Shown piece after piece: positions 1-64,000 of a stretch of 64,000 nt of DNA. The notes below the pieces were generated by a model that had not been told where the DNA came from, searched no databases, and saw nothing but the letters and a program-made list of their open reading frames with translations. Made by a program: the position numbers and the translations under genes. Numbering within the stretch: position 1 is the first letter of the stretch; every line of letters starts with the position of its first letter. The stretch comes from Dactylellina haptotyla (Eukaryota; Ascomycota; Orbiliomycetes; Orbiliales; Orbiliaceae): contig CM062385.1 of assembly GCA_031310005.1 (NCBI GenBank), positions 2,170,001 to 2,234,000 on the forward strand, written 5' to 3'.

Positions 1-578
1 GGCCTGAGCTGAGAATAATATGATATTTACAGTGGAAGACCTCGAAGTGTATTTCCAGAACCCAGGTTTTATATAAATGGATCCATGGGACGATTCTGGC
101 TTTAAATTGCCTGAACTTGATTTTGGCGCTAACGTCTAGTCCGACGATTACCCCGTCGTTAGCAGGTCGAATCCGGCGAAGAGAATGACAGGGTCTGTAT
201 GCAGGTCGACAAACAGAGCTGAGGTAGAACAGACCGAGAGCTAGAGGGCGAGACAGCTTCACACCTGCAGCTACCTCGGCCCTCTGATAGGTTAAGATTT
301 CATGTATGCAGGTGTTAAACTGCGCTTTGGACTCAAATGTCAAGAACGGCAAGATAACGTTATTTAGCATGTGAATGATATAAAAAGTAGTCCCATATTC
401 AATTGAGACATAGGATATTCGAATTCGAATATCACGATATCGACACTTTCTTAGTGTAAATTTACCAAAAACAGAAAACCATGCCTATCGCTATATGTAA
501 ACGGCCCAGCTAATAAAATAAAACCATAAAGACCTTCCCCAATACAAGCGTCTATCCCTCCGTGAGAAGTACAATGCA
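1..578. other. Intergenic left edge, no gene seen
   Basis: No convincing reading frame or RNA gene was seen. The stretch lies beyond the 3' end of the minus-strand hydrolase that follows, so its right part should hold that gene's 3' untranslated region. A short palindromic block (gaattcgaatatc) lies near 420-433. Confidence 0.4.
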
Positions 579-2432
579 TCAAAGCTTCGCCTGTGCTCCC
601 ATCTTGTGAAACATGTTCCCATGCTCCACCGCCCCCTTCATCCTTTCCAAGCTCTCTTCGTAAGTATAAGGACTCAAATCTTCCCACTTCCACTCCTCTT
701 CCTTCAAACTCTTCGCCAGAGTCCTCGTTGCCTTCGTAGTTACCGTATTCCCCTCAACCACATCCGTGATAAACTTCGTCCAAGTCGCATAACACTTCGC
801 ACCAACCGGCGACCAGTCCATCAACATGGCAAAACAATGCGGCATGGCCTGATACTCCTCAAACTGCACCGTGACCCCTTTCCCCGCCAAGTGCTTCCCG
901 AAGAACCTACACTCATCCATGAGCAGCTCCTGTCCGCAGAGAATCAAAGTCGGCGGGGCGCCCTCCCAGTCCTTGAACAGCATAGGGTTAACCAGCGGGT
1001 GTAGTCGTAATCTATCCTCCACATAGATAGCCTTCCTCGGCGGCTCTGTCGGCCAGATTGCGCATTTCGGGAAATGCGGGCCTCCAGGAGGGTATATCGA
1101 TGGTGAGGGGATATAATCGAAATCCTTATTCGTGATAACCGACGGGAAACAATGCGTCGTATCCACCCACGGACTGTTCAATCCGATGCCAGCTGGCAGC
1201 GGTAACTCCATACTCTTTCCGTTATGCGTGATACCATCAGGGTACATCCGGCGTAAAGTCAGTAGAAGGGCGATCAATGCCGTCGTAAGATTCCCCCCTG
1301 CAGAATCACCGCAGATGACAATATTCTTCGGTTCAACCGCTTCATGCAGAGCCCCAGGAGGCGGGTAGAGTAGATACAAATACCCTAAAAAGCAATCCAT
1401 CAGCGCAGCGGGGAACGGATTCTGCGGCGCGAGGCGGTATCTGAACGATAACACCCGTCCCTTCGTTTCCTTTGCTAGCCTCGCGGTCGCAGGTCTATGT
1501 GTCGCCGGGTCCATAAGGTACATCGCCCCGCCGTGAATATAGTACACCGTAACCGGCGAGGTGACCTCCTCCATCATCTTCTTGTACTTTTCTTCCTCTG
1601 AAATGTCTAATTGCGGCGCATCCTTTGCCACATCGGCTCGATATCCGGTCCACTCTGCCGACGCCTCGGGGAGTTCAGGCTTCAACCAGTCGAATTTATC
1701 CCCTTCGATTAAAGAATCAATCGCATCGATGACATATTGTCTGGTCTCCGGACCCGTGGGTGCGGGTACCGGTACTTTAGAAATCCACATGCGACCTTTA
1801 ATTCCGGGGTCCTTGAGGGATACATGTTGCGCCTTGGACAGCGGATCCGGGGTGGGCATGGACACGAACGAACGGATCATGGTGATCAGCAACTCGGTTT
1901 TGAGATCCCAATACGGCGCGGTGGTCGAAATCCCCAGCGCATGCCATGCGACCGTTTTGCCCATCAGCGGCAAACGGGGCACGAGCGCCCTGATCATAGC
2001 GGTCGGTGAGGTCTCCATGAAGCAGGCGAATATCGACGGATTATCAACAGATATAGGCCGGTCCGGTTCGTCGAGTTTTGGGTGCTTTTCCCGTTCGCGG
2101 AAAGTGAGAAGCGACGATTTGGATTTTCGCAACCGTTTAGCTAGTGGTTGTCGAGGAGGGTTGATATCACCCTTCTCTTTCTTGTATGGTTCCCCATCTT
2201 TTGTAGTAGCTGCAGCTGCTGCGGAGAGAGTGGAGCTGTGGGACCATTTGGCCTTCCTCTTGAGACTAAATGCCGACAAGCGAGACGAGAGCCGGCTCTT
2301 GTGCTTCCTCGTTCGCTTCTGATCATACGCTTCGCCCTCAGCGACGCCACTGTTGTAGCTTTCTACAGCTGGTTTTGACAGCTCGCTGTGCACGGAGGGC
2401 GCGCATTCCGCGGGCGCCGGCTGAAATGACAT
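579..2432 (-). CDS. HSL-type alpha/beta hydrolase (esterase/lipase)
   Basis: Predicted serine ester hydrolase of the hormone-sensitive-lipase (alpha/beta-hydrolase fold-3) family, 617 residues, with no intron needed. The first ATG in frame is at 2432; the frame is open a little further up but without an ATG. The oxyanion motif HGGA is at about residues 300-303 and the nucleophile motif GDSAGG has Ser at about 377. Asp at about 506 (LLMDE) and His at about 532 (MPHCF) complete a plausible triad. The first 130 residues are rich in Lys/Arg/Ser with an Ala run, look disordered, and carry no signal peptide, so the enzyme is probably intracellular. The length is well above the 300-400 residues of bacterial relatives but usual for fungal members. 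The substrate cannot be told. The family call is firm. Confidence 0.9.
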   Translation of the reverse strand: MSFQPAPAECAPSVHSELSKPAVESYNSGVAEGEAYDQKRTRKHKSRLSSRLSAFSLKRKAKWSHSSTLSAAAAATTKDGEPYKKEKGDINPPRQPLAKRLRKSKSSLLTFREREKHPKLDEPDRPISVDNPSIFACFMETSPTAMIRALVPRLPLMGKTVAWHALGISTTAPYWDLKTELLITMIRSFVSMPTPDPLSKAQHVSLKDPGIKGRMWISKVPVPAPTGPETRQYVIDAIDSLIEGDKFDWLKPELPEASAEWTGYRADVAKDAPQLDISEEEKYKKMMEEVTSPVTVYYIHGGAMYLMDPATHRPATARLAKETKGRVLSFRYRLAPQNPFPAALMDCFLGYLYLLYPPPGALHEAVEPKNIVICGDSAGGNLTTALIALLLTLRRMYPDGITHNGKSMELPLPAGIGLNSPWVDTTHCFPSVITNKDFDYIPSPSIYPPGGPHFPKCAIWPTEPPRKAIYVEDRLRLHPLVNPMLFKDWEGAPPTLILCGQELLMDECRFFGKHLAGKGVTVQFEEYQAMPHCFAMLMDWSPVGAKCYATWTKFITDVVEGNTVTTKATRTLAKSLKEEEWKWEDLSPYTYEESLERMKGAVEHGNMFHKMGAQAKL

Positions 2433-5400
2433 GCCGAGGTACAATTATGTATCTTTTCTCCAGTATCGTTTTTAACTGCCTTCCTGCTTGTCTTTAGTGC
2501 TTTTTCGGGGTGTGGTTCGTTTCCAGTTCGCCTAAATGTGATGTGTGTCTGAGGGACTCGGTTCCAAAAGTTGAAGAAACGCCCTGCAAATGCGCGAGAG
2601 GTTAATTATGATCGTTGCTGGAGAGGGCGATATAAAGGTGGTTTGAAGAATTGATGTAAGTAGATAGATGAATGCAAAAGACGCCTCAATGGAATTATAT
2701 AATCCGGAAATGAATTATATCGCCTTTTTTAGCCTTCCCGGATTCCTGAATTATGAAAAATATATCTCCACCCAAAAGAAAAAAGGCGAACAGACAGGAG
2801 TTGTTTGAGAACCTCAGCACTTGAAACTCTCACCATATTGTGCACAATTAGAGTAACTTCAAGGCACCAGCGTACAGATATATATCGCAGCAAATATTAT
2901 ACTCTTACTAACAATCCGTTATCAAATACACGAAAAAGAAAAGGGAAAAAATACAAATGCAAAAAATTTACTAACCTCCTCTCCTTTAACCCTGCGTGGG
3001 GTCCTCTTTCGTTCCGCGTTGAATTTTTAGGGCGGAATCCCGGTCTCAGTTCGATTTTTATGAACGATTTCGATGCAGGGGGGTCCCAGACCGGTCTAGA
3101 TCGCGGCCTTCGTTGAACACTTTTCTAGATTTGGTGATTTCATCGACGGAAGACCCTTGCCTTGCACCGACTCTGGTGACAACCTTCTTACTCTTTTTTT
3201 TCGATAGGATTGTTCAGGGATCGAAATCGAATGGGGGTAAGGGACGGGATAAATATTAATCTACGAGAGGAGAGATTTCTCCTCTTTTTCTATCCTTTTT
3301 TCCTATATTCCTTCTTTTTGAAAGAGGAGAAAAAGCTATCAACGGAAAAGGATAGCTCTATCCGTGCCGCTGGCACAGCGACGACATGGCGGGATACCGT
3401 TGGCTCGTTCAAACATGCTATGCTCGTTTCCTTTCTTATTCCTATTCTATACGATAGGGTGCGCCGGTGCTAAGCTACGGAATGGGTCCTTAAGAAGCTC
3501 GCAGATATACACATGTCTTCATGCATGTCGCTATATAGGTTCGTAGATAGGTAAGTGAGTCTGTCTAGTCTGTATGCATATATCTGTCTACTCGCGTTGC
3601 ATTAAGAGCGCACTCAACTTTGAAAGATAAGTAGCTAAAATATACTGCATCGTTGCTTTTTATAAATTAATAAAAAAGGTTCATGTGGTTTCCCGCAGGT
3701 GGGCCAGCACCCAGCGAAGGCTATTCACTAGTCTGAGGCTATTCACCGTTCATGTATAATATCGGATTCGTCTAGCTCGAACGCTCGTTTGTTCGGTTTC
3801 GCGGGACGTCTATTGGATGGAATTACATCCTACTGTACCACGGTTTCTTTTCGTCCTGTTCACGAGAGCTCATGTGCCCCATTGAAAAAGAACCCTGAAC
3901 GATTGGTACCGATATTTCCCTTGTATCATCCAACAAAAAAAGCATCTGGATTCCATAAAAAAACAAAGATGATCTTTGGAAATGCAGTTGTGGTATCTTG
4001 TCTTTCTAATCCATGGATCCAGATAAATTTGAAACTATTTGGTTGGGTAGATAAGAAATAAAATCATTTGGATATGCTCCACCACATGCACATTGCCTCA
4101 GAAATAGTTGGTGACGACTGTTACCCAAAATAATAGACCTCGTATCCTTAGTCCTCGGGTGCGCTCTCATCCAGCCAAGCCATGCTCGGTACGACTCGAG
4201 GCAAAGCCAACGGTAGCAAGAGCGAAAGAGAGAGAAAATAAAAAATAGAAAGCAGTGCTGGGCGGACGGTACAACGACTACCAGCAGCAATAGCCAACTA
4301 GACACTCTATCAGCTGATATAGTTCGCATTCGCAACTCAACTCACACAAGGGTTCCTGCACCGCTTGGACATAACACGGAACCAAAAACCAAACTCGCAG
4401 AGGTTCTCAACTAGGGTTTAGATTCCGTACCAGAGATTCCGTACCAGAGATTTCAAACCCAAGATGAGAAATGGGCAGGCATATGGCCTGTTGCAATCTT
4501 GTCTATCCCAAGAATCCTTATAATTCGTTTTGGGATGAAAGAAAGATATCTTTGCAAGCTTTGTACCACCGCCCCAAAATCAGCATATCTCATCACCCCG
4601 CCTCGAAGAAAACGATACACGAACCCCCTCAAACACAACCCGATCGATTTAGATCTGGGGAATCTGAAAGGGGAGATTGAGTTTACTATCTTGGTACTAA
4701 AATACCCGCACCGTCTGAAACTTGACATTTCTGTTGACAGGTTATCAGACGCTTTTCTTGCTCTCCTGCTTTTCTCACCGTCAATAGCAACTAGGTCCTC
4801 CCATGTTACAAGGTGAGTGGTTGTGGCGTAAAAATATGGGACGGACGGCACAACGGCACAAACGGCTACCTCTGTCAATAAATAATGTTGGATATTTTGA
4901 AACCCTAGCCTGCGGACATGGTGGATCCATGGGCCGCTGGCTGGCTGGTTGCTGTGCACGGTGTATGTTTTAGCAATTAATTGTTATCGCAAAAAATATT
5001 TAGGACCGGAGAAACGCGAATTTGTAAATATTTTTGAAGCCAATGCGTTTGGTAAATACATGTGGGTATCCGTTTCCAAGAACACCAGAAAAAAAAGGAT
5101 AAAAGATAACCGTAGAGATAAAAATGGGAATTTGCTTTTGAAGAATAGCCAGATGAACACCGATTTCCCCGTATAGAAAGCATATTCCCAAACTAGTATT
5201 GTTACATGATCCGATTCCTGGCAGCCAATATGTAATGAAAACAAGTAATCTTTTTGCCCAAGGGTATAAAACCGCTTCCAAAAACTCCCGCATAAAATGA
5301 CATCAAATAAATGCAAAAAGGGTATCCTTGTGACAATAAATAGTAACAAGATGGTGAAAACAATCAAACAAAAGTTACGCCCCGCTAGATCCAGAAAATA

Positions 5401-5437
5401 TTCAAAAGTGTAATGTCTGAACGCCGAATTGAAATCT
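2433..5437. other. Long intergenic stretch, no gene supported
   Basis: About 3 kb between two minus-strand genes. Several open frames exist on both strands (the longest is about 168 codons on the minus strand at 4453-4959), but none has domain-like composition, a signal peptide or exon-intron logic. The left part should contain the promoter of the hydrolase, and the right end the 3' untranslated region of the HNH gene. T-rich and A-rich tracts are frequent. A perfect 14-bp tandem duplication lies at 4421-4448. Confidence 0.5.
4421..4448. repeat. 14-bp unit, two tandem copies
   Basis: The unit gattccgtaccaga occurs twice back to back with no mismatch, in otherwise unremarkable intergenic DNA. 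It is probably a slippage duplication. No function is implied. Confidence 0.8.
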
Positions 5438-7630
5438 TCAAGTAGATCTCTTCCTCTTCCTTGATGGGGCAGAATCCTGGATATATGGTTTCGCGGTGAC
5501 TTGCGGCGGTTGTGGTGTGGGTTCTTCAATTGTTGCATGAGCACGCTTGCGGCTTATGCTTTGTGGAGTGGGTTGAGTAGCAGATGGGTTTCCTTTAGGT
5601 GTGATAGCCCTTGGAGGCTCGTATGTCAATGCACGCTTGCATCCTCGGGCGATGTATTGCCTTGTTCTACCCCTCTCTTCAGGCGAAGTCTCAGACTTAT
5701 TCGTGATGCCTGGGGAGAGAAGACCGGTTTCCGGTAAGGTAGTCGCCGCCGCCGCTCTGATAGCCGATGGTCTTGCACGCTGAGATTTGGGTTTGCGGCC
5801 TGTTGCAGGAGAGACAGGCGAAGGATTGTGGATAAATTTGGTACGTTTGTTCGGGCGCGGGTCGGGTTCGATGTCGGTTGGAGGTTCGGTCTCGTCTTCC
5901 TCCTCCAATTCCGAGTGTTTTCGTTTTGTTCCTGCGGCCTCCGCTTGTTCTGGGGAGACGCTACGAAGCCATTCGGCAATCTTGCCGTCACAAAAGTACA
6001 TGTGGTTGTCGGCGGTGATGGGTTGCATGAGTTCTTGCCGACGAGCCTCTTCGTGTACTCTTTCTTCTTCTTCGTCGATAGAGGATACGGATTCCGAGTC
6101 CCAGTCCTCGTGGAGGAAGGAGTCGAAGACGTCGGCTTGTCCGCGGAATTTGTTGGCGAGTTTATGAATGGCCGCTTGCATTGTGATAAGGGCCCGTGAG
6201 GGCGGGGAGGTGGTGGTAATAGTAGCATCCTTTGTCGGTGAGTTTTGAGATCCTTGAGATTCAATAGGTGTGAGGTCAATGATCGTTCCGGTCTCGAGGA
6301 ATTTTTGTCTTTTGCTTTCGTCATGGTGTCTGCGGCTGAAACTTGGCAAGTCATCCGGTTCTTCAAGCCAGTTAAAAATGTACTTGTTGGGTTCCTCGGG
6401 TATGGGTTCCAGATAGCACTGCATACGAGTGAAAGCATCGTCCAAATTGGATCTTAGGATCCAGCCATTCTCGAGGGAGTTGATGCCTCTGTTGCCGCGA
6501 TGTTTTGGAGACGATTTATAGCCGTATCTCTCAAATAGCTGGTCGCAGATATCAGGTCCTAGCATCAAACGCAACATGGACCAGAACCGGTGAGATCGGG
6601 AGATGGAGGCGATGGTGAAGGGAAGGATATGAGCGGCGATCAAGGAATCGCCGATGCGGGTGACGATACATCGGTTTGCTTCTCTTTGGAGTAACATGGA
6701 TCGGAAAGTTTTTGACCTCCTTGGCTTGTCAACGGTTTCGAGGACGATTTGCTTGTCGCGGGCTTCCTTTAAGCGCAGCGAGAATTTACCGACGCCATCT
6801 CTCAAGGACACCAAGGCGTCCTTTAATTTGGCGACCGAGACAGCTCTGGGTGGGGAAGGAGAATGCGATTTTTGTTTTGTCACGTCCGACTTTGTAAGTT
6901 GGTGACCCTCAGATACGGTGGAGTCTTCAACGTTTTCTTTCTTGATTTCTTGTTCGTGACCCTCGTCGTGTTCCTCCTGAGTTGCCTGGATGGCAACACC
7001 TTCGTCTTCATCGTCCGTCTTGATAGTTTGGACCAGCCAGTCGTTGTATAACTGCCGCTGGTCAAACGTTATGTCGAAAACCTCTTTGAGAGCATTTCTT
7101 TGGTTCTCGGTGATTTGCTCGTCGCTGAAGGCAGAATCAAGCGCCTTGTGGAGCTCCTGCTTCTCGGTGTCGGAGACTAAGACGCGGTCCATAGATATTC
7201 CTTCCATGACAACGGGTTCTTCGAAATCTTCGTCCGAAGATGAGGAAGTGTAAGAAGTCGCCCAGCCCTGAGTTCGAGATAGTTCTCCGGAGCTGGGAAG
7301 TGATCTCAGAACGGGAGTTTCACGCGTGATCTCCCACCAGTGTTCAGGCTCCTTCCTTCGGCGTTTGTTGGGTTTCTCGGGAGTGTTATCGTCGTCGTCG
7401 TCAGGGTGACTCCGGCGTCGTGATAATCCCGCCGGCGAGGGAACGGTAGAAGGCAGGGCGGAGTCGGAGTGGCTAGCATGTAAAGGAGAAGGCTGGATGG
7501 ACTGAGAGGAGTTATCCGGCGAAGAAGTAGGTGCGGCGACGGCGGATCTCTTGCGGGAGCGTCGTCTGTTGGCAGCGGGTGAGGAGGAGTAAGACCTCCG
7601 GTGATGGAGTTCAGGCTTTATGAAGGACAT
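5438..7630 (-). CDS. HNH-nuclease-domain protein with long disordered flanks
   Basis: Uninterrupted protein of 730 residues starting at an ATG at 7630. Residues about 305-410 resemble the fungal HNH endonuclease family (HNH_2 type). This segment has Cys at about 321 in a basic RCIVT context, the AAHILPF motif with His at about 334, and a later SLENGWILRSNL block near 385-396. In the family that block is usually followed by a His (as in DLHxxFD), but here the order is NLDDAF, so the last His position appears to be Asp. The N-terminal 100 residues and the last 250 are rich in Ser, Pro, Arg and acidic runs, with basic clusters (KRRRK, KRKRS) that could be nuclear signals. The substrate, and whether it still cuts DNA, are unknown. 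Many Pezizomycotina carry expanded families of such HNH proteins of unknown role. Confidence 0.8.
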   Translation of the reverse strand: MSFIKPELHHRRSYSSSPAANRRRSRKRSAVAAPTSSPDNSSQSIQPSPLHASHSDSALPSTVPSPAGLSRRRSHPDDDDDNTPEKPNKRRRKEPEHWWEITRETPVLRSLPSSGELSRTQGWATSYTSSSSDEDFEEPVVMEGISMDRVLVSDTEKQELHKALDSAFSDEQITENQRNALKEVFDITFDQRQLYNDWLVQTIKTDDEDEGVAIQATQEEHDEGHEQEIKKENVEDSTVSEGHQLTKSDVTKQKSHSPSPPRAVSVAKLKDALVSLRDGVGKFSLRLKEARDKQIVLETVDKPRRSKTFRSMLLQREANRCIVTRIGDSLIAAHILPFTIASISRSHRFWSMLRLMLGPDICDQLFERYGYKSSPKHRGNRGINSLENGWILRSNLDDAFTRMQCYLEPIPEEPNKYIFNWLEEPDDLPSFSRRHHDESKRQKFLETGTIIDLTPIESQGSQNSPTKDATITTTSPPSRALITMQAAIHKLANKFRGQADVFDSFLHEDWDSESVSSIDEEEERVHEEARRQELMQPITADNHMYFCDGKIAEWLRSVSPEQAEAAGTKRKHSELEEEDETEPPTDIEPDPRPNKRTKFIHNPSPVSPATGRKPKSQRARPSAIRAAAATTLPETGLLSPGITNKSETSPEERGRTRQYIARGCKRALTYEPPRAITPKGNPSATQPTPQSISRKRAHATIEEPTPQPPQVTAKPYIQDSAPSRKRKRST

Positions 7631-9581
7631 GATGGCGGCGTCGCCGGGGGGCAGAGGCAGCCCCTAATACTTCCGAATAGGGAAATTAAGCTAGCGGTGG
7701 GCAGCTGTCGGTCGATGAAGCCTTTCGCGTTCGCGAGATGTTCGCGTCTGTGGCTGGTGGTGATGGTCCCGTCGTGGTGTTTGATGTTGATGGTTGAGGT
7801 TTCCGAGAGGTACCGCCGGGCTTGTTGACAAAGTACTCTTGGCACCCAGCCGCCCGCCCAAACGGGCACAAACAAGTACCACAACAAAAAGGAGGGGTGT
7901 ATTTCTCAGTCCGCCGTCATTTCGGTCGGTCAGCTGGAGTCATCCGGTGCCGCTGCGAGTCACTTTGGCCGGCGTGAGGACGAGGCGCCGCATTCTCTAC
8001 CCTCTAGTATCACAGTGTTCACTGTTGAGCGCATTTCCAGTCACCTACAGGCTCAACCACTCCCTCCACAGTTGCGCACCGATGAATTCTACCACATCCT
8101 CCACAGTTGTTCGCATCCCCCACAGTTGCTTATTTTTGATGGTAGGCTTTATTGCACTCTTTATCATCACAATTATTTTCTCTAAGACGAACTTGACCGC
8201 AGGCTCCACAATTATCCACATCAACGGCACACCTCACCACAAACTCCGCAGTTGTTCACTCTGACGACATCTCAATTTGCGCTAGCCTTTCCAGTAGATT
8301 CAAAATCATTATTTTTTGGCTGTTCTATGTACATAATCGTTTCTTGATGTGTTGAACAAATCTGATATTGAAAGACTCAATCCCTGGCTTTCACGAAAGG
8401 GCCTCCAAACCACAAGTTTCGAACACCCCGACAATAAGAACAAAGGAAGAAAATGCGGCCTGATCCTGAAATTTGGTCGAATCTCCGTGGTAGCGAGAGG
8501 TAGGAAAATTCCAAGAGGGTTGAGAAGAACAGGCATGCTCAAGCGCTGTAGGGTCGTGTGCGGCTCCCACCGAACACGACTCAGATCTGCTGTGGTGCGG
8601 TTGTGAGGCAGCCGCTCTGTCAGGCCGCAACACCTCTGCCGCCGCATCGCCTCAACTTTCCAATTTTCCAGGCCGATGTCGCACAACTCGGCTTTAGCGG
8701 CCGCCGCCCTTTGGTGCCGCAGCTGCCCAATACAAAGGTTGGCGCCGCACTTACAAACAACACGTCCCAAAGAAGGCGAGATGTTATTCGCTCCTCGCTT
8801 TGACGACCAGCCTTTGTGGGTTGGAAACCAGAGGATCCAGGTTCAAAAACAACGGCTGTTACTATGCCCTAGGTCTTATAATTTATTTTCGAACTCAGAG
8901 GAGATAGTGTCATATAAATAAGCTTATAAGATGGCATTCAACGTTTGTGGCGTTTCGCGATTTTGTATCAACAGGACCAGTGGGTCAGCATATCTGTTTA
9001 CTGTTTTTTCGTGTAACTCAGCGAGTTCAACCCTGAACATGTGAACATCGCTTGTGAAAGGTTTGAAATTTTGATTCCCTCGAGTGATCCCTCGAGTTAT
9101 AATTGAAGTCGGTCACATTGCGAGAGCTACGGGTATGAAATGTATAAAATTAAACTATCAACTTCAAGAACGTCTCCTGGCTTGTAACCACCTGTCAACG
9201 CACCATTTGAAATCGTGAATTCGAAATAGCATGCAGTTTTACAGACCATTTCGCTGTAGAAATCAATGCAATATAAACAGATCGATAGCTTTAGTCACAT
9301 ACTTTGGCACCTAGGAGACGTGTAATAGCATTACTCGAAAGCTCGGTACACCACCATTGGCTTCGAGAAGCAGGTCCGGTCGTCCACGACGACCAATGGG
9401 ACGAGATATATATTAACCTCAGTTTCCTTCTTGACTTCGATGAAAATCTTCTACGAATTTAGAAGTTAACTTGCGTCGCTAGCTATTGCGCAAAGGTCCC
9501 GCCTGTGTAATTGGTCCATAGTTGATTGATTCTTTCTCCACATACCAACCCCTACCTGTCTCTTCACAAATCCAGCCCACC
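7631..9581. other. Intergenic region between divergent HNH and GH16 genes
   Basis: About 1.95 kb separating two divergently transcribed genes, so it should hold both promoters. No reading frame looks real. Degenerate copies of a CCACAGTTG-like word are scattered at 8064-8260. A TATA-like tract (agatatatatta) lies about 170 bases before the GH16 start codon. Confidence 0.5.
8064..8260. repeat. Cluster of degenerate CCACAGTTG words
   Basis: CTCCACAGTTG (8064-8074), CCACAGTTG (8101-8109), CCCACAGTTG (8119-8128), a decayed CTCCACAATT (about 8204-8213) and CTCCGCAGTTGTTC (about 8245-8258) all lie in the same orientation within 200 bases. They are 430-630 bases upstream of the HNH gene start. They may be protein-binding sites or remnants of a short tandem array. 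Confidence 0.45.
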
Positions 9582-10653
9582 ATGCGGGCCTCCTCCACCA
9601 TATTCACCCTCTCTTCCCTCTTTTCTCTAGCCACAGCAGCCGACTTTAATATCCTAAACGTCGCAGCAAAAACCAATCCCTCTATAGTCCCCCAGAGAGC
9701 AGGGTTCAAACTAACCTGGTCCGACACATTCTCCCAATCTCGCTCCCTATCAGGCGCAAACTGGATATACGACACTGGAACATCATACTCCGCCGGCCCA
9801 CCGAACTGGGGCACCGGCGAAATCCAAACGTACACCGCAAGTTCCCAGAATGTATACATATCCCCCAGCGGATACCTAACCATCGTTCCTATGCGAAATC
9901 CAAGAACGGGCGGGTGGACGTCCGCGCGGGTCGAAACGGTGCAGGACGGGTTTAAATGCCAAGCTGGCGGACAGATGGTCATCGAAGCGCGTATACTCTT
10001 GCCCAGCGGCGGGAACCAAGATGGTGTCTGGGCGGCCTTTTGGGCTATGGGCAGGAAGTTCCGACGGGGTGGGAATCACGGATGGCCGGGGACGGGGGAG
10101 TGGGATATTATGGAGGCTGTTAATGGCGGGGATACAATTGTGGGGACTGTGCATTGCGGTGTATATCCTGGAGGACCCTGTAAGTGTTTTTTATATAACG
10201 GATCGGTATAAAAGGATATGCGGAGATTGAGATTGCTAACTCGGTTATCTGAATAGGCGACGAACCTAACGGCGTCGGCGGAAGAGCAGGCATCGCCCGT
10301 GACGTGTTTAACAACTACGCCCTCCGCGTCGACCGGACGTCTAGCAACTGGCAAGATGAGTATTTGGCCTGGTCGGTAAATGGAGCGGAATATCACCGGG
10401 TGTACGGCGCAGATATTGGAAACGCAGGGGTAAGAAGCACATAAACGGTTCCTGGATTCCTCTAGCGCACGCTAACATCTTAATGTGACTGTAGGTTTGG
10501 TCAGATCTGGTGCACGAGCCCTTCTTTCTCCTGCTGAATGTGGCCATGGGTGGAGGCTTCCCGAACGCATGGGCTGGAATAGAAACCCCGACCTCGAAAA
10601 CTTCCTCTGGATATGGTATGTTGGTGGACTGGGTTGCTGTTTATAACAGGTAG
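9582..10653 (+). CDS. Secreted GH16 endo-beta-glucanase
   Basis: Glycoside hydrolase family 16 enzyme of 309 residues with three exons: 9582-10179, 10257-10429 and 10495-10653. Both introns have GTAAG donors and TAG acceptors, and the reading phase is kept across them. The first 18-20 residues form a signal peptide ending near ATAAD. The family active-site signature ExDxxE is present as EWDIME, with Glu at about 173 and Glu at about 178 as nucleophile and acid/base. The GH16 fold is supported to the C-terminus by VNGAEYHR and the FFLLLNVAMGG segment. No CBM, membrane anchor or GPI signal is visible, so the enzyme is probably free outside the cell. It should act on beta-1,3 or mixed beta-1,3/1,4-glucans; the exact substrate cannot be read. 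Confidence 0.93.
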
Positions 10654-11638
10654 TGGTGTGGCGTATTGCATTCTGGGGGCTTCTTCTCTGTAATATATTA
10701 GGTGCTGTAATATAATATTTTTAGGATAGACTTCTCTTAATAATGACTATATATTTAATTAATCGTCGAAATGACTTTAAAATGGTTGGGGAATTCTGGG
10801 ATCAGCCATGTGATTAGATGTTGATAGACGGTTGTGTAACCCACTGAAATACTATAAGCTAGTTTTTGGCCCACTGAAAACTGTAAGCTGCCGATCAAAT
10901 TAGCCTCACGGTCAAAATATTGTGGAACATAGACATGTTCCTAGTTAATCTTAGTTGATCGACGAGGCCGCGCGAAGTGGTCCGTGTCCAGGAGAGCTTA
11001 AGGTGACGGGTCTGCCTGTACCACCAGGGAAATGTAACGAGTCCAACACAAGCAGCCACAACCATTCATGATATCTTTGACTTAGCATTCATTGTTTTTA
11101 TCTACTGTTGCCCCGTCTACAAGGAAGGTGGCAAATCCTAAATGAGCACTTGAATATAAATACTACTATTTAAACTTCCTTTTCCAAAACTCATCATTTA
11201 CCATCTCTGCATTCTTCTGTCTGGCATCTACTCCTCTTTCATCTAACATCTTTCCAAGATAAGCCTAAAGTTTACCGGTCACCTTGCAAATAGGATTGCT
11301 GAAATTAGTTTACTATTTTTGTGTGGAAATAGGATGAATGAGTGGTAGACGCATCCAAATTCAACTCGAGTAACTCCGCGTCTCTTTCGCGTCCAAGCTG
11401 GACGCATCTAACCCATAACGCTCCTTCAATTTCAACCATCATCTCGGCAAAAATCTTATCTTCCAGTCTAGTAAGGGACTGCGCATCTTCCAATCATTCA
11501 TTCACTGCATATTTACCCTCACCACATCTCAAATCTATCAGAGAATCTAAGTTCTCATCAAAAAGGAGCTTTGGCAGCCTCCGATTTACCAATTTCTGAT
11601 ACTCTTAACCTGCTTGATATATCACAAAGTCCGTCATC
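10654..11638. other. Intergenic, promoter side of the membrane-protein gene
   Basis: About 1 kb. No coding exon was recognised. Minus- and plus-strand frames at 11305-11599 are open but featureless and sit just upstream of the next start codon. A pyrimidine-rich tract near 11180-11260 resembles a fungal promoter or leader. Confidence 0.4.
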
Positions 11639-12860
11639 ATGAGTGTCCTATCGGTAGAAGCAGTCACCACAACCATAGGCGGACAAGTTATAGTCTTCAT
11701 TCCGAATATCAAGACTCAAGAGGTCCCGAGTATCAGTCATCCATCAACCGCAGGCCGTGACACTACCATGGGAGGTCCACAGCTTACCCGCTCCCGGTCT
11801 TCGGTTCTGACCGCCCCAATCCCAACTACCTTTATCACTTCAATCAGGAGCCGCTCCCGTTCAGTCGTTGTTGTTACCGAAGTTGTCACGGTCACGAGTT
11901 CGCTTTCAATTCCGACGCCCGTCCAAACCTATATCGCAAGCAGTGAGAGTAGCTCGGCGATTTATACTCGTCCTCCAGAATATCGTCCAGCGGGGATTCC
12001 ATATCCCGTTGGCCCATTGATTACCTCTGAAGGCCCTAGCCCATTGGAGACCGGAGGTGTGTAGTTTCCCTATATCCTATGATATCTTACTAATTCTCGA
12101 TCGATAAAGGTGTTCATCTTCCCCAACCAGAGTTCAATGGTCTTGCCGCCCCTCCGAGTGTTATCATCGGCACCTTCGCCGCACTAGTTGGTGCTGGTAT
12201 TCTATGTTTTCTAGTATGTTTGGTAAGACGTAAGCGTTTCGAACGCAAGCTCCGAGAGGCGAATAATCGCCCTCGAGGCCCTCCTGTCCTCCCTCCTATT
12301 CGCAGACAACCGGATTCTCCAGTCTGGTTTGGGCAGCGTAAGCCAAGTTCTACCGAAATGAAACCGTTGAAGACGGATTCTGTTACTTCTGGTGGTGCTC
12401 CTTCGATGTCAACCGCGCCAGATATGGCGAACCGTAGACAAAGTGTTTTCGCCGGTACTGTTCTTACTAGCCAACATGATCCCAACGGCGACATTTTGAG
12501 CACTGCCGGCGGAACCGTTGATTGTCCGGGAATTATTTTTAAGCATGAAGTCGAGGATTTGGGAGAAATTTCAGAAAAGAAGCTTTATGCAGCTCCAGCA
12601 GAGGACAACAACTACGAGGTCCCAAAAGCGGCAATTCCAGAGAAAATTACCACAGAACCGAAGCGTAAGTAATTGTGTAGCGATAGGATATCGAGCATCG
12701 AAGACTTTCTAATCTTAATTTGCGTCTAGGTAACCTCCATCCCACGGTTGAAGATGGCGAGGAAGAGCCACAGGCCGTTAATGTTCCCGGTGCTCCCTTC
12801 TTGGTCTGTGAGTTGGAGGATACCAGCAATGATGAACGCTATCACACTTTCATCCGCTAA
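11639..12860 (+). CDS. Single-pass membrane protein, Ser/Thr-rich ectodomain
   Basis: Protein of 367 residues from three exons: 11639-12056, 12110-12664 and 12730-12860, with phases that join cleanly. The first 140 residues are rich in Ser, Thr, Val and Pro, so probably O-glycosylated if extracellular. A single hydrophobic helix of about 23 residues (near 156-178, VIIGTFAALVGAG...) is followed by a basic stop-transfer stretch (VRRKRFERKLR). A cytoplasmic tail of about 190 residues with acidic patches ends in FIR. No cleavable signal peptide is evident. The plan (Ser/Thr stalk, one helix, basic then acidic tail) recalls fungal wall-stress sensors of the Wsc/Mid2 kind, but there is no WSC domain and I recognise no family. 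The function is unknown. Confidence 0.75.
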
Positions 12861-13608
12861 ACTGGAGAGCTGGAGACATTATTATTTTATTGATGGAATC
12901 AACAAGTGCCTTTTTATGTGTTTTGATATTGGATTTCTTTAGTTAGGATTACAGTGAAGCTCGAGGAGCCTAAAGACTAAGTCGGTTTTTTACTTTGCGT
13001 TTTGTACTTATTCAAACTTAACGCATCATGTCAAGAGAAATGCAACATTGCAACTGGGAGGAAAAAGATAGGAAACAATTGAAACTTCATGATCAATTGA
13101 TAGACGATACACGACCTAGTAATTGCCGTTAAACTTCTGGCTTCTTTTCACGGTAACTCTGCTGGCAATGTCGGCTCTTAACATGTCGAATAAACTGTAG
13201 GGCAAGCTTAGGGCTTCAAATTGCATAGAAGAGATGGTGGCGATGGCGGCGACGGCTGCTGTCGAGCGTGCAACTAGGGCTTCACCTGAACTGAACAGTT
13301 GCTCTGGTATTCTACCGGCAGTCACAATCCCCTTCTGAATTTTTTTTGTGCAACTACATCATCACGTCTGACAGTCTTCAGCAACGAGCTCCAACCATCT
13401 TCTGCTCACCAACCTGAACATCGCAACCATCAAGAAGTCTGCTCAGAGCAATATCATAACTGACCTCATAACATCTCTTGATTCCTATCATCAGGCTTTA
13501 CAGACATTCTCATCTGATAACACTCTCAATTTCTGCCCAATATTCACCTATCAATTCCCATATATCAAAAAGCTAAGCAAGTTGCCCAATAAGCCATAAG
13601 ACCTAACC
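12861..13608. other. Intergenic, no gene seen
   Basis: About 750 bases between two plus-strand genes. No convincing frame was seen. The right part should hold the promoter of the long disordered protein. Confidence 0.4.
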
Positions 13609-16600
13609 ATGGGGATCTTTGGGATCCCATGGCAGAGGCGGTATCAAGGCCGGCATCCGGCGTTTGCGCTCCGCAATGAGAAGCGGAGACCGAAGAAGTT
13701 TCGCTTCGTCGAGGGGAGGAGGAAGAAGGCGGCGGTGGGGCGAGCAGATATGCCATTTGTAAGGCATATAACCTCCTTCGGGAGGAAAGCCGTTGGGTTC
13801 TTCTCTCTGAAGAAGACCCAAAGAGGGGGGGGAGGTGGAGGGGAGGAGAAGAAGGCGGAGGGACGGCGTCCTCCTCCCAGCCCTCCCGTTGTCCCAGGTG
13901 GAGGGGATGACGGCGAGGAGCAGCAAGGGAGGGAGGAAGATAGAGGTACGTTGCCATTGAATCTTTTAGTTTCTCTGTGTGCGGTGAACATGTTAAAAGG
14001 AAGCTAATATTTTGTAAATGATTAAATAATAGCGGAATTCCGCTTCTATCGAAGCATGGTGAAGGCCGAGAGGGTGACCGGCGAGCGCTGCGACTACGAT
14101 ACGTTCAGTAGTGCACGGCGCGCATGGCGCGGCGAGAAGAGGAGGGAGGAGGGGTCGGGCGACTCGGAGAGAGTCGGCCCAGTGGTGCAGGACCCGGGGA
14201 AGAGGATGAGGAGGAAGAAGGCGAAGGAGCTGCCCTTGCCTCCGGACGACGATCGGGCCCTAACAGCTGGGCAAATGTACCATGAGCATGTCATGGAAGC
14301 GGCCCAACGGGGCAAGAACATGCCGAGGGTGAAGCCGGCCGAGGAGGAGGAGGAGGAGTGGGAGACGGATACCTCAGGTGAGGATCCAATCCCGGAGGGT
14401 CATATCATGATCGACGGACAACTGCGGCGTCTGCCTAAGACGTCTAAGAAGCCAGAGCCGCGCACTCTAAGGGATCCAATGGCGAAAAATCCATTGGTGG
14501 AGGCACATCGACAGTCCCTCGATCAGATAGAAGAGGAAGAGGACGTTTACGACCATCTTGACCGCCACCTCATAAAAATCGGGTCTCGCGCATGGGCGCA
14601 ATTTAGTCGCGATATTCGTACGCGGCGAGAAGAGGCAATTATGTCTTTTATTGGTTCGAGCAGAGCTGCTAAGCACCGGAAAGTAGCTGGAGAGGCAGCC
14701 CGAGCGGGCCTCAAGCGAGCAGTTGATATTCGAAAACGGGCTACCCGACAGCCAGCGACAAGACCAGTTGACCAAGAGATCACTACGGAGCCTCTCCTCT
14801 CTGTACCATACGAGGAAACCCAGATTAGTGACAGACAGAGCTCTCTTTTCCCTCCAACCACCGAACAGCCGCTTGCCGATGGGCCATCTCAGAACGCTGA
14901 GAAAAAGAAGAGCAAGCTTTTCAGACCTATTTCAACCCTCAGTGACATCTGGCGTGATGGCGAAGCCAAGAGAGTCCAGCATGGTACCGTTTTAAAACCT
15001 CTGAAAACCAAATCAGGGCAGTTCCTGATGTCAAAGATTGCCGAACTTACAAGACTGGGGAGGAAAAGCCCTAAGGATATTGCCGAAAAGCAGAAAGAGG
15101 TTCAAAAAGAGGACGAGCTTCGTCCACTCAATTTAACAATTTCCAATTCAGCAAGAGGTCTTAGTTTTGCTGAGATGCTGGCACAAGATAATCATGATTC
15201 AAATATTAAACGCGAAGCATCTGAGCCACCAGAAATGCCATACCTTCCTCCATTTCAGGAATATTCTAGAACAAATCCACCTATCGTGGCCGATTATAGT
15301 ACTCAGCTACGTTACGGGATTCCTGACACCGAAGACGAAGAGGGCGAAGCCAATAACAAAGGAGAACAATCTTTTATTTCGAGCGTTTCTGCTGGACCGC
15401 AAGCCAATGAAGAACAGCCTAAAGATACACCCAACTCGTCTCCAAAGAAACATGATTCCGGAATCAGGTTCAATAAGTTTTATGAAGTGATCAATCACGA
15501 TAAAGCTTCAGAGCTCATGGAAGCTTCTAAAGTCCGTCGTCCAGCTTCAGTCTTTCAGCCGGATTATTTGGCAGGAATTCGAAACCTGCCCCGCAAGAGC
15601 AACGAGGAGGAACATTTATTCGACTGCCTCCAGGACTATCTAGGTGACAAACTTCCCAATGGCAAAGAGAAGAGGATGTTTGGACTCGGCGCTCATCAAG
15701 CTGTTGTTGACCATCGTATTCGCGAAAAGGAACTCAAGGAGCAGAGATTAAAGGCAAGGACAGCTGCCTCCGGCCCTGAATACTGCGAGCCAAGCTCATC
15801 TAGAGCTCCGATTCAATATTCTAATGGACCAAATCAAAATCTTATGAACCCAGCTGCTGGTCCTTCTGTCGACACGCCTCCTCCTCGTCAGATTTTGATT
15901 CCAACGTTACCCTTGACACGTCGGCCAATGTCTATGAGCATTTTAGGCGAAATCGATAAAGACGATCCGAGATATCATTGGAATCCGATTCAAGAAGATC
16001 TTTACTCTCAGGTTCCCCCGTCTACCCGAGGCTTCAATGTTATCGATATCCCCGACTTTGATGACTCCGATCAACCAATTACAACCAGAGCATATAGACC
16101 TGACCGACCACAATATGCAGACAGTGGGACTCAAACAGGTCCAGGGTTAATCCGTCTTGATAATATGTCTTCATTCGGTCTATCTGATAATAATATTGAT
16201 CGCTTGCTGTCTGAGAGTGCATTGGAACGTCTGCCTTCACCATCAGACTCGGGTGCCTTTGCCGATACTGATTCAATCTCCCAACCAAGGTCATACATGG
16301 GATCGCCCTCCGTGTCTCACTCCAGTTCTTATTTTACTAGTCGTCCTGATGACTCTTTCGACCGTTTCTCGCTTTCAGATCGCCGCTCGAGATCTAGTGT
16401 TTATTCAGGGGACCATTCCCAGCGTACTTTCGGGTCTTATTCCCAAACTTACACTGGCTCTTACGCCAGCTCTGATTTCGGGAGCTTCTCTGAGGCTAGC
16501 TCAAGTTTATATTCTGAGCGCACCGCAGATAGCGGCTCGACTCGGCGGTCTGGATATTACTCAGACGCTTACTCGGGTTCTTATTCTCAATCATATTCTG

Positions 16601-17646
16601 GAACTGATAGAGGAGGAAATTCAGAGACTTCTTCTGAGAGACATTCCGAAGAATATTCTGATGAAAGTTCGAGGGAGCTCTCTGGGAATTTTGGAGAGGG
16701 CGACGATGAAGTCTCGCAGGAAGAATCTGAGCCAGGTAGCGCCAATGATTCCAGTTTACGTGAAGACGAATCTCGTGAGGGAGACGCATCATTTGAATCA
16801 AATATGAGCGGATCCACGGATGAAGAAACCGAACATGCTTCAACCTCACACAACTCTCCTATCCCCGTTGCACCCGAAAGCGCAAAAATGGTTAATCCAA
16901 CAGATGATAACTCAGATTCTACTCCTGGCAACGAAATCGGTACAAAGCCCCTAGAAGCTGTTGATGATTCTCCAGTCATTATGGACGATCCTGAAAAGCC
17001 ACCTTCTGATCCTGAAGATAACAACACGGATGACACCGTCGATATCTTGACCGGTATTCTGGCTCAAATTGCGGCCACGCATTTCAAACCAGAGCAGGAG
17101 CCTGCAGTGTTTGAAGCTGATCTACGAGAATCAGTTAGACGTCACTTCGGCAATCAAAATGAGGAAAGTGAGGCAGATTCACCTCCGAACCCACAAAATA
17201 CGACTAGGGCCCCTCCTAGTGATGACGAATTCTGTCCTCGTGTATTCGACTTCAGTCGCCGCGGACGTGAGGCCCGTGCTTCAGGATCCTACTACACCGA
17301 TCAAATCGTCGAGTCTCAATACGGCCGGTCCTCAACTTTCTCCCAACGACACGCCGCAGCACCATCTGATGCAACTTCTTCAAGCCATCATAGACGAAAT
17401 TCTACTTCCTTTGGAACACCTACTTCTCCGGTTTCACCTCGACCACGTTCCACTGAGGCATCGCTGCGATCACGAGCTGGGAGCCATGGCGGTAGTGCAT
17501 GGATGCACGAAATTCCAAGAGACTTCCTTCTTAGGCATGCGGAGATCGCAAATCGAAGATTGGAGGGAGACGAGCCCTATCACAGAGCCGCTCGACTACA
17601 TCGGCGTCCCAGGATCCGCCCTGCTCAACACCGCGAGAGAGAGTAG
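13609..17646 (+). CDS. Large disordered protein with Ser/Tyr-rich repeat region
   Basis: Predicted protein of 1316 residues from two exons, 13609-13945 and 14033-17646. The 87-base intron (GTACGT...AATAG) restores frame exactly and bridges a stop-bounded gap. The first exon encodes a basic start (MGIFGIPWQRRYQGRH) and a Gly/Glu-rich linker. The rest is highly charged and low in hydrophobic residues. At about residues 900-1000 it has irregular repeats built on SYS, SGSY and SSDFGSF, followed by an acidic Glu/Ser tract. There are no membrane segments, signal peptide or catalytic motif. I do not recognise a family; a scaffold or nuclear/cytoskeletal role would be a guess. The 3' end is uncertain: a second frame stays open across it (17069-17833) and reads fairly protein-like after 17590, so an unseen terminal intron is possible. 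Confidence 0.75.
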
Positions 17647-18774
17647 CATAAGCTCATGGGAACTTGGTTTCGCACCTCTTTACGACTTTATCTACGAACT
17701 CGAACGACGACATGGGATTTCCTTTAATAGCAAGCTTATGGGCGCTACCCCTGATATTACCCTAATTTATGATTCTGCGTTTACTAAACCCCACGGATTT
17801 GTTTGTTCTTTTAAGCTATGTTACACTATATGACAGCACCCACCCCATTATTTCCCCCAATATGTTCGAGCAGCCATCTTTCTCTCTTTCCGCCAAGGGT
17901 CATCCCATCCGCATTTCTCTTCACATCTTATCTCCGTTTAACTCCTCAGGCTGTCTCATATCCCTGCCCATTGCTGCATATTACTCTGCCTTTTATTACT
18001 TTTTACTGCTTTTTACTGCGATATAGGAAAAATATAAAAAAAAGAAAATTTGGTTCCCCAACTCAGCTTCCTTATAAAACGTAGCAGTAGTACTAGATCT
18101 CTCGCGGATAGATATATGATTGTCTAGATATTTGAAGTAATCCCACCTTATTAAAATCTCCAATTAGATTCCTCTGAAGTAAACTGGTGAACCGCGTTGA
18201 CTCTGTTGTGTTACCCCATTCGGTTGTCGGACCACATTAAACCACCGAAGGTGTCGTCGCTGACTAATACCCTTTGGATCCTGCAGCGATGTGGGTCCCT
18301 TCCCCAGAGAGCTACGCTCGAAACAGCATCTTGACTGGGGTAGCATCATCTTTTGAAACGCTCAAGTATCCCGTCGCGATCATTGCTGCATCAACTATGC
18401 ACTTCAGAGGTGAAATCGTACGATATTTTGACTAAGCAAACCCGGAATCGGGTGCCATTCGAGTGCGATGTCGCGATGCAAGGGCCAGCTGGTAGCGTCG
18501 CGAGAATCAGGAAGCCATGTTGTCCGAAATTAGCGGAGTGGTGGGTATATAAACCTCGTGGACGCGCCATGCCCTCCAAGTTCCGACTTTTCGACGTCAG
18601 TCTATCTGCTAGTGAACGGAGGGTGCCCACACCCCAATTCTTCAAGCTGTCACATTTACACGCATACAATTTTTGTATATAAAACTCGTTATATTTTCCT
18701 GTATCTGCAAACTAGCACAACTGGTGAAAATAAAGCTTGACCTGCTTGACCATCTCAACCGAGAAGAAGCCACC
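17647..18774. other. Intergenic, possible alternative 3' exon at its left end
   Basis: About 1.1 kb. The first 180 bases continue an open frame (+1 relative to the preceding gene) with a protein-like stretch including ELGFAPLYDFIYELERRHG, which could be a missed terminal exon of that gene. The rest looks non-coding. A TATA-like element (gtatataaaac) lies near 18675, about 100 bases before the SDR start codon. Confidence 0.4.
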
Positions 18775-19887
18775 ATGATCCCTCTCACCACGATCCAGGC
18801 AGCGAACGCGACGTTGTCCACCTCGCTTCCGTCGCCTGTCTGTGTGTTTGTCGGTGGTACGACGGGCATAGGTTTCTACACCCTCAAGAAACTTGCCGCC
18901 GCTACGGTCTCCCCCAAAGTTTACTACATCGGCCGAACACCTTCGAATGCCGAAATAGTTCAAAAAGAACTCCAGAAAATCAACCCGAAGGGGACGTACA
19001 AGTTTTTGAAATGTGATGTTCTGCTCACCCAAAGCGTGGACGAATGTTGCCACGAGATCTTGAAGCAAGAGAAAGAGATCAACATCCTGTGGCTTAGCGC
19101 CGGTGTATTGAGGAGTGGGATGCCGGGTATAGAGCTTCCCTTTCACCTAAAATACGATATCCGTGCTCAATTTACTAACGATATTTACCATTATTGAATA
19201 GATACTGCCGAGGGAATCGAATTCATGGCAGCGATCTCCTACTACGGGCAGATCAAATTCATCCCGAACCTCCTGCCACTGCTGAAAGCCTCGGCAGCGA
19301 ACGGCCACCACGCTCGTGTGATCCGTATTCTCGCCGGCGGTCGCGAGAAAGCCCTCGATCCTAACAACCTTGATATGCGGGACATGGGTCTAATCCCCAG
19401 CCGTGTAGCACATACAACAATCACAACAGTCGCATTCGACTACCTCGCCAAAGAAAACCCTGATGTCAGCTTCGTCCATGCGTTCGCGGGGTTTGTGAAA
19501 ACCGAAGGGCAGAATTTCCCGGGCGTTCTGAGTATGGTTATCCGCACGGCAATGTATGTTGCCGGATGGCTGTTCTTGATCCCTGAGGAAGAGAGTGGAG
19601 AGAGGAATCTGTTTTACTCGACGAGTGATATTTACCCGCCTGGTTTGACGGGGCCGGCTGAGGCTCAGAAGAGGGAAGAGAAGGGGGTAGAAGGTGAGGA
19701 TATTGCTGTTGGTCTTGATGGGATTAAAGGCAGCGGGTGTTATACTCTTAACTGGGATGGTGAAGCGAAAAGCGGGAATCCGATTCTTTTGGGCTACAGA
19801 GAAGATGGGTTCAGGGAGAAAGTCTGGGAGCATACATTGGAGGTCTGGAAGAAGGCCGAGGAGGCCCATCAAAGAGTCGAGCTTTAA
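18775..19887 (+). CDS. Short-chain dehydrogenase/reductase (SDR)
   Basis: NAD(P)-dependent oxidoreductase of 345 residues with two exons, 18775-19126 and 19202-19887. The 75-base intron (GTATAG...AATAG) joins in phase to give MPDTAEGIEF. The Rossmann nucleotide-binding motif reads GGTTGIGF at about residues 27-34, and the acidic KCDVLL turn follows. The usual NAG is LSAG here. The catalytic Tyr/Lys pair is not in a standard YxxxK context; SYYGQIKF after the intron is the nearest candidate region. This atypical SDR type (ILWLSAG...DTAEG...YYGQIKFIPNLLPLL) is common in fungal secondary-metabolite clusters. The gene lies about 10 kb from the putative polyketide cluster with unrelated-looking genes between, so membership is not claimed. 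Confidence 0.88.
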
Positions 19888-20394
19888 AAGAAATATTTTA
19901 CAGATTTAAGATTAAATTGGAACCAAAGTCATGTTTACTTATGAGCGAGTTTAAAGATGCATTGACGGGAATATTGAAGGAGTTTTCATTCAAAATTATG
20001 TTGTAAACATTATTATCCGAGACCGTATTTCCCGAAACCTCATTAAAAATTCATTATTTTCATGAAATCAGACCGTATTTAAGATACGATAGCTCCCCAA
20101 TCATTAACCAAGCTCATAGCAAACACCAACCTCGAGCCTCTTGTGTCCAAAAAATGCACAAATAAATTATGGTGCAACAACGCAGGTGGTTGGAAAATTT
20201 GTGACGGTGGTGGTGCTCCTATCATAAAGAAGCAATATATCAGTAAAGACGCGTTAATTGAGACGCAATCAAGATTATCTTACTTGGTGGTTTTGGTTTT
20301 GGATATCGTAGTGTATTCGGTCGTAGCATCGTGACTCAAAAGTTGACAGATTAGCGATTTTTCAGAGATTATATGGAATTCTAGTCCTGAAAAC
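19888..20394. other. Intergenic between convergent genes
   Basis: About 500 bases separating the 3' ends of a plus-strand and a minus-strand gene. It is AT-rich, with no gene seen. Confidence 0.4.
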
Positions 20395-21438
20395 TTACAC
20401 TCGATTTGTAATTGTTATGGTAGCCGTGGCACCGCTTCCATCTACCGTCGCAGTAGTGGTATCGGTCGCTCCGGGAATTGTCTGTGTTCCCAAATAGTCG
20501 TAGTTTGGCTCATAGACGATGGTAGAGTAGATAGTGGCAGTATCGCTATCAACAACACCATCGAAGGCCTGGTATCCAACGACACGTTTGGCCAATTCTA
20601 CGGGCTCCCGTTTCGCTGGCTGGATAGCGCGGACGAAACGACGGGGTGGTAGAGCCGGGCAGCCTGTAGTTGTAGTAGTCTTTGTAATAGTAGATGTTTC
20701 GGTACTATTATCTAGGTATTAGCAGTTACTCCCAGACATGGACAGAATACCTGCTTTCTGAATCGGGGAGTAAAAATAACGTACCTGGTGACAGGAACAT
20801 CAATGTGTCTTGTAAGACCATAGCTAGTATACGTCACGGTCTGAACCGATGGATTGGAGTCGACCGTTGTTGTTTGAGTTACGGTTGTAGGTGAACCAGC
20901 TTCCGTAGCGAAGGCACTATACGTGAAGGTCGTTCCGGATGTGATAGCAGTCGTTCCTGGTGTAGTAACGACCGACCAAAAACCATTGTAGAGAGTTGTG
21001 ACAACTCCTCCTCCAAGGGTAATGGTGACGGAAAACGTATATTCACCACCCATATTAGATCTGGTGACTCCGGGACATAATATAGACGTATCGCTGCCGG
21101 CGTAGAATGGGTTGCAAGTGAACACAGAAGATGTTCCATCGGTGGACTGCGTGAGAACAGGCGTCACAACCGCACCACTATCAAAACGCTTGAGTTAGGA
21201 TAGTTGTAACAATTCATTGTATCACAGCGGCTATAAAAGCAGCGGCCTAGATCTGATCACCGCTGTGTGGAATCAACCCAGAAGGTTTCTAAATGAAAAC
21301 CCCTACATACCCACAAGTGAAGATACTATTCGTAAAGACGGCTGGAAAACCAAAGGCATCGCCAGCACCTGCGCCTGCAGGGTCGACATAGTAGGTAAGC
21401 CCAGAGGAGATCTCAGGAGCAGAGAAAGCACAACCCAT
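20395..21438 (-). CDS. Thr/Ser-rich protein of unknown function
   Basis: Spliced model of 276 residues: exons 21438-21311, 21177-20785 and 20704-20395. Donors are GTATGT and GTACGT, acceptors are TAG, and both junctions keep phase. An upstream in-frame ATG at 21513 would add 25 residues. The shorter start (MGCAFSAPE) has an A at -3 and is preferred. The protein has spaced Cys residues (FTCGGAVV, FTCNPFY, ILCPGV), Thr/Val-rich beta-like stretches such as TATITITNRV at the end, and a basic linker near TTTTTGCPALPPRR. No signal peptide or membrane helix is clear, which is odd for a composition that looks extracellular. The stop codon overlaps a strong donor-like sequence (gtgtaagt), so the true 3' end could be a further exon. 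I recognise no family. Confidence 0.6.
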
Positions 21439-22833
21439 TTTGATTCGACTTGAGAATAAATTTAGAAAGACTGTGGTCTGCGTTGGTAATGTTGTAGTTT
21501 GGAAATACGACAAGGAGCAAAACGATCGATTAATTAATCAATAGGATTGCTCGTTAATCTATAAAGAATGTGATACTGAAAAGCCGTTGGAATAGATCGT
21601 GTAATAACGAAAGGCTGTTTAAAATTTTACAGTGGGAATTCGCGTTCCCTCTTATAAAGTGCACTAGCCGGACAGCTGAGTCGAGGCTCTCAATGCATTG
21701 TCCTGTTTACCGTGGCGCCCGGCGCTGCTGCGTGCTGGCTCGTAATTTTAAACGGACTGATCACATTTGCGGTGCGGCACCTGAGAGGGAAAAAGAATTA
21801 TATGTGTAGGTTCTCACTAAAAATCCGGGCTAATGCAAGCCATCTGTTCAGTTAATTTCGTCGCAACATTCCCGCAGGGCTGAAAAGCAGCGCCCTGCAT
21901 TCCCCTGACGAACGCGCAGCCCCTTTCGGACTCTGTTGGCTTCCTTAACGCTAGACTAATTTTTTCCATTTAAACTCTGCTTCAAGAAATAGTACATCAG
22001 CGATATTGTACATACCAATTAGACCCTTGCCTTTACAAATAAATACATCTCGGGACTGGAATATTGCATGAACCGCTCAAGTTAATTCAGACTTGCGATA
22101 TATATCTGGAGTCTTGTCAAAATAATGCGTTGTGTGTGGGTGTCGACCTCGAAGACTGACCAAGGTCGGCTGGACGACACCTACACGTTGCGTACGCTTG
22201 GACAACTTATCTCAGCCGCAATAAGTCGCACTCGGAAGCCAGCGGTTGGTAGGCCGACAGGGGGGTAAACCCAATTGGCTATTTCTTGTTGATCCAAGCC
22301 CGTTACCAAAAGCTTATTGTTCCAATCTCCTCGAACTCACTCTCACTGAGGAATCTCGAAAGAATAACCATCTTGAGGTCATCGTATTTGATTTCGCTAA
22401 TTGGGATTCTTTAACCGCCAGCTCTCTCCCTGCCGGGCCAAGCGAAAGGCTTAAGCCTCAATCAATAGACCACGAACCTTAATTTAGTATGCTTCTTTTA
22501 GAAAGTATTACTTTCAAGTTCTCAATTTTTAGTATTGTGTAGCTTCCGATCGACGTCGGCTTAAGGAACGATTGTAATATCTTATTCGTGAATAAAGGCC
22601 AGTGTAACTATATAACCTCGTTGATATAGGGAGGCCTTATTTTTCATAAACGTGTCATCCTTAGAAGATAGAGCTCAACGGTTGAAGGTGATTGTCATAA
22701 AATTGCTTTACATACATAAAAGAAAGAAAACAGAGACTATTAAATATTAAATCCGAGGATGCAAAGAATCTATCCAATTAAGATATCAAACAAACGCAGC
22801 CCTTTTGTTAACCTGTCATCTGAGAGAGAGCAT
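21439..22833. other. Intergenic, contains a 12-bp-arm inverted repeat
   Basis: About 1.4 kb with no convincing gene. The left part holds the promoter of the Thr/Ser-rich gene and the right part the 3' side of the reductase. The notable structure is an imperfect inverted repeat at 22134-22186. Confidence 0.4.
22134..22186. repeat. Inverted repeat, 12-base arms, 29-base loop
   Basis: The left arm GTGTGGGTGTCG (22134-22145) pairs with the right arm CGACACCTACAC (22175-22186) at 11 of 12 positions. The loop contains a smaller palindrome-like block (gaccaaggtc). It could be a structured RNA hairpin, a protein site, or chance. No gene covers it. Confidence 0.5.
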
Positions 22834-23883
22834 TCACAAATCGACAAGATGTTCAAAGGCCTTGGCTGTATCCAACACAACACGGTCATACTTGATCCAA
22901 TCCTGTCCAGTAGCTTTAACAGCCTTGGAGATATCCCAGTTGACGCCTTCAGATGGCCACAAGTAATCTTTAGTATAACCTTTACCCTTCTCTCCTTGCG
23001 GCATAACATCCTTCCTGCTTGGGTAAGCTTCATTCAAAATATCCATAACGGCCTGATCTCCACCGCGGCCCGCAAGTGCGAGATATCGTTCACCGTTGGC
23101 TTTGTCGCCGTTCTGAGCCGCCCAAACAAAGAGTCTGGCAACATCATAGACGTGAACGTAGGTGGAAGCTCCACCAAGAGATTGGAAATCTTTCTTGCCG
23201 GAGAAAATCTGCCAAATTGTGAGGATTGTTTCACTGATCTTGGATGCGTCCTTTGGAGATACAACCGGAGGACCGGAAACCCAGGCTGGGTTGATGGAGA
23301 CGATATTGAACGCTGGCTTTTCTGTGTCTCGGAATTCCCAGACTGCTTTCTCTGACTCGGACTTGGAAGCCATGTAGATCATAAATCCCGGGCTGTTCTT
23401 GCCCATCTTTTGAGTGAGTGCGTAGGAGAAGTTATTCCAGTCTTTTTCGCTAAAAGTATATGCAGTCTCGACACTGGGGTCCCAGACAGCTACGATCGAA
23501 GACATCTGAACAAATGTCTTCACCTTGGTTCCGAGTTTCTTAGCAGAGTGCAAGATGGAGATAGCACCCTCCCGAGCGGTTCTGATGACAGGATCAGGGT
23601 CTGTAAAGCTTAAAGAAACTGGCGATGCGAGGTGAGCGATGACTTCTACATCTTTCACGGCTTCGTCAAAGGCTCCAGGAACGGTGATGTCGGCGACTTC
23701 GTAAATTTCGATATCAGATGCGGCGTAACCTTCTGAAACGAGAGTGTCGATGAGAGGTTGGGCAGAGGACTTGCTGCGAGTAGTGCCGCGAACTTTATAT
23801 CCAGCGTCGAGGTAGTATTTCGTGACCCATCCGGCGATATAACCGGTGACACCGGTGACGAGGGCAATTGGCTTGGAGGACAT
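22834..23883 (-). CDS. DFR-like NAD(P)-dependent epimerase/reductase
   Basis: Extended-SDR protein of 349 residues in one exon, starting at an ATG at 23883. The N-terminus holds the glycine-rich dinucleotide motif GVTGYIAG (about residues 11-18), followed by a basic RGTTRSKSS that favours NADPH. The catalytic set is visible as MSSIVAV (Ser at about 128) and YMASK (Tyr at about 170, Lys at about 174). This fits the dihydroflavonol-reductase/methylglyoxal-reductase (Gre2-like) group that reduces aldehydes and ketones in fungi. There is no signal peptide, so it is probably cytosolic. The substrate is unknown. Confidence 0.9.
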   Translation of the reverse strand: MSSKPIALVTGVTGYIAGWVTKYYLDAGYKVRGTTRSKSSAQPLIDTLVSEGYAASDIEIYEVADITVPGAFDEAVKDVEVIAHLASPVSLSFTDPDPVIRTAREGAISILHSAKKLGTKVKTFVQMSSIVAVWDPSVETAYTFSEKDWNNFSYALTQKMGKNSPGFMIYMASKSESEKAVWEFRDTEKPAFNIVSINPAWVSGPPVVSPKDASKISETILTIWQIFSGKKDFQSLGGASTYVHVYDVARLFVWAAQNGDKANGERYLALAGRGGDQAVMDILNEAYPSRKDVMPQGEKGKGYTKDYLWPSEGVNWDISKAVKATGQDWIKYDRVVLDTAKAFEHLVDL

Positions 23884-26117
23884 CTTTTCTATATATTGTA
23901 TTGTCTTGAAGAAGAGGAATATGGTTCTTTGGGATTGTGAAAATTTGAGATAACTTGAAACTTGAGTGCGGCTACTATGTTATATATTGGAAGAAATGTA
24001 GAAGATATTGGTGAGAGCTAATTTAAAGTGGAAGATGTTTGGCTGTTTGGCTGATATTGTTGTGAATGCTGTTGGTGATGCTGTTTTGAATGATATTGTG
24101 AGATCTGGAAGGATATTTGAACTCTTTATATACAATTGAAGCTCTCGCACGAAATCTTTACAGACCAAGAATACCGAGCTTCTCCGGCCGTTAATTCCAT
24201 GTCGTATCATATTGAAGCTAGCTCTAACAGCAGCGTGGGGTTCGAGGTTGTCGGTTGCGCCAGGTCAAACGGTTGGCCCGATAGCAGTGCGGAAACAGCG
24301 CCGAGAGAATGGGACAAGATTTAGAGCTAGCCTTGTCCTCGCGGCTCGACAAACCAACCCTGCATATGCGAGCGAGGAGCACTTCGCAAACAGCGTACAT
24401 TGAAACGTCAGTGCGAAAAGTTAGTAATCACCTAGACGTTTGACTGCAGGATTAAATTGCTTAGTGGCGCTACTTTAGAAAAGTGCCGAGGATGCGGCCA
24501 GATGTACCCCGACGGCTCGACACGAACATTGTACCGATTTGGTGCCCCGCACCGATTTTTTTAGTGTACCGAAGTCTACGAATACATTTGCTGTATTTGG
24601 ACCTTTTGTGAGGGGCTTCGGAAAATAGTATAGACACGGCTGTGCCGGCTTCAATGTTTGTTCGGTCCACCCGCACGATGTGTTGCCTGGGATGCCACCA
24701 CAAAACCTCAACACCAACAAAACCCACAGCGAGATGTTAGACACACGGAAAATGACGACAACAGACTTTTCATCTGGACAGAGTGTAGTTTCCTAGGGTA
24801 TTAGCTTTAGCGCGCCGTCGGCCGATATATATTCCCTCCACGTGACTTCTTCTTTATAATATCCTTGATTACCCAATCGAGGATCGTGGAAACTCGGCCT
24901 TTTGCTCAATCTAGCTCAAAATTGCGAGTGTCTTCGCCTGCACAAGGGGTTTATGGACGGGATTATGGAAGCTTTCTAGCTGACTACTTAATTTGATGAT
25001 ATAATCAGTCTTCTTGGTGCCTAGGTTATCATTTTACCTGCTGCGAGATGCTTTAGTGATGGTCTGTCCTTGTTCTTTACAATATCTGCTAGCAAACCTG
25101 TGAACGGATTCGGCATAACTGAGCGTATTGGTGAAGCAAAATGAAAATATCTGTCTTATGTCACCGAATCCTTCGTATTTCCCACACTAGCTGTACGTAA
25201 GCATCTTATAGTTCCAAGAAGTAGAAGCCAGGAGGATGCTCGAATGTTTTGTGATCCATATCTGCCGCCTCGTTTGTGTTGGCCTGCAGGACGCATATAT
25301 TGCCTGCAGTGTAATCACTCGTTTCGTAGAACCAGAAGGCCCAAACGCTGTTGTCATCACTCTGGTACAAAAGAGTTAAATTTCTGGGCAAAAAGCGCAC
25401 TTGTTAGTCAGATATAATCTGTGGGTTGCAGCTATGGTACGGGACCGTATTGGCAGCAAACCAACCGTCGCCCGAGAACGCTTTGGGCTTCTTATGTTGC
25501 AGCAGACTGCATGGCCTGGTGCTAGGATGTTTTACGCCACGCTATAACTCCATTGCAGTAATGTCGCCTTTTGCCCGGTTTAAATTTTTGAAATCGTGGT
25601 ATTAATTTCAGTTATTAACGTAGTTTGTAGCGCTATAGCATGTTCAACCTTTCAATAAAACAACTCAGCTCTGAGCTTGATATATCCGTTATCTCCATGA
25701 TAATGACCCTGTTCCTCGTTGCTACGAATCACAAACATCGTAAAACCAAGCATAGTCATGGCGTTATGCCATCATCGATTTAAAATTCTTCAAGGTCTAC
25801 TTCCGCCCAGTTCCGCGTAACATCTCCGATCCATCTAGGGTGGTAGAGCTTATGACGGGATAACTCTTATCCGTTAAGCCGGGTATGGAGAAGAGAAGGT
25901 ATGTTCTATCCTTGTGTATAGTGTTATAACAGGAGTTTTGGGACTTGGTCCTTAAGTGAATCTATAGTAAGGTAGGACTGCAAGCTGTAATTGAGAAACG
26001 CCCTTCAAGTTATTTTTATGAGATTTTGCTAACTATATCAAATTGGAATAATCACATAGGTTCGAATGGATTCCAATGATTGTATCCACGGATGCAGTAG
26101 GCTAGAATGTAGGCATT
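23884..26117. other. Intergenic with one possible orphan exon
   Basis: About 2.2 kb. No full gene could be built. A minus-strand segment near 25206-25400 has protein-like composition (listed separately). The rest looks non-coding. Confidence 0.4.
25203..25480 (-). pseudogene. Possible orphan exon(s) or gene remnant
   Basis: A minus-strand frame ending at about 25206 encodes a compact, aromatic-rich stretch (SVWAFWFYETSDYTAG, then HPPGFYFLEL and a stop). It is preceded by a good acceptor context (ttgtaccag). A second protein-like piece in another frame lies just upstream (AFSGDGWFAANTVPYHSC, about 25420-25475). I could not find a donor/acceptor pair or start codon that turns them into a gene. 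They may be exons of a gene I failed to model, or a host-gene remnant. Confidence 0.25.
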
Positions 26118-27065
26118 CTAAAGCTTCGTAAGAAGATTAGACAGGATATCCTCAGTATGCCGCATAATGAGGCTAACATGGCCATCGTCATCCATCCGCT
26201 TATACGGGGCGTCCGGTAAGAGCTTCGAAGCTTTATCAGCCATTCCAGCTGGGACGTTAACATCGAGGCCGCCATGCCATATCGTCAGTCGGCTAGAATC
26301 CAAATCCTCCAGCTTGAATCCCCATTCGGAAGCAAACAACCAAAACTCCCACGCGGCGCCCTTACTTCCCGGTCGCAGTGCCTCCTTCATAGACCCAAGG
26401 TACGCTCCAGTCAGAGTCTCGTCTTTCCCAACTTGTTTCATACACTCCTTGTCTATCGCTGGCTGGGGTAGACCCGCAGCTTGGCTCTCCATCATCTTAA
26501 GCAACTTCGGTATATCAGAGCGCGCCACCATTCCCATGGTCATATCTATCAGCTTCTCAGCCAACCAGGTTGACCAACCGGCAATCCACATCAGTAAGCG
26601 GGTCTGCCACATCATTCCAGTGGTTCCCAGAGAAAGCGGGTAGATTGCTGAAATGACAGTCGCCGCGACGAGACGCTCCTGTGGTATTGAAAGCAAGCAT
26701 GCTAGTACATACGGCCCACCGCCTGATACACCAAGAAGACCAAACTTGGGAATATTGAGGTGATCAGCAAGCTCGAGGAGGTCTTGCGGCCATGACAGTA
26801 GAGTGCGATTTTCTTGGAAGGTCGATCTACCAAAGCCGGGGCGGTCCGTTGATATGACTGGGATCCCGAGACTTTCCGCAGTCCGATCGATGAGTAGGGC
26901 TTCAAGGTGGCACCCAGGGGTTCCGTTGATATAGAAAATCGGAATACTTTTTGGGCTGTCTTGTGCTCCATATTTGCCGTACGCTAATGTTCTTCCGTCT
27001 TTGAGCGTAAAAGTCTCCACGGTATCTTTCCACGCGTATTGAGTACTTGTTGTATCCTCTGCCAT
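26118..27065 (-). CDS. Alpha/beta-hydrolase family protein
   Basis: Intronless protein of 315 residues with an ATG at 27065. It has the classical alpha/beta-hydrolase fold-1 layout. YINGTPGCH near residues 45-53 forms the oxyanion-hole region, and DRPGFGRS follows. The nucleophile elbow GVSGGG has Ser at about 114, Asp at about 267 (HGGLDVNVP) is a likely triad acid, and His at about 295 (DDGHVSL) is the base. No signal peptide is seen, so it is probably intracellular. Relatives act on esters, epoxides or C-C bonds, and the sequence does not decide among them. It is divergent from the response-regulator gene, with about 1 kb of shared upstream DNA. Confidence 0.88.
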   Translation of the reverse strand: MAEDTTSTQYAWKDTVETFTLKDGRTLAYGKYGAQDSPKSIPIFYINGTPGCHLEALLIDRTAESLGIPVISTDRPGFGRSTFQENRTLLSWPQDLLELADHLNIPKFGLLGVSGGGPYVLACLLSIPQERLVAATVISAIYPLSLGTTGMMWQTRLLMWIAGWSTWLAEKLIDMTMGMVARSDIPKLLKMMESQAAGLPQPAIDKECMKQVGKDETLTGAYLGSMKEALRPGSKGAAWEFWLFASEWGFKLEDLDSSRLTIWHGGLDVNVPAGMADKASKLLPDAPYKRMDDDGHVSLIMRHTEDILSNLLTKL

Positions 27066-28090
27066 TGAGTCGGTATACGTAGATCTCGATAGGTTATGTT
27101 ATATTATATTATCGTCTAGTTGAGAAGGAGGCGTCTACATTCGATTCGGTAGTTCGAATCATTCACACTTTTGGCTGGGTCTGGATAATTATCGATAAGA
27201 GTTGTAATCCGGACGATATAGTGGTATTTGAAGGCCAGCGGAGAAGCAAAGCCAAGTTTTCTGACCTAAGGCCCCAGCAAAACAACGGAATGCAGTAGAT
27301 CCGGGAACAACGTTTGCAGGCGTCTCCACCGCAAAGTAGATGAGCCTAAATTTAAAAGGCTGGGTGTTTGGAATCTAAGAAAGAAGAATTTACGGCGTTT
27401 ACTTCCTGGCTAGTAAACCAATTGATTGATCCATCGCCAGGGTTCCTTTGAACTGCATTCTGGGCAGAGAACAAACACTCTGCTGTCGAACTTGAGCCGC
27501 CGATTCGAGCTGAGCTATGAGTTTGTGTTGAGCTCAAAGGGTGTAAGGCTTGGAGTTATTTAGGCGGTGGCTGCGTGTAACACGATCAACTCGGCCACCC
27601 GTCGCGAATCCGGTTCAGAACAAATGAGGGCACCGGTGCACCGACCCCAAATCCAACCTGTCACAAATCTGGTGGACCCGACTTTGTAAACAAAAACTTC
27701 AGCTCGCTCAATATTGTAGTTCGGGCCCTATTAATGCGGTGATTAGAGTCAACTCGGTTCCATGGTCTCAGAACCATGAGAATGTTTGCTTCCTCATTCC
27801 GAACTCGCAATGCGTTTAGTTCCAATGCTCGCTAAGCAAGGAAGGAAGCCACCTCCTTGATCCTTAAGCTCCGGGCCCGCGAACGAACGTCATGCTTCAC
27901 GCGGGCTCGGCAGATAGGGAACAAGGGTTGCTTTTCTCCTGCCCTCAAAGATCTATATATATATCTTGCAAGAATATTCACGTGTATCGGAAAATACTCG
28001 GCGCTGTATATCGAAGCGTTCTAAACTAGTCGGTTCCCCGAAAGCTACGAATTACGAAGCATACGCCCCCCACGGTGCTGATATCATACG
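27066..28090. other. Divergent promoter region
   Basis: About 1 kb between the start codons of a minus-strand hydrolase and the plus-strand response regulator, so it should contain both promoters. An (AT)n tract lies near 27953-27964. No gene is supported. Confidence 0.45.
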
Positions 28091-29440
28091 ATGGATGAAC
28101 CGCTCTCTCTCCAGCAGCTAATTGATAGCTCTCAGAGGCCTGCTCTCGTCCTTGACTTTCGCTTAAAACACAATCTTAAAGCCCCTTCACTCGCGACAAT
28201 AAAAGACTTGAAAGTTTCGCACAACCCAGCTTGTGAACATGGTTGGTATTCAGAGGCGTTCAAGGATCTGTTGGAACAAAATTTCGAAAAGCTGGAAGAA
28301 AGAGGAAATCGAGTGCAGGGTCCACAGGAACACGAGAGACCGCGGCATTATAATGTTGCTGGGGATGCGTGGCTATCAGTAACAGTGGGGTGTTATCATA
28401 TCTTGACGCTGGAGCCAAGCAAGGCGGCAGCAAGTTCTATCTATCCTGAGGTTGTGTCTTCGAGAGAAGACCATCTTTATAGAAGACTTAACAGCGTACG
28501 TTTCTAAGGGGACTTAGGCGAAGGATGGTATATTGATTCCGAATTTAGACACAAGGGCCCCTCGAATCATTCTCCGAGCTTAGCGACCAAGCATTGAAAG
28601 ATGCGGAAGCTGTGAGAAAAGACGTATCGCAGCTCAGCTCAGAGACTCAGCTCGACAATCAACTGGCAGAACGGATATCAGGTCGCCTACTCCAACTCGA
28701 GCTCAATCTCAGAACCATCTCATCCGGAATTTCTCTGCTCAAAGATCTTTCCGATGTGTCGGACCTCGCGCCTCCTCGCCAGAGACCCGAGTCCCGTCCT
28801 GCCGTCAGGCTCCCAGATAAGGATCTTTTGACCTCGATACGCGATCGGGTCTACGCGGGGCGCGTGCCACAGTCCACATCGCAGCCACCGTGGCCAACTG
28901 CGGTCAACTATAAACACCCTTCCGGCTTGGAAGCTTATGCACCGAGTCTTCGCCTTTTGCTTGTCGAAGATAATATAGTCAATCAAAAGCTGCTACAGAA
29001 ATATTGTCAGAAATATGGCACTCTTGAGGAATTCATCACACAGGCATTAGATGGAGCGCAAGCCTTAGAAATGATCGAACAAATGACGAGAATGGGCCAT
29101 TTCCCAGATATAATCTTTGTTGATTGCTCTATGCCAGTTCTTGATGGATATAGTTTCCTGGAAGAGTTTCGGCGACGGTGGCCCAATGCCAAATGTAGGA
29201 TTGTTGGGATGATGGCACATGCGATAATCGGTACTAATGTATAAGTTACTCTTTCCTTTGAAGTATTCTAAACGATCTTGTCAACTAACATGCTTTCCTC
29301 AATGTTAGAAACGATTCAAGGAGCTTGGTGCGCACGAAGTGCTCAATAAGCCACTTAGGTGGATGCACTTATCTGGGCAGCTTGAACTAGCTACTCGGCT
29401 TAAGATGTCACGTGAAGTAGAATTTCGAGGCAAGTTATAA
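28091..29440 (+). CDS. Response-regulator (REC) protein without kinase domain
   Basis: Protein of 408 residues from three exons: 28091-28495, 28549-29238 and 29309-29440, all joined in phase 0. The C-terminal 130 residues form a two-component receiver domain. The acidic pocket is in LLLVEDN (about residues 271-277), the phospho-acceptor Asp is at about 327 in IIFVDCSMPVLDG, and the conserved Lys is at about 379 in VLNKPLRW, encoded by the small last exon. Residues 1-270 have no HisKA or HATPase motif. They include a helical stretch around QLSSETQLDNQL. Ascomycetes normally have few stand-alone regulators (Ssk1, Skn7, Rim15-type), and this protein lacks the HSF domain of Skn7 and the kinase of Rim15. 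It may be a truncated relative of a hybrid histidine kinase or a distinct regulator. It would take phosphate from an HPt protein such as Ypd1. Confidence 0.85.
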
Positions 29441-29638
29441 GATGAGGTTTGCTATGAATGGAACCGTGTACGAGTATCACCGGAGAATACCAAATCAGAA
29501 GATTAAAAAGTGTTTTCGCTCATTATCATTAAAAGTACAATAGCTACTCGCAACTGATATGTTATAAGATTCGAAAAATGGTACGCAAGCTGAAACTCTA
29601 GATTTATTATCAAGTCCTTTTTTATAGTATCTCACCCT

Positions 29639-31331
29639 TTACAAGTGTAAGGGGCCACCCCAAACTCTCATCTGCTTGCCGAACTTGTGAAGGATCATTA
29701 AAACACCCAAAGCTGTAGCCACAATTGCGGCTTGGACTCCGAAGCTGACATCGTATCCCGACGCGGCACCCCATGGCTGTTGGAAGTAGCCAACAGTGAA
29801 TCCACCAAGCACACGAGCGAAGTTCAAGAAACTCGAGACCTCACCAGAAGCAGTTGGGTAGGAGTCGAGAGCGTATGCGGTGATAGCCACGGACGCAATC
29901 ATGACACCGAAGACGTACATTCCCCATCCCATGACGAGAGACATGTAGTGAAGGTGCTGGGCCAATCCGAAGCCGACAATTATAAGACCAGGAATCATAA
30001 AGAAAGCGGCGATATAGTTGGTCGTCAAACGGCACTCGGGCTCGAACACACCGTTGTGACGCTTGATGTATCGATTGGCGATGAAGTCGTTGAAGTAATG
30101 ACCGAAGATTTCACCAATGGCGACAGCAACGAGAGGGGTGAAGTAGAGATAACCGACGGACTTGGCACCGAAGCCATATCCACCGGCTTCTTGGGGTGTT
30201 TCGAAGAGGATAGAGGTGGTGATATTGATACCAACAGCCCTAATATATTTGTTAGCACACTGCGCGTTTTCAACTCAGACACAAAATTAGGGAATTATTC
30301 CACTTACCACATGAAGGAAAGCATGTAGTAAATCATGATTGGGATCATGGTTGGACGGAAAAGGACTTTGAGAAGTCTCAACCAGCTGCGAGGGAAAGAA
30401 ACGAATTGAAGCGACGTATGGTTCTGAATTTGCCAGATTCCGATGACGCGCATGACGCGGTTTCCTCGAGGAACCTTCTCGGTTGCATTGCGAATATACC
30501 AGGTCTCATCAGCCCATCCGAGGATCAGAACCAAATCAAAGCAGCACAGTGCAAAGACGAGCCAGAAGACGTTTCGCCATTCGCCAGTTCCGTCGATGAT
30601 GAAGTTGCCAAGGCATGGACCGAGATATGGCGAAACCAAGAAGAGGGCCGCCCAGATACCGATCTTTCGGGCATGCTCGTGGAAGAAGAACATGTCCTTG
30701 ATGAAAGAAAGACCAATAGTTTGACAAGCGGTGAGAGTGAAGCCCATCAAGGCACGCATTCCGTAGAAGGTCTCGAAAGTGTCGGTCAAACAGCATCCCA
30801 AGGTGAAGAAGGCGCCAGCGAGAGTGGTCCAGAAGAGAACTGGGGCTCTTCCCCACCAATAGATGAACGGAATCCAGAACATGCCACCGACACCAAGCAT
30901 GATAACATTCAAGTTACCCGCATAATTGACAACGGCGGGGCTCATGTTCCACTCTTGACCTTGTTTGACGATGCATGGGATACCAGCACCGCTACCAAAG
31001 TCACCGCAGAACGCAGACAAAGCTACGATGAAAAGGATCATGTGTTTCTTGAATGGAGACCAATTGAGAGGGTCATCTGGGTCCTCGCTAGGCTGTGGAA
31101 CTAGAACAGTCTATTTCAATTGTTAATTGTCGACTTCGCTATGTTTGTTATTTAGAGTAAACTTACATGTCCATCGGCTGCAAGCTTGTAGCCGGTGTGA
31201 CCATTCTTCTCTGCATCCCCAACGTCGAGGACAACAGCGCCGAAGTGATCTTCGGCTTCACGGTCAGCGACATCTTCAATTTGGTTCATCGCGGCCTTGT
31301 TTGGTTTCTCGCGGCTATCCGTTTCCGACAT
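29639..31331 (-). CDS. MFS transporter (DHA1-like drug/metabolite exporter type)
   Basis: Major-facilitator protein of 522 residues with three exons: 31331-31167, 31110-30308 and 30239-29639. The first intron joins in phase 0 (DGH/TVLVPQ). The second bridges FM-W-AVGIN with a GTAAGT donor. The N-terminal 75 residues are hydrophilic and end in DDPLNWSPFKKH, the typical lead-in of fungal MFS proteins. About twelve hydrophobic helices follow, with the loop ACQTIGLSFIKDMFFFHEHARKIG after helix 4 and a long charged central loop near the middle. The DDPLNW lead and loop pattern fit fungal drug:H+ antiporter-like transporters of the plasma membrane. It is divergent from the VAO-type oxidase gene (1.5 kb between starts), so it may export the cluster product. 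The substrate is unknown. Confidence 0.9.
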
Positions 31332-32835
31332 TTTCGAATGTTATTATTCCCTAAACGGGATAAGAGCCAAAGTCGAAAGGGAAGAAAAGTAGAAGAAGTA
31401 GGTGTTATGTGAAATTATTTATCAACTGAGTATAGGCACCTCCTCAGATGATGATCCGGACTAGATTCGCAAGATGGATAAACCCAAAAACCAAAGATCC
31501 AGATTCCGGGGTTCGTAGACGCCCTTTATCTACTGTTCCGAAGACTTGGACTTCGGGTTCTCACCTCTTCGCCAAGATATCCTCGAACGTGCTGCCCCAG
31601 TTGACTTTCCACATACAAGTACAAGTATCTTATGAATCAACCTGTTAATATCTCCACAAATCTAAAGAAAAAGAAAGGAACGAGAAGGAAAGCAAAAAAA
31701 GTAGTCCCCACAAAACCTCCGCACTTCTCCAAATTCTTGGGGACTTCGTGAACCAGCCGGCCCATTCGGCGTGTCCTTGGGGTGCAAAGCTCTCGGCTGG
31801 AACGCTAATGATTGGCTGGTATGGGCTAAAGTTCAAACAGTAACCCAACCTCAGACACGCTCCAGTCCCTTCTCGGTTGAAATTGCTGGCATGCAATTAG
31901 TAAAAAAAAAAGTTAACCACACGCCGCCGCCATTTGGTGCTTGAGTGAGGTGGGCGCACAAGAGGGACCCGGGGAATCGCCAGAGCTACTTGACCTGGCT
32001 ATTCTCCGCGCCATACCTGCACGGTTGGTTGGTAATAGCTTAGTCCTTTGGCGGTTGCGCGAGTTGTCGACTCCACGTAAACCTCTCGCTTTCCCCAGAT
32101 TCTCGGATCGCTAGAGTGCAATTCTGGCCTATAAACCCTAAAATAAGGTTAAAATAGGTAAGGTCATGCAGGGAACTGGTCGACAGAAGCCCAATTCATA
32201 ACTTGTGAGAAGACGCAAGCTGCAGTGCAGCCAAGACTTGGTGGATCGCGCTGGTCATTGTTGGCTGTGTTCCCGGTCGTGTTTACCGAAACCACACTTC
32301 GCTTCGGATCGAGGACTTCGTGCTCTGCTGCACCCAACCTGCTGAGCTATCAAACCTGGCCCGTTTGCGCTGGGACTGAGCAAAATCACTAGCCGGACTA
32401 AAGGGTCTTCGAAGCATGGTTATTGACATTTCAAATTGATTTTTAGCGCCGGAATATACCCAGTATTCGAATGCGAGTGCCTGCAGCTTCCATGCCTGTA
32501 TTCGATTTCAACGCGAATCGGACTCCTCGTAATCCGCGTCCTCTTCGCGCCGATGGGCATTGCATTACCTCACCGCTGGACGAGCGATGGAATGAGCCAC
32601 TACCATTCGGAACGTTCTGGCGTCCCGTGATCAAGCCATAGGAGTTAAAATGCCCGATAAGTTGTATTTCATATTCTCGAAAGATTCTGTCTACTCCACC
32701 AAAAACTGTCCTTGTGATCCTGAACCAAGAGCTTTGGTACATTTGGCCCGGGGTATATCCAATTACTGGCCAGAATTCTAGAGACAAGATATAGACTTGT
32801 AGATTCAAGTTTTGAGTATTTTCAATCTATCCAAG
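31332..32835. other. Divergent promoter region, MFS / VAO oxidase
   Basis: About 1.5 kb shared upstream of a minus-strand transporter and a plus-strand oxidase. Open frames here (for example minus 32443-32808) are featureless. Shared regulation of the two genes is plausible from their arrangement only. Confidence 0.45.
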
Positions 32836-34764
32836 ATGGTCACTTCGACATCTCGCATTCCGTCGCTCGACGATAAGCACAGTGGAACCCCAGCGCGTCT
32901 TCTAGATGAAGCGAAAGTTCTCAAAGAGCGTTTATATTCCAATAAGACGCTACCCCCAAGTCAACCGCGAAGGCAGGAGACACCAGTTCTACCGCCCGAT
33001 GTCGACAGAGCGACCTTCAACAAAGCCTGGAGCGATCTAAAGAGACTTCTCGGAGACGAAAATGTTGACTTGAACGATAAACCCCTCATCGATGGGTGGT
33101 ATATGGAGCACCCGTAAGTTTTAATCTCAAAATATAGCTTTGAAAGAACCACGAACTAACAATTGGTACCAGTAATACACACGATGCATTCCATATTCTC
33201 GATCAAGAGGACCTAGTCAGCTGCGGAACTGCCTACCCCGGTTCCACAGAAGATGTTCAGAAAATTGTCAAATGGGCAAACCGCTATTTTATCCCGGTAT
33301 ATCCGATCTCAATGGGCAGAAATCTAGGATACGGCGGTGCAGCCCCCCGTCTTCGTGGATCGTTACTCGTCGACCTAGGAAAACGCATGAACAAAGTCCT
33401 CAATATCGACGGCCATAACGCCAGCTGCTTAATAGAACCCGGAGTCTCATATTTCGGACTCTACGAAGCTGTCCAAAAATCTGGCCACCCACTCTGGATC
33501 GATACACCGGATCTCGGCGGTGGCAGCGTTATGGGAAATGCTTTGGATCGCGGCGTCGGCTATACCCCGTACGGCGACCACTTCGCCAACCACTGCGGTA
33601 TGGAAATCGTTCTTCCAAATGGCGAGGTTCTTCGAACTGGTATGGGTTCGCTACCTGGCCCCAATGGTACTGACAACCCCTGCTGGCAAGCTTTCCAGCA
33701 TAATTATGGGCCATCTATGGATGGCATGTTCACACAAAGCAACTTTGGAATCGTGACAAAGATGGGGATGTGGCTGATGCCAGCCACTGGACATCAGTCG
33801 TTTATGGTTACATTCCCGCGCGATGACGACTTCGAACAGATTATCGAGATTATCAGGCCATTGGCTCTCAATCGGGTAATCGGAAATGTCCCACAGATCA
33901 GGAACGTCATTCAGGAACTCGCGGTGACAGGGAAACCACGAAGTGCGTTCTATGACAAAAAATCACCAATGCCGAGAGAAGTCATTCGCCAACATGCGAA
34001 GAAGATGCCGTTTGGAGATGTCTCCTGGTTCTTTTACGGAACGGTCTACGGAGATGATGAGACTATTGCGAAGTCACTGAAAACAATCAAGGACGCGTTT
34101 TCAAAGGTTCCAGGAATGCAATTCAAGTTGCCAAAAGAATTGCCAGCAGATCACTATCTTCAAGACAGAGTTGACGTTTGCAGTGGAAAGCCAGTTCTTA
34201 GAGAATTGGATTGGTTGAATTGGGTACCTAATGCTGCTCATTTGTTCTTTTCGCCAATTGTGCCAACGAAGGGAAGAGACGCAAGATTAGTACACGAACT
34301 TGTCACAAGCTTACACAAGAAATGGGGATTCGATTCTTTCCCAACGTAAGTCACGCGAAATCTTTATCATTTTAAATAATAAACTGAAAGCTAACAAAAT
34401 CGATAGTTGGTGTGTTCTCGGTCGCGAACTCCACTACATCGCCAACATTGTCTACGACCGCGCAGACGCAGACGCCAAGCGCCGAGCAATGGGGCTTATG
34501 CGTGAAATGATCGCTAAAGCTGCAGCAGAAGGATATGGTGAATACAGAACACATTTGATCTTCCAGGATCAAGTCGCCTCTACATATGGGTGGAATAACC
34601 AGGCATTGAACAAGTTCAACGAATGTATCAAGGACGCTATCGACCCGAACTCTATTATGGCCCCAGGCAGGAACGGCATTTGGGGACAAAGATACAAGAA
34701 TAGAGGATTCGAAATGGGCGTTGGCCAGAACGAGCAAGGTGGCTTTGCGCAGGCGAAACTTTGA
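32836..34764 (+). CDS. Vanillyl-alcohol-oxidase-type FAD-linked oxidase
   Basis: Flavin oxidase of 602 residues with three exons: 32836-33113, 33173-34345 and 34407-34764. It reads like the VAO/p-cresol methylhydroxylase family along its whole length. The FAD-binding PISMGRNLGYGGAAP segment has Tyr at about 146. GGGSVMGNALDRGVGYTPYGDH follows in two blocks, with Asp at about 228 matching the catalytic Asp of Penicillium VAO. GEYRTH has Tyr at about 530 and Arg at about 531, matching the phenol-binding pair. His at about 493 (GRELHYI) lies in the region of the covalent FAD His, but I could not fix the alignment there. The family oxidises 4-alkyl- or 4-hydroxymethyl-phenols with O2, giving H2O2. 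No signal peptide is seen; the C-terminal AKL resembles a peroxisomal PTS1 signal. It is next to an FAD monooxygenase. Confidence 0.95.
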
Positions 34765-34893
34765 ATGAAGGATGCATGAGTGGCGGCGACCAAGTGGCTT
34801 ATACTTCTGTACTTTTTCATATTTAGCTTAAAACCTGATTTTAATAATAGCAAAATCGGTCTAGAACATATAAGATATAGCCTCTCTAGCTCT

Positions 34894-34910
34894 AGGTCTT
34901 CCCTAGACCT
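34894..34910. terminator. Short hairpin 3' of the oxidase gene
   Basis: AGGTCT and AGACCT pair perfectly around a 5-base loop, about 130 bases past the stop codon, followed by a T-rich run (tctttttaca). It could mark RNA 3'-end processing. Fungal ends are not defined by hairpins, so the role is uncertain. Confidence 0.25.
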
Positions 34911-35013
34911 TCTTTTTACATACTACAACTTAGATTATGAGACTAGAGCCATTTCTAACATGGTGGAGACGACTATAGTCAATTACTTCGTCACTTCGCA
35001 GCTGAGAATGATC

Positions 35014-35029
35014 CTCTAGAGCTCTAGAG
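35014..35029. repeat. Perfect 16-bp palindrome CTCTAGAGCTCTAGAG
   Basis: The 16-mer equals its own reverse complement and is also two tandem copies of the palindromic 8-mer CTCTAGAG. A further AGCTCT follows. It lies in non-coding DNA between the two flavoenzyme genes. Confidence 0.6.
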
Positions 35030-35992
35030 CTCTTTCATTTGATGCTTCACAGCTAGAATTGGATCACGAGGTGTTTTTCGATAGCAGAACTTTGTTCTAT
35101 CCACGAAGACCATTAATTTAATAGTTAGCTAATACCGAGACCAAGCCGATTATCGGCAACTTATCGAACATAGAATCAAATACAATGTCTTAACTATATT
35201 ACCAGCTTACCTCCACGTGGATAGAGAACTCCGAACACAGAAATCGATGACCTGAACCGTGCCTTCCGCCCAAAACTTCAAATCAAAGTAACGTCGTCCT
35301 ACGGAAAATCTCCAAGCCACGCTCCCCGTAGGAGAAACCCCGAGACAGTCACAAGCATGGCAAAAGGACGTTCGATACACCCATACCCACACGTACGCAT
35401 GGCACATCCCCGCATCTAGGATTCAGAAAGCGGTCGGTGTAGCTCCCTCAAGTTCGATATTACCCCCGCATTATGGTAACGAGTTCTCCGTGCATAATCG
35501 CCTCCGGTCAACTGTTGAGAACCAATTGATAAGATTGTGACCCGCTTTTGCTTTCCTCCTGTCTTCTCCACATTTCCATAGGGACTAGGGGACCCTTGAA
35601 TGAATGAGCGTCGGTGCATGCGTGCTCGAGTATTCGTTTTTCTTTCCTTCTCCACATTTGTCAAACGGGAAATACCCACCTCGCATGTATCGGCTGAGCG
35701 TCCACTCAACCCCAGACTTTTTTCTGCTCCATGTGTATTTCCGTAAAGAGTCTTTACCGAATTTATGGCACATTATGGAGAGGTTTCGGAACATGGCATG
35801 TGAGAAATTTAATTTTCGGAGATGGCGATTTGTCCGCTCTTGTGGTTTTTAATGTCCAAAGGGTTGGGGTTGAGATGTCCATGCGATATTCATAGACGAG
35901 GGCTGAAAATACAACAGAGGTTTTGGGTTGCTAAGGTAATTGAGCTCCAAGCTACAAAGGAATAGAAAATAGAGATCTGAAATTCGACGAAA

Positions 35993-37745
35993 ATGGCGTC
36001 TAATAATCAACCAAAAGATGGTCAAACTCGAGGTAGGTTCCCATCATTCAGCTTATCTAAGCTATCAATTACTAACTCGCATGCCTAAATCACAGTCATT
36101 ATCATCGGTGCTGGTCTGGGCGGTTGTGCCGCAGCAATGGCAATGCACCACCAAGGCTTTCATGTCATCGTCTTCGAGAAGATCAAGAAATTCTTACGTT
36201 TAGGGGACTCTCTTGGTCTAGGTGAGAATGCCCTCAAGCTTCTCAGACGATGGGGTCTTCACGAGCAACTCATAAAAATCGGCAATCGAAGTCCCGATAT
36301 GAATATCAGACGATGGAGCGACGGTAAAATACTAGCGACACAGCCACTGATGGATATGGCGGGATACATTGGCCACAGAGGAGACTATCATCAAGCATTC
36401 CTCGATAGAGTGGCAGAGCTGGGGATTGACATCAAAATGGGACACACTGTGAGCGGACGCCAAATTGGATCGGCAACACTAATTTGAAGGCTAATCTTGT
36501 GGTGATCAGGTTGTTTCTTTCGACGAAGACAAGCCCTCGGTAACACTTGAAGATGGAAGAGAATTCGAGGCGGATATCATAATTGGAGCTGACGGTGAGT
36601 GGTGTCCGTGCGTATAAGCTAGAGCGCCTTCCTAATTGATGACTAAACTTAAACTTTTTCCCAGGAATTAAATCGCAAACCCGCGAGCTAGTCCTCGGCT
36701 TCGCTGACAAGCCTAAATCCTCGGGATATGCCTGTTACCGCGCCTACTTCAAAGGCGATATTCTCCGCTCGATACCCGCTTGCCAGCCAATTCTCGAGCG
36801 CGACTGCGTCAATATTTGGATTGGTCCCGATATGCACCTTGTTCAGAACACTCTTCGAGATGGCGAGGAATTCAATTGGATATTGACCCACAAGGATGAA
36901 GAAGATATCCAAGAGTCGTGGTTTCAACCAGGTGATATGACTAACGTCCGAGAATTGGTTAAAGATTGGGATCCGATGATTATTTCCGCGGTCAACGAGA
37001 CGCAGGAGTGTTTGGATTGGAAAATCTGCTATCGAGATCCAATTCCTACCTGGGTTAGCCGAAGTCACAAAATCGCATTGTTGGGAGATAGCTGCCATGC
37101 GCATCTCCCGACGAGCGCGCAGGGTGCGAGTCAGGCAACAGAGAGTGCAGCGGTGCTAGCGCTGTGCTTGAAATTGGCTGGGAAGGGGAATGTGCCGCTT
37201 GCGGTATGACATTTCTATTTATGACGTTCAAAGTTGGCGAATTGGATGAATTAGACAATGCTGACCGGATGATTTTCGCATCTTTCTTCTAGACACGAGT
37301 TTATGAGAAACTGAGGTTTGAGAGAGTGAGACAGGCTCAGTTGAACGGCGAGGACGTGAGAGACCGGTGGCATAGCTGCCTGAAGAATCTCGATGAGGGC
37401 AAGGACATCGATCCGGACGATGTCAAGATGAAGGTGCGTACCAACGTCCAGATGCGCAATGTGTTGAGTGTTATGGGAACCCTGGGAGGAACGATGTCAC
37501 TAACGAGCGAGGTCGGCCAGAACCGATGGCTATACGTTTTCGACGCAGAGCAAGACACCCTGGAGAAGTGGGACCAGGTCGCGGAATTGGCCAGGAAGGA
37601 GCTGGAAGAAGGGGTAATCACCCCACTGTTCGACAGCTCAGCAGGGCCGACGCGCGACCTCGAGCTGTACGATGCTTATGGCAATCGAAAAGCCGAAACA
37701 AAACACATACCGAAGAAACAGCAGCCGGTGACCGTGGTTCACTGA
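35993..37745 (+). CDS. FAD-dependent monooxygenase, salicylate-hydroxylase-like
   Basis: Class A flavoprotein monooxygenase of 489 residues in five exons: 35993-36032, 36096-36448, 36510-36594, 36665-37203 and 37293-37745. All junctions are GT...AG and in phase. The three family fingerprints are present: GxGxxG as IIIGAGLGGC (about residues 15-24), the DG motif as IIIGADGIKS (about 154-163), and the GD motif as LLGDSCHAHLPTSAQGAS (about 299-316). Such enzymes hydroxylate phenols or phenolic acids using NAD(P)H and O2; salicylate hydroxylase does so with loss of the carboxylate. There is no transmembrane helix. The gene sits between a VAO-type oxidase and a cluster-type transcription factor, with a type III PKS beyond, so a tailoring role on a polyphenol is a reasonable inference. 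Confidence 0.93.
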
Positions 37746-38666
37746 TGGGAATAAAGAAAGATTCCGGCCTGGGATTCGGAAGAATTGCATATTTTGCCTG
37801 CCCAATTGAAAGGCTGCCCTGCCTACCCCAAAGTGTATGAATAACATGTGCACGCTATCAACTAGTAGGGATTAATTCTAGACTGAACCGTTAGCACCAT
37901 TTCCCATGCATCGGGTATATATGATGATCTTGATATATTTGTACCTGTTAGCTGTGTAACACGCCCAATTTTCCGCGCTGCGAGTCAACCTGCAGCCTGC
38001 AATCCGAAGATGAGTGCATATATCGAGCCTCTTTGCATACAACCGCCGGGCTCAACTTCCGGATATCATGCATTCGGGTGTATCGTGAAGGTGCCTCAAA
38101 CTTCAAGTACCGGCCGTGCTTATTTGCATTTGATCAAGAAAATTCTCAAAGGGAAAACCAAGAACTAGAGTGTCGTGAAAGTAACTTTTGCTAGCCCAGG
38201 CAGCTGACCCGCCTAATGTGGGCTGGGCGCATCCCATTCGCTTCCGGTTGTGGAGAAGCGTCCAAGCTATCGCAAGGAAGCTAGAGATTCAAGTTAAATA
38301 GGCCATCTGAGGCGGGAATCCTCGTTCCGAAAACACAAAAAAGTGCCCTGATTATTAGCTCGCTCGTCCCCAGAATCTTTTGTTGTGCGTTTTTCAAACC
38401 CATCGCCATCATTGACACCCAGCGGCCTCGTGCGCAACTTTGCGAGCACGCAAGAACTCCTCGAAAAGTATCAATTAAACGGCTGATAGTGGGCTCAGAC
38501 GACATCCGACACCGAGACTTGCTGCCGGCACTGGGGAGAGAGGTCGTGTCCAAGAGGGATCGAGAGCGGCGTCGAATATGTAACCCGCCGGCACTTCACA
38601 CCGGAAAGTGGAAGGACGTTACCAACAAGAAGGAAGTCGAGTCGCGCCTGCCATCCAGCCGGACAA
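37746..38666. other. Promoter region of the transcription factor gene
   Basis: About 920 bases. No gene is supported. It contains AGCTGACCCGCC at 38202-38213; its 11-base core GCTGACCCGCC recurs 136 bases or so before the small membrane-protein gene at 44410. Confidence 0.4.
38203..38213 (+). promoter_or_regulatory. Candidate cluster motif GCTGACCCGCC, copy 1
   Basis: An exact 11-base word found upstream of the transcription factor gene and again, in the same orientation, at 44263-44273 upstream of the membrane-protein gene. I noticed only these two copies. It may be a binding site or chance. Confidence 0.2.
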
Positions 38667-41035
38667 ATGGTCGAGGTGCAGCAAATGAACAACACGGCGG
38701 CGGCACAACCGCAACAGCCAACACCGTACGTCTGCTCGCTGTGCGCAGCGCCAAAATACTTCACGAGGAAGGCGCATCTGGAACGACATATAAGAACACA
38801 TCGTAAGTGGCGTCTTTGGTGCGGGGTGATGGATCCGCATCTCGGTCTCGATCTCGAGATCTGAAGCTTGGATTCGGAAAATCCCCAGTTCCTGTCGCAT
38901 GAATAAATAGCTGATAGTGGCGTGACAATGGCCACGAGTAGACTCGGTGGGAAATCCGTTGAATTGTCACTTCTGTTCGAAGGAATTCCGTAGAAGGTAG
39001 GCTACTATTAATTATATAAACCCCGGGTAATGGCCCACTAAATTAACTTTGGTGGATTCCGAATAGCGATCTTCTCAAGGAACACCACATACGATGCGAA
39101 TTCCGCGGCGACCGTCCGATTCCTGTCGCCGTAGTTGGTCGAAAACGCCGGGCTTGTGATAGATGCTCCCAGAGAAAGATATCATGCACTGGCAAGATCC
39201 CGTGTGTGAGGTGTATGCAAGCAGGCGTGATTTGCGAGAAGACCTCTCCCGCGGATACTACCCAGCTCTGGCAAAATTCAATAAATTCAAACACTTCGAG
39301 GTCAGAAATCGATAGCTCTTTAGCAGAAGAAAGCGATGAGGAAGACGACGGCAACGGCTCGGACCCACCAGACCTCAGAGGCTCTATCGAGTATCTTCTA
39401 AACGGACAGGCGCAAGGCAACGTCGGCTTCGTACAGGTCTTCCCTATTTCTACCACTCCAGACGAAGACGACGTGACAAATATCGCCAATCCCATCTCGA
39501 CTTTACCACAAGCTGCACCGTTTGATATGGACTTTAGTATGAACTATGACGCTAGCATTCTGCCTGATATTGATTTAAACATGTTATTCGGAGAAATGGG
39601 ATACTTGATGAACATCGGATTGGAGCCGAACAGCCTATGGGATCCACATATATTCTCAGAACACTCGTCCCCAGCTACGACAACTGACCTGGACGTCTAC
39701 GATGCGCACGCTTCATTCCTACGTCCCGAACTATTCAAAGTCGTCCAGTCGTTCCAACTCGTCGAAGGATCAGTAGAGTACCAGCGCGCAATAGAAGCAG
39801 TTGAGCTAGTTACAGGCGACGTCTTACAGCGGTTTACTAATTCTTTTTTTCGACACTGGCATAAACACGGAACGATCATACATCTACCTTCATACTCACC
39901 GGGCACATGCGCCACAGTCTTGATACTGGCAATGAGTTGTATCGGCGGGCTATACGTCAAAGACCAAACTGAAATACGCAGATGCAGGAATCTACTCGAC
40001 ATTGCTGAAGTTTACATCTACGGCCGTGATTATCTTAAGGACGAATACGAGTTTTGTCAGCCATACGGTACAGGCTCACGACAAGAAGAAACCCGATCAT
40101 ACGAAGATGCCGACTGGGAAGATTTCGAGAAGCTGCAGGCGGCATATTTGATGATTGTGGTACAGACGTGGGCTGGGCATCGAGTGGCGAAGAGGAGGAT
40201 ACGACAACAACGATTCACAAGGGTTCTTGAGGTATGTATACATTTATTTATTCGACTCTATGAATACTTCCCCTGACTGGCGAGATATCGTTCTAGTTGG
40301 CGAGGCAAATCAAACTCCCATCCGCTCACCATAAACACAATCCCAAGAACGCCGAAGAATTCATGAAATGGATACGTGTGGAAACAGCTATCCGGTTACA
40401 GAATATCATGTTAACAATCGACTGCGCATTCGTCATATTCAACAATTGTCCACCCCGGATAACAGCATCGGAGATAGAGCAGCTCGATCTACCTTGCGCC
40501 TCCGCTTCCTTCTCAGCGAACTCATTCGCCCAATTGATGTCTATTCCGGCTCCTCCGGTAAGAGGAATAAAAGTAATGAAGACGCTAAGGATGTGCTTTA
40601 CATCACCATGGGCTTCCGTACCAGAGTTGAATACATTAGATCTCTTTGTCCTTGTTCATGGTACGTCATATTCGACAGATAAACCCCATAATTCCCCTAG
40701 TTCATGCAATTAACTGGGTAATAGTTCTCTACGTTATCATAACTCAAGATCTCTCATCACAAATCGAACCTTCCCCCGCCGCCCTCGCAGCAATGAAGCA
40801 AGGAATAGATTTCTGGATGAAATCCTGGAACGCAGCAAGAAATCGGTATTCGGATAACGACTGGAAAACCCTCGGGTTAGAGAGAACAAGCGATAGATAT
40901 TGGGTTCTTGTCAAAGCGGTGTTTTTAGCTTTCGAGAAGGACATCAAAGAAGGTAGAAGAATGTTGCTCGGGTTTAGGAGCGACATCGACGAGAGTGGAT
41001 CACATTTGAAGGAGTTTTTGGCGAAACGGAAATAA
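38667..41035 (+). CDS. Dual C2H2 / Zn2Cys6 fungal transcription factor
   Basis: Model of 676 residues, five exons: 38667-38802, 38942-38996, 39067-40231, 40297-40660 and 40725-41035. The first finger is YVCSLC...HLERHIRTH (Cys 23, 26; His 41, 45, with a Cys-His gap two longer than the consensus). The second, CHFC...DLLKEHHIRC, is split by an intron and of C2HC type (about residues 54-74). A Zn2Cys6 cluster follows at about 94-120 with exact spacing C-x2-C-x6-C-x5-C-x2-C-x6-C. An acidic Ser/Glu region comes next, then a C-terminal part typical of the fungal-specific TF domain (EFMKWIRVETAIR, LPCASASFS). The tiny 55-base exon 2 and the last acceptor (another AG lies 24 bases upstream) are the least certain parts. 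This TF type commonly regulates nearby secondary-metabolite genes. Position argues it controls the PKS and flavoenzymes here. Confidence 0.85.
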
Positions 41036-41405
41036 GCAAACGCACAGAAAAGTTATACATTATTTTGGAAAGCATAACGGCGGGAATCTGGTTTTGATAT
41101 TCTTTATTTTTTTTTGACGAGCATACCGGAATTTTGTTTTGGAACTCTTTTGCGTTTGTACATGTATATCAGTGCTTTGTGAGTTCAGGATACCAGGTCA
41201 TGTTATTTAACATTTATAACGCCATAAGAAAATACAGGAAATATACTAAAAAAATATGAAACGATGAAAAATTAAAAAAGGATGAGTATACCGTCTATCG
41301 TAGGTATCTTCAATGGACTCTAGAACCAAAAGGAACCAAGAACGCAATATAAGCAGCCGCGAGTGACGTACTGATTTTTGTTGCGCGAAAGGGAGAGCGA
41401 ATAAT
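41036..41405. other. Short gap between convergent TF and PKS genes
   Basis: 370 bases between two 3' ends, AT-rich. Nothing was seen besides probable 3' untranslated regions. Confidence 0.5.
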
Positions 41406-43039
41406 CTAGTCTAACTCCTCTCCACCAACCTGAACCTCATGGACACCGTTGGTAATTTCAACTACGCCGTTTTCTAATACACCGTCTAGTTTGTCACCAC
41501 TAGGCTCTACCCTCTTCATAAGCATCATTTCTATGCTGACCCCTGGGCCGAAAGCACATCCGAGTACACCTTTCCTGCCGCCCTTGATTCCGAACCCGGG
41601 GCCATACGTTGGTCCTTCTCCGGCAATACCCGCTTCCGTGTCGCTTCTCAGTCTATCCATGACGCTGAAAATAGTGGCTGAACTGGAGTTTCCATAGTTG
41701 GTGTATACCTCGAAAGAGGATCTGAGATTCGATACTGATATGTTCATTTTCTCTGATACCCCTGTCAGAATAAGTGATCCGCCTGGATGCAGGGCCCAAT
41801 CCAGATCTTCAGGTTTTAGCGAGGAATTAGATGATGAGAGTGATGATAATACTGAGGGCGATATTGAGGAAAGGAGTGATTTATAGATGGTTGGTGTGAC
41901 CTCGGATGTCAGCTTTGGGACTCTGGGCGTCAGAATAACTTTCCACCCTTTAAAGAAACTAACATTAGCAATTTTTCTTCAAAAACTTTCTCGAACGGCC
42001 GAATATTGAGTTTTACCTAACGGGTCGATATCAAATCCTAGATCCTTTTCAGTCTTTTCGACGGTATCATGCTTCCAACCTAATATGTCATATAAACCCT
42101 TCCCGCTCTTACTCCAATCCTCTCCAACGCCGTTACTAACAACCGCAGCGCTACTGCAGTCGCTAAACAGCGTAATCCCAATCCTGACATTATTCTCCGC
42201 CAGAATACTGTCCAGCTCGCTCCTTACCAAAACCGTGCAAATCTCCGTCGCACACACTAAAATTCTCGCCCGGCGTCCTCTCGCCTTGGCCCCCAACGCA
42301 ATATTACAAGCGGTCCTCAGTCCCGCCAGGCCGCCAGAGCACCCAACACCGTGTAACAGCACCTTCTCCACGGTATTCTTCACCCCGAGATTCTTGAGCA
42401 CGAAGATATCGTACCCGGGATTCGCGCTGTCCGTGCAGGTGGTAAATACGGTGTGTGTGATTGCTGACGGGGTGTATCCTGCGTCCTGGATCGCTTTGCC
42501 ACAAGCCGATGTGGCGAGCGAAACGCCGTGTTCCATGAAGAGTTCGTGGAGTTGGTCTATTTTCGGGGCGGCTTCTTGGTTTGCGAGTGGATGCATGCAT
42601 TCGCCGACTGACCGGCGGGCTTCGATTCCTGTGAAGCGGTTTATCGAAAGCACTTTTTTGATACTAGAGATTCACGATTGGGATTCTACATTAGTTTTCC
42701 GTTTGGTACAAGTTTTACTTCTATGAATTCGGGGTTTACTGACGATTCGGTTTGTGGATAGTGTTTTTGAGCTATAGTTTCCAGGTCCTTTGGGACGACT
42801 TTGTGAGGAGGGTATTCCACACCAATGCCCATGACACGGAGGTTCATATCTTCGGGAAACATCTCGTGCTCTTCCTCCTCTTCATCGGGTACCGTGGCAT
42901 CATGAGTACCATTAGAGACGCCATTGGCAGCGCCGTTAGCGCCATTGGTATCGCCGTTCGTGTAGGCACCGTTCGTGTGACCATTCATTGCGCCGCCATT
43001 TTCGACAGCACCACCGTTAATGATCTCCAGCGGGGCCAT
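41406..43039 (-). CDS. Type III polyketide synthase (chalcone/stilbene synthase family)
   Basis: Core enzyme of the putative cluster: 494 residues from exons 43039-42744, 42663-42017 and 41947-41406. Phases join to give TESIKKVLSINRFTGIE and PLGWKVILTPRV. The catalytic triad is in place: Cys at about 207 (HGVGCSGG), His at about 368 (DWALHPGG) and Asn at about 401 (TNYGNSSS). The family loads an acyl-CoA starter on the Cys and extends it with malonyl-CoA, without an acyl carrier protein, to give alkylresorcinols, resorcylic acids or pyrones. Compared with the usual 390-420 residues, this one has about 70 extra residues at the front, rich in Asn-Gly (NGHTNGAYTNGDTNG) then Glu, probably disordered. 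Chain length and cyclisation mode cannot be read. It is convergent with the transcription factor gene and divergent from the membrane-protein gene. Confidence 0.95.
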
Positions 43040-43899
43040 GGTGGTAGTCTACTTCCGCCGTGAAGAGTTTCGGGGTTGCGCGTTCACTGTGGGAGGCAGC
43101 TCCGCTGTTCGCACATGCGACGCCCGGGATCTCAGCTATAGTGGGGGCGGGGCGGTTGTGTTGAATTCAACGAAAACAGCCAGGAAGGAAGCAAGAACAA
43201 AAAGCTGAGAAGGTTCGAAAAAACTCCAATTGGACAGCGAAGGACGAAGGAGAGCTCGATTGAGAGACAATTCTGTAAAGTGAGAGAAGCCAATGACGGG
43301 AGACACCCAGCTCTTTAAGTAATCGGTGCCCTGGAGCCGTACATGCAATGGGGTTTCAACCCGTGAACCTGCTACGACGACAATCCTGGAAGTGGCCATG
43401 GCGAGCCCGGGCCCTCGGTCAAGATGGAGCGCATGCACATGCTCGCGAGAGTGCGCAATGCCATGGCGCCCAGGGTATCGATAAGTTTTTTTTGTAAGCG
43501 ATTTAATGCTTCTATTCCCTGATATATGACCGTCGCGTCGGCTGATATCGCGACGTAATACGGCTGAAAAAACAGCACTGAGAATACGCCAAAATATCAA
43601 TTGATATAGATTATTTACCTCGCTATAGATGCTTACTTGCTAGAGGTAGAGCTGAAGCAGGAGTAGCACTTGAAGCAGCATTCAGATGGAGCAGTATCCT
43701 ACGCAATCCCCACTTTTCGCGGCCTGGAGCTGGGAATTTGGATGGACATGCGTTATCGTGGTTGAGCCAATAAACTGGCTGCCAATTGTGGATTAGGCCC
43801 GTTTCCCAACAGGCTCCCCATTGGTCGCTATAATGCTTCCGGTGCCTCCATGATATCATGAGCCAGTCAGCGACATACGTCTAGATTTTTTTGGCCCTT

Positions 43900-43916
43900 T
43901 CCGACCGTAAGTCGGA
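43900..43916. promoter_or_regulatory. Candidate operator TCCGAC-N5-GTCGGA
   Basis: A perfect 6+6 inverted repeat with a 5-base spacer, in the divergent promoter between the type III PKS and the small membrane protein. It contains an everted CCG...CGG pair, a layout bound by some Zn2Cys6 dimers. Function is inferred only from symmetry and place. Confidence 0.3.
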
Positions 43917-44262
43917 CGAATCCAAGCGACAGGTCAGAGACGGTAGCTGGTTGTTGATTGCGAGTTCGAGCGCGATCACCCGGTTCCACGAGATCCAATC
44001 GGCCTGCGGGAGGGGGTTTTAACGACTCCATGCACATGTCTCAGGGGTAATCAAGCCTCGTCTGATGAGGAAATCCGTCTCGTCGACGCATCGATGCCCT
44101 GACAGCCAGCCGACTGGCCGCGCCGTTTGACGTACAGCCCATCTACCGAATGGAGGAGGGGTCATGCAGCCGGCTGACAGGACGCTTGCCACAAAATCAA
44201 CACATCGCCAATCCGCCTTGCGAACTTGCAATTGCAAATACTCTCTACCTACGCTTCCTTTC

Positions 44263-44273
44263 GGCTGACCCGC
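44263..44273 (+). promoter_or_regulatory. Candidate cluster motif GCTGACCCGCC, copy 2
   Basis: Exact match to the 11-base word at 38203-38213, located about 137 bases upstream of the membrane-protein start codon. Confidence 0.2.
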
Positions 44274-44409
44274 CGACGCTGCCAGCGCTTAGCTCGACTT
44301 AGGGCTAGATAGTGTATATCCACTGGGATTCGAGATACGCGTCAGCTCGCCCGTAGGGCCGCCGTAGTCCCCTCGGTGTCCGATTGTCCATCGTTTGTGA
44401 TCATTCGAC

Positions 44410-44895
44410 ATGGCCATCCTGATCCCCTTCCTGCTCCATTCGCTGCTCGAGCTTCCTCCGTCTTTCATGCTCCTATTTTCACCTCTCTCCTTTATACCGC
44501 CGCTTCCACAAACTGCGCGCCAAGAGGGCAGTGGAGCGATACCTTCAAAACCGGAGGCTGATCTGAATGCCGCGCTTATACCGATTTTCCGCCAATACGG
44601 CGCGATTCTCTTATCATCCTCAATATTCTCGTTCTTACTCTCGATAACTCCTAACGAATGGGTGCTGTCACCTGCTGTGGGTACTATCAGCGGGAACTGG
44701 ACTGTTCACGAGGTATCGGCTTTAGCATTGGCTGGTTATCATGTCTTGACGGTGAATAGAGCCTACGGCCGTATTACCGCTGGCGAAACGCCTTTCGTGA
44801 TTGGAAATAAGAGACTGGGCGGGCCAGGTTTACACGTGATAATGCACACCGTGGTCGGGTCGCTATTAATTTGGTACGGGATCACTGGCTTTTAA
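44410..44895 (+). CDS. Small integral membrane protein, function unknown
   Basis: Intronless frame of 161 residues with a clean ATG. There are about four hydrophobic segments: residues 1-32 (LIPFLLHSLLELPPSFM...), about 60-80 (YGAILLSSSIFSFLLS), about 95-112 and about 143-160 (HVIMHTVVGSLLIWYG). Polar links between them include a Gly-rich GNKRLGGPG turn. No catalytic motif or known family is recognised. It is divergent from the type III PKS, so it could share its promoter. Possible roles include substrate channelling in the endoplasmic reticulum membrane, or an enzyme of an uncharacterised integral-membrane family. These are guesses. The reading frame itself looks real because of the ordered hydrophobic pattern and end-to-end openness. 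Confidence 0.7.
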   Translation: MAILIPFLLHSLLELPPSFMLLFSPLSFIPPLPQTARQEGSGAIPSKPEADLNAALIPIFRQYGAILLSSSIFSFLLSITPNEWVLSPAVGTISGNWTVHEVSALALAGYHVLTVNRAYGRITAGETPFVIGNKRLGGPGLHVIMHTVVGSLLIWYGITGF

Positions 44896-45036
44896 AGAAC
44901 CAATAGCTGTATATCATGAAATACGAAGTAGATATGTACGTTTGATACGAGGATAACATCTCTCGTGTCTGGTATGGTTATAATACAATCGATAGAGGAC
45001 TATACATTAAATCATTCCGCCACAAATGTAGGCGGC

Positions 45037-45947
45037 TTAGTTATCATCACCCTTCTCCTTTGGCGGGTACCTGATCCCCGTCGCGTTACAGAACGACGTG
45101 CCGCCATTGATGGGCAGGTACTCTCCGTTGTAAACATTGCCACCCTTAACGTGGAAGTGATACCACATTTCGGACAAGGTATTGTCCGGCTTGGTGCACC
45201 CGACGGTGGCGGTAACGCCGTACGCCTTCTTAATCGCAGCTTGGATCTGATCCAAGGTGTATGTCTTTTCCGCGCTGGGGACGACACCGCCGGCCTTCAA
45301 TACCTTATATGTATCCAATCCCTTGAACAGCTCCGTTGTTCTGTAGAAATAGTCGAAGACGTCTTTCTTGGGGTTGGCGCCGTAGGCGCCCGAGTAGCAT
45401 TCCGGACGGCCCGAGGAGAAGCAGGTGGCGTGCTTGTTGTACTCGTGGGACCACAGGTTGCCGTCGACGGTGGAGCTGTCTTTCCAGTAGCGACGCATGT
45501 AGCGGAGGAGATTGTGGCCGCCAACATCCTGAATTATTTCGGTGATTTCGTCGCCGGTGACTTCACGGCTGGGGTCGCAGTATCCCTCGTAGCTGCCTGT
45601 TTGATAGTGTAACAATTAGCTTGGGTTTCACGGAGGGAACAGTGTAATGTGACATGGGTTGCAAACTTACTGTCACACCTATCTGGCCATAGACCGTGGA
45701 TAGTCCATGAGGCAGAAGGTCCCTTCGCCGGGCTGTAGTCCCAGAATTGGGTCTGGAGAAGCTGACCGCCACGGGTCTCAATGCAGCAGTCATTCTGGAT
45801 GGCAGTGGTGTTTCTGCAGCTGGTCTGCGCGAGGTCAGATGTAGAGCAGGTGGCGAATGGACCGACGGTATAACCGGAACGCTGGCTCAATGGGCCAGCG
45901 GCGGCCAGAGTCGCAAATGCGACAGTGCTGAGGGTGAGAGTGTACAT
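45037..45947 (-). CDS. Secreted ribonuclease T2
   Basis: RNase T2 family enzyme, 278 residues, two exons: 45947-45671 and 45596-45037. The intron (GTAAGT...ACAG) joins RCD to SSYEGYCDP in phase. The first 17-18 residues form a signal peptide (LSTVAFATLAAAGPL). Both catalytic blocks are present: CAS I as WTIHGLWPD with His at about 84, and CAS II as LWSHEYNKHATC with His at about 143, Glu at about 144 and His at about 148. The many Cys residues (FATCST, NDCCIE, GRPECYS) fit the disulfide pattern of fungal T2 enzymes. It cleaves single-stranded RNA through a 2',3'-cyclic phosphate, outside the cell or in the vacuole. Its 3' end faces that of the membrane protein, and there is no clear link to the polyketide genes. 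Confidence 0.95.
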
Positions 45948-47885
45948 TATTGCGGAACGATACAGTCTTCTAGGTCGGTTTAGTAAAATAGTCTTCGAGG
46001 CGGTATATATCTGCCGTTACAGATATTGGAATACTGGCTTGAAGAGCGAAACAGAATATTTCAATCTGCGAAACCGCGGATCAAGGAGCATCTTTATACC
46101 ATTGCCTCCCCTCCCCAGCTGTCGAACCAGTACGGCGACATGGGAGTATTACCAAGATACAAGGGAAAGCCTATACCGAGGCGCACAATCATTGCCCCCA
46201 TGTTTCTTTAAGCTTCCTGCCAATTGGAGCTCGGACACGCGAAAATCCACCAGGCCAACTGATATGCACTCGTCCGGAGTAGAAGCCACGATAGGACCGT
46301 GAAACAGAAAAAACGTGCGGAATCCGTGCCTTCCAAATCGTTCCTGGTTCCTGGAGAGTGCACGTAGGGAACATAGTAATCCACACCCGGATCTACGTTA
46401 TCGTGCGAAGATCCGAGGATATGATTCGCTCTTTTACAACTTCTTTAGCGAAAAATGAAGTGCGCAGCGGTGTATACATGTAGATATGGGTTTTCGTGTG
46501 GTGGTGAGGGTTCCATTTATGGGTCCCGGGGTTTGTAGGCGAAATCAGGAAGGCACGTTTGAAATCGAATGCGCATGGTGAGACAATGCTGCAGGTCATA
46601 ATAGCAGGCTGGGTGGGCGTAATGCGCGGGCGGAAGGGTGATAAGCTTGTTTACTTGGCTAATCTTGTCATACCAGGTAAACCTTGAGGGACGGTACACC
46701 CGCTGTTTTGGGTTGAAGAGGTATCGAAAACCCGGATCTTTGACGGATTATCGAATATCATCACGACGGTCCCTGCAGTCATGGTAGTCCTAGGCGTCCG
46801 GGTCATGGGTCTCTAATTGTTGGAAATACAAAAAGTCGATAAGTATCAACTGTGTTTATGTCCGAGTGAGACCGTTTCTACGAAACAGGATCTATAATAT
46901 GGCGTCCATTGCAAAAACCGATTGACATTCCTGAGAAGTCGTGTCAATGCTGAGAACGAGAGTAGTTGTTGGGTATGTGAACACGAGCGCAGACGAGCCG
47001 TCATAGACTCCTTCCAGAAAAATCGAACAGACAGGGGTCCGCGATCGAATCAGGAACCGATAAGAATCCACGTTCCTATTCGGTGACCTCCGATGTATCC
47101 CATCGGCATTTGCCAGTTCGCCATTTCACAGGCCTACAATCACCAATGAGCAGTCAGCGTTAGCTGATGATACGGAAATCCGTAATAACCTTTCGAGCTT
47201 GGAGTGCTGCCTACCTTAAGCGTACCTTTACGGTTCAGGCAGCTGCGACTGAACAACCGCTGGTTCCAGGGTTGGGTAAGCTGGCAAACAGTTTCGTGGG
47301 AACGGGTTCGGCCCGGGCACATCAAGTGCTTGCAAGTCGAATTGACAAAGATATACAGATACAAGGACGTTGATACGGATCTAAAGCCCGATATTAGATC
47401 GCATCTTTTGTATTAGAATTATTTGCCACGTAATAAATCAGAGCCCCTCGGACGAGTCGATAGCGACACAGACGCCTCCATCCAACATAATAGACAGCAA
47501 ATATTAGACTCAAATGCCGTCGTTTCCCTGCATCTTCCACCACAAACGCAAAACGTTATAGGAAATCATCTCAATTGGCTATATTATCAACTTCGCTTTT
47601 GATAGTTATGTATGTTGCATCTCCAATCTCGCAGCTTTTATTGGTGGACATTCTCGTACCCCCTATGAGCACGACAGCAGCCAAGGCGTGGACTTACCAT
47701 CCAACCCACAGCTAACTCCGAACAACACATTTGGACATCTCGAACCCATGGCCGAATTTCGGAACTGGACCGTCGTCCGCCGAAGCTACTTGCCGGATGC
47801 TTAGCTCATGCCTGGCGGTGATGCTTCAAATGAGGAGTATCCTGCTTCCCGTAGCTAGCCCGCTGGCATATATCTCCAGCACTAG
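45948..47885. other. Divergent intergenic region, RNase T2 / FAH gene
   Basis: About 1.9 kb between two start codons. Only short, featureless frames on both strands (up to about 125 codons). No RNA gene was recognised. Confidence 0.45.
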
Positions 47886-49031
47886 ATGTTTCGTCACCCA
47901 TTGAAGCTCCTCTTCCGCCCTACCTTCGCTGCCACTCGAACTCTGCCCCTCCAACCCCTCGGTACTCATCGAGGAACCCGGTATCCCCTTGTTGCCGTCT
48001 CGCATATCCGCACAATGGCAAGCTGGAAGAATCTCATTCGATTCATCGCCGAGGAAGACGGCCAGGAACACCTTGGAGACGTGGATGCAAGCCAGTTTCC
48101 GGATGTCGGAGTAGCCATTCACGATGGCTTGAAAGTCACCGCTAAGGTCGTTAATGGGTCCGTCTTTGACGGAACGGTGACCGACCAAACTCTCACCGTC
48201 AATAGGGTGCGTAGAAAATAGAATAAGATATCATACGAATAAATAAACGACATGTGTAAACTGATAACTGGCTGGCAATGCTACAGCTCCTCTCGCCAAT
48301 CTCTCAACCCGACGTCCCCATAATCCGCTGTCTCGGACTCAACTACCGCGACCATGCCCACGAAGCCAAGATGCCCATCCCGAACGAGCCAGTTCTCTTC
48401 ATCAAGCCTCGGACATCCCTAACCGGTCCGCACCCTGCCAAGATCGTAGTCCCCAAAGCGGTGCAGGACGGCACCAGCGACTATGAAGCCGAGCTCACCA
48501 TCATCATCAGTAAAACCGGCAAGGACATCCCCAAGGAGAAAGCTCTAGACTACGTCCTCGGTTACACCGCAGGGAACGATGTTAGTTCTCGCAAATCGCA
48601 GTTTCAGAACAGCCAGTGGAGCTACAGCAAGGGCTTTGACACGGCTGCTCCTGTCGGCCCTGTTATCGTACGCGAGGGAGCTCTGGATCCGCATGCGCTG
48701 GCTATCAAGGCCATATACAACGGCCAGACAGTCCAGGACAGTAACACTAAGGAGATGATATTTAGCGTGCAGGAGACGGTGGCGTTCTTATCCAGGGGTA
48801 CGACCTTAGAAAAGGGAACGCTAATCATGACCGGAACGCCACCTGGGATTGGAGCGATGAGGGAACCAAAGATCATCCTGGGCGACGGAGACGATATCAG
48901 AGTTTATATCCAGGGTATCGGTAAGTTTTTTTCCACTTCCCCGGTTTCAAAATTGTTCCTAGGGCTTTTAGGGCTTGTGCTAATTCTCAGCCGCAGGTAC
49001 ACTGATAAACAAGGTTCATTACGAGAAATAA
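47886..49031 (+). CDS. Fumarylacetoacetate-hydrolase family protein
   Basis: FAH-superfamily protein of 329 residues from exons 47886-48206, 48287-48920 and 48997-49031. The last exon is tiny but gives the conserved end IQGIGTLINKVHYEK. Family marks are IIRCLGLNYRDHA, FIKPRTSLTGP, the metal-ligand segment DYEAELT (about residues 172-178), GYTAGNDVSSR and GTLIMTGTPPGIG. These enzymes hydrolyse or decarboxylate beta-diketo acids (acylpyruvase, oxaloacetate decarboxylase types) using Mg2+. The first 43 residues are basic and free of acids (FRHPLKLLFRPTFAATRTLPL), like a mitochondrial presequence. A second ATG (MASWKNLIRF) would give a cytosolic form. A fungal catabolic or mitochondrial oxaloacetate role is more likely than membership of the polyketide cluster. 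Confidence 0.9.
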
Positions 49032-49228
49032 AGATTATAGTCTTATTGTAAGTATGAACGAGTGGATAAGCGTAAAGCTTGGGTCTATTCTATAGATCTA
49101 GATGGTATCATAGCGAGTGTAAAGGATATCTAAATAAAAAGTTTTATATACAAGAATTGAATAGTAAATAAGAAAATATATGTTTTAGATTAACGAGTGT
49201 ATGAATGTAACAAAAATATATCTGTCTC

Positions 49229-50605
49229 TTATTTAGAGCGCGAAAAGTGACTGTGGCCGTGGCCGTGCGCTCTCCTGATACGGCTGTGTCTGGCACGATG
49301 GCTCCTGCCCTCAACCTTGCCACTTGGTGCGGGCGCCTTGTCAACAACGACATCCCGCTTAGCAGCCTCGAATTCAGGGATTTCAACAGCATCGCCAACT
49401 TCGTCCCTCTTGTTCTTGTAAGCCGCGCAGACGTTCCACTTGGCAGACTGTGCCAACGTCTTTGGAATAACGCCGGCGTTAACAGCATCTCTGTAGCTCC
49501 ATCTCCAGTCACCGAGGGTGCTCTTCCAGTTCCAGAACACCCATCCCAATCCGGATCGTTCGTACATCTGTTGCTGAGCGATGAACCAGTTCGAATACCA
49601 AGAGACAGCGCCAGGAGCATCAGTCTTCCACTCATCAATATGCTCAACATTATCAGGAACGCTCAAACTCCATTCACCGACGACGAGGGGCTTCTTGCAG
49701 GCCAGAGTTTGAGTGCAGCTGTAACGCATGTATGCATCCTTGGAAACCTCGACGGAAGTATCCCACTTGACATACTTGTGGTAATCGTAGCTAGCCATCT
49801 CGGTATCCGGCAGGTTGGCATTAGGATTACCAGAACCCCACATCTCGTCCATAAACATGACGTGCAAACGCTTGTCCTTTCGGATACCGAGCTCGTCCTC
49901 GACACCTCGGATCTTCTTCCACGCCCGCGGGTAGAATTCGCTGATGAGTGTGGCGGTAACCTCGGGCTTCCAGGCCTTAGGTTCGTTGAGCACTTGCAGC
50001 ATGCCAACATTGCCGTACACTTCAGGCTTGGTGTAGACCTTGCGGGTGATCCAGCCGAGAAAGACGATAGCTCGCTTGTATTGGTAGTCGGCATAGAAAC
50101 CAGCGGTGGGGGCGTATTGTCCGGTGAAGGCGTTCTCTTCGATCTGGGCACCAGGAGCTCCGTGGAGATCGAGAATGACGTAGATTCCGTGGGCCTTTGC
50201 CATCTTGAGCACGTTTTCGAGATACCACAGAGCTCCCTTGGGGAAGTGTTCCGAGTCGGTGTAGACGAGAGTCTCGAGGATCCAGTATCCGATAGGGATA
50301 CGGACGGTATTGAGGCCGGCTGCCGCCATCTCTTGGAAATCAGTTTCGGTGATCCATGTTTCCCAGTGCTTCTTGAAGGCGGCATCGGCTTTCTCCTGAC
50401 CCAAGTTCAAAACACAGTCGAATTCGGATTTATATGGACCGCATCCCATGTCGTTCCATTGTTGGGATTGCATCCACGGTTCGATGATGAAGAGACCGCC
50501 AAGATTGACGCCACGGATGACTCCATTGTCCTTTGTGGGGAGCCATGCCTCTGTGAATGGTGTGAGGGAGAGGGCGAGGAGGGTAGTAACTAGTGATTTT
50601 AACAT
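49229..50605 (-). CDS. Secreted GH5 exo-beta-1,3-glucanase
   Basis: Glycoside hydrolase family 5 enzyme of 458 residues in one exon, with an ATG at 50605. The signal peptide spans about residues 1-20 (LVTTLLALSLTPFTEAW). The start of the mature chain, IRGVNLGGLFIIEPWM, is typical of fungal exo-1,3-glucanases of the Exg1/ExgA type. The acid/base Glu is at about 208 (VLNEPK) and the nucleophile Glu at about 311 (VVGEWS). The VRIPIGYW and DLHGAPGAQ substrate-cleft motifs are intact. The last 50 residues after the catalytic domain are basic and His-rich (RRAHGHGHSH) with no GPI or membrane signal. Role: releasing glucose from beta-1,3-glucan during wall remodelling or nutrition. Confidence 0.95.
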   Translation of the reverse strand: MLKSLVTTLLALSLTPFTEAWLPTKDNGVIRGVNLGGLFIIEPWMQSQQWNDMGCGPYKSEFDCVLNLGQEKADAAFKKHWETWITETDFQEMAAAGLNTVRIPIGYWILETLVYTDSEHFPKGALWYLENVLKMAKAHGIYVILDLHGAPGAQIEENAFTGQYAPTAGFYADYQYKRAIVFLGWITRKVYTKPEVYGNVGMLQVLNEPKAWKPEVTATLISEFYPRAWKKIRGVEDELGIRKDKRLHVMFMDEMWGSGNPNANLPDTEMASYDYHKYVKWDTSVEVSKDAYMRYSCTQTLACKKPLVVGEWSLSVPDNVEHIDEWKTDAPGAVSWYSNWFIAQQQMYERSGLGWVFWNWKSTLGDWRWSYRDAVNAGVIPKTLAQSAKWNVCAAYKNKRDEVGDAVEIPEFEAAKRDVVVDKAPAPSGKVEGRSHRARHSRIRRAHGHGHSHFSRSK

Positions 50606-53600
50606 GATTTCAGGTATATCTTTACGCTATGAAGGTTCTTTTTCTTTTCTTATTGAAGTCGAAGATTACTTTGCAGGTTTGTTGCAATTCTGCTGCAAGG
50701 TTCCCGATATGGTAGTCCGCCGAATTGGAAAAAGTTGGATATAAGGAAAGTAAAACTTAGGCTTCTTACAAAGAAGGCTATAGGATTCGTTCAACTGAAA
50801 CGAATATAGAAATAAAAGTATCCTTTGAAAAAGAAAGACTGGTCTTTGGTGTAGTATCAACTAGACAGCAAAGACGAAATTGGCTTTTATCTTCCCTTGA
50901 CCCTGAGCAAGAGATAGATATTGAACAGAAAATATTCAAAAAGAACGTAAATGGCGGCGTGCCAGCCAAAAAGCTTAGATGGAACGGAAGGAGAGGGTCT
51001 TGAAGTGGGAAGGGAGATCGACGGGAAAGGGAATGGGGTTCCGTGAAAGAACCTTTATACAGCCACAGCCAAGTAATATCCCTTTCCCATAGTAAAAAAA
51101 TCCTTTTCCCTCACATGGCTAAACCCTACCGAAGGAGAAGAGCTATGGCCATGTGCTCGGCGGCCGTTTCGTTTCAACTTCCCCCTGCGAAGAAGAAAAC
51201 AGCGGCATACGTATACAAATAGCTTGCTCGGCGGCCGTTTCGTTTCAACTTCCCCCTGCGAAGAAGAAAACAGCGGCATACGTATACAAATAGCTTGCAT
51301 TAACGCTGACTGGGCAAAGGATGAGCACAGCAGACAGGCTGAGAGCATCGAGGCAAGCAGGTTAAACCCCTTTTGCGTTGGCAGCGGGTCTGCATTCGTA
51401 CCCGAACTTGGGCTGGGTTCTTCTGGTACCTCGTAGCCGCTACAGTCAGCGGTAGTAGATGATACATTGTCTAGAATGCAAAGCTCTGCAAAGCTCTGCA
51501 AAAGTCTCCTTATGCCCAGGTACCGAGTTCCTCGATACCAAGTTCCTGGGTGGTGGGGGGCAGTCTGGGCTCGGAGCTATAAGAAAAAAAACCTCCCCTC
51601 GGATACAGCATCCCACCCCTTTTCAGTGTTTGACGTTAGGCAGCTCGGAAGATTTGTGTTGTGTGTGGGAAGAGTGAAAGCGCGCGCTGAAAGAGGTTTA
51701 AACTGGGTGACCCAGGCGGACGAGGTGGTGGACCGGGGGGTCACTTGCCATGTCTTTGTTCCCCTGGTTAACCTGAAACGACCAAGCCGGCGACCGAAAT
51801 AGTACCTGAGCAACCTGATTGGGGATCGGTAAGATAAAAGGTAGCATTGACGGTAGAACTTACTGATTAGACATAGCGAGGGCGGCTCCAATTGCTTTCG
51901 GCCACGGAGCCTTGACATCGAAGGATTGAGACCCGAGCCTGGGATTGCGAGGACGGAACTCTCAAGCCGAGACATCGAGAACCAGCACCAACATGGAATG
52001 AGGGATATACATTGAGAAAAGCCTTTTATATTATATTGCGATTTCTTTGAAGGGGTAGTCCTTGACCGCGAATAAGGTTAAGGTACCGAACAGGCGAGTG
52101 CTTGGCCCGAGGGGCACAATTTGGAGAAGTTGCAATTATTGGACGACGTGGTTTCCTGTGTGCCCATAAAATTGAAAGAAGGGTAGTAGGGAATTTTCGA
52201 ATTAAAGCCCTATCTTAGCCCTTCTCATATTGTATCCATTGAAGCCTCAAAAAACTTCAGACGAGATTATCAGTGCCCATTTTGTTTTCGTCCTATAGTA
52301 TAGCATGTGCAACTCATATTAGTTTGCTACAATATTTTGCACTATTCCGTATTGGAGGACACCCACCGCCAGTATACGGAGATCTCGTCATTCCGTCCCA
52401 GCCCCAATAACTTTGAACCTCCAAGAAAATCAACGATATCAGCAGCTGAAATAAACGATGGAACGACGTTGATATGAAAAGGACTCGCTGATACTCCTAA
52501 GTAGCTGCGCAGATTATTGAGCAGAAAAGTTACTCACCCCAATTCCACGGGCGACAGGCGCTTGTGAATTTTCAAAATTACAGCCACTTTGTAATGACTT
52601 CGCGAGCCGTGATCTCCCAACGCAAATTCCACTTGCGTGCTTACCAACCAGCAATATTCTGAGCTCGTCGTTTCACAACCTGTAGCATGTGAACTGTGCC
52701 GTCGTCGAGATATCGACTATCACAGTTGATATATACCTTTTCGACGAAATTAGGTGACAAAGGGTAAATGCCAACATGAGGGCTCCATAAACTTGCCAGG
52801 CCGCTTACAAGGGTACGTCAATTTGTTGAGTGGGAAAAAAAGCCACTAATATTCAGTGTCGTGGCTGGCAAATGCCATCGAGAGTCTAGAGCCTCGACAA
52901 CGCCTCGACGTCCCTACCGAACATTATTCGTCCCATCGTCGGCCAGAATCCGTTTAATCTCCTGGTGTGGGTTAACAATCCTCATCTGCAAGGCTTGTCA
53001 GTGCCTGGCCCTGGTACCTGTACCCACCTCCAGGGCCTACAACGCACAAAATACAACATGAAGTGGAGGATAAAGGTCACAAGACATCAGCACCTCATCA
53101 AAAAGAGGCGGGGAAGATGTGGAGCGGAACATTGAAGTCCCGCAAAAAATATCACAAGCCTCGGTTCCAATAGAGAAGGAGAGGTTTGTCGCTTCGCATC
53201 CCGCTAAGCCGGTTGATCAAGGTCTTTTTTAGGCAATCTTGCCCTTTACGCCACTCCCATCTTAAGCTAAAGAGCACAGCACCACGGCTCAAAATCTTGT
53301 TTTTCGCAAGGGTGGTTCGCGAAATTTTGCTGCGCTCGCAGAGTCTTGGAACCGAACCTCAACGTCCAGTTCCCCACAAATGCGGGGTAGAGGTGCAGCA
53401 TGACCTTCAAAAAGAGGCCCAATGAGGAAATAGGCCCGAACCGGATCGAGCTTGCTTTAATAGATGCATTGGAATATTGCTGCCCACGCGGCGCCGACAC
53501 TTATTTTCCTGTAGACGTGGGTGAAAGGAGCGCACGGACTTGCCAAACAATTCATATGAAGTCATATGAAAATTCGTTTCAAACGATTTTAGTACTGAAT

Positions 53601-53867
53601 TTGGGCAGAATCTAGTGGAGCTCTAGATGAAGATCAATGAGACTAGATGATAGACCGAGGTCAAGGAAGTCAGGAAACAATATTAGCTCCTTCCATGTGA
53701 AGTAATAACTCGACTCCACTTGATTAACGGCGGCCGCGATCGCTGATCTTTCGATATTGTTGTATATTTAAAGATGTACCTGAAGTCGTTGAATGAAAAG
53801 GATATTCCTACGATATCTGCCAGCTAAATAATATAGCAAGAGGTGAAAATCGTATTCGATCGCCAAT
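50606..53867. other. Gene-poor 3.3-kb stretch
   Basis: No convincing gene between the GH5 start and the carboxylesterase start, although short frames occur on both strands (minus 51055-51501, plus 51467-51802, minus 51577-51975). None has splice or domain support. It holds a 70-bp tandem duplication at 51155-51298 and a 10-bp one (aaagctctgc) at about 51480-51499. Upstream parts should include the promoters of both flanking secreted-enzyme genes. Confidence 0.5.
51155..51298. repeat. 70-bp tandem duplication, two copies
   Basis: A block running from tgctcggcggccgtttcg to acgtatacaaatagcttg occurs twice in a row at about a 70-base offset, nearly identical, with about a one-base length difference. 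The offset is not a multiple of three, and no gene covers it. Its near identity suggests a recent event, 550-690 bases upstream of the GH5 start codon. Confidence 0.75.
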
Positions 53868-55562
53868 ATGAAGGTTCTCATTATTGCCTTTGGTCTTTTG
53901 AGACTCAGTCTCGCTGCGCCGGCGCCTCCCCTCGAGGAGCGCGCGGCCGCGCCTACGGTTACGATTACTTCACCCCAAGCTACAATTATTGGTGTAGCTG
54001 GTTCTGTGGAAGTCTTCCCCGGCATCCCTTTTGCGCAACCTCCAATTGGCCAATTGCGCCTTAGGCCTCCTCAGCCACTCACTGCTCCCTTGGGTACTAT
54101 CAAAGCGACCCAAAACGGGAAAGCTTGCCCACAGTTCACCTTCAGCACCGTGCTTAACGACGCTATTCCTACCTCAGCGCTTGGACTTCTGGTCAACACC
54201 CCATTATTCCAGACTATTCTCAATGCTGGAGAAGATTGTCTGTATATCAACATTCACCGCCCCTCAGGAACAAAACCAAACGCGAAACTACCAGTCCTAT
54301 TTTGGATTTTCGGTGGTGGCTTTGAGATCGGCTGGAATGCTATGTACGATGGTAGCACTTGGGTGTCGTCCTCTGTAACAAGAGGCCAACCAATCATTAT
54401 GGTGACAGTTAACTACCGCGTTGGTGGTTTCGGATTTATGCCCGGCAAAGAGATTTTGGCCGATGGCTCTTCCAACCTTGGGCTCCTAGACCAGCGATTA
54501 GGTCTTCAGTGGGTTGCTGATAATATCGCAGCATTCGGTGGCGATCCGTCTAAGGTTACCATCTGGGGTGAATCCGCAGGTGCTATCTCCGTATTTGACC
54601 AGATGGCTTTATATGATGGAAACCATCTCTACAAGGGCAAGCCATTATTCCGTGCCGGCATCATGAATTCCGGCAGCCTTGTCCCAGCCGACCCAGTAGA
54701 CTGTCCTAAAGGTCAGAAAGTCTACGATACTGTTGTTGCGGCTGCGGGATGCAAGGGTCAGGCAGACACCCTTGCCTGTCTCCGTCAGGTGCCTTATTCG
54801 GTCCTTCTCAATGCGACAAACTCTGTGCCTTCTCTTCTCAGTTATTCGTCTATTGCGCTTTCATATTTGCCCCGCCCCGACGGTGTAGTTCTCACTGATT
54901 CCCCGGAGCATCTAGCCTTGTCTGGGAGGTTTGCCAAGGTGCCGTTCATTATTGGAGATCAAGAGGACGAGGGTACCATATTTGCGTTGTTCCAGTCCAC
55001 TATTCAGACCATCCCTCAGCTCGTTGACTACATCAAGACCTACTTTTTCAACGGAGCAACCACAGCCCAAGTCCAAGCATTGGTAGATACCTATCCAGAT
55101 GTTACCACTGATGGGTCTCCATTCCGTACGGGTATTCTTTACAACTGGTATCCACAGTATAAGCGTCTAGCCGCCATCTTGGGCGACTTGACATTCACCC
55201 TCACTCGTCGGTCATTCCTCGATGTCGCCACTGCAATAAACCCAACTGTTCCTACCTGGTCTTACCTATCGTCCTATGATTATGGAACTCCAGTCTTGGG
55301 AACTTTCCATGGTAGTGATTTGCTTCAAGTATTCTTTGGCGTGCTTCCAAATTACGCATCCGTCACCTTCCGCTCGTACTACCTCAACTTTGTCTATAAC
55401 TTGGACCCGAACACCGGCACTTTGGTTGCGAATTGGCCCCGTTGGAGCGCTGCTAAGAAGCTCTTGAACATGTACCCACTCTACCAAACTCTTATTACCG
55501 ACGATTTCCGATCCGATACTTACAACTGGATTATTGGAAATATCGCCAATCTACATATCTAA
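53868..55562 (+). CDS. Secreted type-B carboxylesterase/lipase
   Basis: Intronless protein of 564 residues in the carboxylesterase type B (cholinesterase-like) family. The signal peptide is at about residues 1-16 ([17 protein letters not shown]), followed by a short propeptide-like LEER. The [12 protein letters not shown] opening and [13 protein letters not shown] are family hallmarks, and the oxyanion motif is FGGGFEIG. The catalytic Ser is at about 236 (TIWGESAGA), Glu at about 368 (EDEGT) and His at about 481 (FHGSDL), so the triad is complete. It is probably an extracellular esterase or lipase on hydrophobic esters, like Candida rugosa-type lipases. Fatty-acid or phenolic ester preference cannot be told. 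Confidence 0.95.
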
Positions 55563-56749
55563 TGGATTGCAACTCGAGGGCCTCGACAACACAAGCCACG
55601 AATTGAAAACTACAAAATGAACACCAAAAATGTATTTTTAGGGGAATGAGAAAGCGATGATTCTTTTTTAGGGGGTGCGGATTTTAATATGGGAGAGAAA
55701 TGGGGCTGGCCCTTCGATAAGCATGTCTTTACGGCACCCGCTTTTGAATTCGCCATTTTCTTAACACTAGCATAGCTATTGGGGAAATGTATAAGAAAAA
55801 CCACAAACTGTATGCTAATATGATGGTCTATGTCCACAAGCTGGAGGGATGATATGTACATAAATTAATAGCATATATTTACGAGAACAAAGATGTCTAC
55901 AACTATTGACTGATGCACGATCCGAGATTCCGGTAGAAGATCTACAAGATGCAGAGCAAAAGAGACTAGGTTTGGCGGTGCAATATATTAATAGCCTTCC
56001 TTAAAATGTTGTCTCGGAGTCTGAGCCCTTGGCTCACCGGCGACCTGTTAAGGCTTAGAAAGGAATATAACAATTGCTCGCAGATACAAATGGGTTTGAC
56101 GGGTGATAAATATATCAAATATTACATAATTACGTGTCTGCTATCGCGAATGCGGTACTGACACCCTCTTGGATCGGAATATTATTCAAGTGGGTCTATA
56201 GTGTTGACAGCAGGTTTTCCTAGTGCCCTAGATTGGGCCTCTTCGAGTAAACGATCACTTGGCGGTACCTCCAACTCGCTGAAATATCGTCAATAATACT
56301 CTTGGATATTATTATTCAAGCTGAGTCAATGCGAAGAGATCAGGAGATATAATCGAGATTCCGCCTTCGAGAGGGTATGTCTTGCACGACCAGGTCGTGT
56401 TGGCCCGTGTATGCTATTCCCAATAATGATGCAATCATATGATGAGGCTGTATAAAACAGCTAAGAAGACCAACCCAGGGTTACCGACTCGCTCCGGACT
56501 TTTAATATTGCCATCAAATATATCAGTTCCCACCAGGCTACGACGCTTGAGGTATTATAAAGTAACGATTTTCATTTTAAATAGACGGTGATATGACCTT
56601 AATGAGCAATTAGGCAAATGAATTTGCCGCATCTCTTTCAAAAATTAATAGTCGGTTAGAATGTTAAACTCAACCAGTCTAGCTTTAAGCATATCATAAT
56701 ATATTAATATTCTCGTTGGCAACATACGTACGAAAACTCATCTTTCAGT
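55563..56749. other. Intergenic, AT-rich
   Basis: About 1.2 kb between two plus-strand genes for secreted proteins. No coding frame of note. The ORF at minus 55610-55861 is featureless. Confidence 0.45.
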
Positions 56750-58500
56750 ATGTTCGCCAGAAGCCTGGTTGAAGTGGCAGTAATCGTACTATCGATACTA
56801 TCAACTATCAACCCTACTGCAGGCCAGTCATCATGTGATTGTTCGTGTACTGCGGATTCTTGCTTGACTGGTAAGTTATTAAGCACGGTCATTTTCCATT
56901 CGACTAGGTAATACTAACATCACGTAGCGTTGCAAGGAAGCTCTGCCTACCCATCACAAGCCACAATTAGTGACTGCAGGTCCTTTCTGTGGACCTCTTC
57001 TACAAGAGCCGATTTGTGAGTATTTGAATTGATTTACATCCACTTCAACGGAACGGATACCTAAGATATAGCCATCGACTCAGTCCGTACACCGGATCTC
57101 AGAGCACTTAATGAGTTCGGCTAACTTTCTGTTATTTCCCAAACAAAGATATTCTCTTCAAGCAAGTTTAAGAATCATGCTAATCTAGGATAATCAACGT
57201 TAGGACAGTAACAACTCGTATCAACATTGTCAGACGTATCACAGAAACGATATCGCAAGGGTCCACGATAACGACAACGGTGGTGACACAAACTGATACA
57301 GCAACCACTGTGATTCCCTCTGGAACATCGCGTCTAAGCGCTGGTACCCTGAACGCTCGAAAAAGACAACTTACAATACCGGCATACGCAGCGAATTGTC
57401 AAAATGCGGCTGCATATTCGTCCGGATGCCAATGCATAGGTGTCTCAGCATCTGGCACAACGTACTTTTACATCCCAACTAGTACTATCACAATAGAGAG
57501 TACGATCACGATGACCGACACAACTACTATCTCATCAGACGTGATTGAGACAGTGCTGACCGGTTCCACGACGACCCTCACCGCTCGCCCAGCTGAAGAA
57601 ACAAGGTTTCGGATACAGATAACGAACGACATTATTAATGGACCTTTTCGAGGAAAGTTTCTCAATCGGATTAACCTTTCGGGTGTTTTTGCGATTTCTG
57701 TTGTAAATGAGGCGGATGGTGTGGGTGCTTGGGCTGCGAATATCAATGGTAACTTCACCAGTATAGATAGGATACCGTGGTCAGTCTCGGACACAGGCGA
57801 AGCTCAACAAATTTACAATCGGGTACCCCCCGCGGGGTCCTCAGCAATGTCTTGTTGGATAAAGCCGGACTTGTTGATTCAATGTGATACCCCAGAGAGG
57901 ATCTACATCGGCGCTGCAAACTCAAGCTCTCTCTTGAGAGCCTATCAAGATTCTGGGCAGATTTTCCCACTTGGGGATACTGGGCCGTTGATTTTCAAAG
58001 CCGTACCGATATCCGCTTCAGAAACAGACCCTCCACCCGCAGTCGCTAAATCGGTGGTTATCCGGGCTGCAAATGTTGCGGCTAACGGCGCTTTTGCAGG
58101 TCAATATGTTGGTATCTCGATTGAAACTGCCACTGGGATTGACTACTACCGAGCAACTTTTGTTACCGGACAGACTAACGCTAAGATTTTCCTCGCGGAT
58201 CCCGTAAACGGGAACATTAAATCGACCACCAACGAGCCTTTTGGTATCAACAGTGTGACAGCCGTGGAACAGTTGTACAGTATGTTTGGGACAGCAGATA
58301 ACCCGCATGTGTCTGTTCCCGTGCCGTGCCGTCGCCTCCCAAATAATTCTCGCATGTGGTGCGCCTCAGCAACCCTGACCTTCTCTTGGGCCGTTCGAAC
58401 AGCTGCAGGAGACAGTAAAATATGGGCTACAAATGATACAGCATCTTTGCCAGCTGATACCTGGACTGGCCCACTTGTATTTGATATTGTTGATGTGTAG
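56750..58500 (+). CDS. Secreted protein with two tandem unknown domains
   Basis: Model of 501 residues from exons 56750-56870, 56928-57015 and 57204-58500; phases agree at both junctions. The first intron is typical. The second (188 bases) is long for this window and could hide another small exon. The N-terminus is a signal peptide (VAVIVLSILSTINPTAG) followed by a Cys-rich CDCSCTADSC. A Thr-rich linker with TITMTDTTTISSD follows. Two related domains come after it at about residues 200-342 and 349-501. Each opens with a NGxFxG(K/Q) block, has a pair of Cys around a short polar loop, and ends in TGPLxF (GPLIFKAV, GPLVFDIV). No family is recognised. It is probably an extracellular or wall-associated protein. 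Confidence 0.75.
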
Positions 58501-59292
58501 TCTGCGGTCTGCATTAATGTGTATTAATAATTGAGAGTATGAAGTTTAAAAGAAACTTGAGATGCATAAAACTGCCGCCTACCCCTGTTCACGGGGCTTC
58601 GGGATTTCTTTGAATGTTGCACAAGCATATATGCATCCGTGATGTGTTTGGGTAATGATAGGAGGTTTGATGGACAGAATGAAAGCTCTGGTTGCGAGAC
58701 CATGCTTAGGAAGCTGAAAATCACTACCAACGCCCTGAAAGTTTTCAGAAACCTGCACGACATGCTAAACTTGTGGATACGTTACTCTCCATCCGCCATT
58801 TGTCAGCAAAGATATGGCATGGTGCTTTTGCCACATGTATCAAATGGTTCGTTGTATCACGATCAGGATTTCTTTAAGCGAGTTTTATGGAATAATAAAA
58901 TCTTTGACCGTCAACCTTATTTTGATGGATGTGAGTGAGTGTTTTTCTGATGACCGCATTTTGGTGCGATGTCGGAAACATATCTATCGTGAAATGATCT
59001 TGATATCCGGGATTACCTTGTCTCGAACTTGACTCTTCTAGCACGTTAGGAACCACCTTCGAAAAGACGTTTTATTATTATTTTGATTTGGGTTCATATT
59101 CATATTTGACGAGACGTTGAGCTCAGGTGCGAGCCTATAAATGAACAAGCTGGCTCTCCGTAGCTACGAAATAATCAATCAACATATCGGTATTATCCGC
59201 TTGGCCATTTTCGCTGAAGTCCATAAAACTATAAACCCAAGTTTCTGGAAATTCACAATTTACTCTCCTCGCTCAAATACTAAAAAGGCACA
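58501..59292. other. Intergenic upstream of the inhibitor gene
   Basis: About 790 bases. No gene is supported; the frames at 58639-58938 and 58814-59032 are featureless. The last 150 bases look like a fungal promoter and leader. Confidence 0.45.
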
Positions 59293-59901
59293 ATGTCAGA
59301 AGGCTTAGAAAGTGGCCATTATATGATCAAGTCGAAGGCTACAGGGCACTGGGTGGGGAGACACACTGTAGAAGATCTGTCACCTCTGCCAAAGCGAGTT
59401 GTTACCGTCCAAGAAAATGAAGAGCCGCCAAAATGGGAGATTACTAAGCACGGGGAGGGTTATAACATGAAGATTGGAGGAAACCATACCACTAGTTTTG
59501 ATCGCAAGCTATGGTCTATTATCCTTCCAGAGCCAATCGCCCAAGATTGGAAAATTGAAGCGCAACCTCAGCATGGAAATAATGTATATGCGTAAGTTTA
59601 ATCTTATATCCGGCCAAACTTAACTTAAATCCAATATCATGCATGGTCTTTGAGTCTAAACTAAGGAGCTGGCTGACAAATATACGATTTGTTAACAGGA
59701 TCATGGAGAAGAATGGAAGTAATGGTTGGATAGTGGAAGGAGAAGATGCAAACGAACAAGTAAGTCACTTGGCCAAATACATCCTGCGGGTTTTCACTCA
59801 CAAACTTTGGAAATATTCGCGTGCATGCGTTGATTATTGGCCCGAGTTTTCCACCATTTTTCCCCGCCAATGAACTCTTCGAAATTATCAAAACCGATTA
59901 A
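59293..59901 (+). CDS. I66-type (cospin-like) serine-protease inhibitor, last junction odd
   Basis: Small beta-trefoil-type protein resembling fungal peptidase inhibitor family I66: LESGHYMIKSKATGHWVGRH at the start, then PPKWEI and DWKIEAQP. Exon 1 is 59293-59591 and exon 2 is 59699-59759, joined in phase with GTAAG and CAG signals. A third segment (about 59815-59901) reads IIGPSFPPFFPANELFEI and ends in a stop, matching the expected C-terminus, giving about 148 residues in all. Its intron starts with GTAAGT after EDANEQ, but there is no AG at the place that would keep phase; none occurs between 59766 and 59843. Reading straight through instead gives an unrelated tail ending at 59873. The gene may be damaged, use an unusual acceptor, or contain a sequence error. 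No signal peptide, so a cytosolic defence protein. Confidence 0.7.
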
Positions 59902-60685
59902 TAAAAATTATAAGTTGTCACGATGGATCCGGTCAAATATTCGCTAGATGCTAGGCCGACGGATGACAAACTGGACCCGGGGATACATAGGTGCAGCGGA
60001 TATAACGAATTTCCTTTTTCGTCGAAACTCGTTTGAGACAGAAGAATGAGGTGCACTGGTGAAAAACTGAGGCTATACTTACCATACCGGCAAGACCAAA
60101 GCTTTGGAGACTGTATGAACTCTTTCGATTCTCATAGATTCATCATCTGCAACTAATTTTTGAATATTGCAAACCAGCACAAATGCATTTTGGATTTCTG
60201 TGTTGCTGTTACATTAAATATCGATAGATATTAAAAATTTATCATTAATTTTGCCTGGTCTAGATTCAGATATTTTTGTTTTTTTCTGATTAGAATTCAG
60301 TCGCGACCAAGTCTTCCCCGTCAGATGCGAAGCTGTTTCCTTAAGAAAAGCAGCTCGCTCACCAGACAAGGAAGGCCGACTTTTGAAATTTGCTGTGTAG
60401 GGGTGGCGTGGATTGTATTTGCCACACGCCGTTTGTATTGTGGCACAGCAGTCGCCAGAAATGAATATAACAAGGAGGAAAGAGTTGAATAAAACTGGCC
60501 TCGCGAAATAAAACCGGGGATGTCTATCAAAGGATCAGGAAGTGATAAAAAATTATGAACTACTTCAACCCGCTTTCGAATATTCAGTCCTCACCAGAAT
60601 CACTATCACTAATAAACTTCAATTTCACCGCGCATTTGGCTTCTGAAATCGAGATTTTCCACTTCTCTCCCCTCCATCTTTCAAT
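59902..60685. other. Intergenic, no gene seen
   Basis: About 780 bases between two plus-strand genes, AT-rich in the middle with T-runs near 60280. Nothing coding was recognised. Confidence 0.45.
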
Positions 60686-61549
60686 ATGGAACCTCAAATA
60701 AAAATACCATACTATTCACCTGGTATCCCGGAACCTCTCCCAACCATGGTTGAGATAGAAGCTGGGGAGCTCATAGTCGATCACAACGGTCGGAAAGTTA
60801 CTCGCGTAGGTAACTTTGTCGTCAAATACGGAGATTCCCGCACGCTGAATCTCATCGAAGGAGAGCATATGCTTTTCGTTAACCAGGCTACTAACTCTCA
60901 AGTGAAAGTGCCTAAAGTTTATGCTTTGTATAGTGCCATTTACGACTCAGCGCTTCACAATTTTATTGTTATGGAATATATTGAGGGGTCTACCCTTGAG
61001 GCTCTATGGCCCAATCTCGGCGAAACGGAGAAAGAATCAATAGGGCTGAGACTCAAGGAATATGTTGATCAACTACGAAAGATACAGCCGCCGGGGTACT
61101 ATGGCAGCATTGGAGGGCGACCGCTCTTACATGGAATGTTCTGGACCCAAGAACCAACAGCATCCATAAATGGACCTTTTAATTCAGAAAAGGACTTGAA
61201 CGAAGCTATGGCCCTGAAGAATAAACTGGAATCAGTATCTAAAAGAGATTTCAAACCAGACTTTTATCGACGATCTCTCAACAATATTTTCAAGAACCAC
61301 CCACCTTGTTTCACGCATGGAGACTTTCAACGGGAGAATGTTCTCGTGAAAATGGATGAAGCGGGCATAGAAGTCACTTTGATTGATTGGGAGTCCTCGG
61401 GATGGCTGCCGAACTATTGGGAATTTTGCACGGCAATATTTGCACATGACTTTAGAGACGACTGGGGCGCTTGGATTGCCAAAATGTTCATTCCATTCGA
61501 TTCTGAGTATGCTTGGTACCAAATGCTATGTTTGGAGCTTTGGTCATAA
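60686..61549 (+). CDS. Aminoglycoside-phosphotransferase-like (APH) kinase
   Basis: Intronless protein of 287 residues of the APH/choline-kinase-like protein-kinase fold, a family expanded in filamentous fungi. The ATP-binding half has a VVKYGD strand with the likely nucleotide Lys at about 47, and FIVMEYIEGSTL forms the hinge. The Brenner-type catalytic motif is FTHGDFQREN with Asp at about 213, and the metal-binding Asp is at about 234 (LIDWES), followed by GWLPNYWEF. All key residues are intact. It has no signal peptide. The substrate is unknown; fungal members are not known as antibiotic-resistance enzymes and the name is structural only. Confidence 0.92.
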   Translation: MEPQIKIPYYSPGIPEPLPTMVEIEAGELIVDHNGRKVTRVGNFVVKYGDSRTLNLIEGEHMLFVNQATNSQVKVPKVYALYSAIYDSALHNFIVMEYIEGSTLEALWPNLGETEKESIGLRLKEYVDQLRKIQPPGYYGSIGGRPLLHGMFWTQEPTASINGPFNSEKDLNEAMALKNKLESVSKRDFKPDFYRRSLNNIFKNHPPCFTHGDFQRENVLVKMDEAGIEVTLIDWESSGWLPNYWEFCTAIFAHDFRDDWGAWIAKMFIPFDSEYAWYQMLCLELWS

Positions 61550-62127
61550 TAACGACGGCATCTAGCTTGCGAGACAACATGATAACGTACTTAGTTGTAT
61601 CCGCTAATTTGAACAACATAGATATGACCATGATCTGATATGTGCGCATCAGTTAGGTGTATCTAGCGTTTTATTACAATACCGCCCAGCCAGCAAGACT
61701 TCCTAAATTTGCATTAATCAGCTGTCAACCATGATCATGTCAATCGCATTTAATCGTTAAACGCAATTTGAATTTTAATTTTAATGTTGTGATCTTCGGT
61801 TACGGGACTGGTGATCTTTATAAAATAGAATGATGGGTCCGTCAAGATATATCTACGCCGGTCTTCCTTCAAATAGATATCATAATACACCGATCTGCTG
61901 GATCCGTAAGGTTTTTAATAGATATCATGTTGTGTTGTCAATCTTTCCCAGTCTCGATTTCAAAATTTCCCGCCGTTGTGTTTTGGTTTGGGTTCGAGGC
62001 TGATTTTCCAGGTCTGGCAGCCAGCTTGTCGCGACTCAAAGCCGCCAAAACTTTGACAACAATTCTTACCTCTTAACGCTCCACACTTGTGCCACCAACC
62101 TCAAACCTACTATCCCTGCGATTCAAC
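61550..62127. other. Intergenic, no gene seen
   Basis: About 580 bases, AT-rich on the left. Upstream region of the following small gene. Confidence 0.45.
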
Positions 62128-62526
62128 ATGCCTTGGCCTGCTTATCTCATAGTTTCTGTTGGCGGAGGTCGCAAAGATCATCACGCTATTTTTATTGAGA
62201 CAGAAGGTCAAGGTCCCAAAACCGGGCATCTCTACCAAGTAACTGGAAGCATGCAAAACGGGATGACATTTGAGCACCGCCCAGAGGAAGCACCCGAGAA
62301 TTCAATCAATTTTGTGTTTCTATCGAAGCAATTTCTGGGCAGTGTTAAAGATGTAGATTACCCCAAAATTATGGACATCTGCGAACGCGTACCACCACCA
62401 AAAAAACAGTTCCATGGCCCTAAGAGGCTATACCCGAAAGAACCTCTGAGAGCGTGTCAAGAATGGGCAGCAGAAGTCATTCAGATCATGGGGAAAGAAG
62501 GTGTTCTCCAATCAGTAGTGATATAG
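62128..62526 (+). CDS. Small protein of unknown function, fungal type
   Basis: Protein of 132 residues from the first ATG in frame at 62128 (MPWPAYLIVSVGGG). The frame is open upstream but without an ATG. The compact order is a DHHAIFIETEG strand, HLYQVTGSMQNGM, VFLSKQFLGSV, a Pro-rich VPPPKKQFHGPKR, and a last helix with CQEWAAEVIQIM. This resembles a widespread uncharacterised fungal family of about 130-180 residues, which I recall by pattern only. There is no signal peptide or membrane helix. An enzymatic core with the early HH pair is possible but not shown. Confidence 0.75.
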   Translation: MPWPAYLIVSVGGGRKDHHAIFIETEGQGPKTGHLYQVTGSMQNGMTFEHRPEEAPENSINFVFLSKQFLGSVKDVDYPKIMDICERVPPPKKQFHGPKRLYPKEPLRACQEWAAEVIQIMGKEGVLQSVVI

Positions 62527-63872
62527 GGTAGTCAGAAACTATGCCTTGTCGCTGACCATATAAAAAAAGAAAACCAATTGCGCCGTATGCTTAGGAATTA
62601 GTGACCTGGAAATAAACAAATATAACATTTTTTCACAGTCGTCTGCACTTATCCTAGCATATCAAAATCGAAGAATGCGTACGAAGAAGTAGATTTATCA
62701 TTATTGGCTACAGATGTATGAAAACTGGTATTCTGCATGCAAGCTTGATGTTTCATCTGCAATTTTTATATACCGCCCATCCACTTGACCAACGGATAAA
62801 CTGAATAATAATATATGCACCCGCCACATCGCCACATCTCGGAAATTTCCGAGAGTGTTGGAAGTGGGTCTTCGTACGAGAGCAAAAGCTTGGGGCATCT
62901 TGGTTTGAATACAACCTAACGGCCGAAAGAACTTCCAACCCTGTCCTTTCCTATCTCGAATCGTCGTCTCGCTTGGTTTGGGGTAAATAACTTGATTTTC
63001 GCCGCATACTAGTATTGGTAATTTTTGAGGCGGGATCTTTTTTAAAAATTTATCCTTCGGGGTAATTCATATTTCTTGACCATTAAAAAACCTGCAGCTC
63101 ATTCGTCGAACGCCACGGTCGCGGAAGCGAGGTCTCCCTTGAGCTTCCGCATCCCAATATTGCAGACTCGCAACTATATAGCTAGCTACTCGGCCGACAG
63201 GGTTTTCTTAGAATGAGCGGGGATAGGCTTGCCTCTATTGTCAAAGCAAGAAGCTCTTTCGAGATTGCTTTCCGTGAAGTTCCAATTTGCTCCTCGACGC
63301 GAATCATGGAGTTCGAGTTCGAACCGATTCTAAAGTGGCAGCACGGAGTTTGCGAAGTTAGGTTTTTGGTGCACTCGGCCGACAACAAGGATGTCCCAGT
63401 GTTGGGGGGAGGAGTACATGCAGAATAGCATCATTCCACACTCCTGGCCACGGATCAACGTCGTTCGTCCCGGCTCGCGACGAACATGGTACCCAAAACC
63501 TTCAATTCAAGACTTGACTAAGCGTGGAGATGCGGCTGCTAGCTAGCTTACGTATCCAGAGCACAAGTTAGACTTAGTAGATAGTACTCCAGTGCAGCTA
63601 TAGCTAAAAGCTTAAAAGTATATAAACACCGAAGACTTTCCCGAGATGCTCGATATTGTTCTTCCAGTGACATCACAACGACAACACAGCCTAATTTCAA
63701 ACTATCGCAATCAAGCATCGCACCAAAATAAATCTTGGATTAAATTCTCTTAAAAATCTACGCGTATTTTCAATTGACTCGCAGAGAGTATCTGCCATAT
63801 CTCAAAATTACTCTTTTCAAACCTTTATCCCGAAACTTATCAAGTTTTCTCAAATACCGTACATACCACAAC
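62527..63872. other. Intergenic, no gene supported
   Basis: About 1.35 kb. A 71-codon frame at 63213-63428 starts with ATG and is mildly protein-like, but has no family mark or splice partner. The word actcggccgaca occurs twice (near 63187 and 63373). A TATA-like tract (gtatataaaca) lies about 255 bases before the next start codon. Confidence 0.4.
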
Positions 63873-64000
63873 ATGTCTGGTGCAAAAGTTTTCACCGTCT
63901 TCGGCTCCACTGGGAACCAAGGAGGTTCGATCATCGACGCCATACTTGGTCACCCTGTCCTATCCAAGCAGTACAGCCTTCGGGGTGTTACTCGGAATGC
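63873..64000 (+). CDS. NmrA-like protein, N-terminus only (cut by window end)
   Basis: Forty-two codons from a clear ATG to the window edge. The first residues, KVFTVFGSTGNQGGSIIDAI, form the glycine-rich NAD(P)-binding start of NmrA-like proteins (pattern GATGxQGG, here GSTGNQGG), an atypical SDR group that senses redox cofactors or works as reductases in secondary metabolism. The following SKQYSLRGVTRN gives the beta-2 RGVTR turn. The rest of the gene lies outside the window. Confidence 0.85.
   Translation, partial: MSGAKVFTVFGSTGNQGGSIIDAILGHPVLSKQYSLRGVTRN

Follow-up and report, generated by a model that had tools for sequence, protein, structure and literature searches.

Genes for two flavoenzymes, a transcription factor, a transporter and a small protein surround the type III polyketide synthase (T3PKS) gene of the nematode-trapping fungus Dactylellina haptotyla, which raises the question of whether all six serve one biosynthetic pathway or whether the synthase lies beside enzymes with a task of their own. 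A sequence-only reading of the window (the whole 64,000-nucleotide stretch of DNA that was analysed) had proposed a single T3PKS cluster. We addressed this question with spliced gene models, residue comparisons, phylogenetic trees and the linkage of the same genes in other fungi.

Gene content and organization of the locus

The six genes are adjacent at 29639-44895, in the order MFS (-), VAO (+), FMO (+), C2H2/Zn2Cys6 factor (+), T3PKS (-) and small protein (+), and were spliced by hand into GT-AG models that are open from start to stop.

29639..31331, minus strand: MFS transporter (MFS_1), 522 aa, 3 exons (splice model, Pfam), divergent from the VAO gene
31332..32835, no strand: divergent MFS/VAO intergenic region, 1504 bp, used in the regulatory-site test
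32836..34764, plus strand: VAO-type 4-phenol oxidase, 602 aa, 3 exons (splice model, Pfam, alignments)
35993..37745, plus strand: FAD-dependent aromatic monooxygenase (FMO; FAD_binding_3), 460 aa, 6 exons (splice model, Pfam, orthologues)
38667..41035, plus strand: transcription factor with two C2H2 fingers and a Zn2Cys6 cluster, 684 aa, 5 exons (splice model, Pfam)
41406..43039, minus strand: type III PKS (T3PKS), 494 aa, 3 exons (splice model, Pfam), convergent with the transcription factor
44410..44895, plus strand: small protein of 161 aa, of moderate hydrophobicity and matching no known family; its gene and that of the T3PKS are divergent

All six genes described by the sequence-only reading as lying side by side within about 15 kb were located, each with an open spliced model, and the labels given to the synthase, the VAO-type oxidase, the flavin monooxygenase and the MFS protein agree with Pfam families above their cut-offs: chalcone/stilbene synthase domains (PF00195, E 9.9e-23, N-terminal; PF02797, E 1.8e-17, C-terminal), FAD_binding_4 and FAD-oxidase_C, FAD_binding_3, and MFS_1, respectively. 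The transcription factor was also correctly named, as Zn_clus is above its cut-off and two C2H2 fingers that precede the Zn2Cys6 cluster are visible by eye in the spliced protein; its zf-H2C2_2 and Fungal_trans matches fall below their cut-offs. The "small membrane protein" stands as an open gene of 161 codons, whereas its membrane nature is borderline, with no 19-residue hydropathy window above 1.6 and no Pfam family matched.

Comparison with relatives was made for the T3PKS, VAO and FMO models, those of the MFS protein, the factor and the small protein coming from hand splicing alone. The T3PKS and VAO models are equal in length to H072_2363 and H072_2365 of D. haptotyla CBS 200.50, with 97% and 99% identity, respectively. 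The last FMO intron, which is in-frame and near the 3′ end, was placed from two annotated Orbiliomycete orthologues (P0241/P0242); the Pfam, single-sequence structure, own-genome and homologue searches with FMO used a 489-aa, 5-exon version in which this intron is unspliced. Among solved structures, the MFS protein matches only 2gfp (Multidrug resistance protein D; E 2e-5). An open reading frame with a response-regulator domain (PF00072) adjoins the MFS gene at 28549-29244. Past the other end, about 3.4 kb from the small protein and beyond an RNase T2 gene, lies a fumarylacetoacetate-hydrolase family gene (48260-49051, E 2.5e-62), a type that also occurs in aromatic catabolism.

Pairs of CGG/CCG half-sites of the Zn2Cys6 type were compared between four intergenic regions. 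Six spacings were found in at least three regions, against a mean of 4.96 in shuffled sequences, 70 of 200 of which reached 6, and no spacing was common to all four (shuffle mean 0.455). Common half-site pairs were discarded as evidence for co-regulation, given that they are not enriched over shuffles.

The type III PKS

The catalytic triad of the T3PKS is intact (Cys207-His368-Asn401), with the same residues in 29/29 aligned rows, and its best solved matches are 3e1h, 3euo and 3eut (E 1.3e-124 over residues 63-460), which we take to be Neurospora crassa ORAS / PKSIIINc. It carries a 64-aa N-terminal extension, encoded by 42848-43039, and a long Asn/Gly-repeat, Glu-rich N-terminus of 64-93 residues is common to 12 Orbiliomycete T3PKSs, that of D. 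haptotyla included. These 12 sequences cluster together (SH-aLRT 100) in a phylogeny of 29 sequences, made of the D. haptotyla protein and 28 hand-picked members of the best 120 rows, in which 17 rows from Leotio-, Sordario-, Lecanoro- and Eurotiomycetes stand apart. A search with the N-terminal domain found one T3PKS place in the whole genome, and the accessible text of PMC6985275 reports type III PKS in nearly all Orbiliomycete genomes. By its sequence, the T3PKS looks like a long-standing Orbiliomycete gene of the Neurospora ORAS type.

According to the accessible text of PMC5930339, deletion of the Arthrobotrys oligospora type III PKS gene AOL_s00043g287 left HPLC and GC-MS profiles equal to wild type. 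We take this gene as the orthologue because one type III PKS is reported there, that is, by count and not by sequence, and it may be that the deletion was silent because the gene was not expressed. Neither T3PKS nor type III is mentioned in the main text of PMC10580851, which describes RNA-seq of D. haptotyla. Our literature search, which covered mainly open-access papers, found no report of the locus or of a VAO–FMO partnership, and a search on the A. oligospora neighbour tags found nothing.

The two flavoenzymes

The VAO keeps Y108, D170, H422, Y503 and R504 (PsVAO numbering), which comprise the phenolate-binding and catalytic residues and the FAD-linking H422. Y108 is found in 119/120 of its best 120 relatives and the other four in 120/120. 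It is without the octamerization loop, having 20 residues at this place against 31 in PsVAO, a length shared by 119 of the same relatives, the last having 45. The protein carries F61, Q316, R409, F424, C459 and N470, and 470N and 424F are widespread among the best 120 relatives (110/120 and 111/120, respectively).

The FMO family shows high conservation, 29 chosen rows being 58-95% identical to the protein from O. javanica. Both as a single sequence and as a profile, the FMO finds its closest solved structure in 8x38, a decarboxylative vanillate 1-hydroxylase. In the profile search 8x38 scored 258.8 bits and CtdE, second, 248.9 bits, and this small lead leaves a decarboxylating step weakly indicated; 8gsm ranked second in the single-sequence search and sixth in the profile search. 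The genome of D. haptotyla contains no second close VAO, only a 30% match on contig C3, and its FMO-like places elsewhere have 25-36% identity, so paralogues were set aside as an explanation of the locus.

We also looked for genes able to act downstream. Two homogentisate-dioxygenase-type genes are present, one of which, on contig C5, has genes of the FAH, maleylacetoacetate-isomerase and HPPD-like types around it, as judged by eye from translated ORFs. The other lies outside this tyrosine-type cluster, at C7:3464149-3465007, and is a possible methoxyhydroquinone dioxygenase that could open the ring of a hydroquinone. An intradiol dioxygenase domain was found at one place, as a weak match. These ring-cleavage genes are suggestive of a downstream pathway, and we do not treat them as proof.

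VAO and FMO share contigs across Dikarya; linkage to the T3PKS was seen only among Orbiliomycete rows

Linkage was determined from three homologue searches (T3PKS, VAO and FMO; best 120 rows each, clustered at 90% identity), in which rows with source contigs of equal size, the size given being the longest in the cluster, were taken as one contig. VAO and FMO share a contig in 25 pairs, 24 of which are identified as non-Orbiliomycete Ascomycota or Basidiomycota; for the other 95 of the best 120 VAO rows, the shared-contig test gave no FMO partner. Ten pairs are numbered in both names and eight of these are consecutive, including that of A. multicolor, which has JGI-style numbers; the exceptions are A. 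aurantiobrunneus and A. californicus. The remaining 15 are known from the shared contig alone, which gives no distance. The VAOs of these 25 contigs are alike at the positions described above: N470 in 24 (with a gap in the other), F424 in 24, Q316 in 24 and C459 in 22. None of the 25 contigs matches that of a T3PKS row among the matches listed.

Conversely, the T3PKS lies on a contig with VAO or FMO in 5/11 named Orbiliomycete rows and in 0/109 others (best 120 rows), the latter including P0012-P0014, with 63-68% identity and on contigs below 7 kb, which may themselves be Orbiliomycete. The single cluster of the sequence-only reading is supported in part, by this linkage in Orbiliomycetes only. 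Four of the five linkages are with VAO (D. haptotyla CBS 200.50, D. cionopaga, Dactylella cylindrospora and Orbilia brochopaga) and one is with FMO (O. javanica). The tags are two apart in CBS 200.50 (H072_2363/2365) and in O. javanica (TWF718_005843/005841), and 1,583 to 3,240 apart in the T3PKS-VAO pairs tagged ABW19, ABW20 and ABW21, the numbering of which may not follow gene order. The other six Orbiliomycete T3PKS rows have no VAO or FMO row on their contig among the matches listed, though such rows may hide in the 90% clusters. T3PKS and VAO are on different contigs in Thozetella sp. PMI_491 and Lasiosphaeris hirsuta (single-member rows), as well as in Coniochaeta hoffmannii, Leptodontidium sp. 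2 PMI_412 and Exophiala xenobiotica (multi-member rows). Absence of linkage is weak evidence in these data, because they comprise the best 120 rows in 90% clusters and many contigs span only a few kb.

CBS 200.50 has no FMO row among the matches listed, and a single tag (H072_2364) between T3PKS and VAO where two genes lie here. An over-long fused gene model would explain both observations, which is a guess on our part.

Distribution of the pair between phyla

The VAO and FMO trees are unrooted and were built from hand-picked close matches (39 of the best 120 VAO and 42 of the best 120 FMO rows), with class labels that we assigned; we consider the label of Elasticomyces (EUR) doubtful. The VAO tree unites the Orbiliomycetes with three Pezizomycetes (SH-aLRT 81), a fourth, Rhizina, standing outside, and Gloeophyllum, Heliocybe and Jaapia are next to this group (SH-aLRT 93). 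One group of the FMO tree (SH-aLRT 99) contains the Orbiliomycetes, Jaapia, Gloeophyllum, Wilcoxina, two yeasts and five Eurotiales (Paecilomyces, Rasamsonia, Thermomyces and two Talaromyces), while Aspergillus stands apart. The proteins of Gloeophyllum trabeum and Jaapia argillacea are among the closest listed to those of Orbiliomycetes (75% and 71% for VAO, 69% and 73% for FMO, respectively). In each of these two basidiomycetes, VAO and FMO are on one contig (P0126, P0127, P0243, P0247). Transfer of the VAO-FMO pair between phyla is a possible interpretation of these trees.

Two adjoining units or a single cluster

Given that VAO and FMO are linked outside Orbiliomycetes, and that no listed T3PKS row shares a contig with them there, they fit better as a phenol pair than as tailoring enzymes of the T3PKS. 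We consider it fairly probable that the locus consists of two adjoining units, namely a phenol-processing module (the widespread pair of VAO and FMO, probably with the MFS protein and the factor) and an ORAS-type T3PKS that this module does not need. This interpretation builds on the gene content, the intact catalytic residues, the VAO-FMO contig linkage across Dikarya and a T3PKS linkage seen, among the rows listed, only in Orbiliomycetes. VAO oxidises the benzylic position of para-substituted phenols via a quinone methide, and needs a carbon para to the phenol hydroxyl. We infer that, with O2, it would convert the benzylic carbon of such a phenol into an aldehyde or ketone with formation of H2O2, that further oxidation would give an acid, and that the FMO would then hydroxylate the ring of this acid, possibly at the carboxyl-bearing carbon with loss of CO2, to yield a hydroquinone for ring cleavage. 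Transport of the substrate is the probable task of the MFS protein, and activation of the phenol module that of the C2H2/Zn2Cys6 factor. The T3PKS would be a separate unit beside this module, its product having no part there.

That the T3PKS remains linked in Orbiliomycetes, where the tag numbers of O. javanica and CBS 200.50 differ by two, counts against two units, and a role shared with VAO/FMO in this class is possible. The corresponding single-cluster hypothesis, as in the sequence-only reading, would have the T3PKS make an alkylresorcinol or resorcylic acid, which the FMO hydroxylates, perhaps decarboxylating it to an alkyl hydroxyhydroquinone, and which the VAO oxidises, under control of the factor and with export by the MFS protein. 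The contiguity of the six genes is in line with it, and so is the sharing of a contig by T3PKS and either VAO or FMO in five relatives among the Orbiliomycetes, as is the frequent presence of FAD_binding_3 (PF01494), MFS and Zn2Cys6 domains at fungal T3PKS loci, described in the accessible text of PMC6985275. We nevertheless regard it as unlikely: no listed T3PKS row occurs on the 25 VAO-FMO contigs, none of the 109 other T3PKS rows (best 120) shares a contig with a listed row of either enzyme, the A. oligospora deletion was silent (PMC5930339, accessible text) and common regulatory sites are not enriched. The chemistry also argues against it. A 5-alkylresorcinol, the product type expected of an ORAS-like enzyme by analogy, would be an improbable VAO substrate, because its alkyl chain is meta to both hydroxyls and it offers no benzylic carbon para to one.

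A different partition, in which the factor, with or without the small protein, forms a minimal T3PKS-regulator unit beside a separate MFS-VAO-FMO phenol module, would account for the convergent arrangement of factor and T3PKS, 370 bp apart. It would also be consistent with the P450 and transcription factor domains that are frequent beside clade 1 T3PKSs (PMC6985275, accessible text), where we place the T3PKS here because of its ORAS likeness. Against it, the factor is transcribed in the same direction as VAO and FMO, and we hold this partition to be quite improbable.

Returning to two adjoining units with the factor in the phenol module, we tentatively suggest, while doubting it more than not, that the loop-less Q316/N470 VAO subgroup and its linked FMO make up an undescribed two-enzyme route that acts on a phenol whose para side chain is polar. 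Such a route would have spread over the Dikarya in part by inter-phylum transfer and, in Orbiliomycetes, come to be placed beside a T3PKS. A view of the neighbourhood in one genome would name a new type III PKS cluster, and the comparison shows how such a view can mislead genome mining. The linkage of VAO with FMO is of greater use, and the newer lead is this VAO with its unusual active site (no loop; Q316, F424, C459, N470), whose linked FMO belongs to a family conserved throughout Dikarya.

Comparison with known systems

Neurospora crassa ORAS / PKSIIINc is the best solved relative of the T3PKS and has the catalytic Cys, His and Asn in common with it; they differ in the N-terminus, since Orbiliomycete T3PKSs have 64-93 residues before the core and 17 other rows compared have 9-22. 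Among solved structures, the FMO comes closest to vanillate 1-hydroxylase (8x38), yet this match is distant, and CtdE scores nearly as high with the profile. The analogous step of A. niger VhyA, likened here by description and not by sequence, yields a hydroquinone (PMC8336404, accessible text). A class of gene clusters for degradation that is anchored on VAO (Gluck-Thaler and Slot 2018) is reported to be enriched in genomes of soil-dwelling saprotrophs, and the locus resembles these clusters in its VAO, as far as the class is described in the citing text (PMC10735191, accessible part).

The VAO is identical to Penicillium simplicissimum vanillyl-alcohol oxidase (1ahu) at 244/528 aligned residues, among them Y108, D170, H422, T457, Y503 and R504. 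In D. haptotyla the loop is gone and the substitutions H61F, L316Q, D409R, T459C and C470N are found. The octamerization loop is the mark of the first VAO subfamily (C1-C6). Its absence, with mostly Q316 and mostly C459, marks clade C7 of the second subfamily (PvVAO and others), according to the accessible text of PMC12909556, and the D. haptotyla VAO shares all three traits. It has R409, and C7 allows Arg at the Asp written D408 there (409 in our mapping); its F61 is as in clade C6, the neighbour of C7 (PMC12909556, accessible text). By text description, C7 has Ala/Gly at 424 and Glu/Tyr/Cys at 470, unlike the F424 and N470 found here; this combination is not described for C7 in the accessible text of PMC12909556, in which a word search found no asparagine. 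An F424/N470 protein occurs in Trematosphaeria pertusa (P0190, among the matches listed). Going by its name, TpVAO, a C7 member that was not produced, may come from this species, and C7 may therefore include the F424/N470 group.

According to the authors of PMC12909556 (accessible text), the low activity measured for VAOs without the loop may be a sign that their substrates in nature are different ones. If the two-enzyme route exists, the association with FMO would provide the natural substrate class that these enzymes have so far lacked, and an FMO partner conserved across two phyla makes the question of their natural substrates testable by assay.
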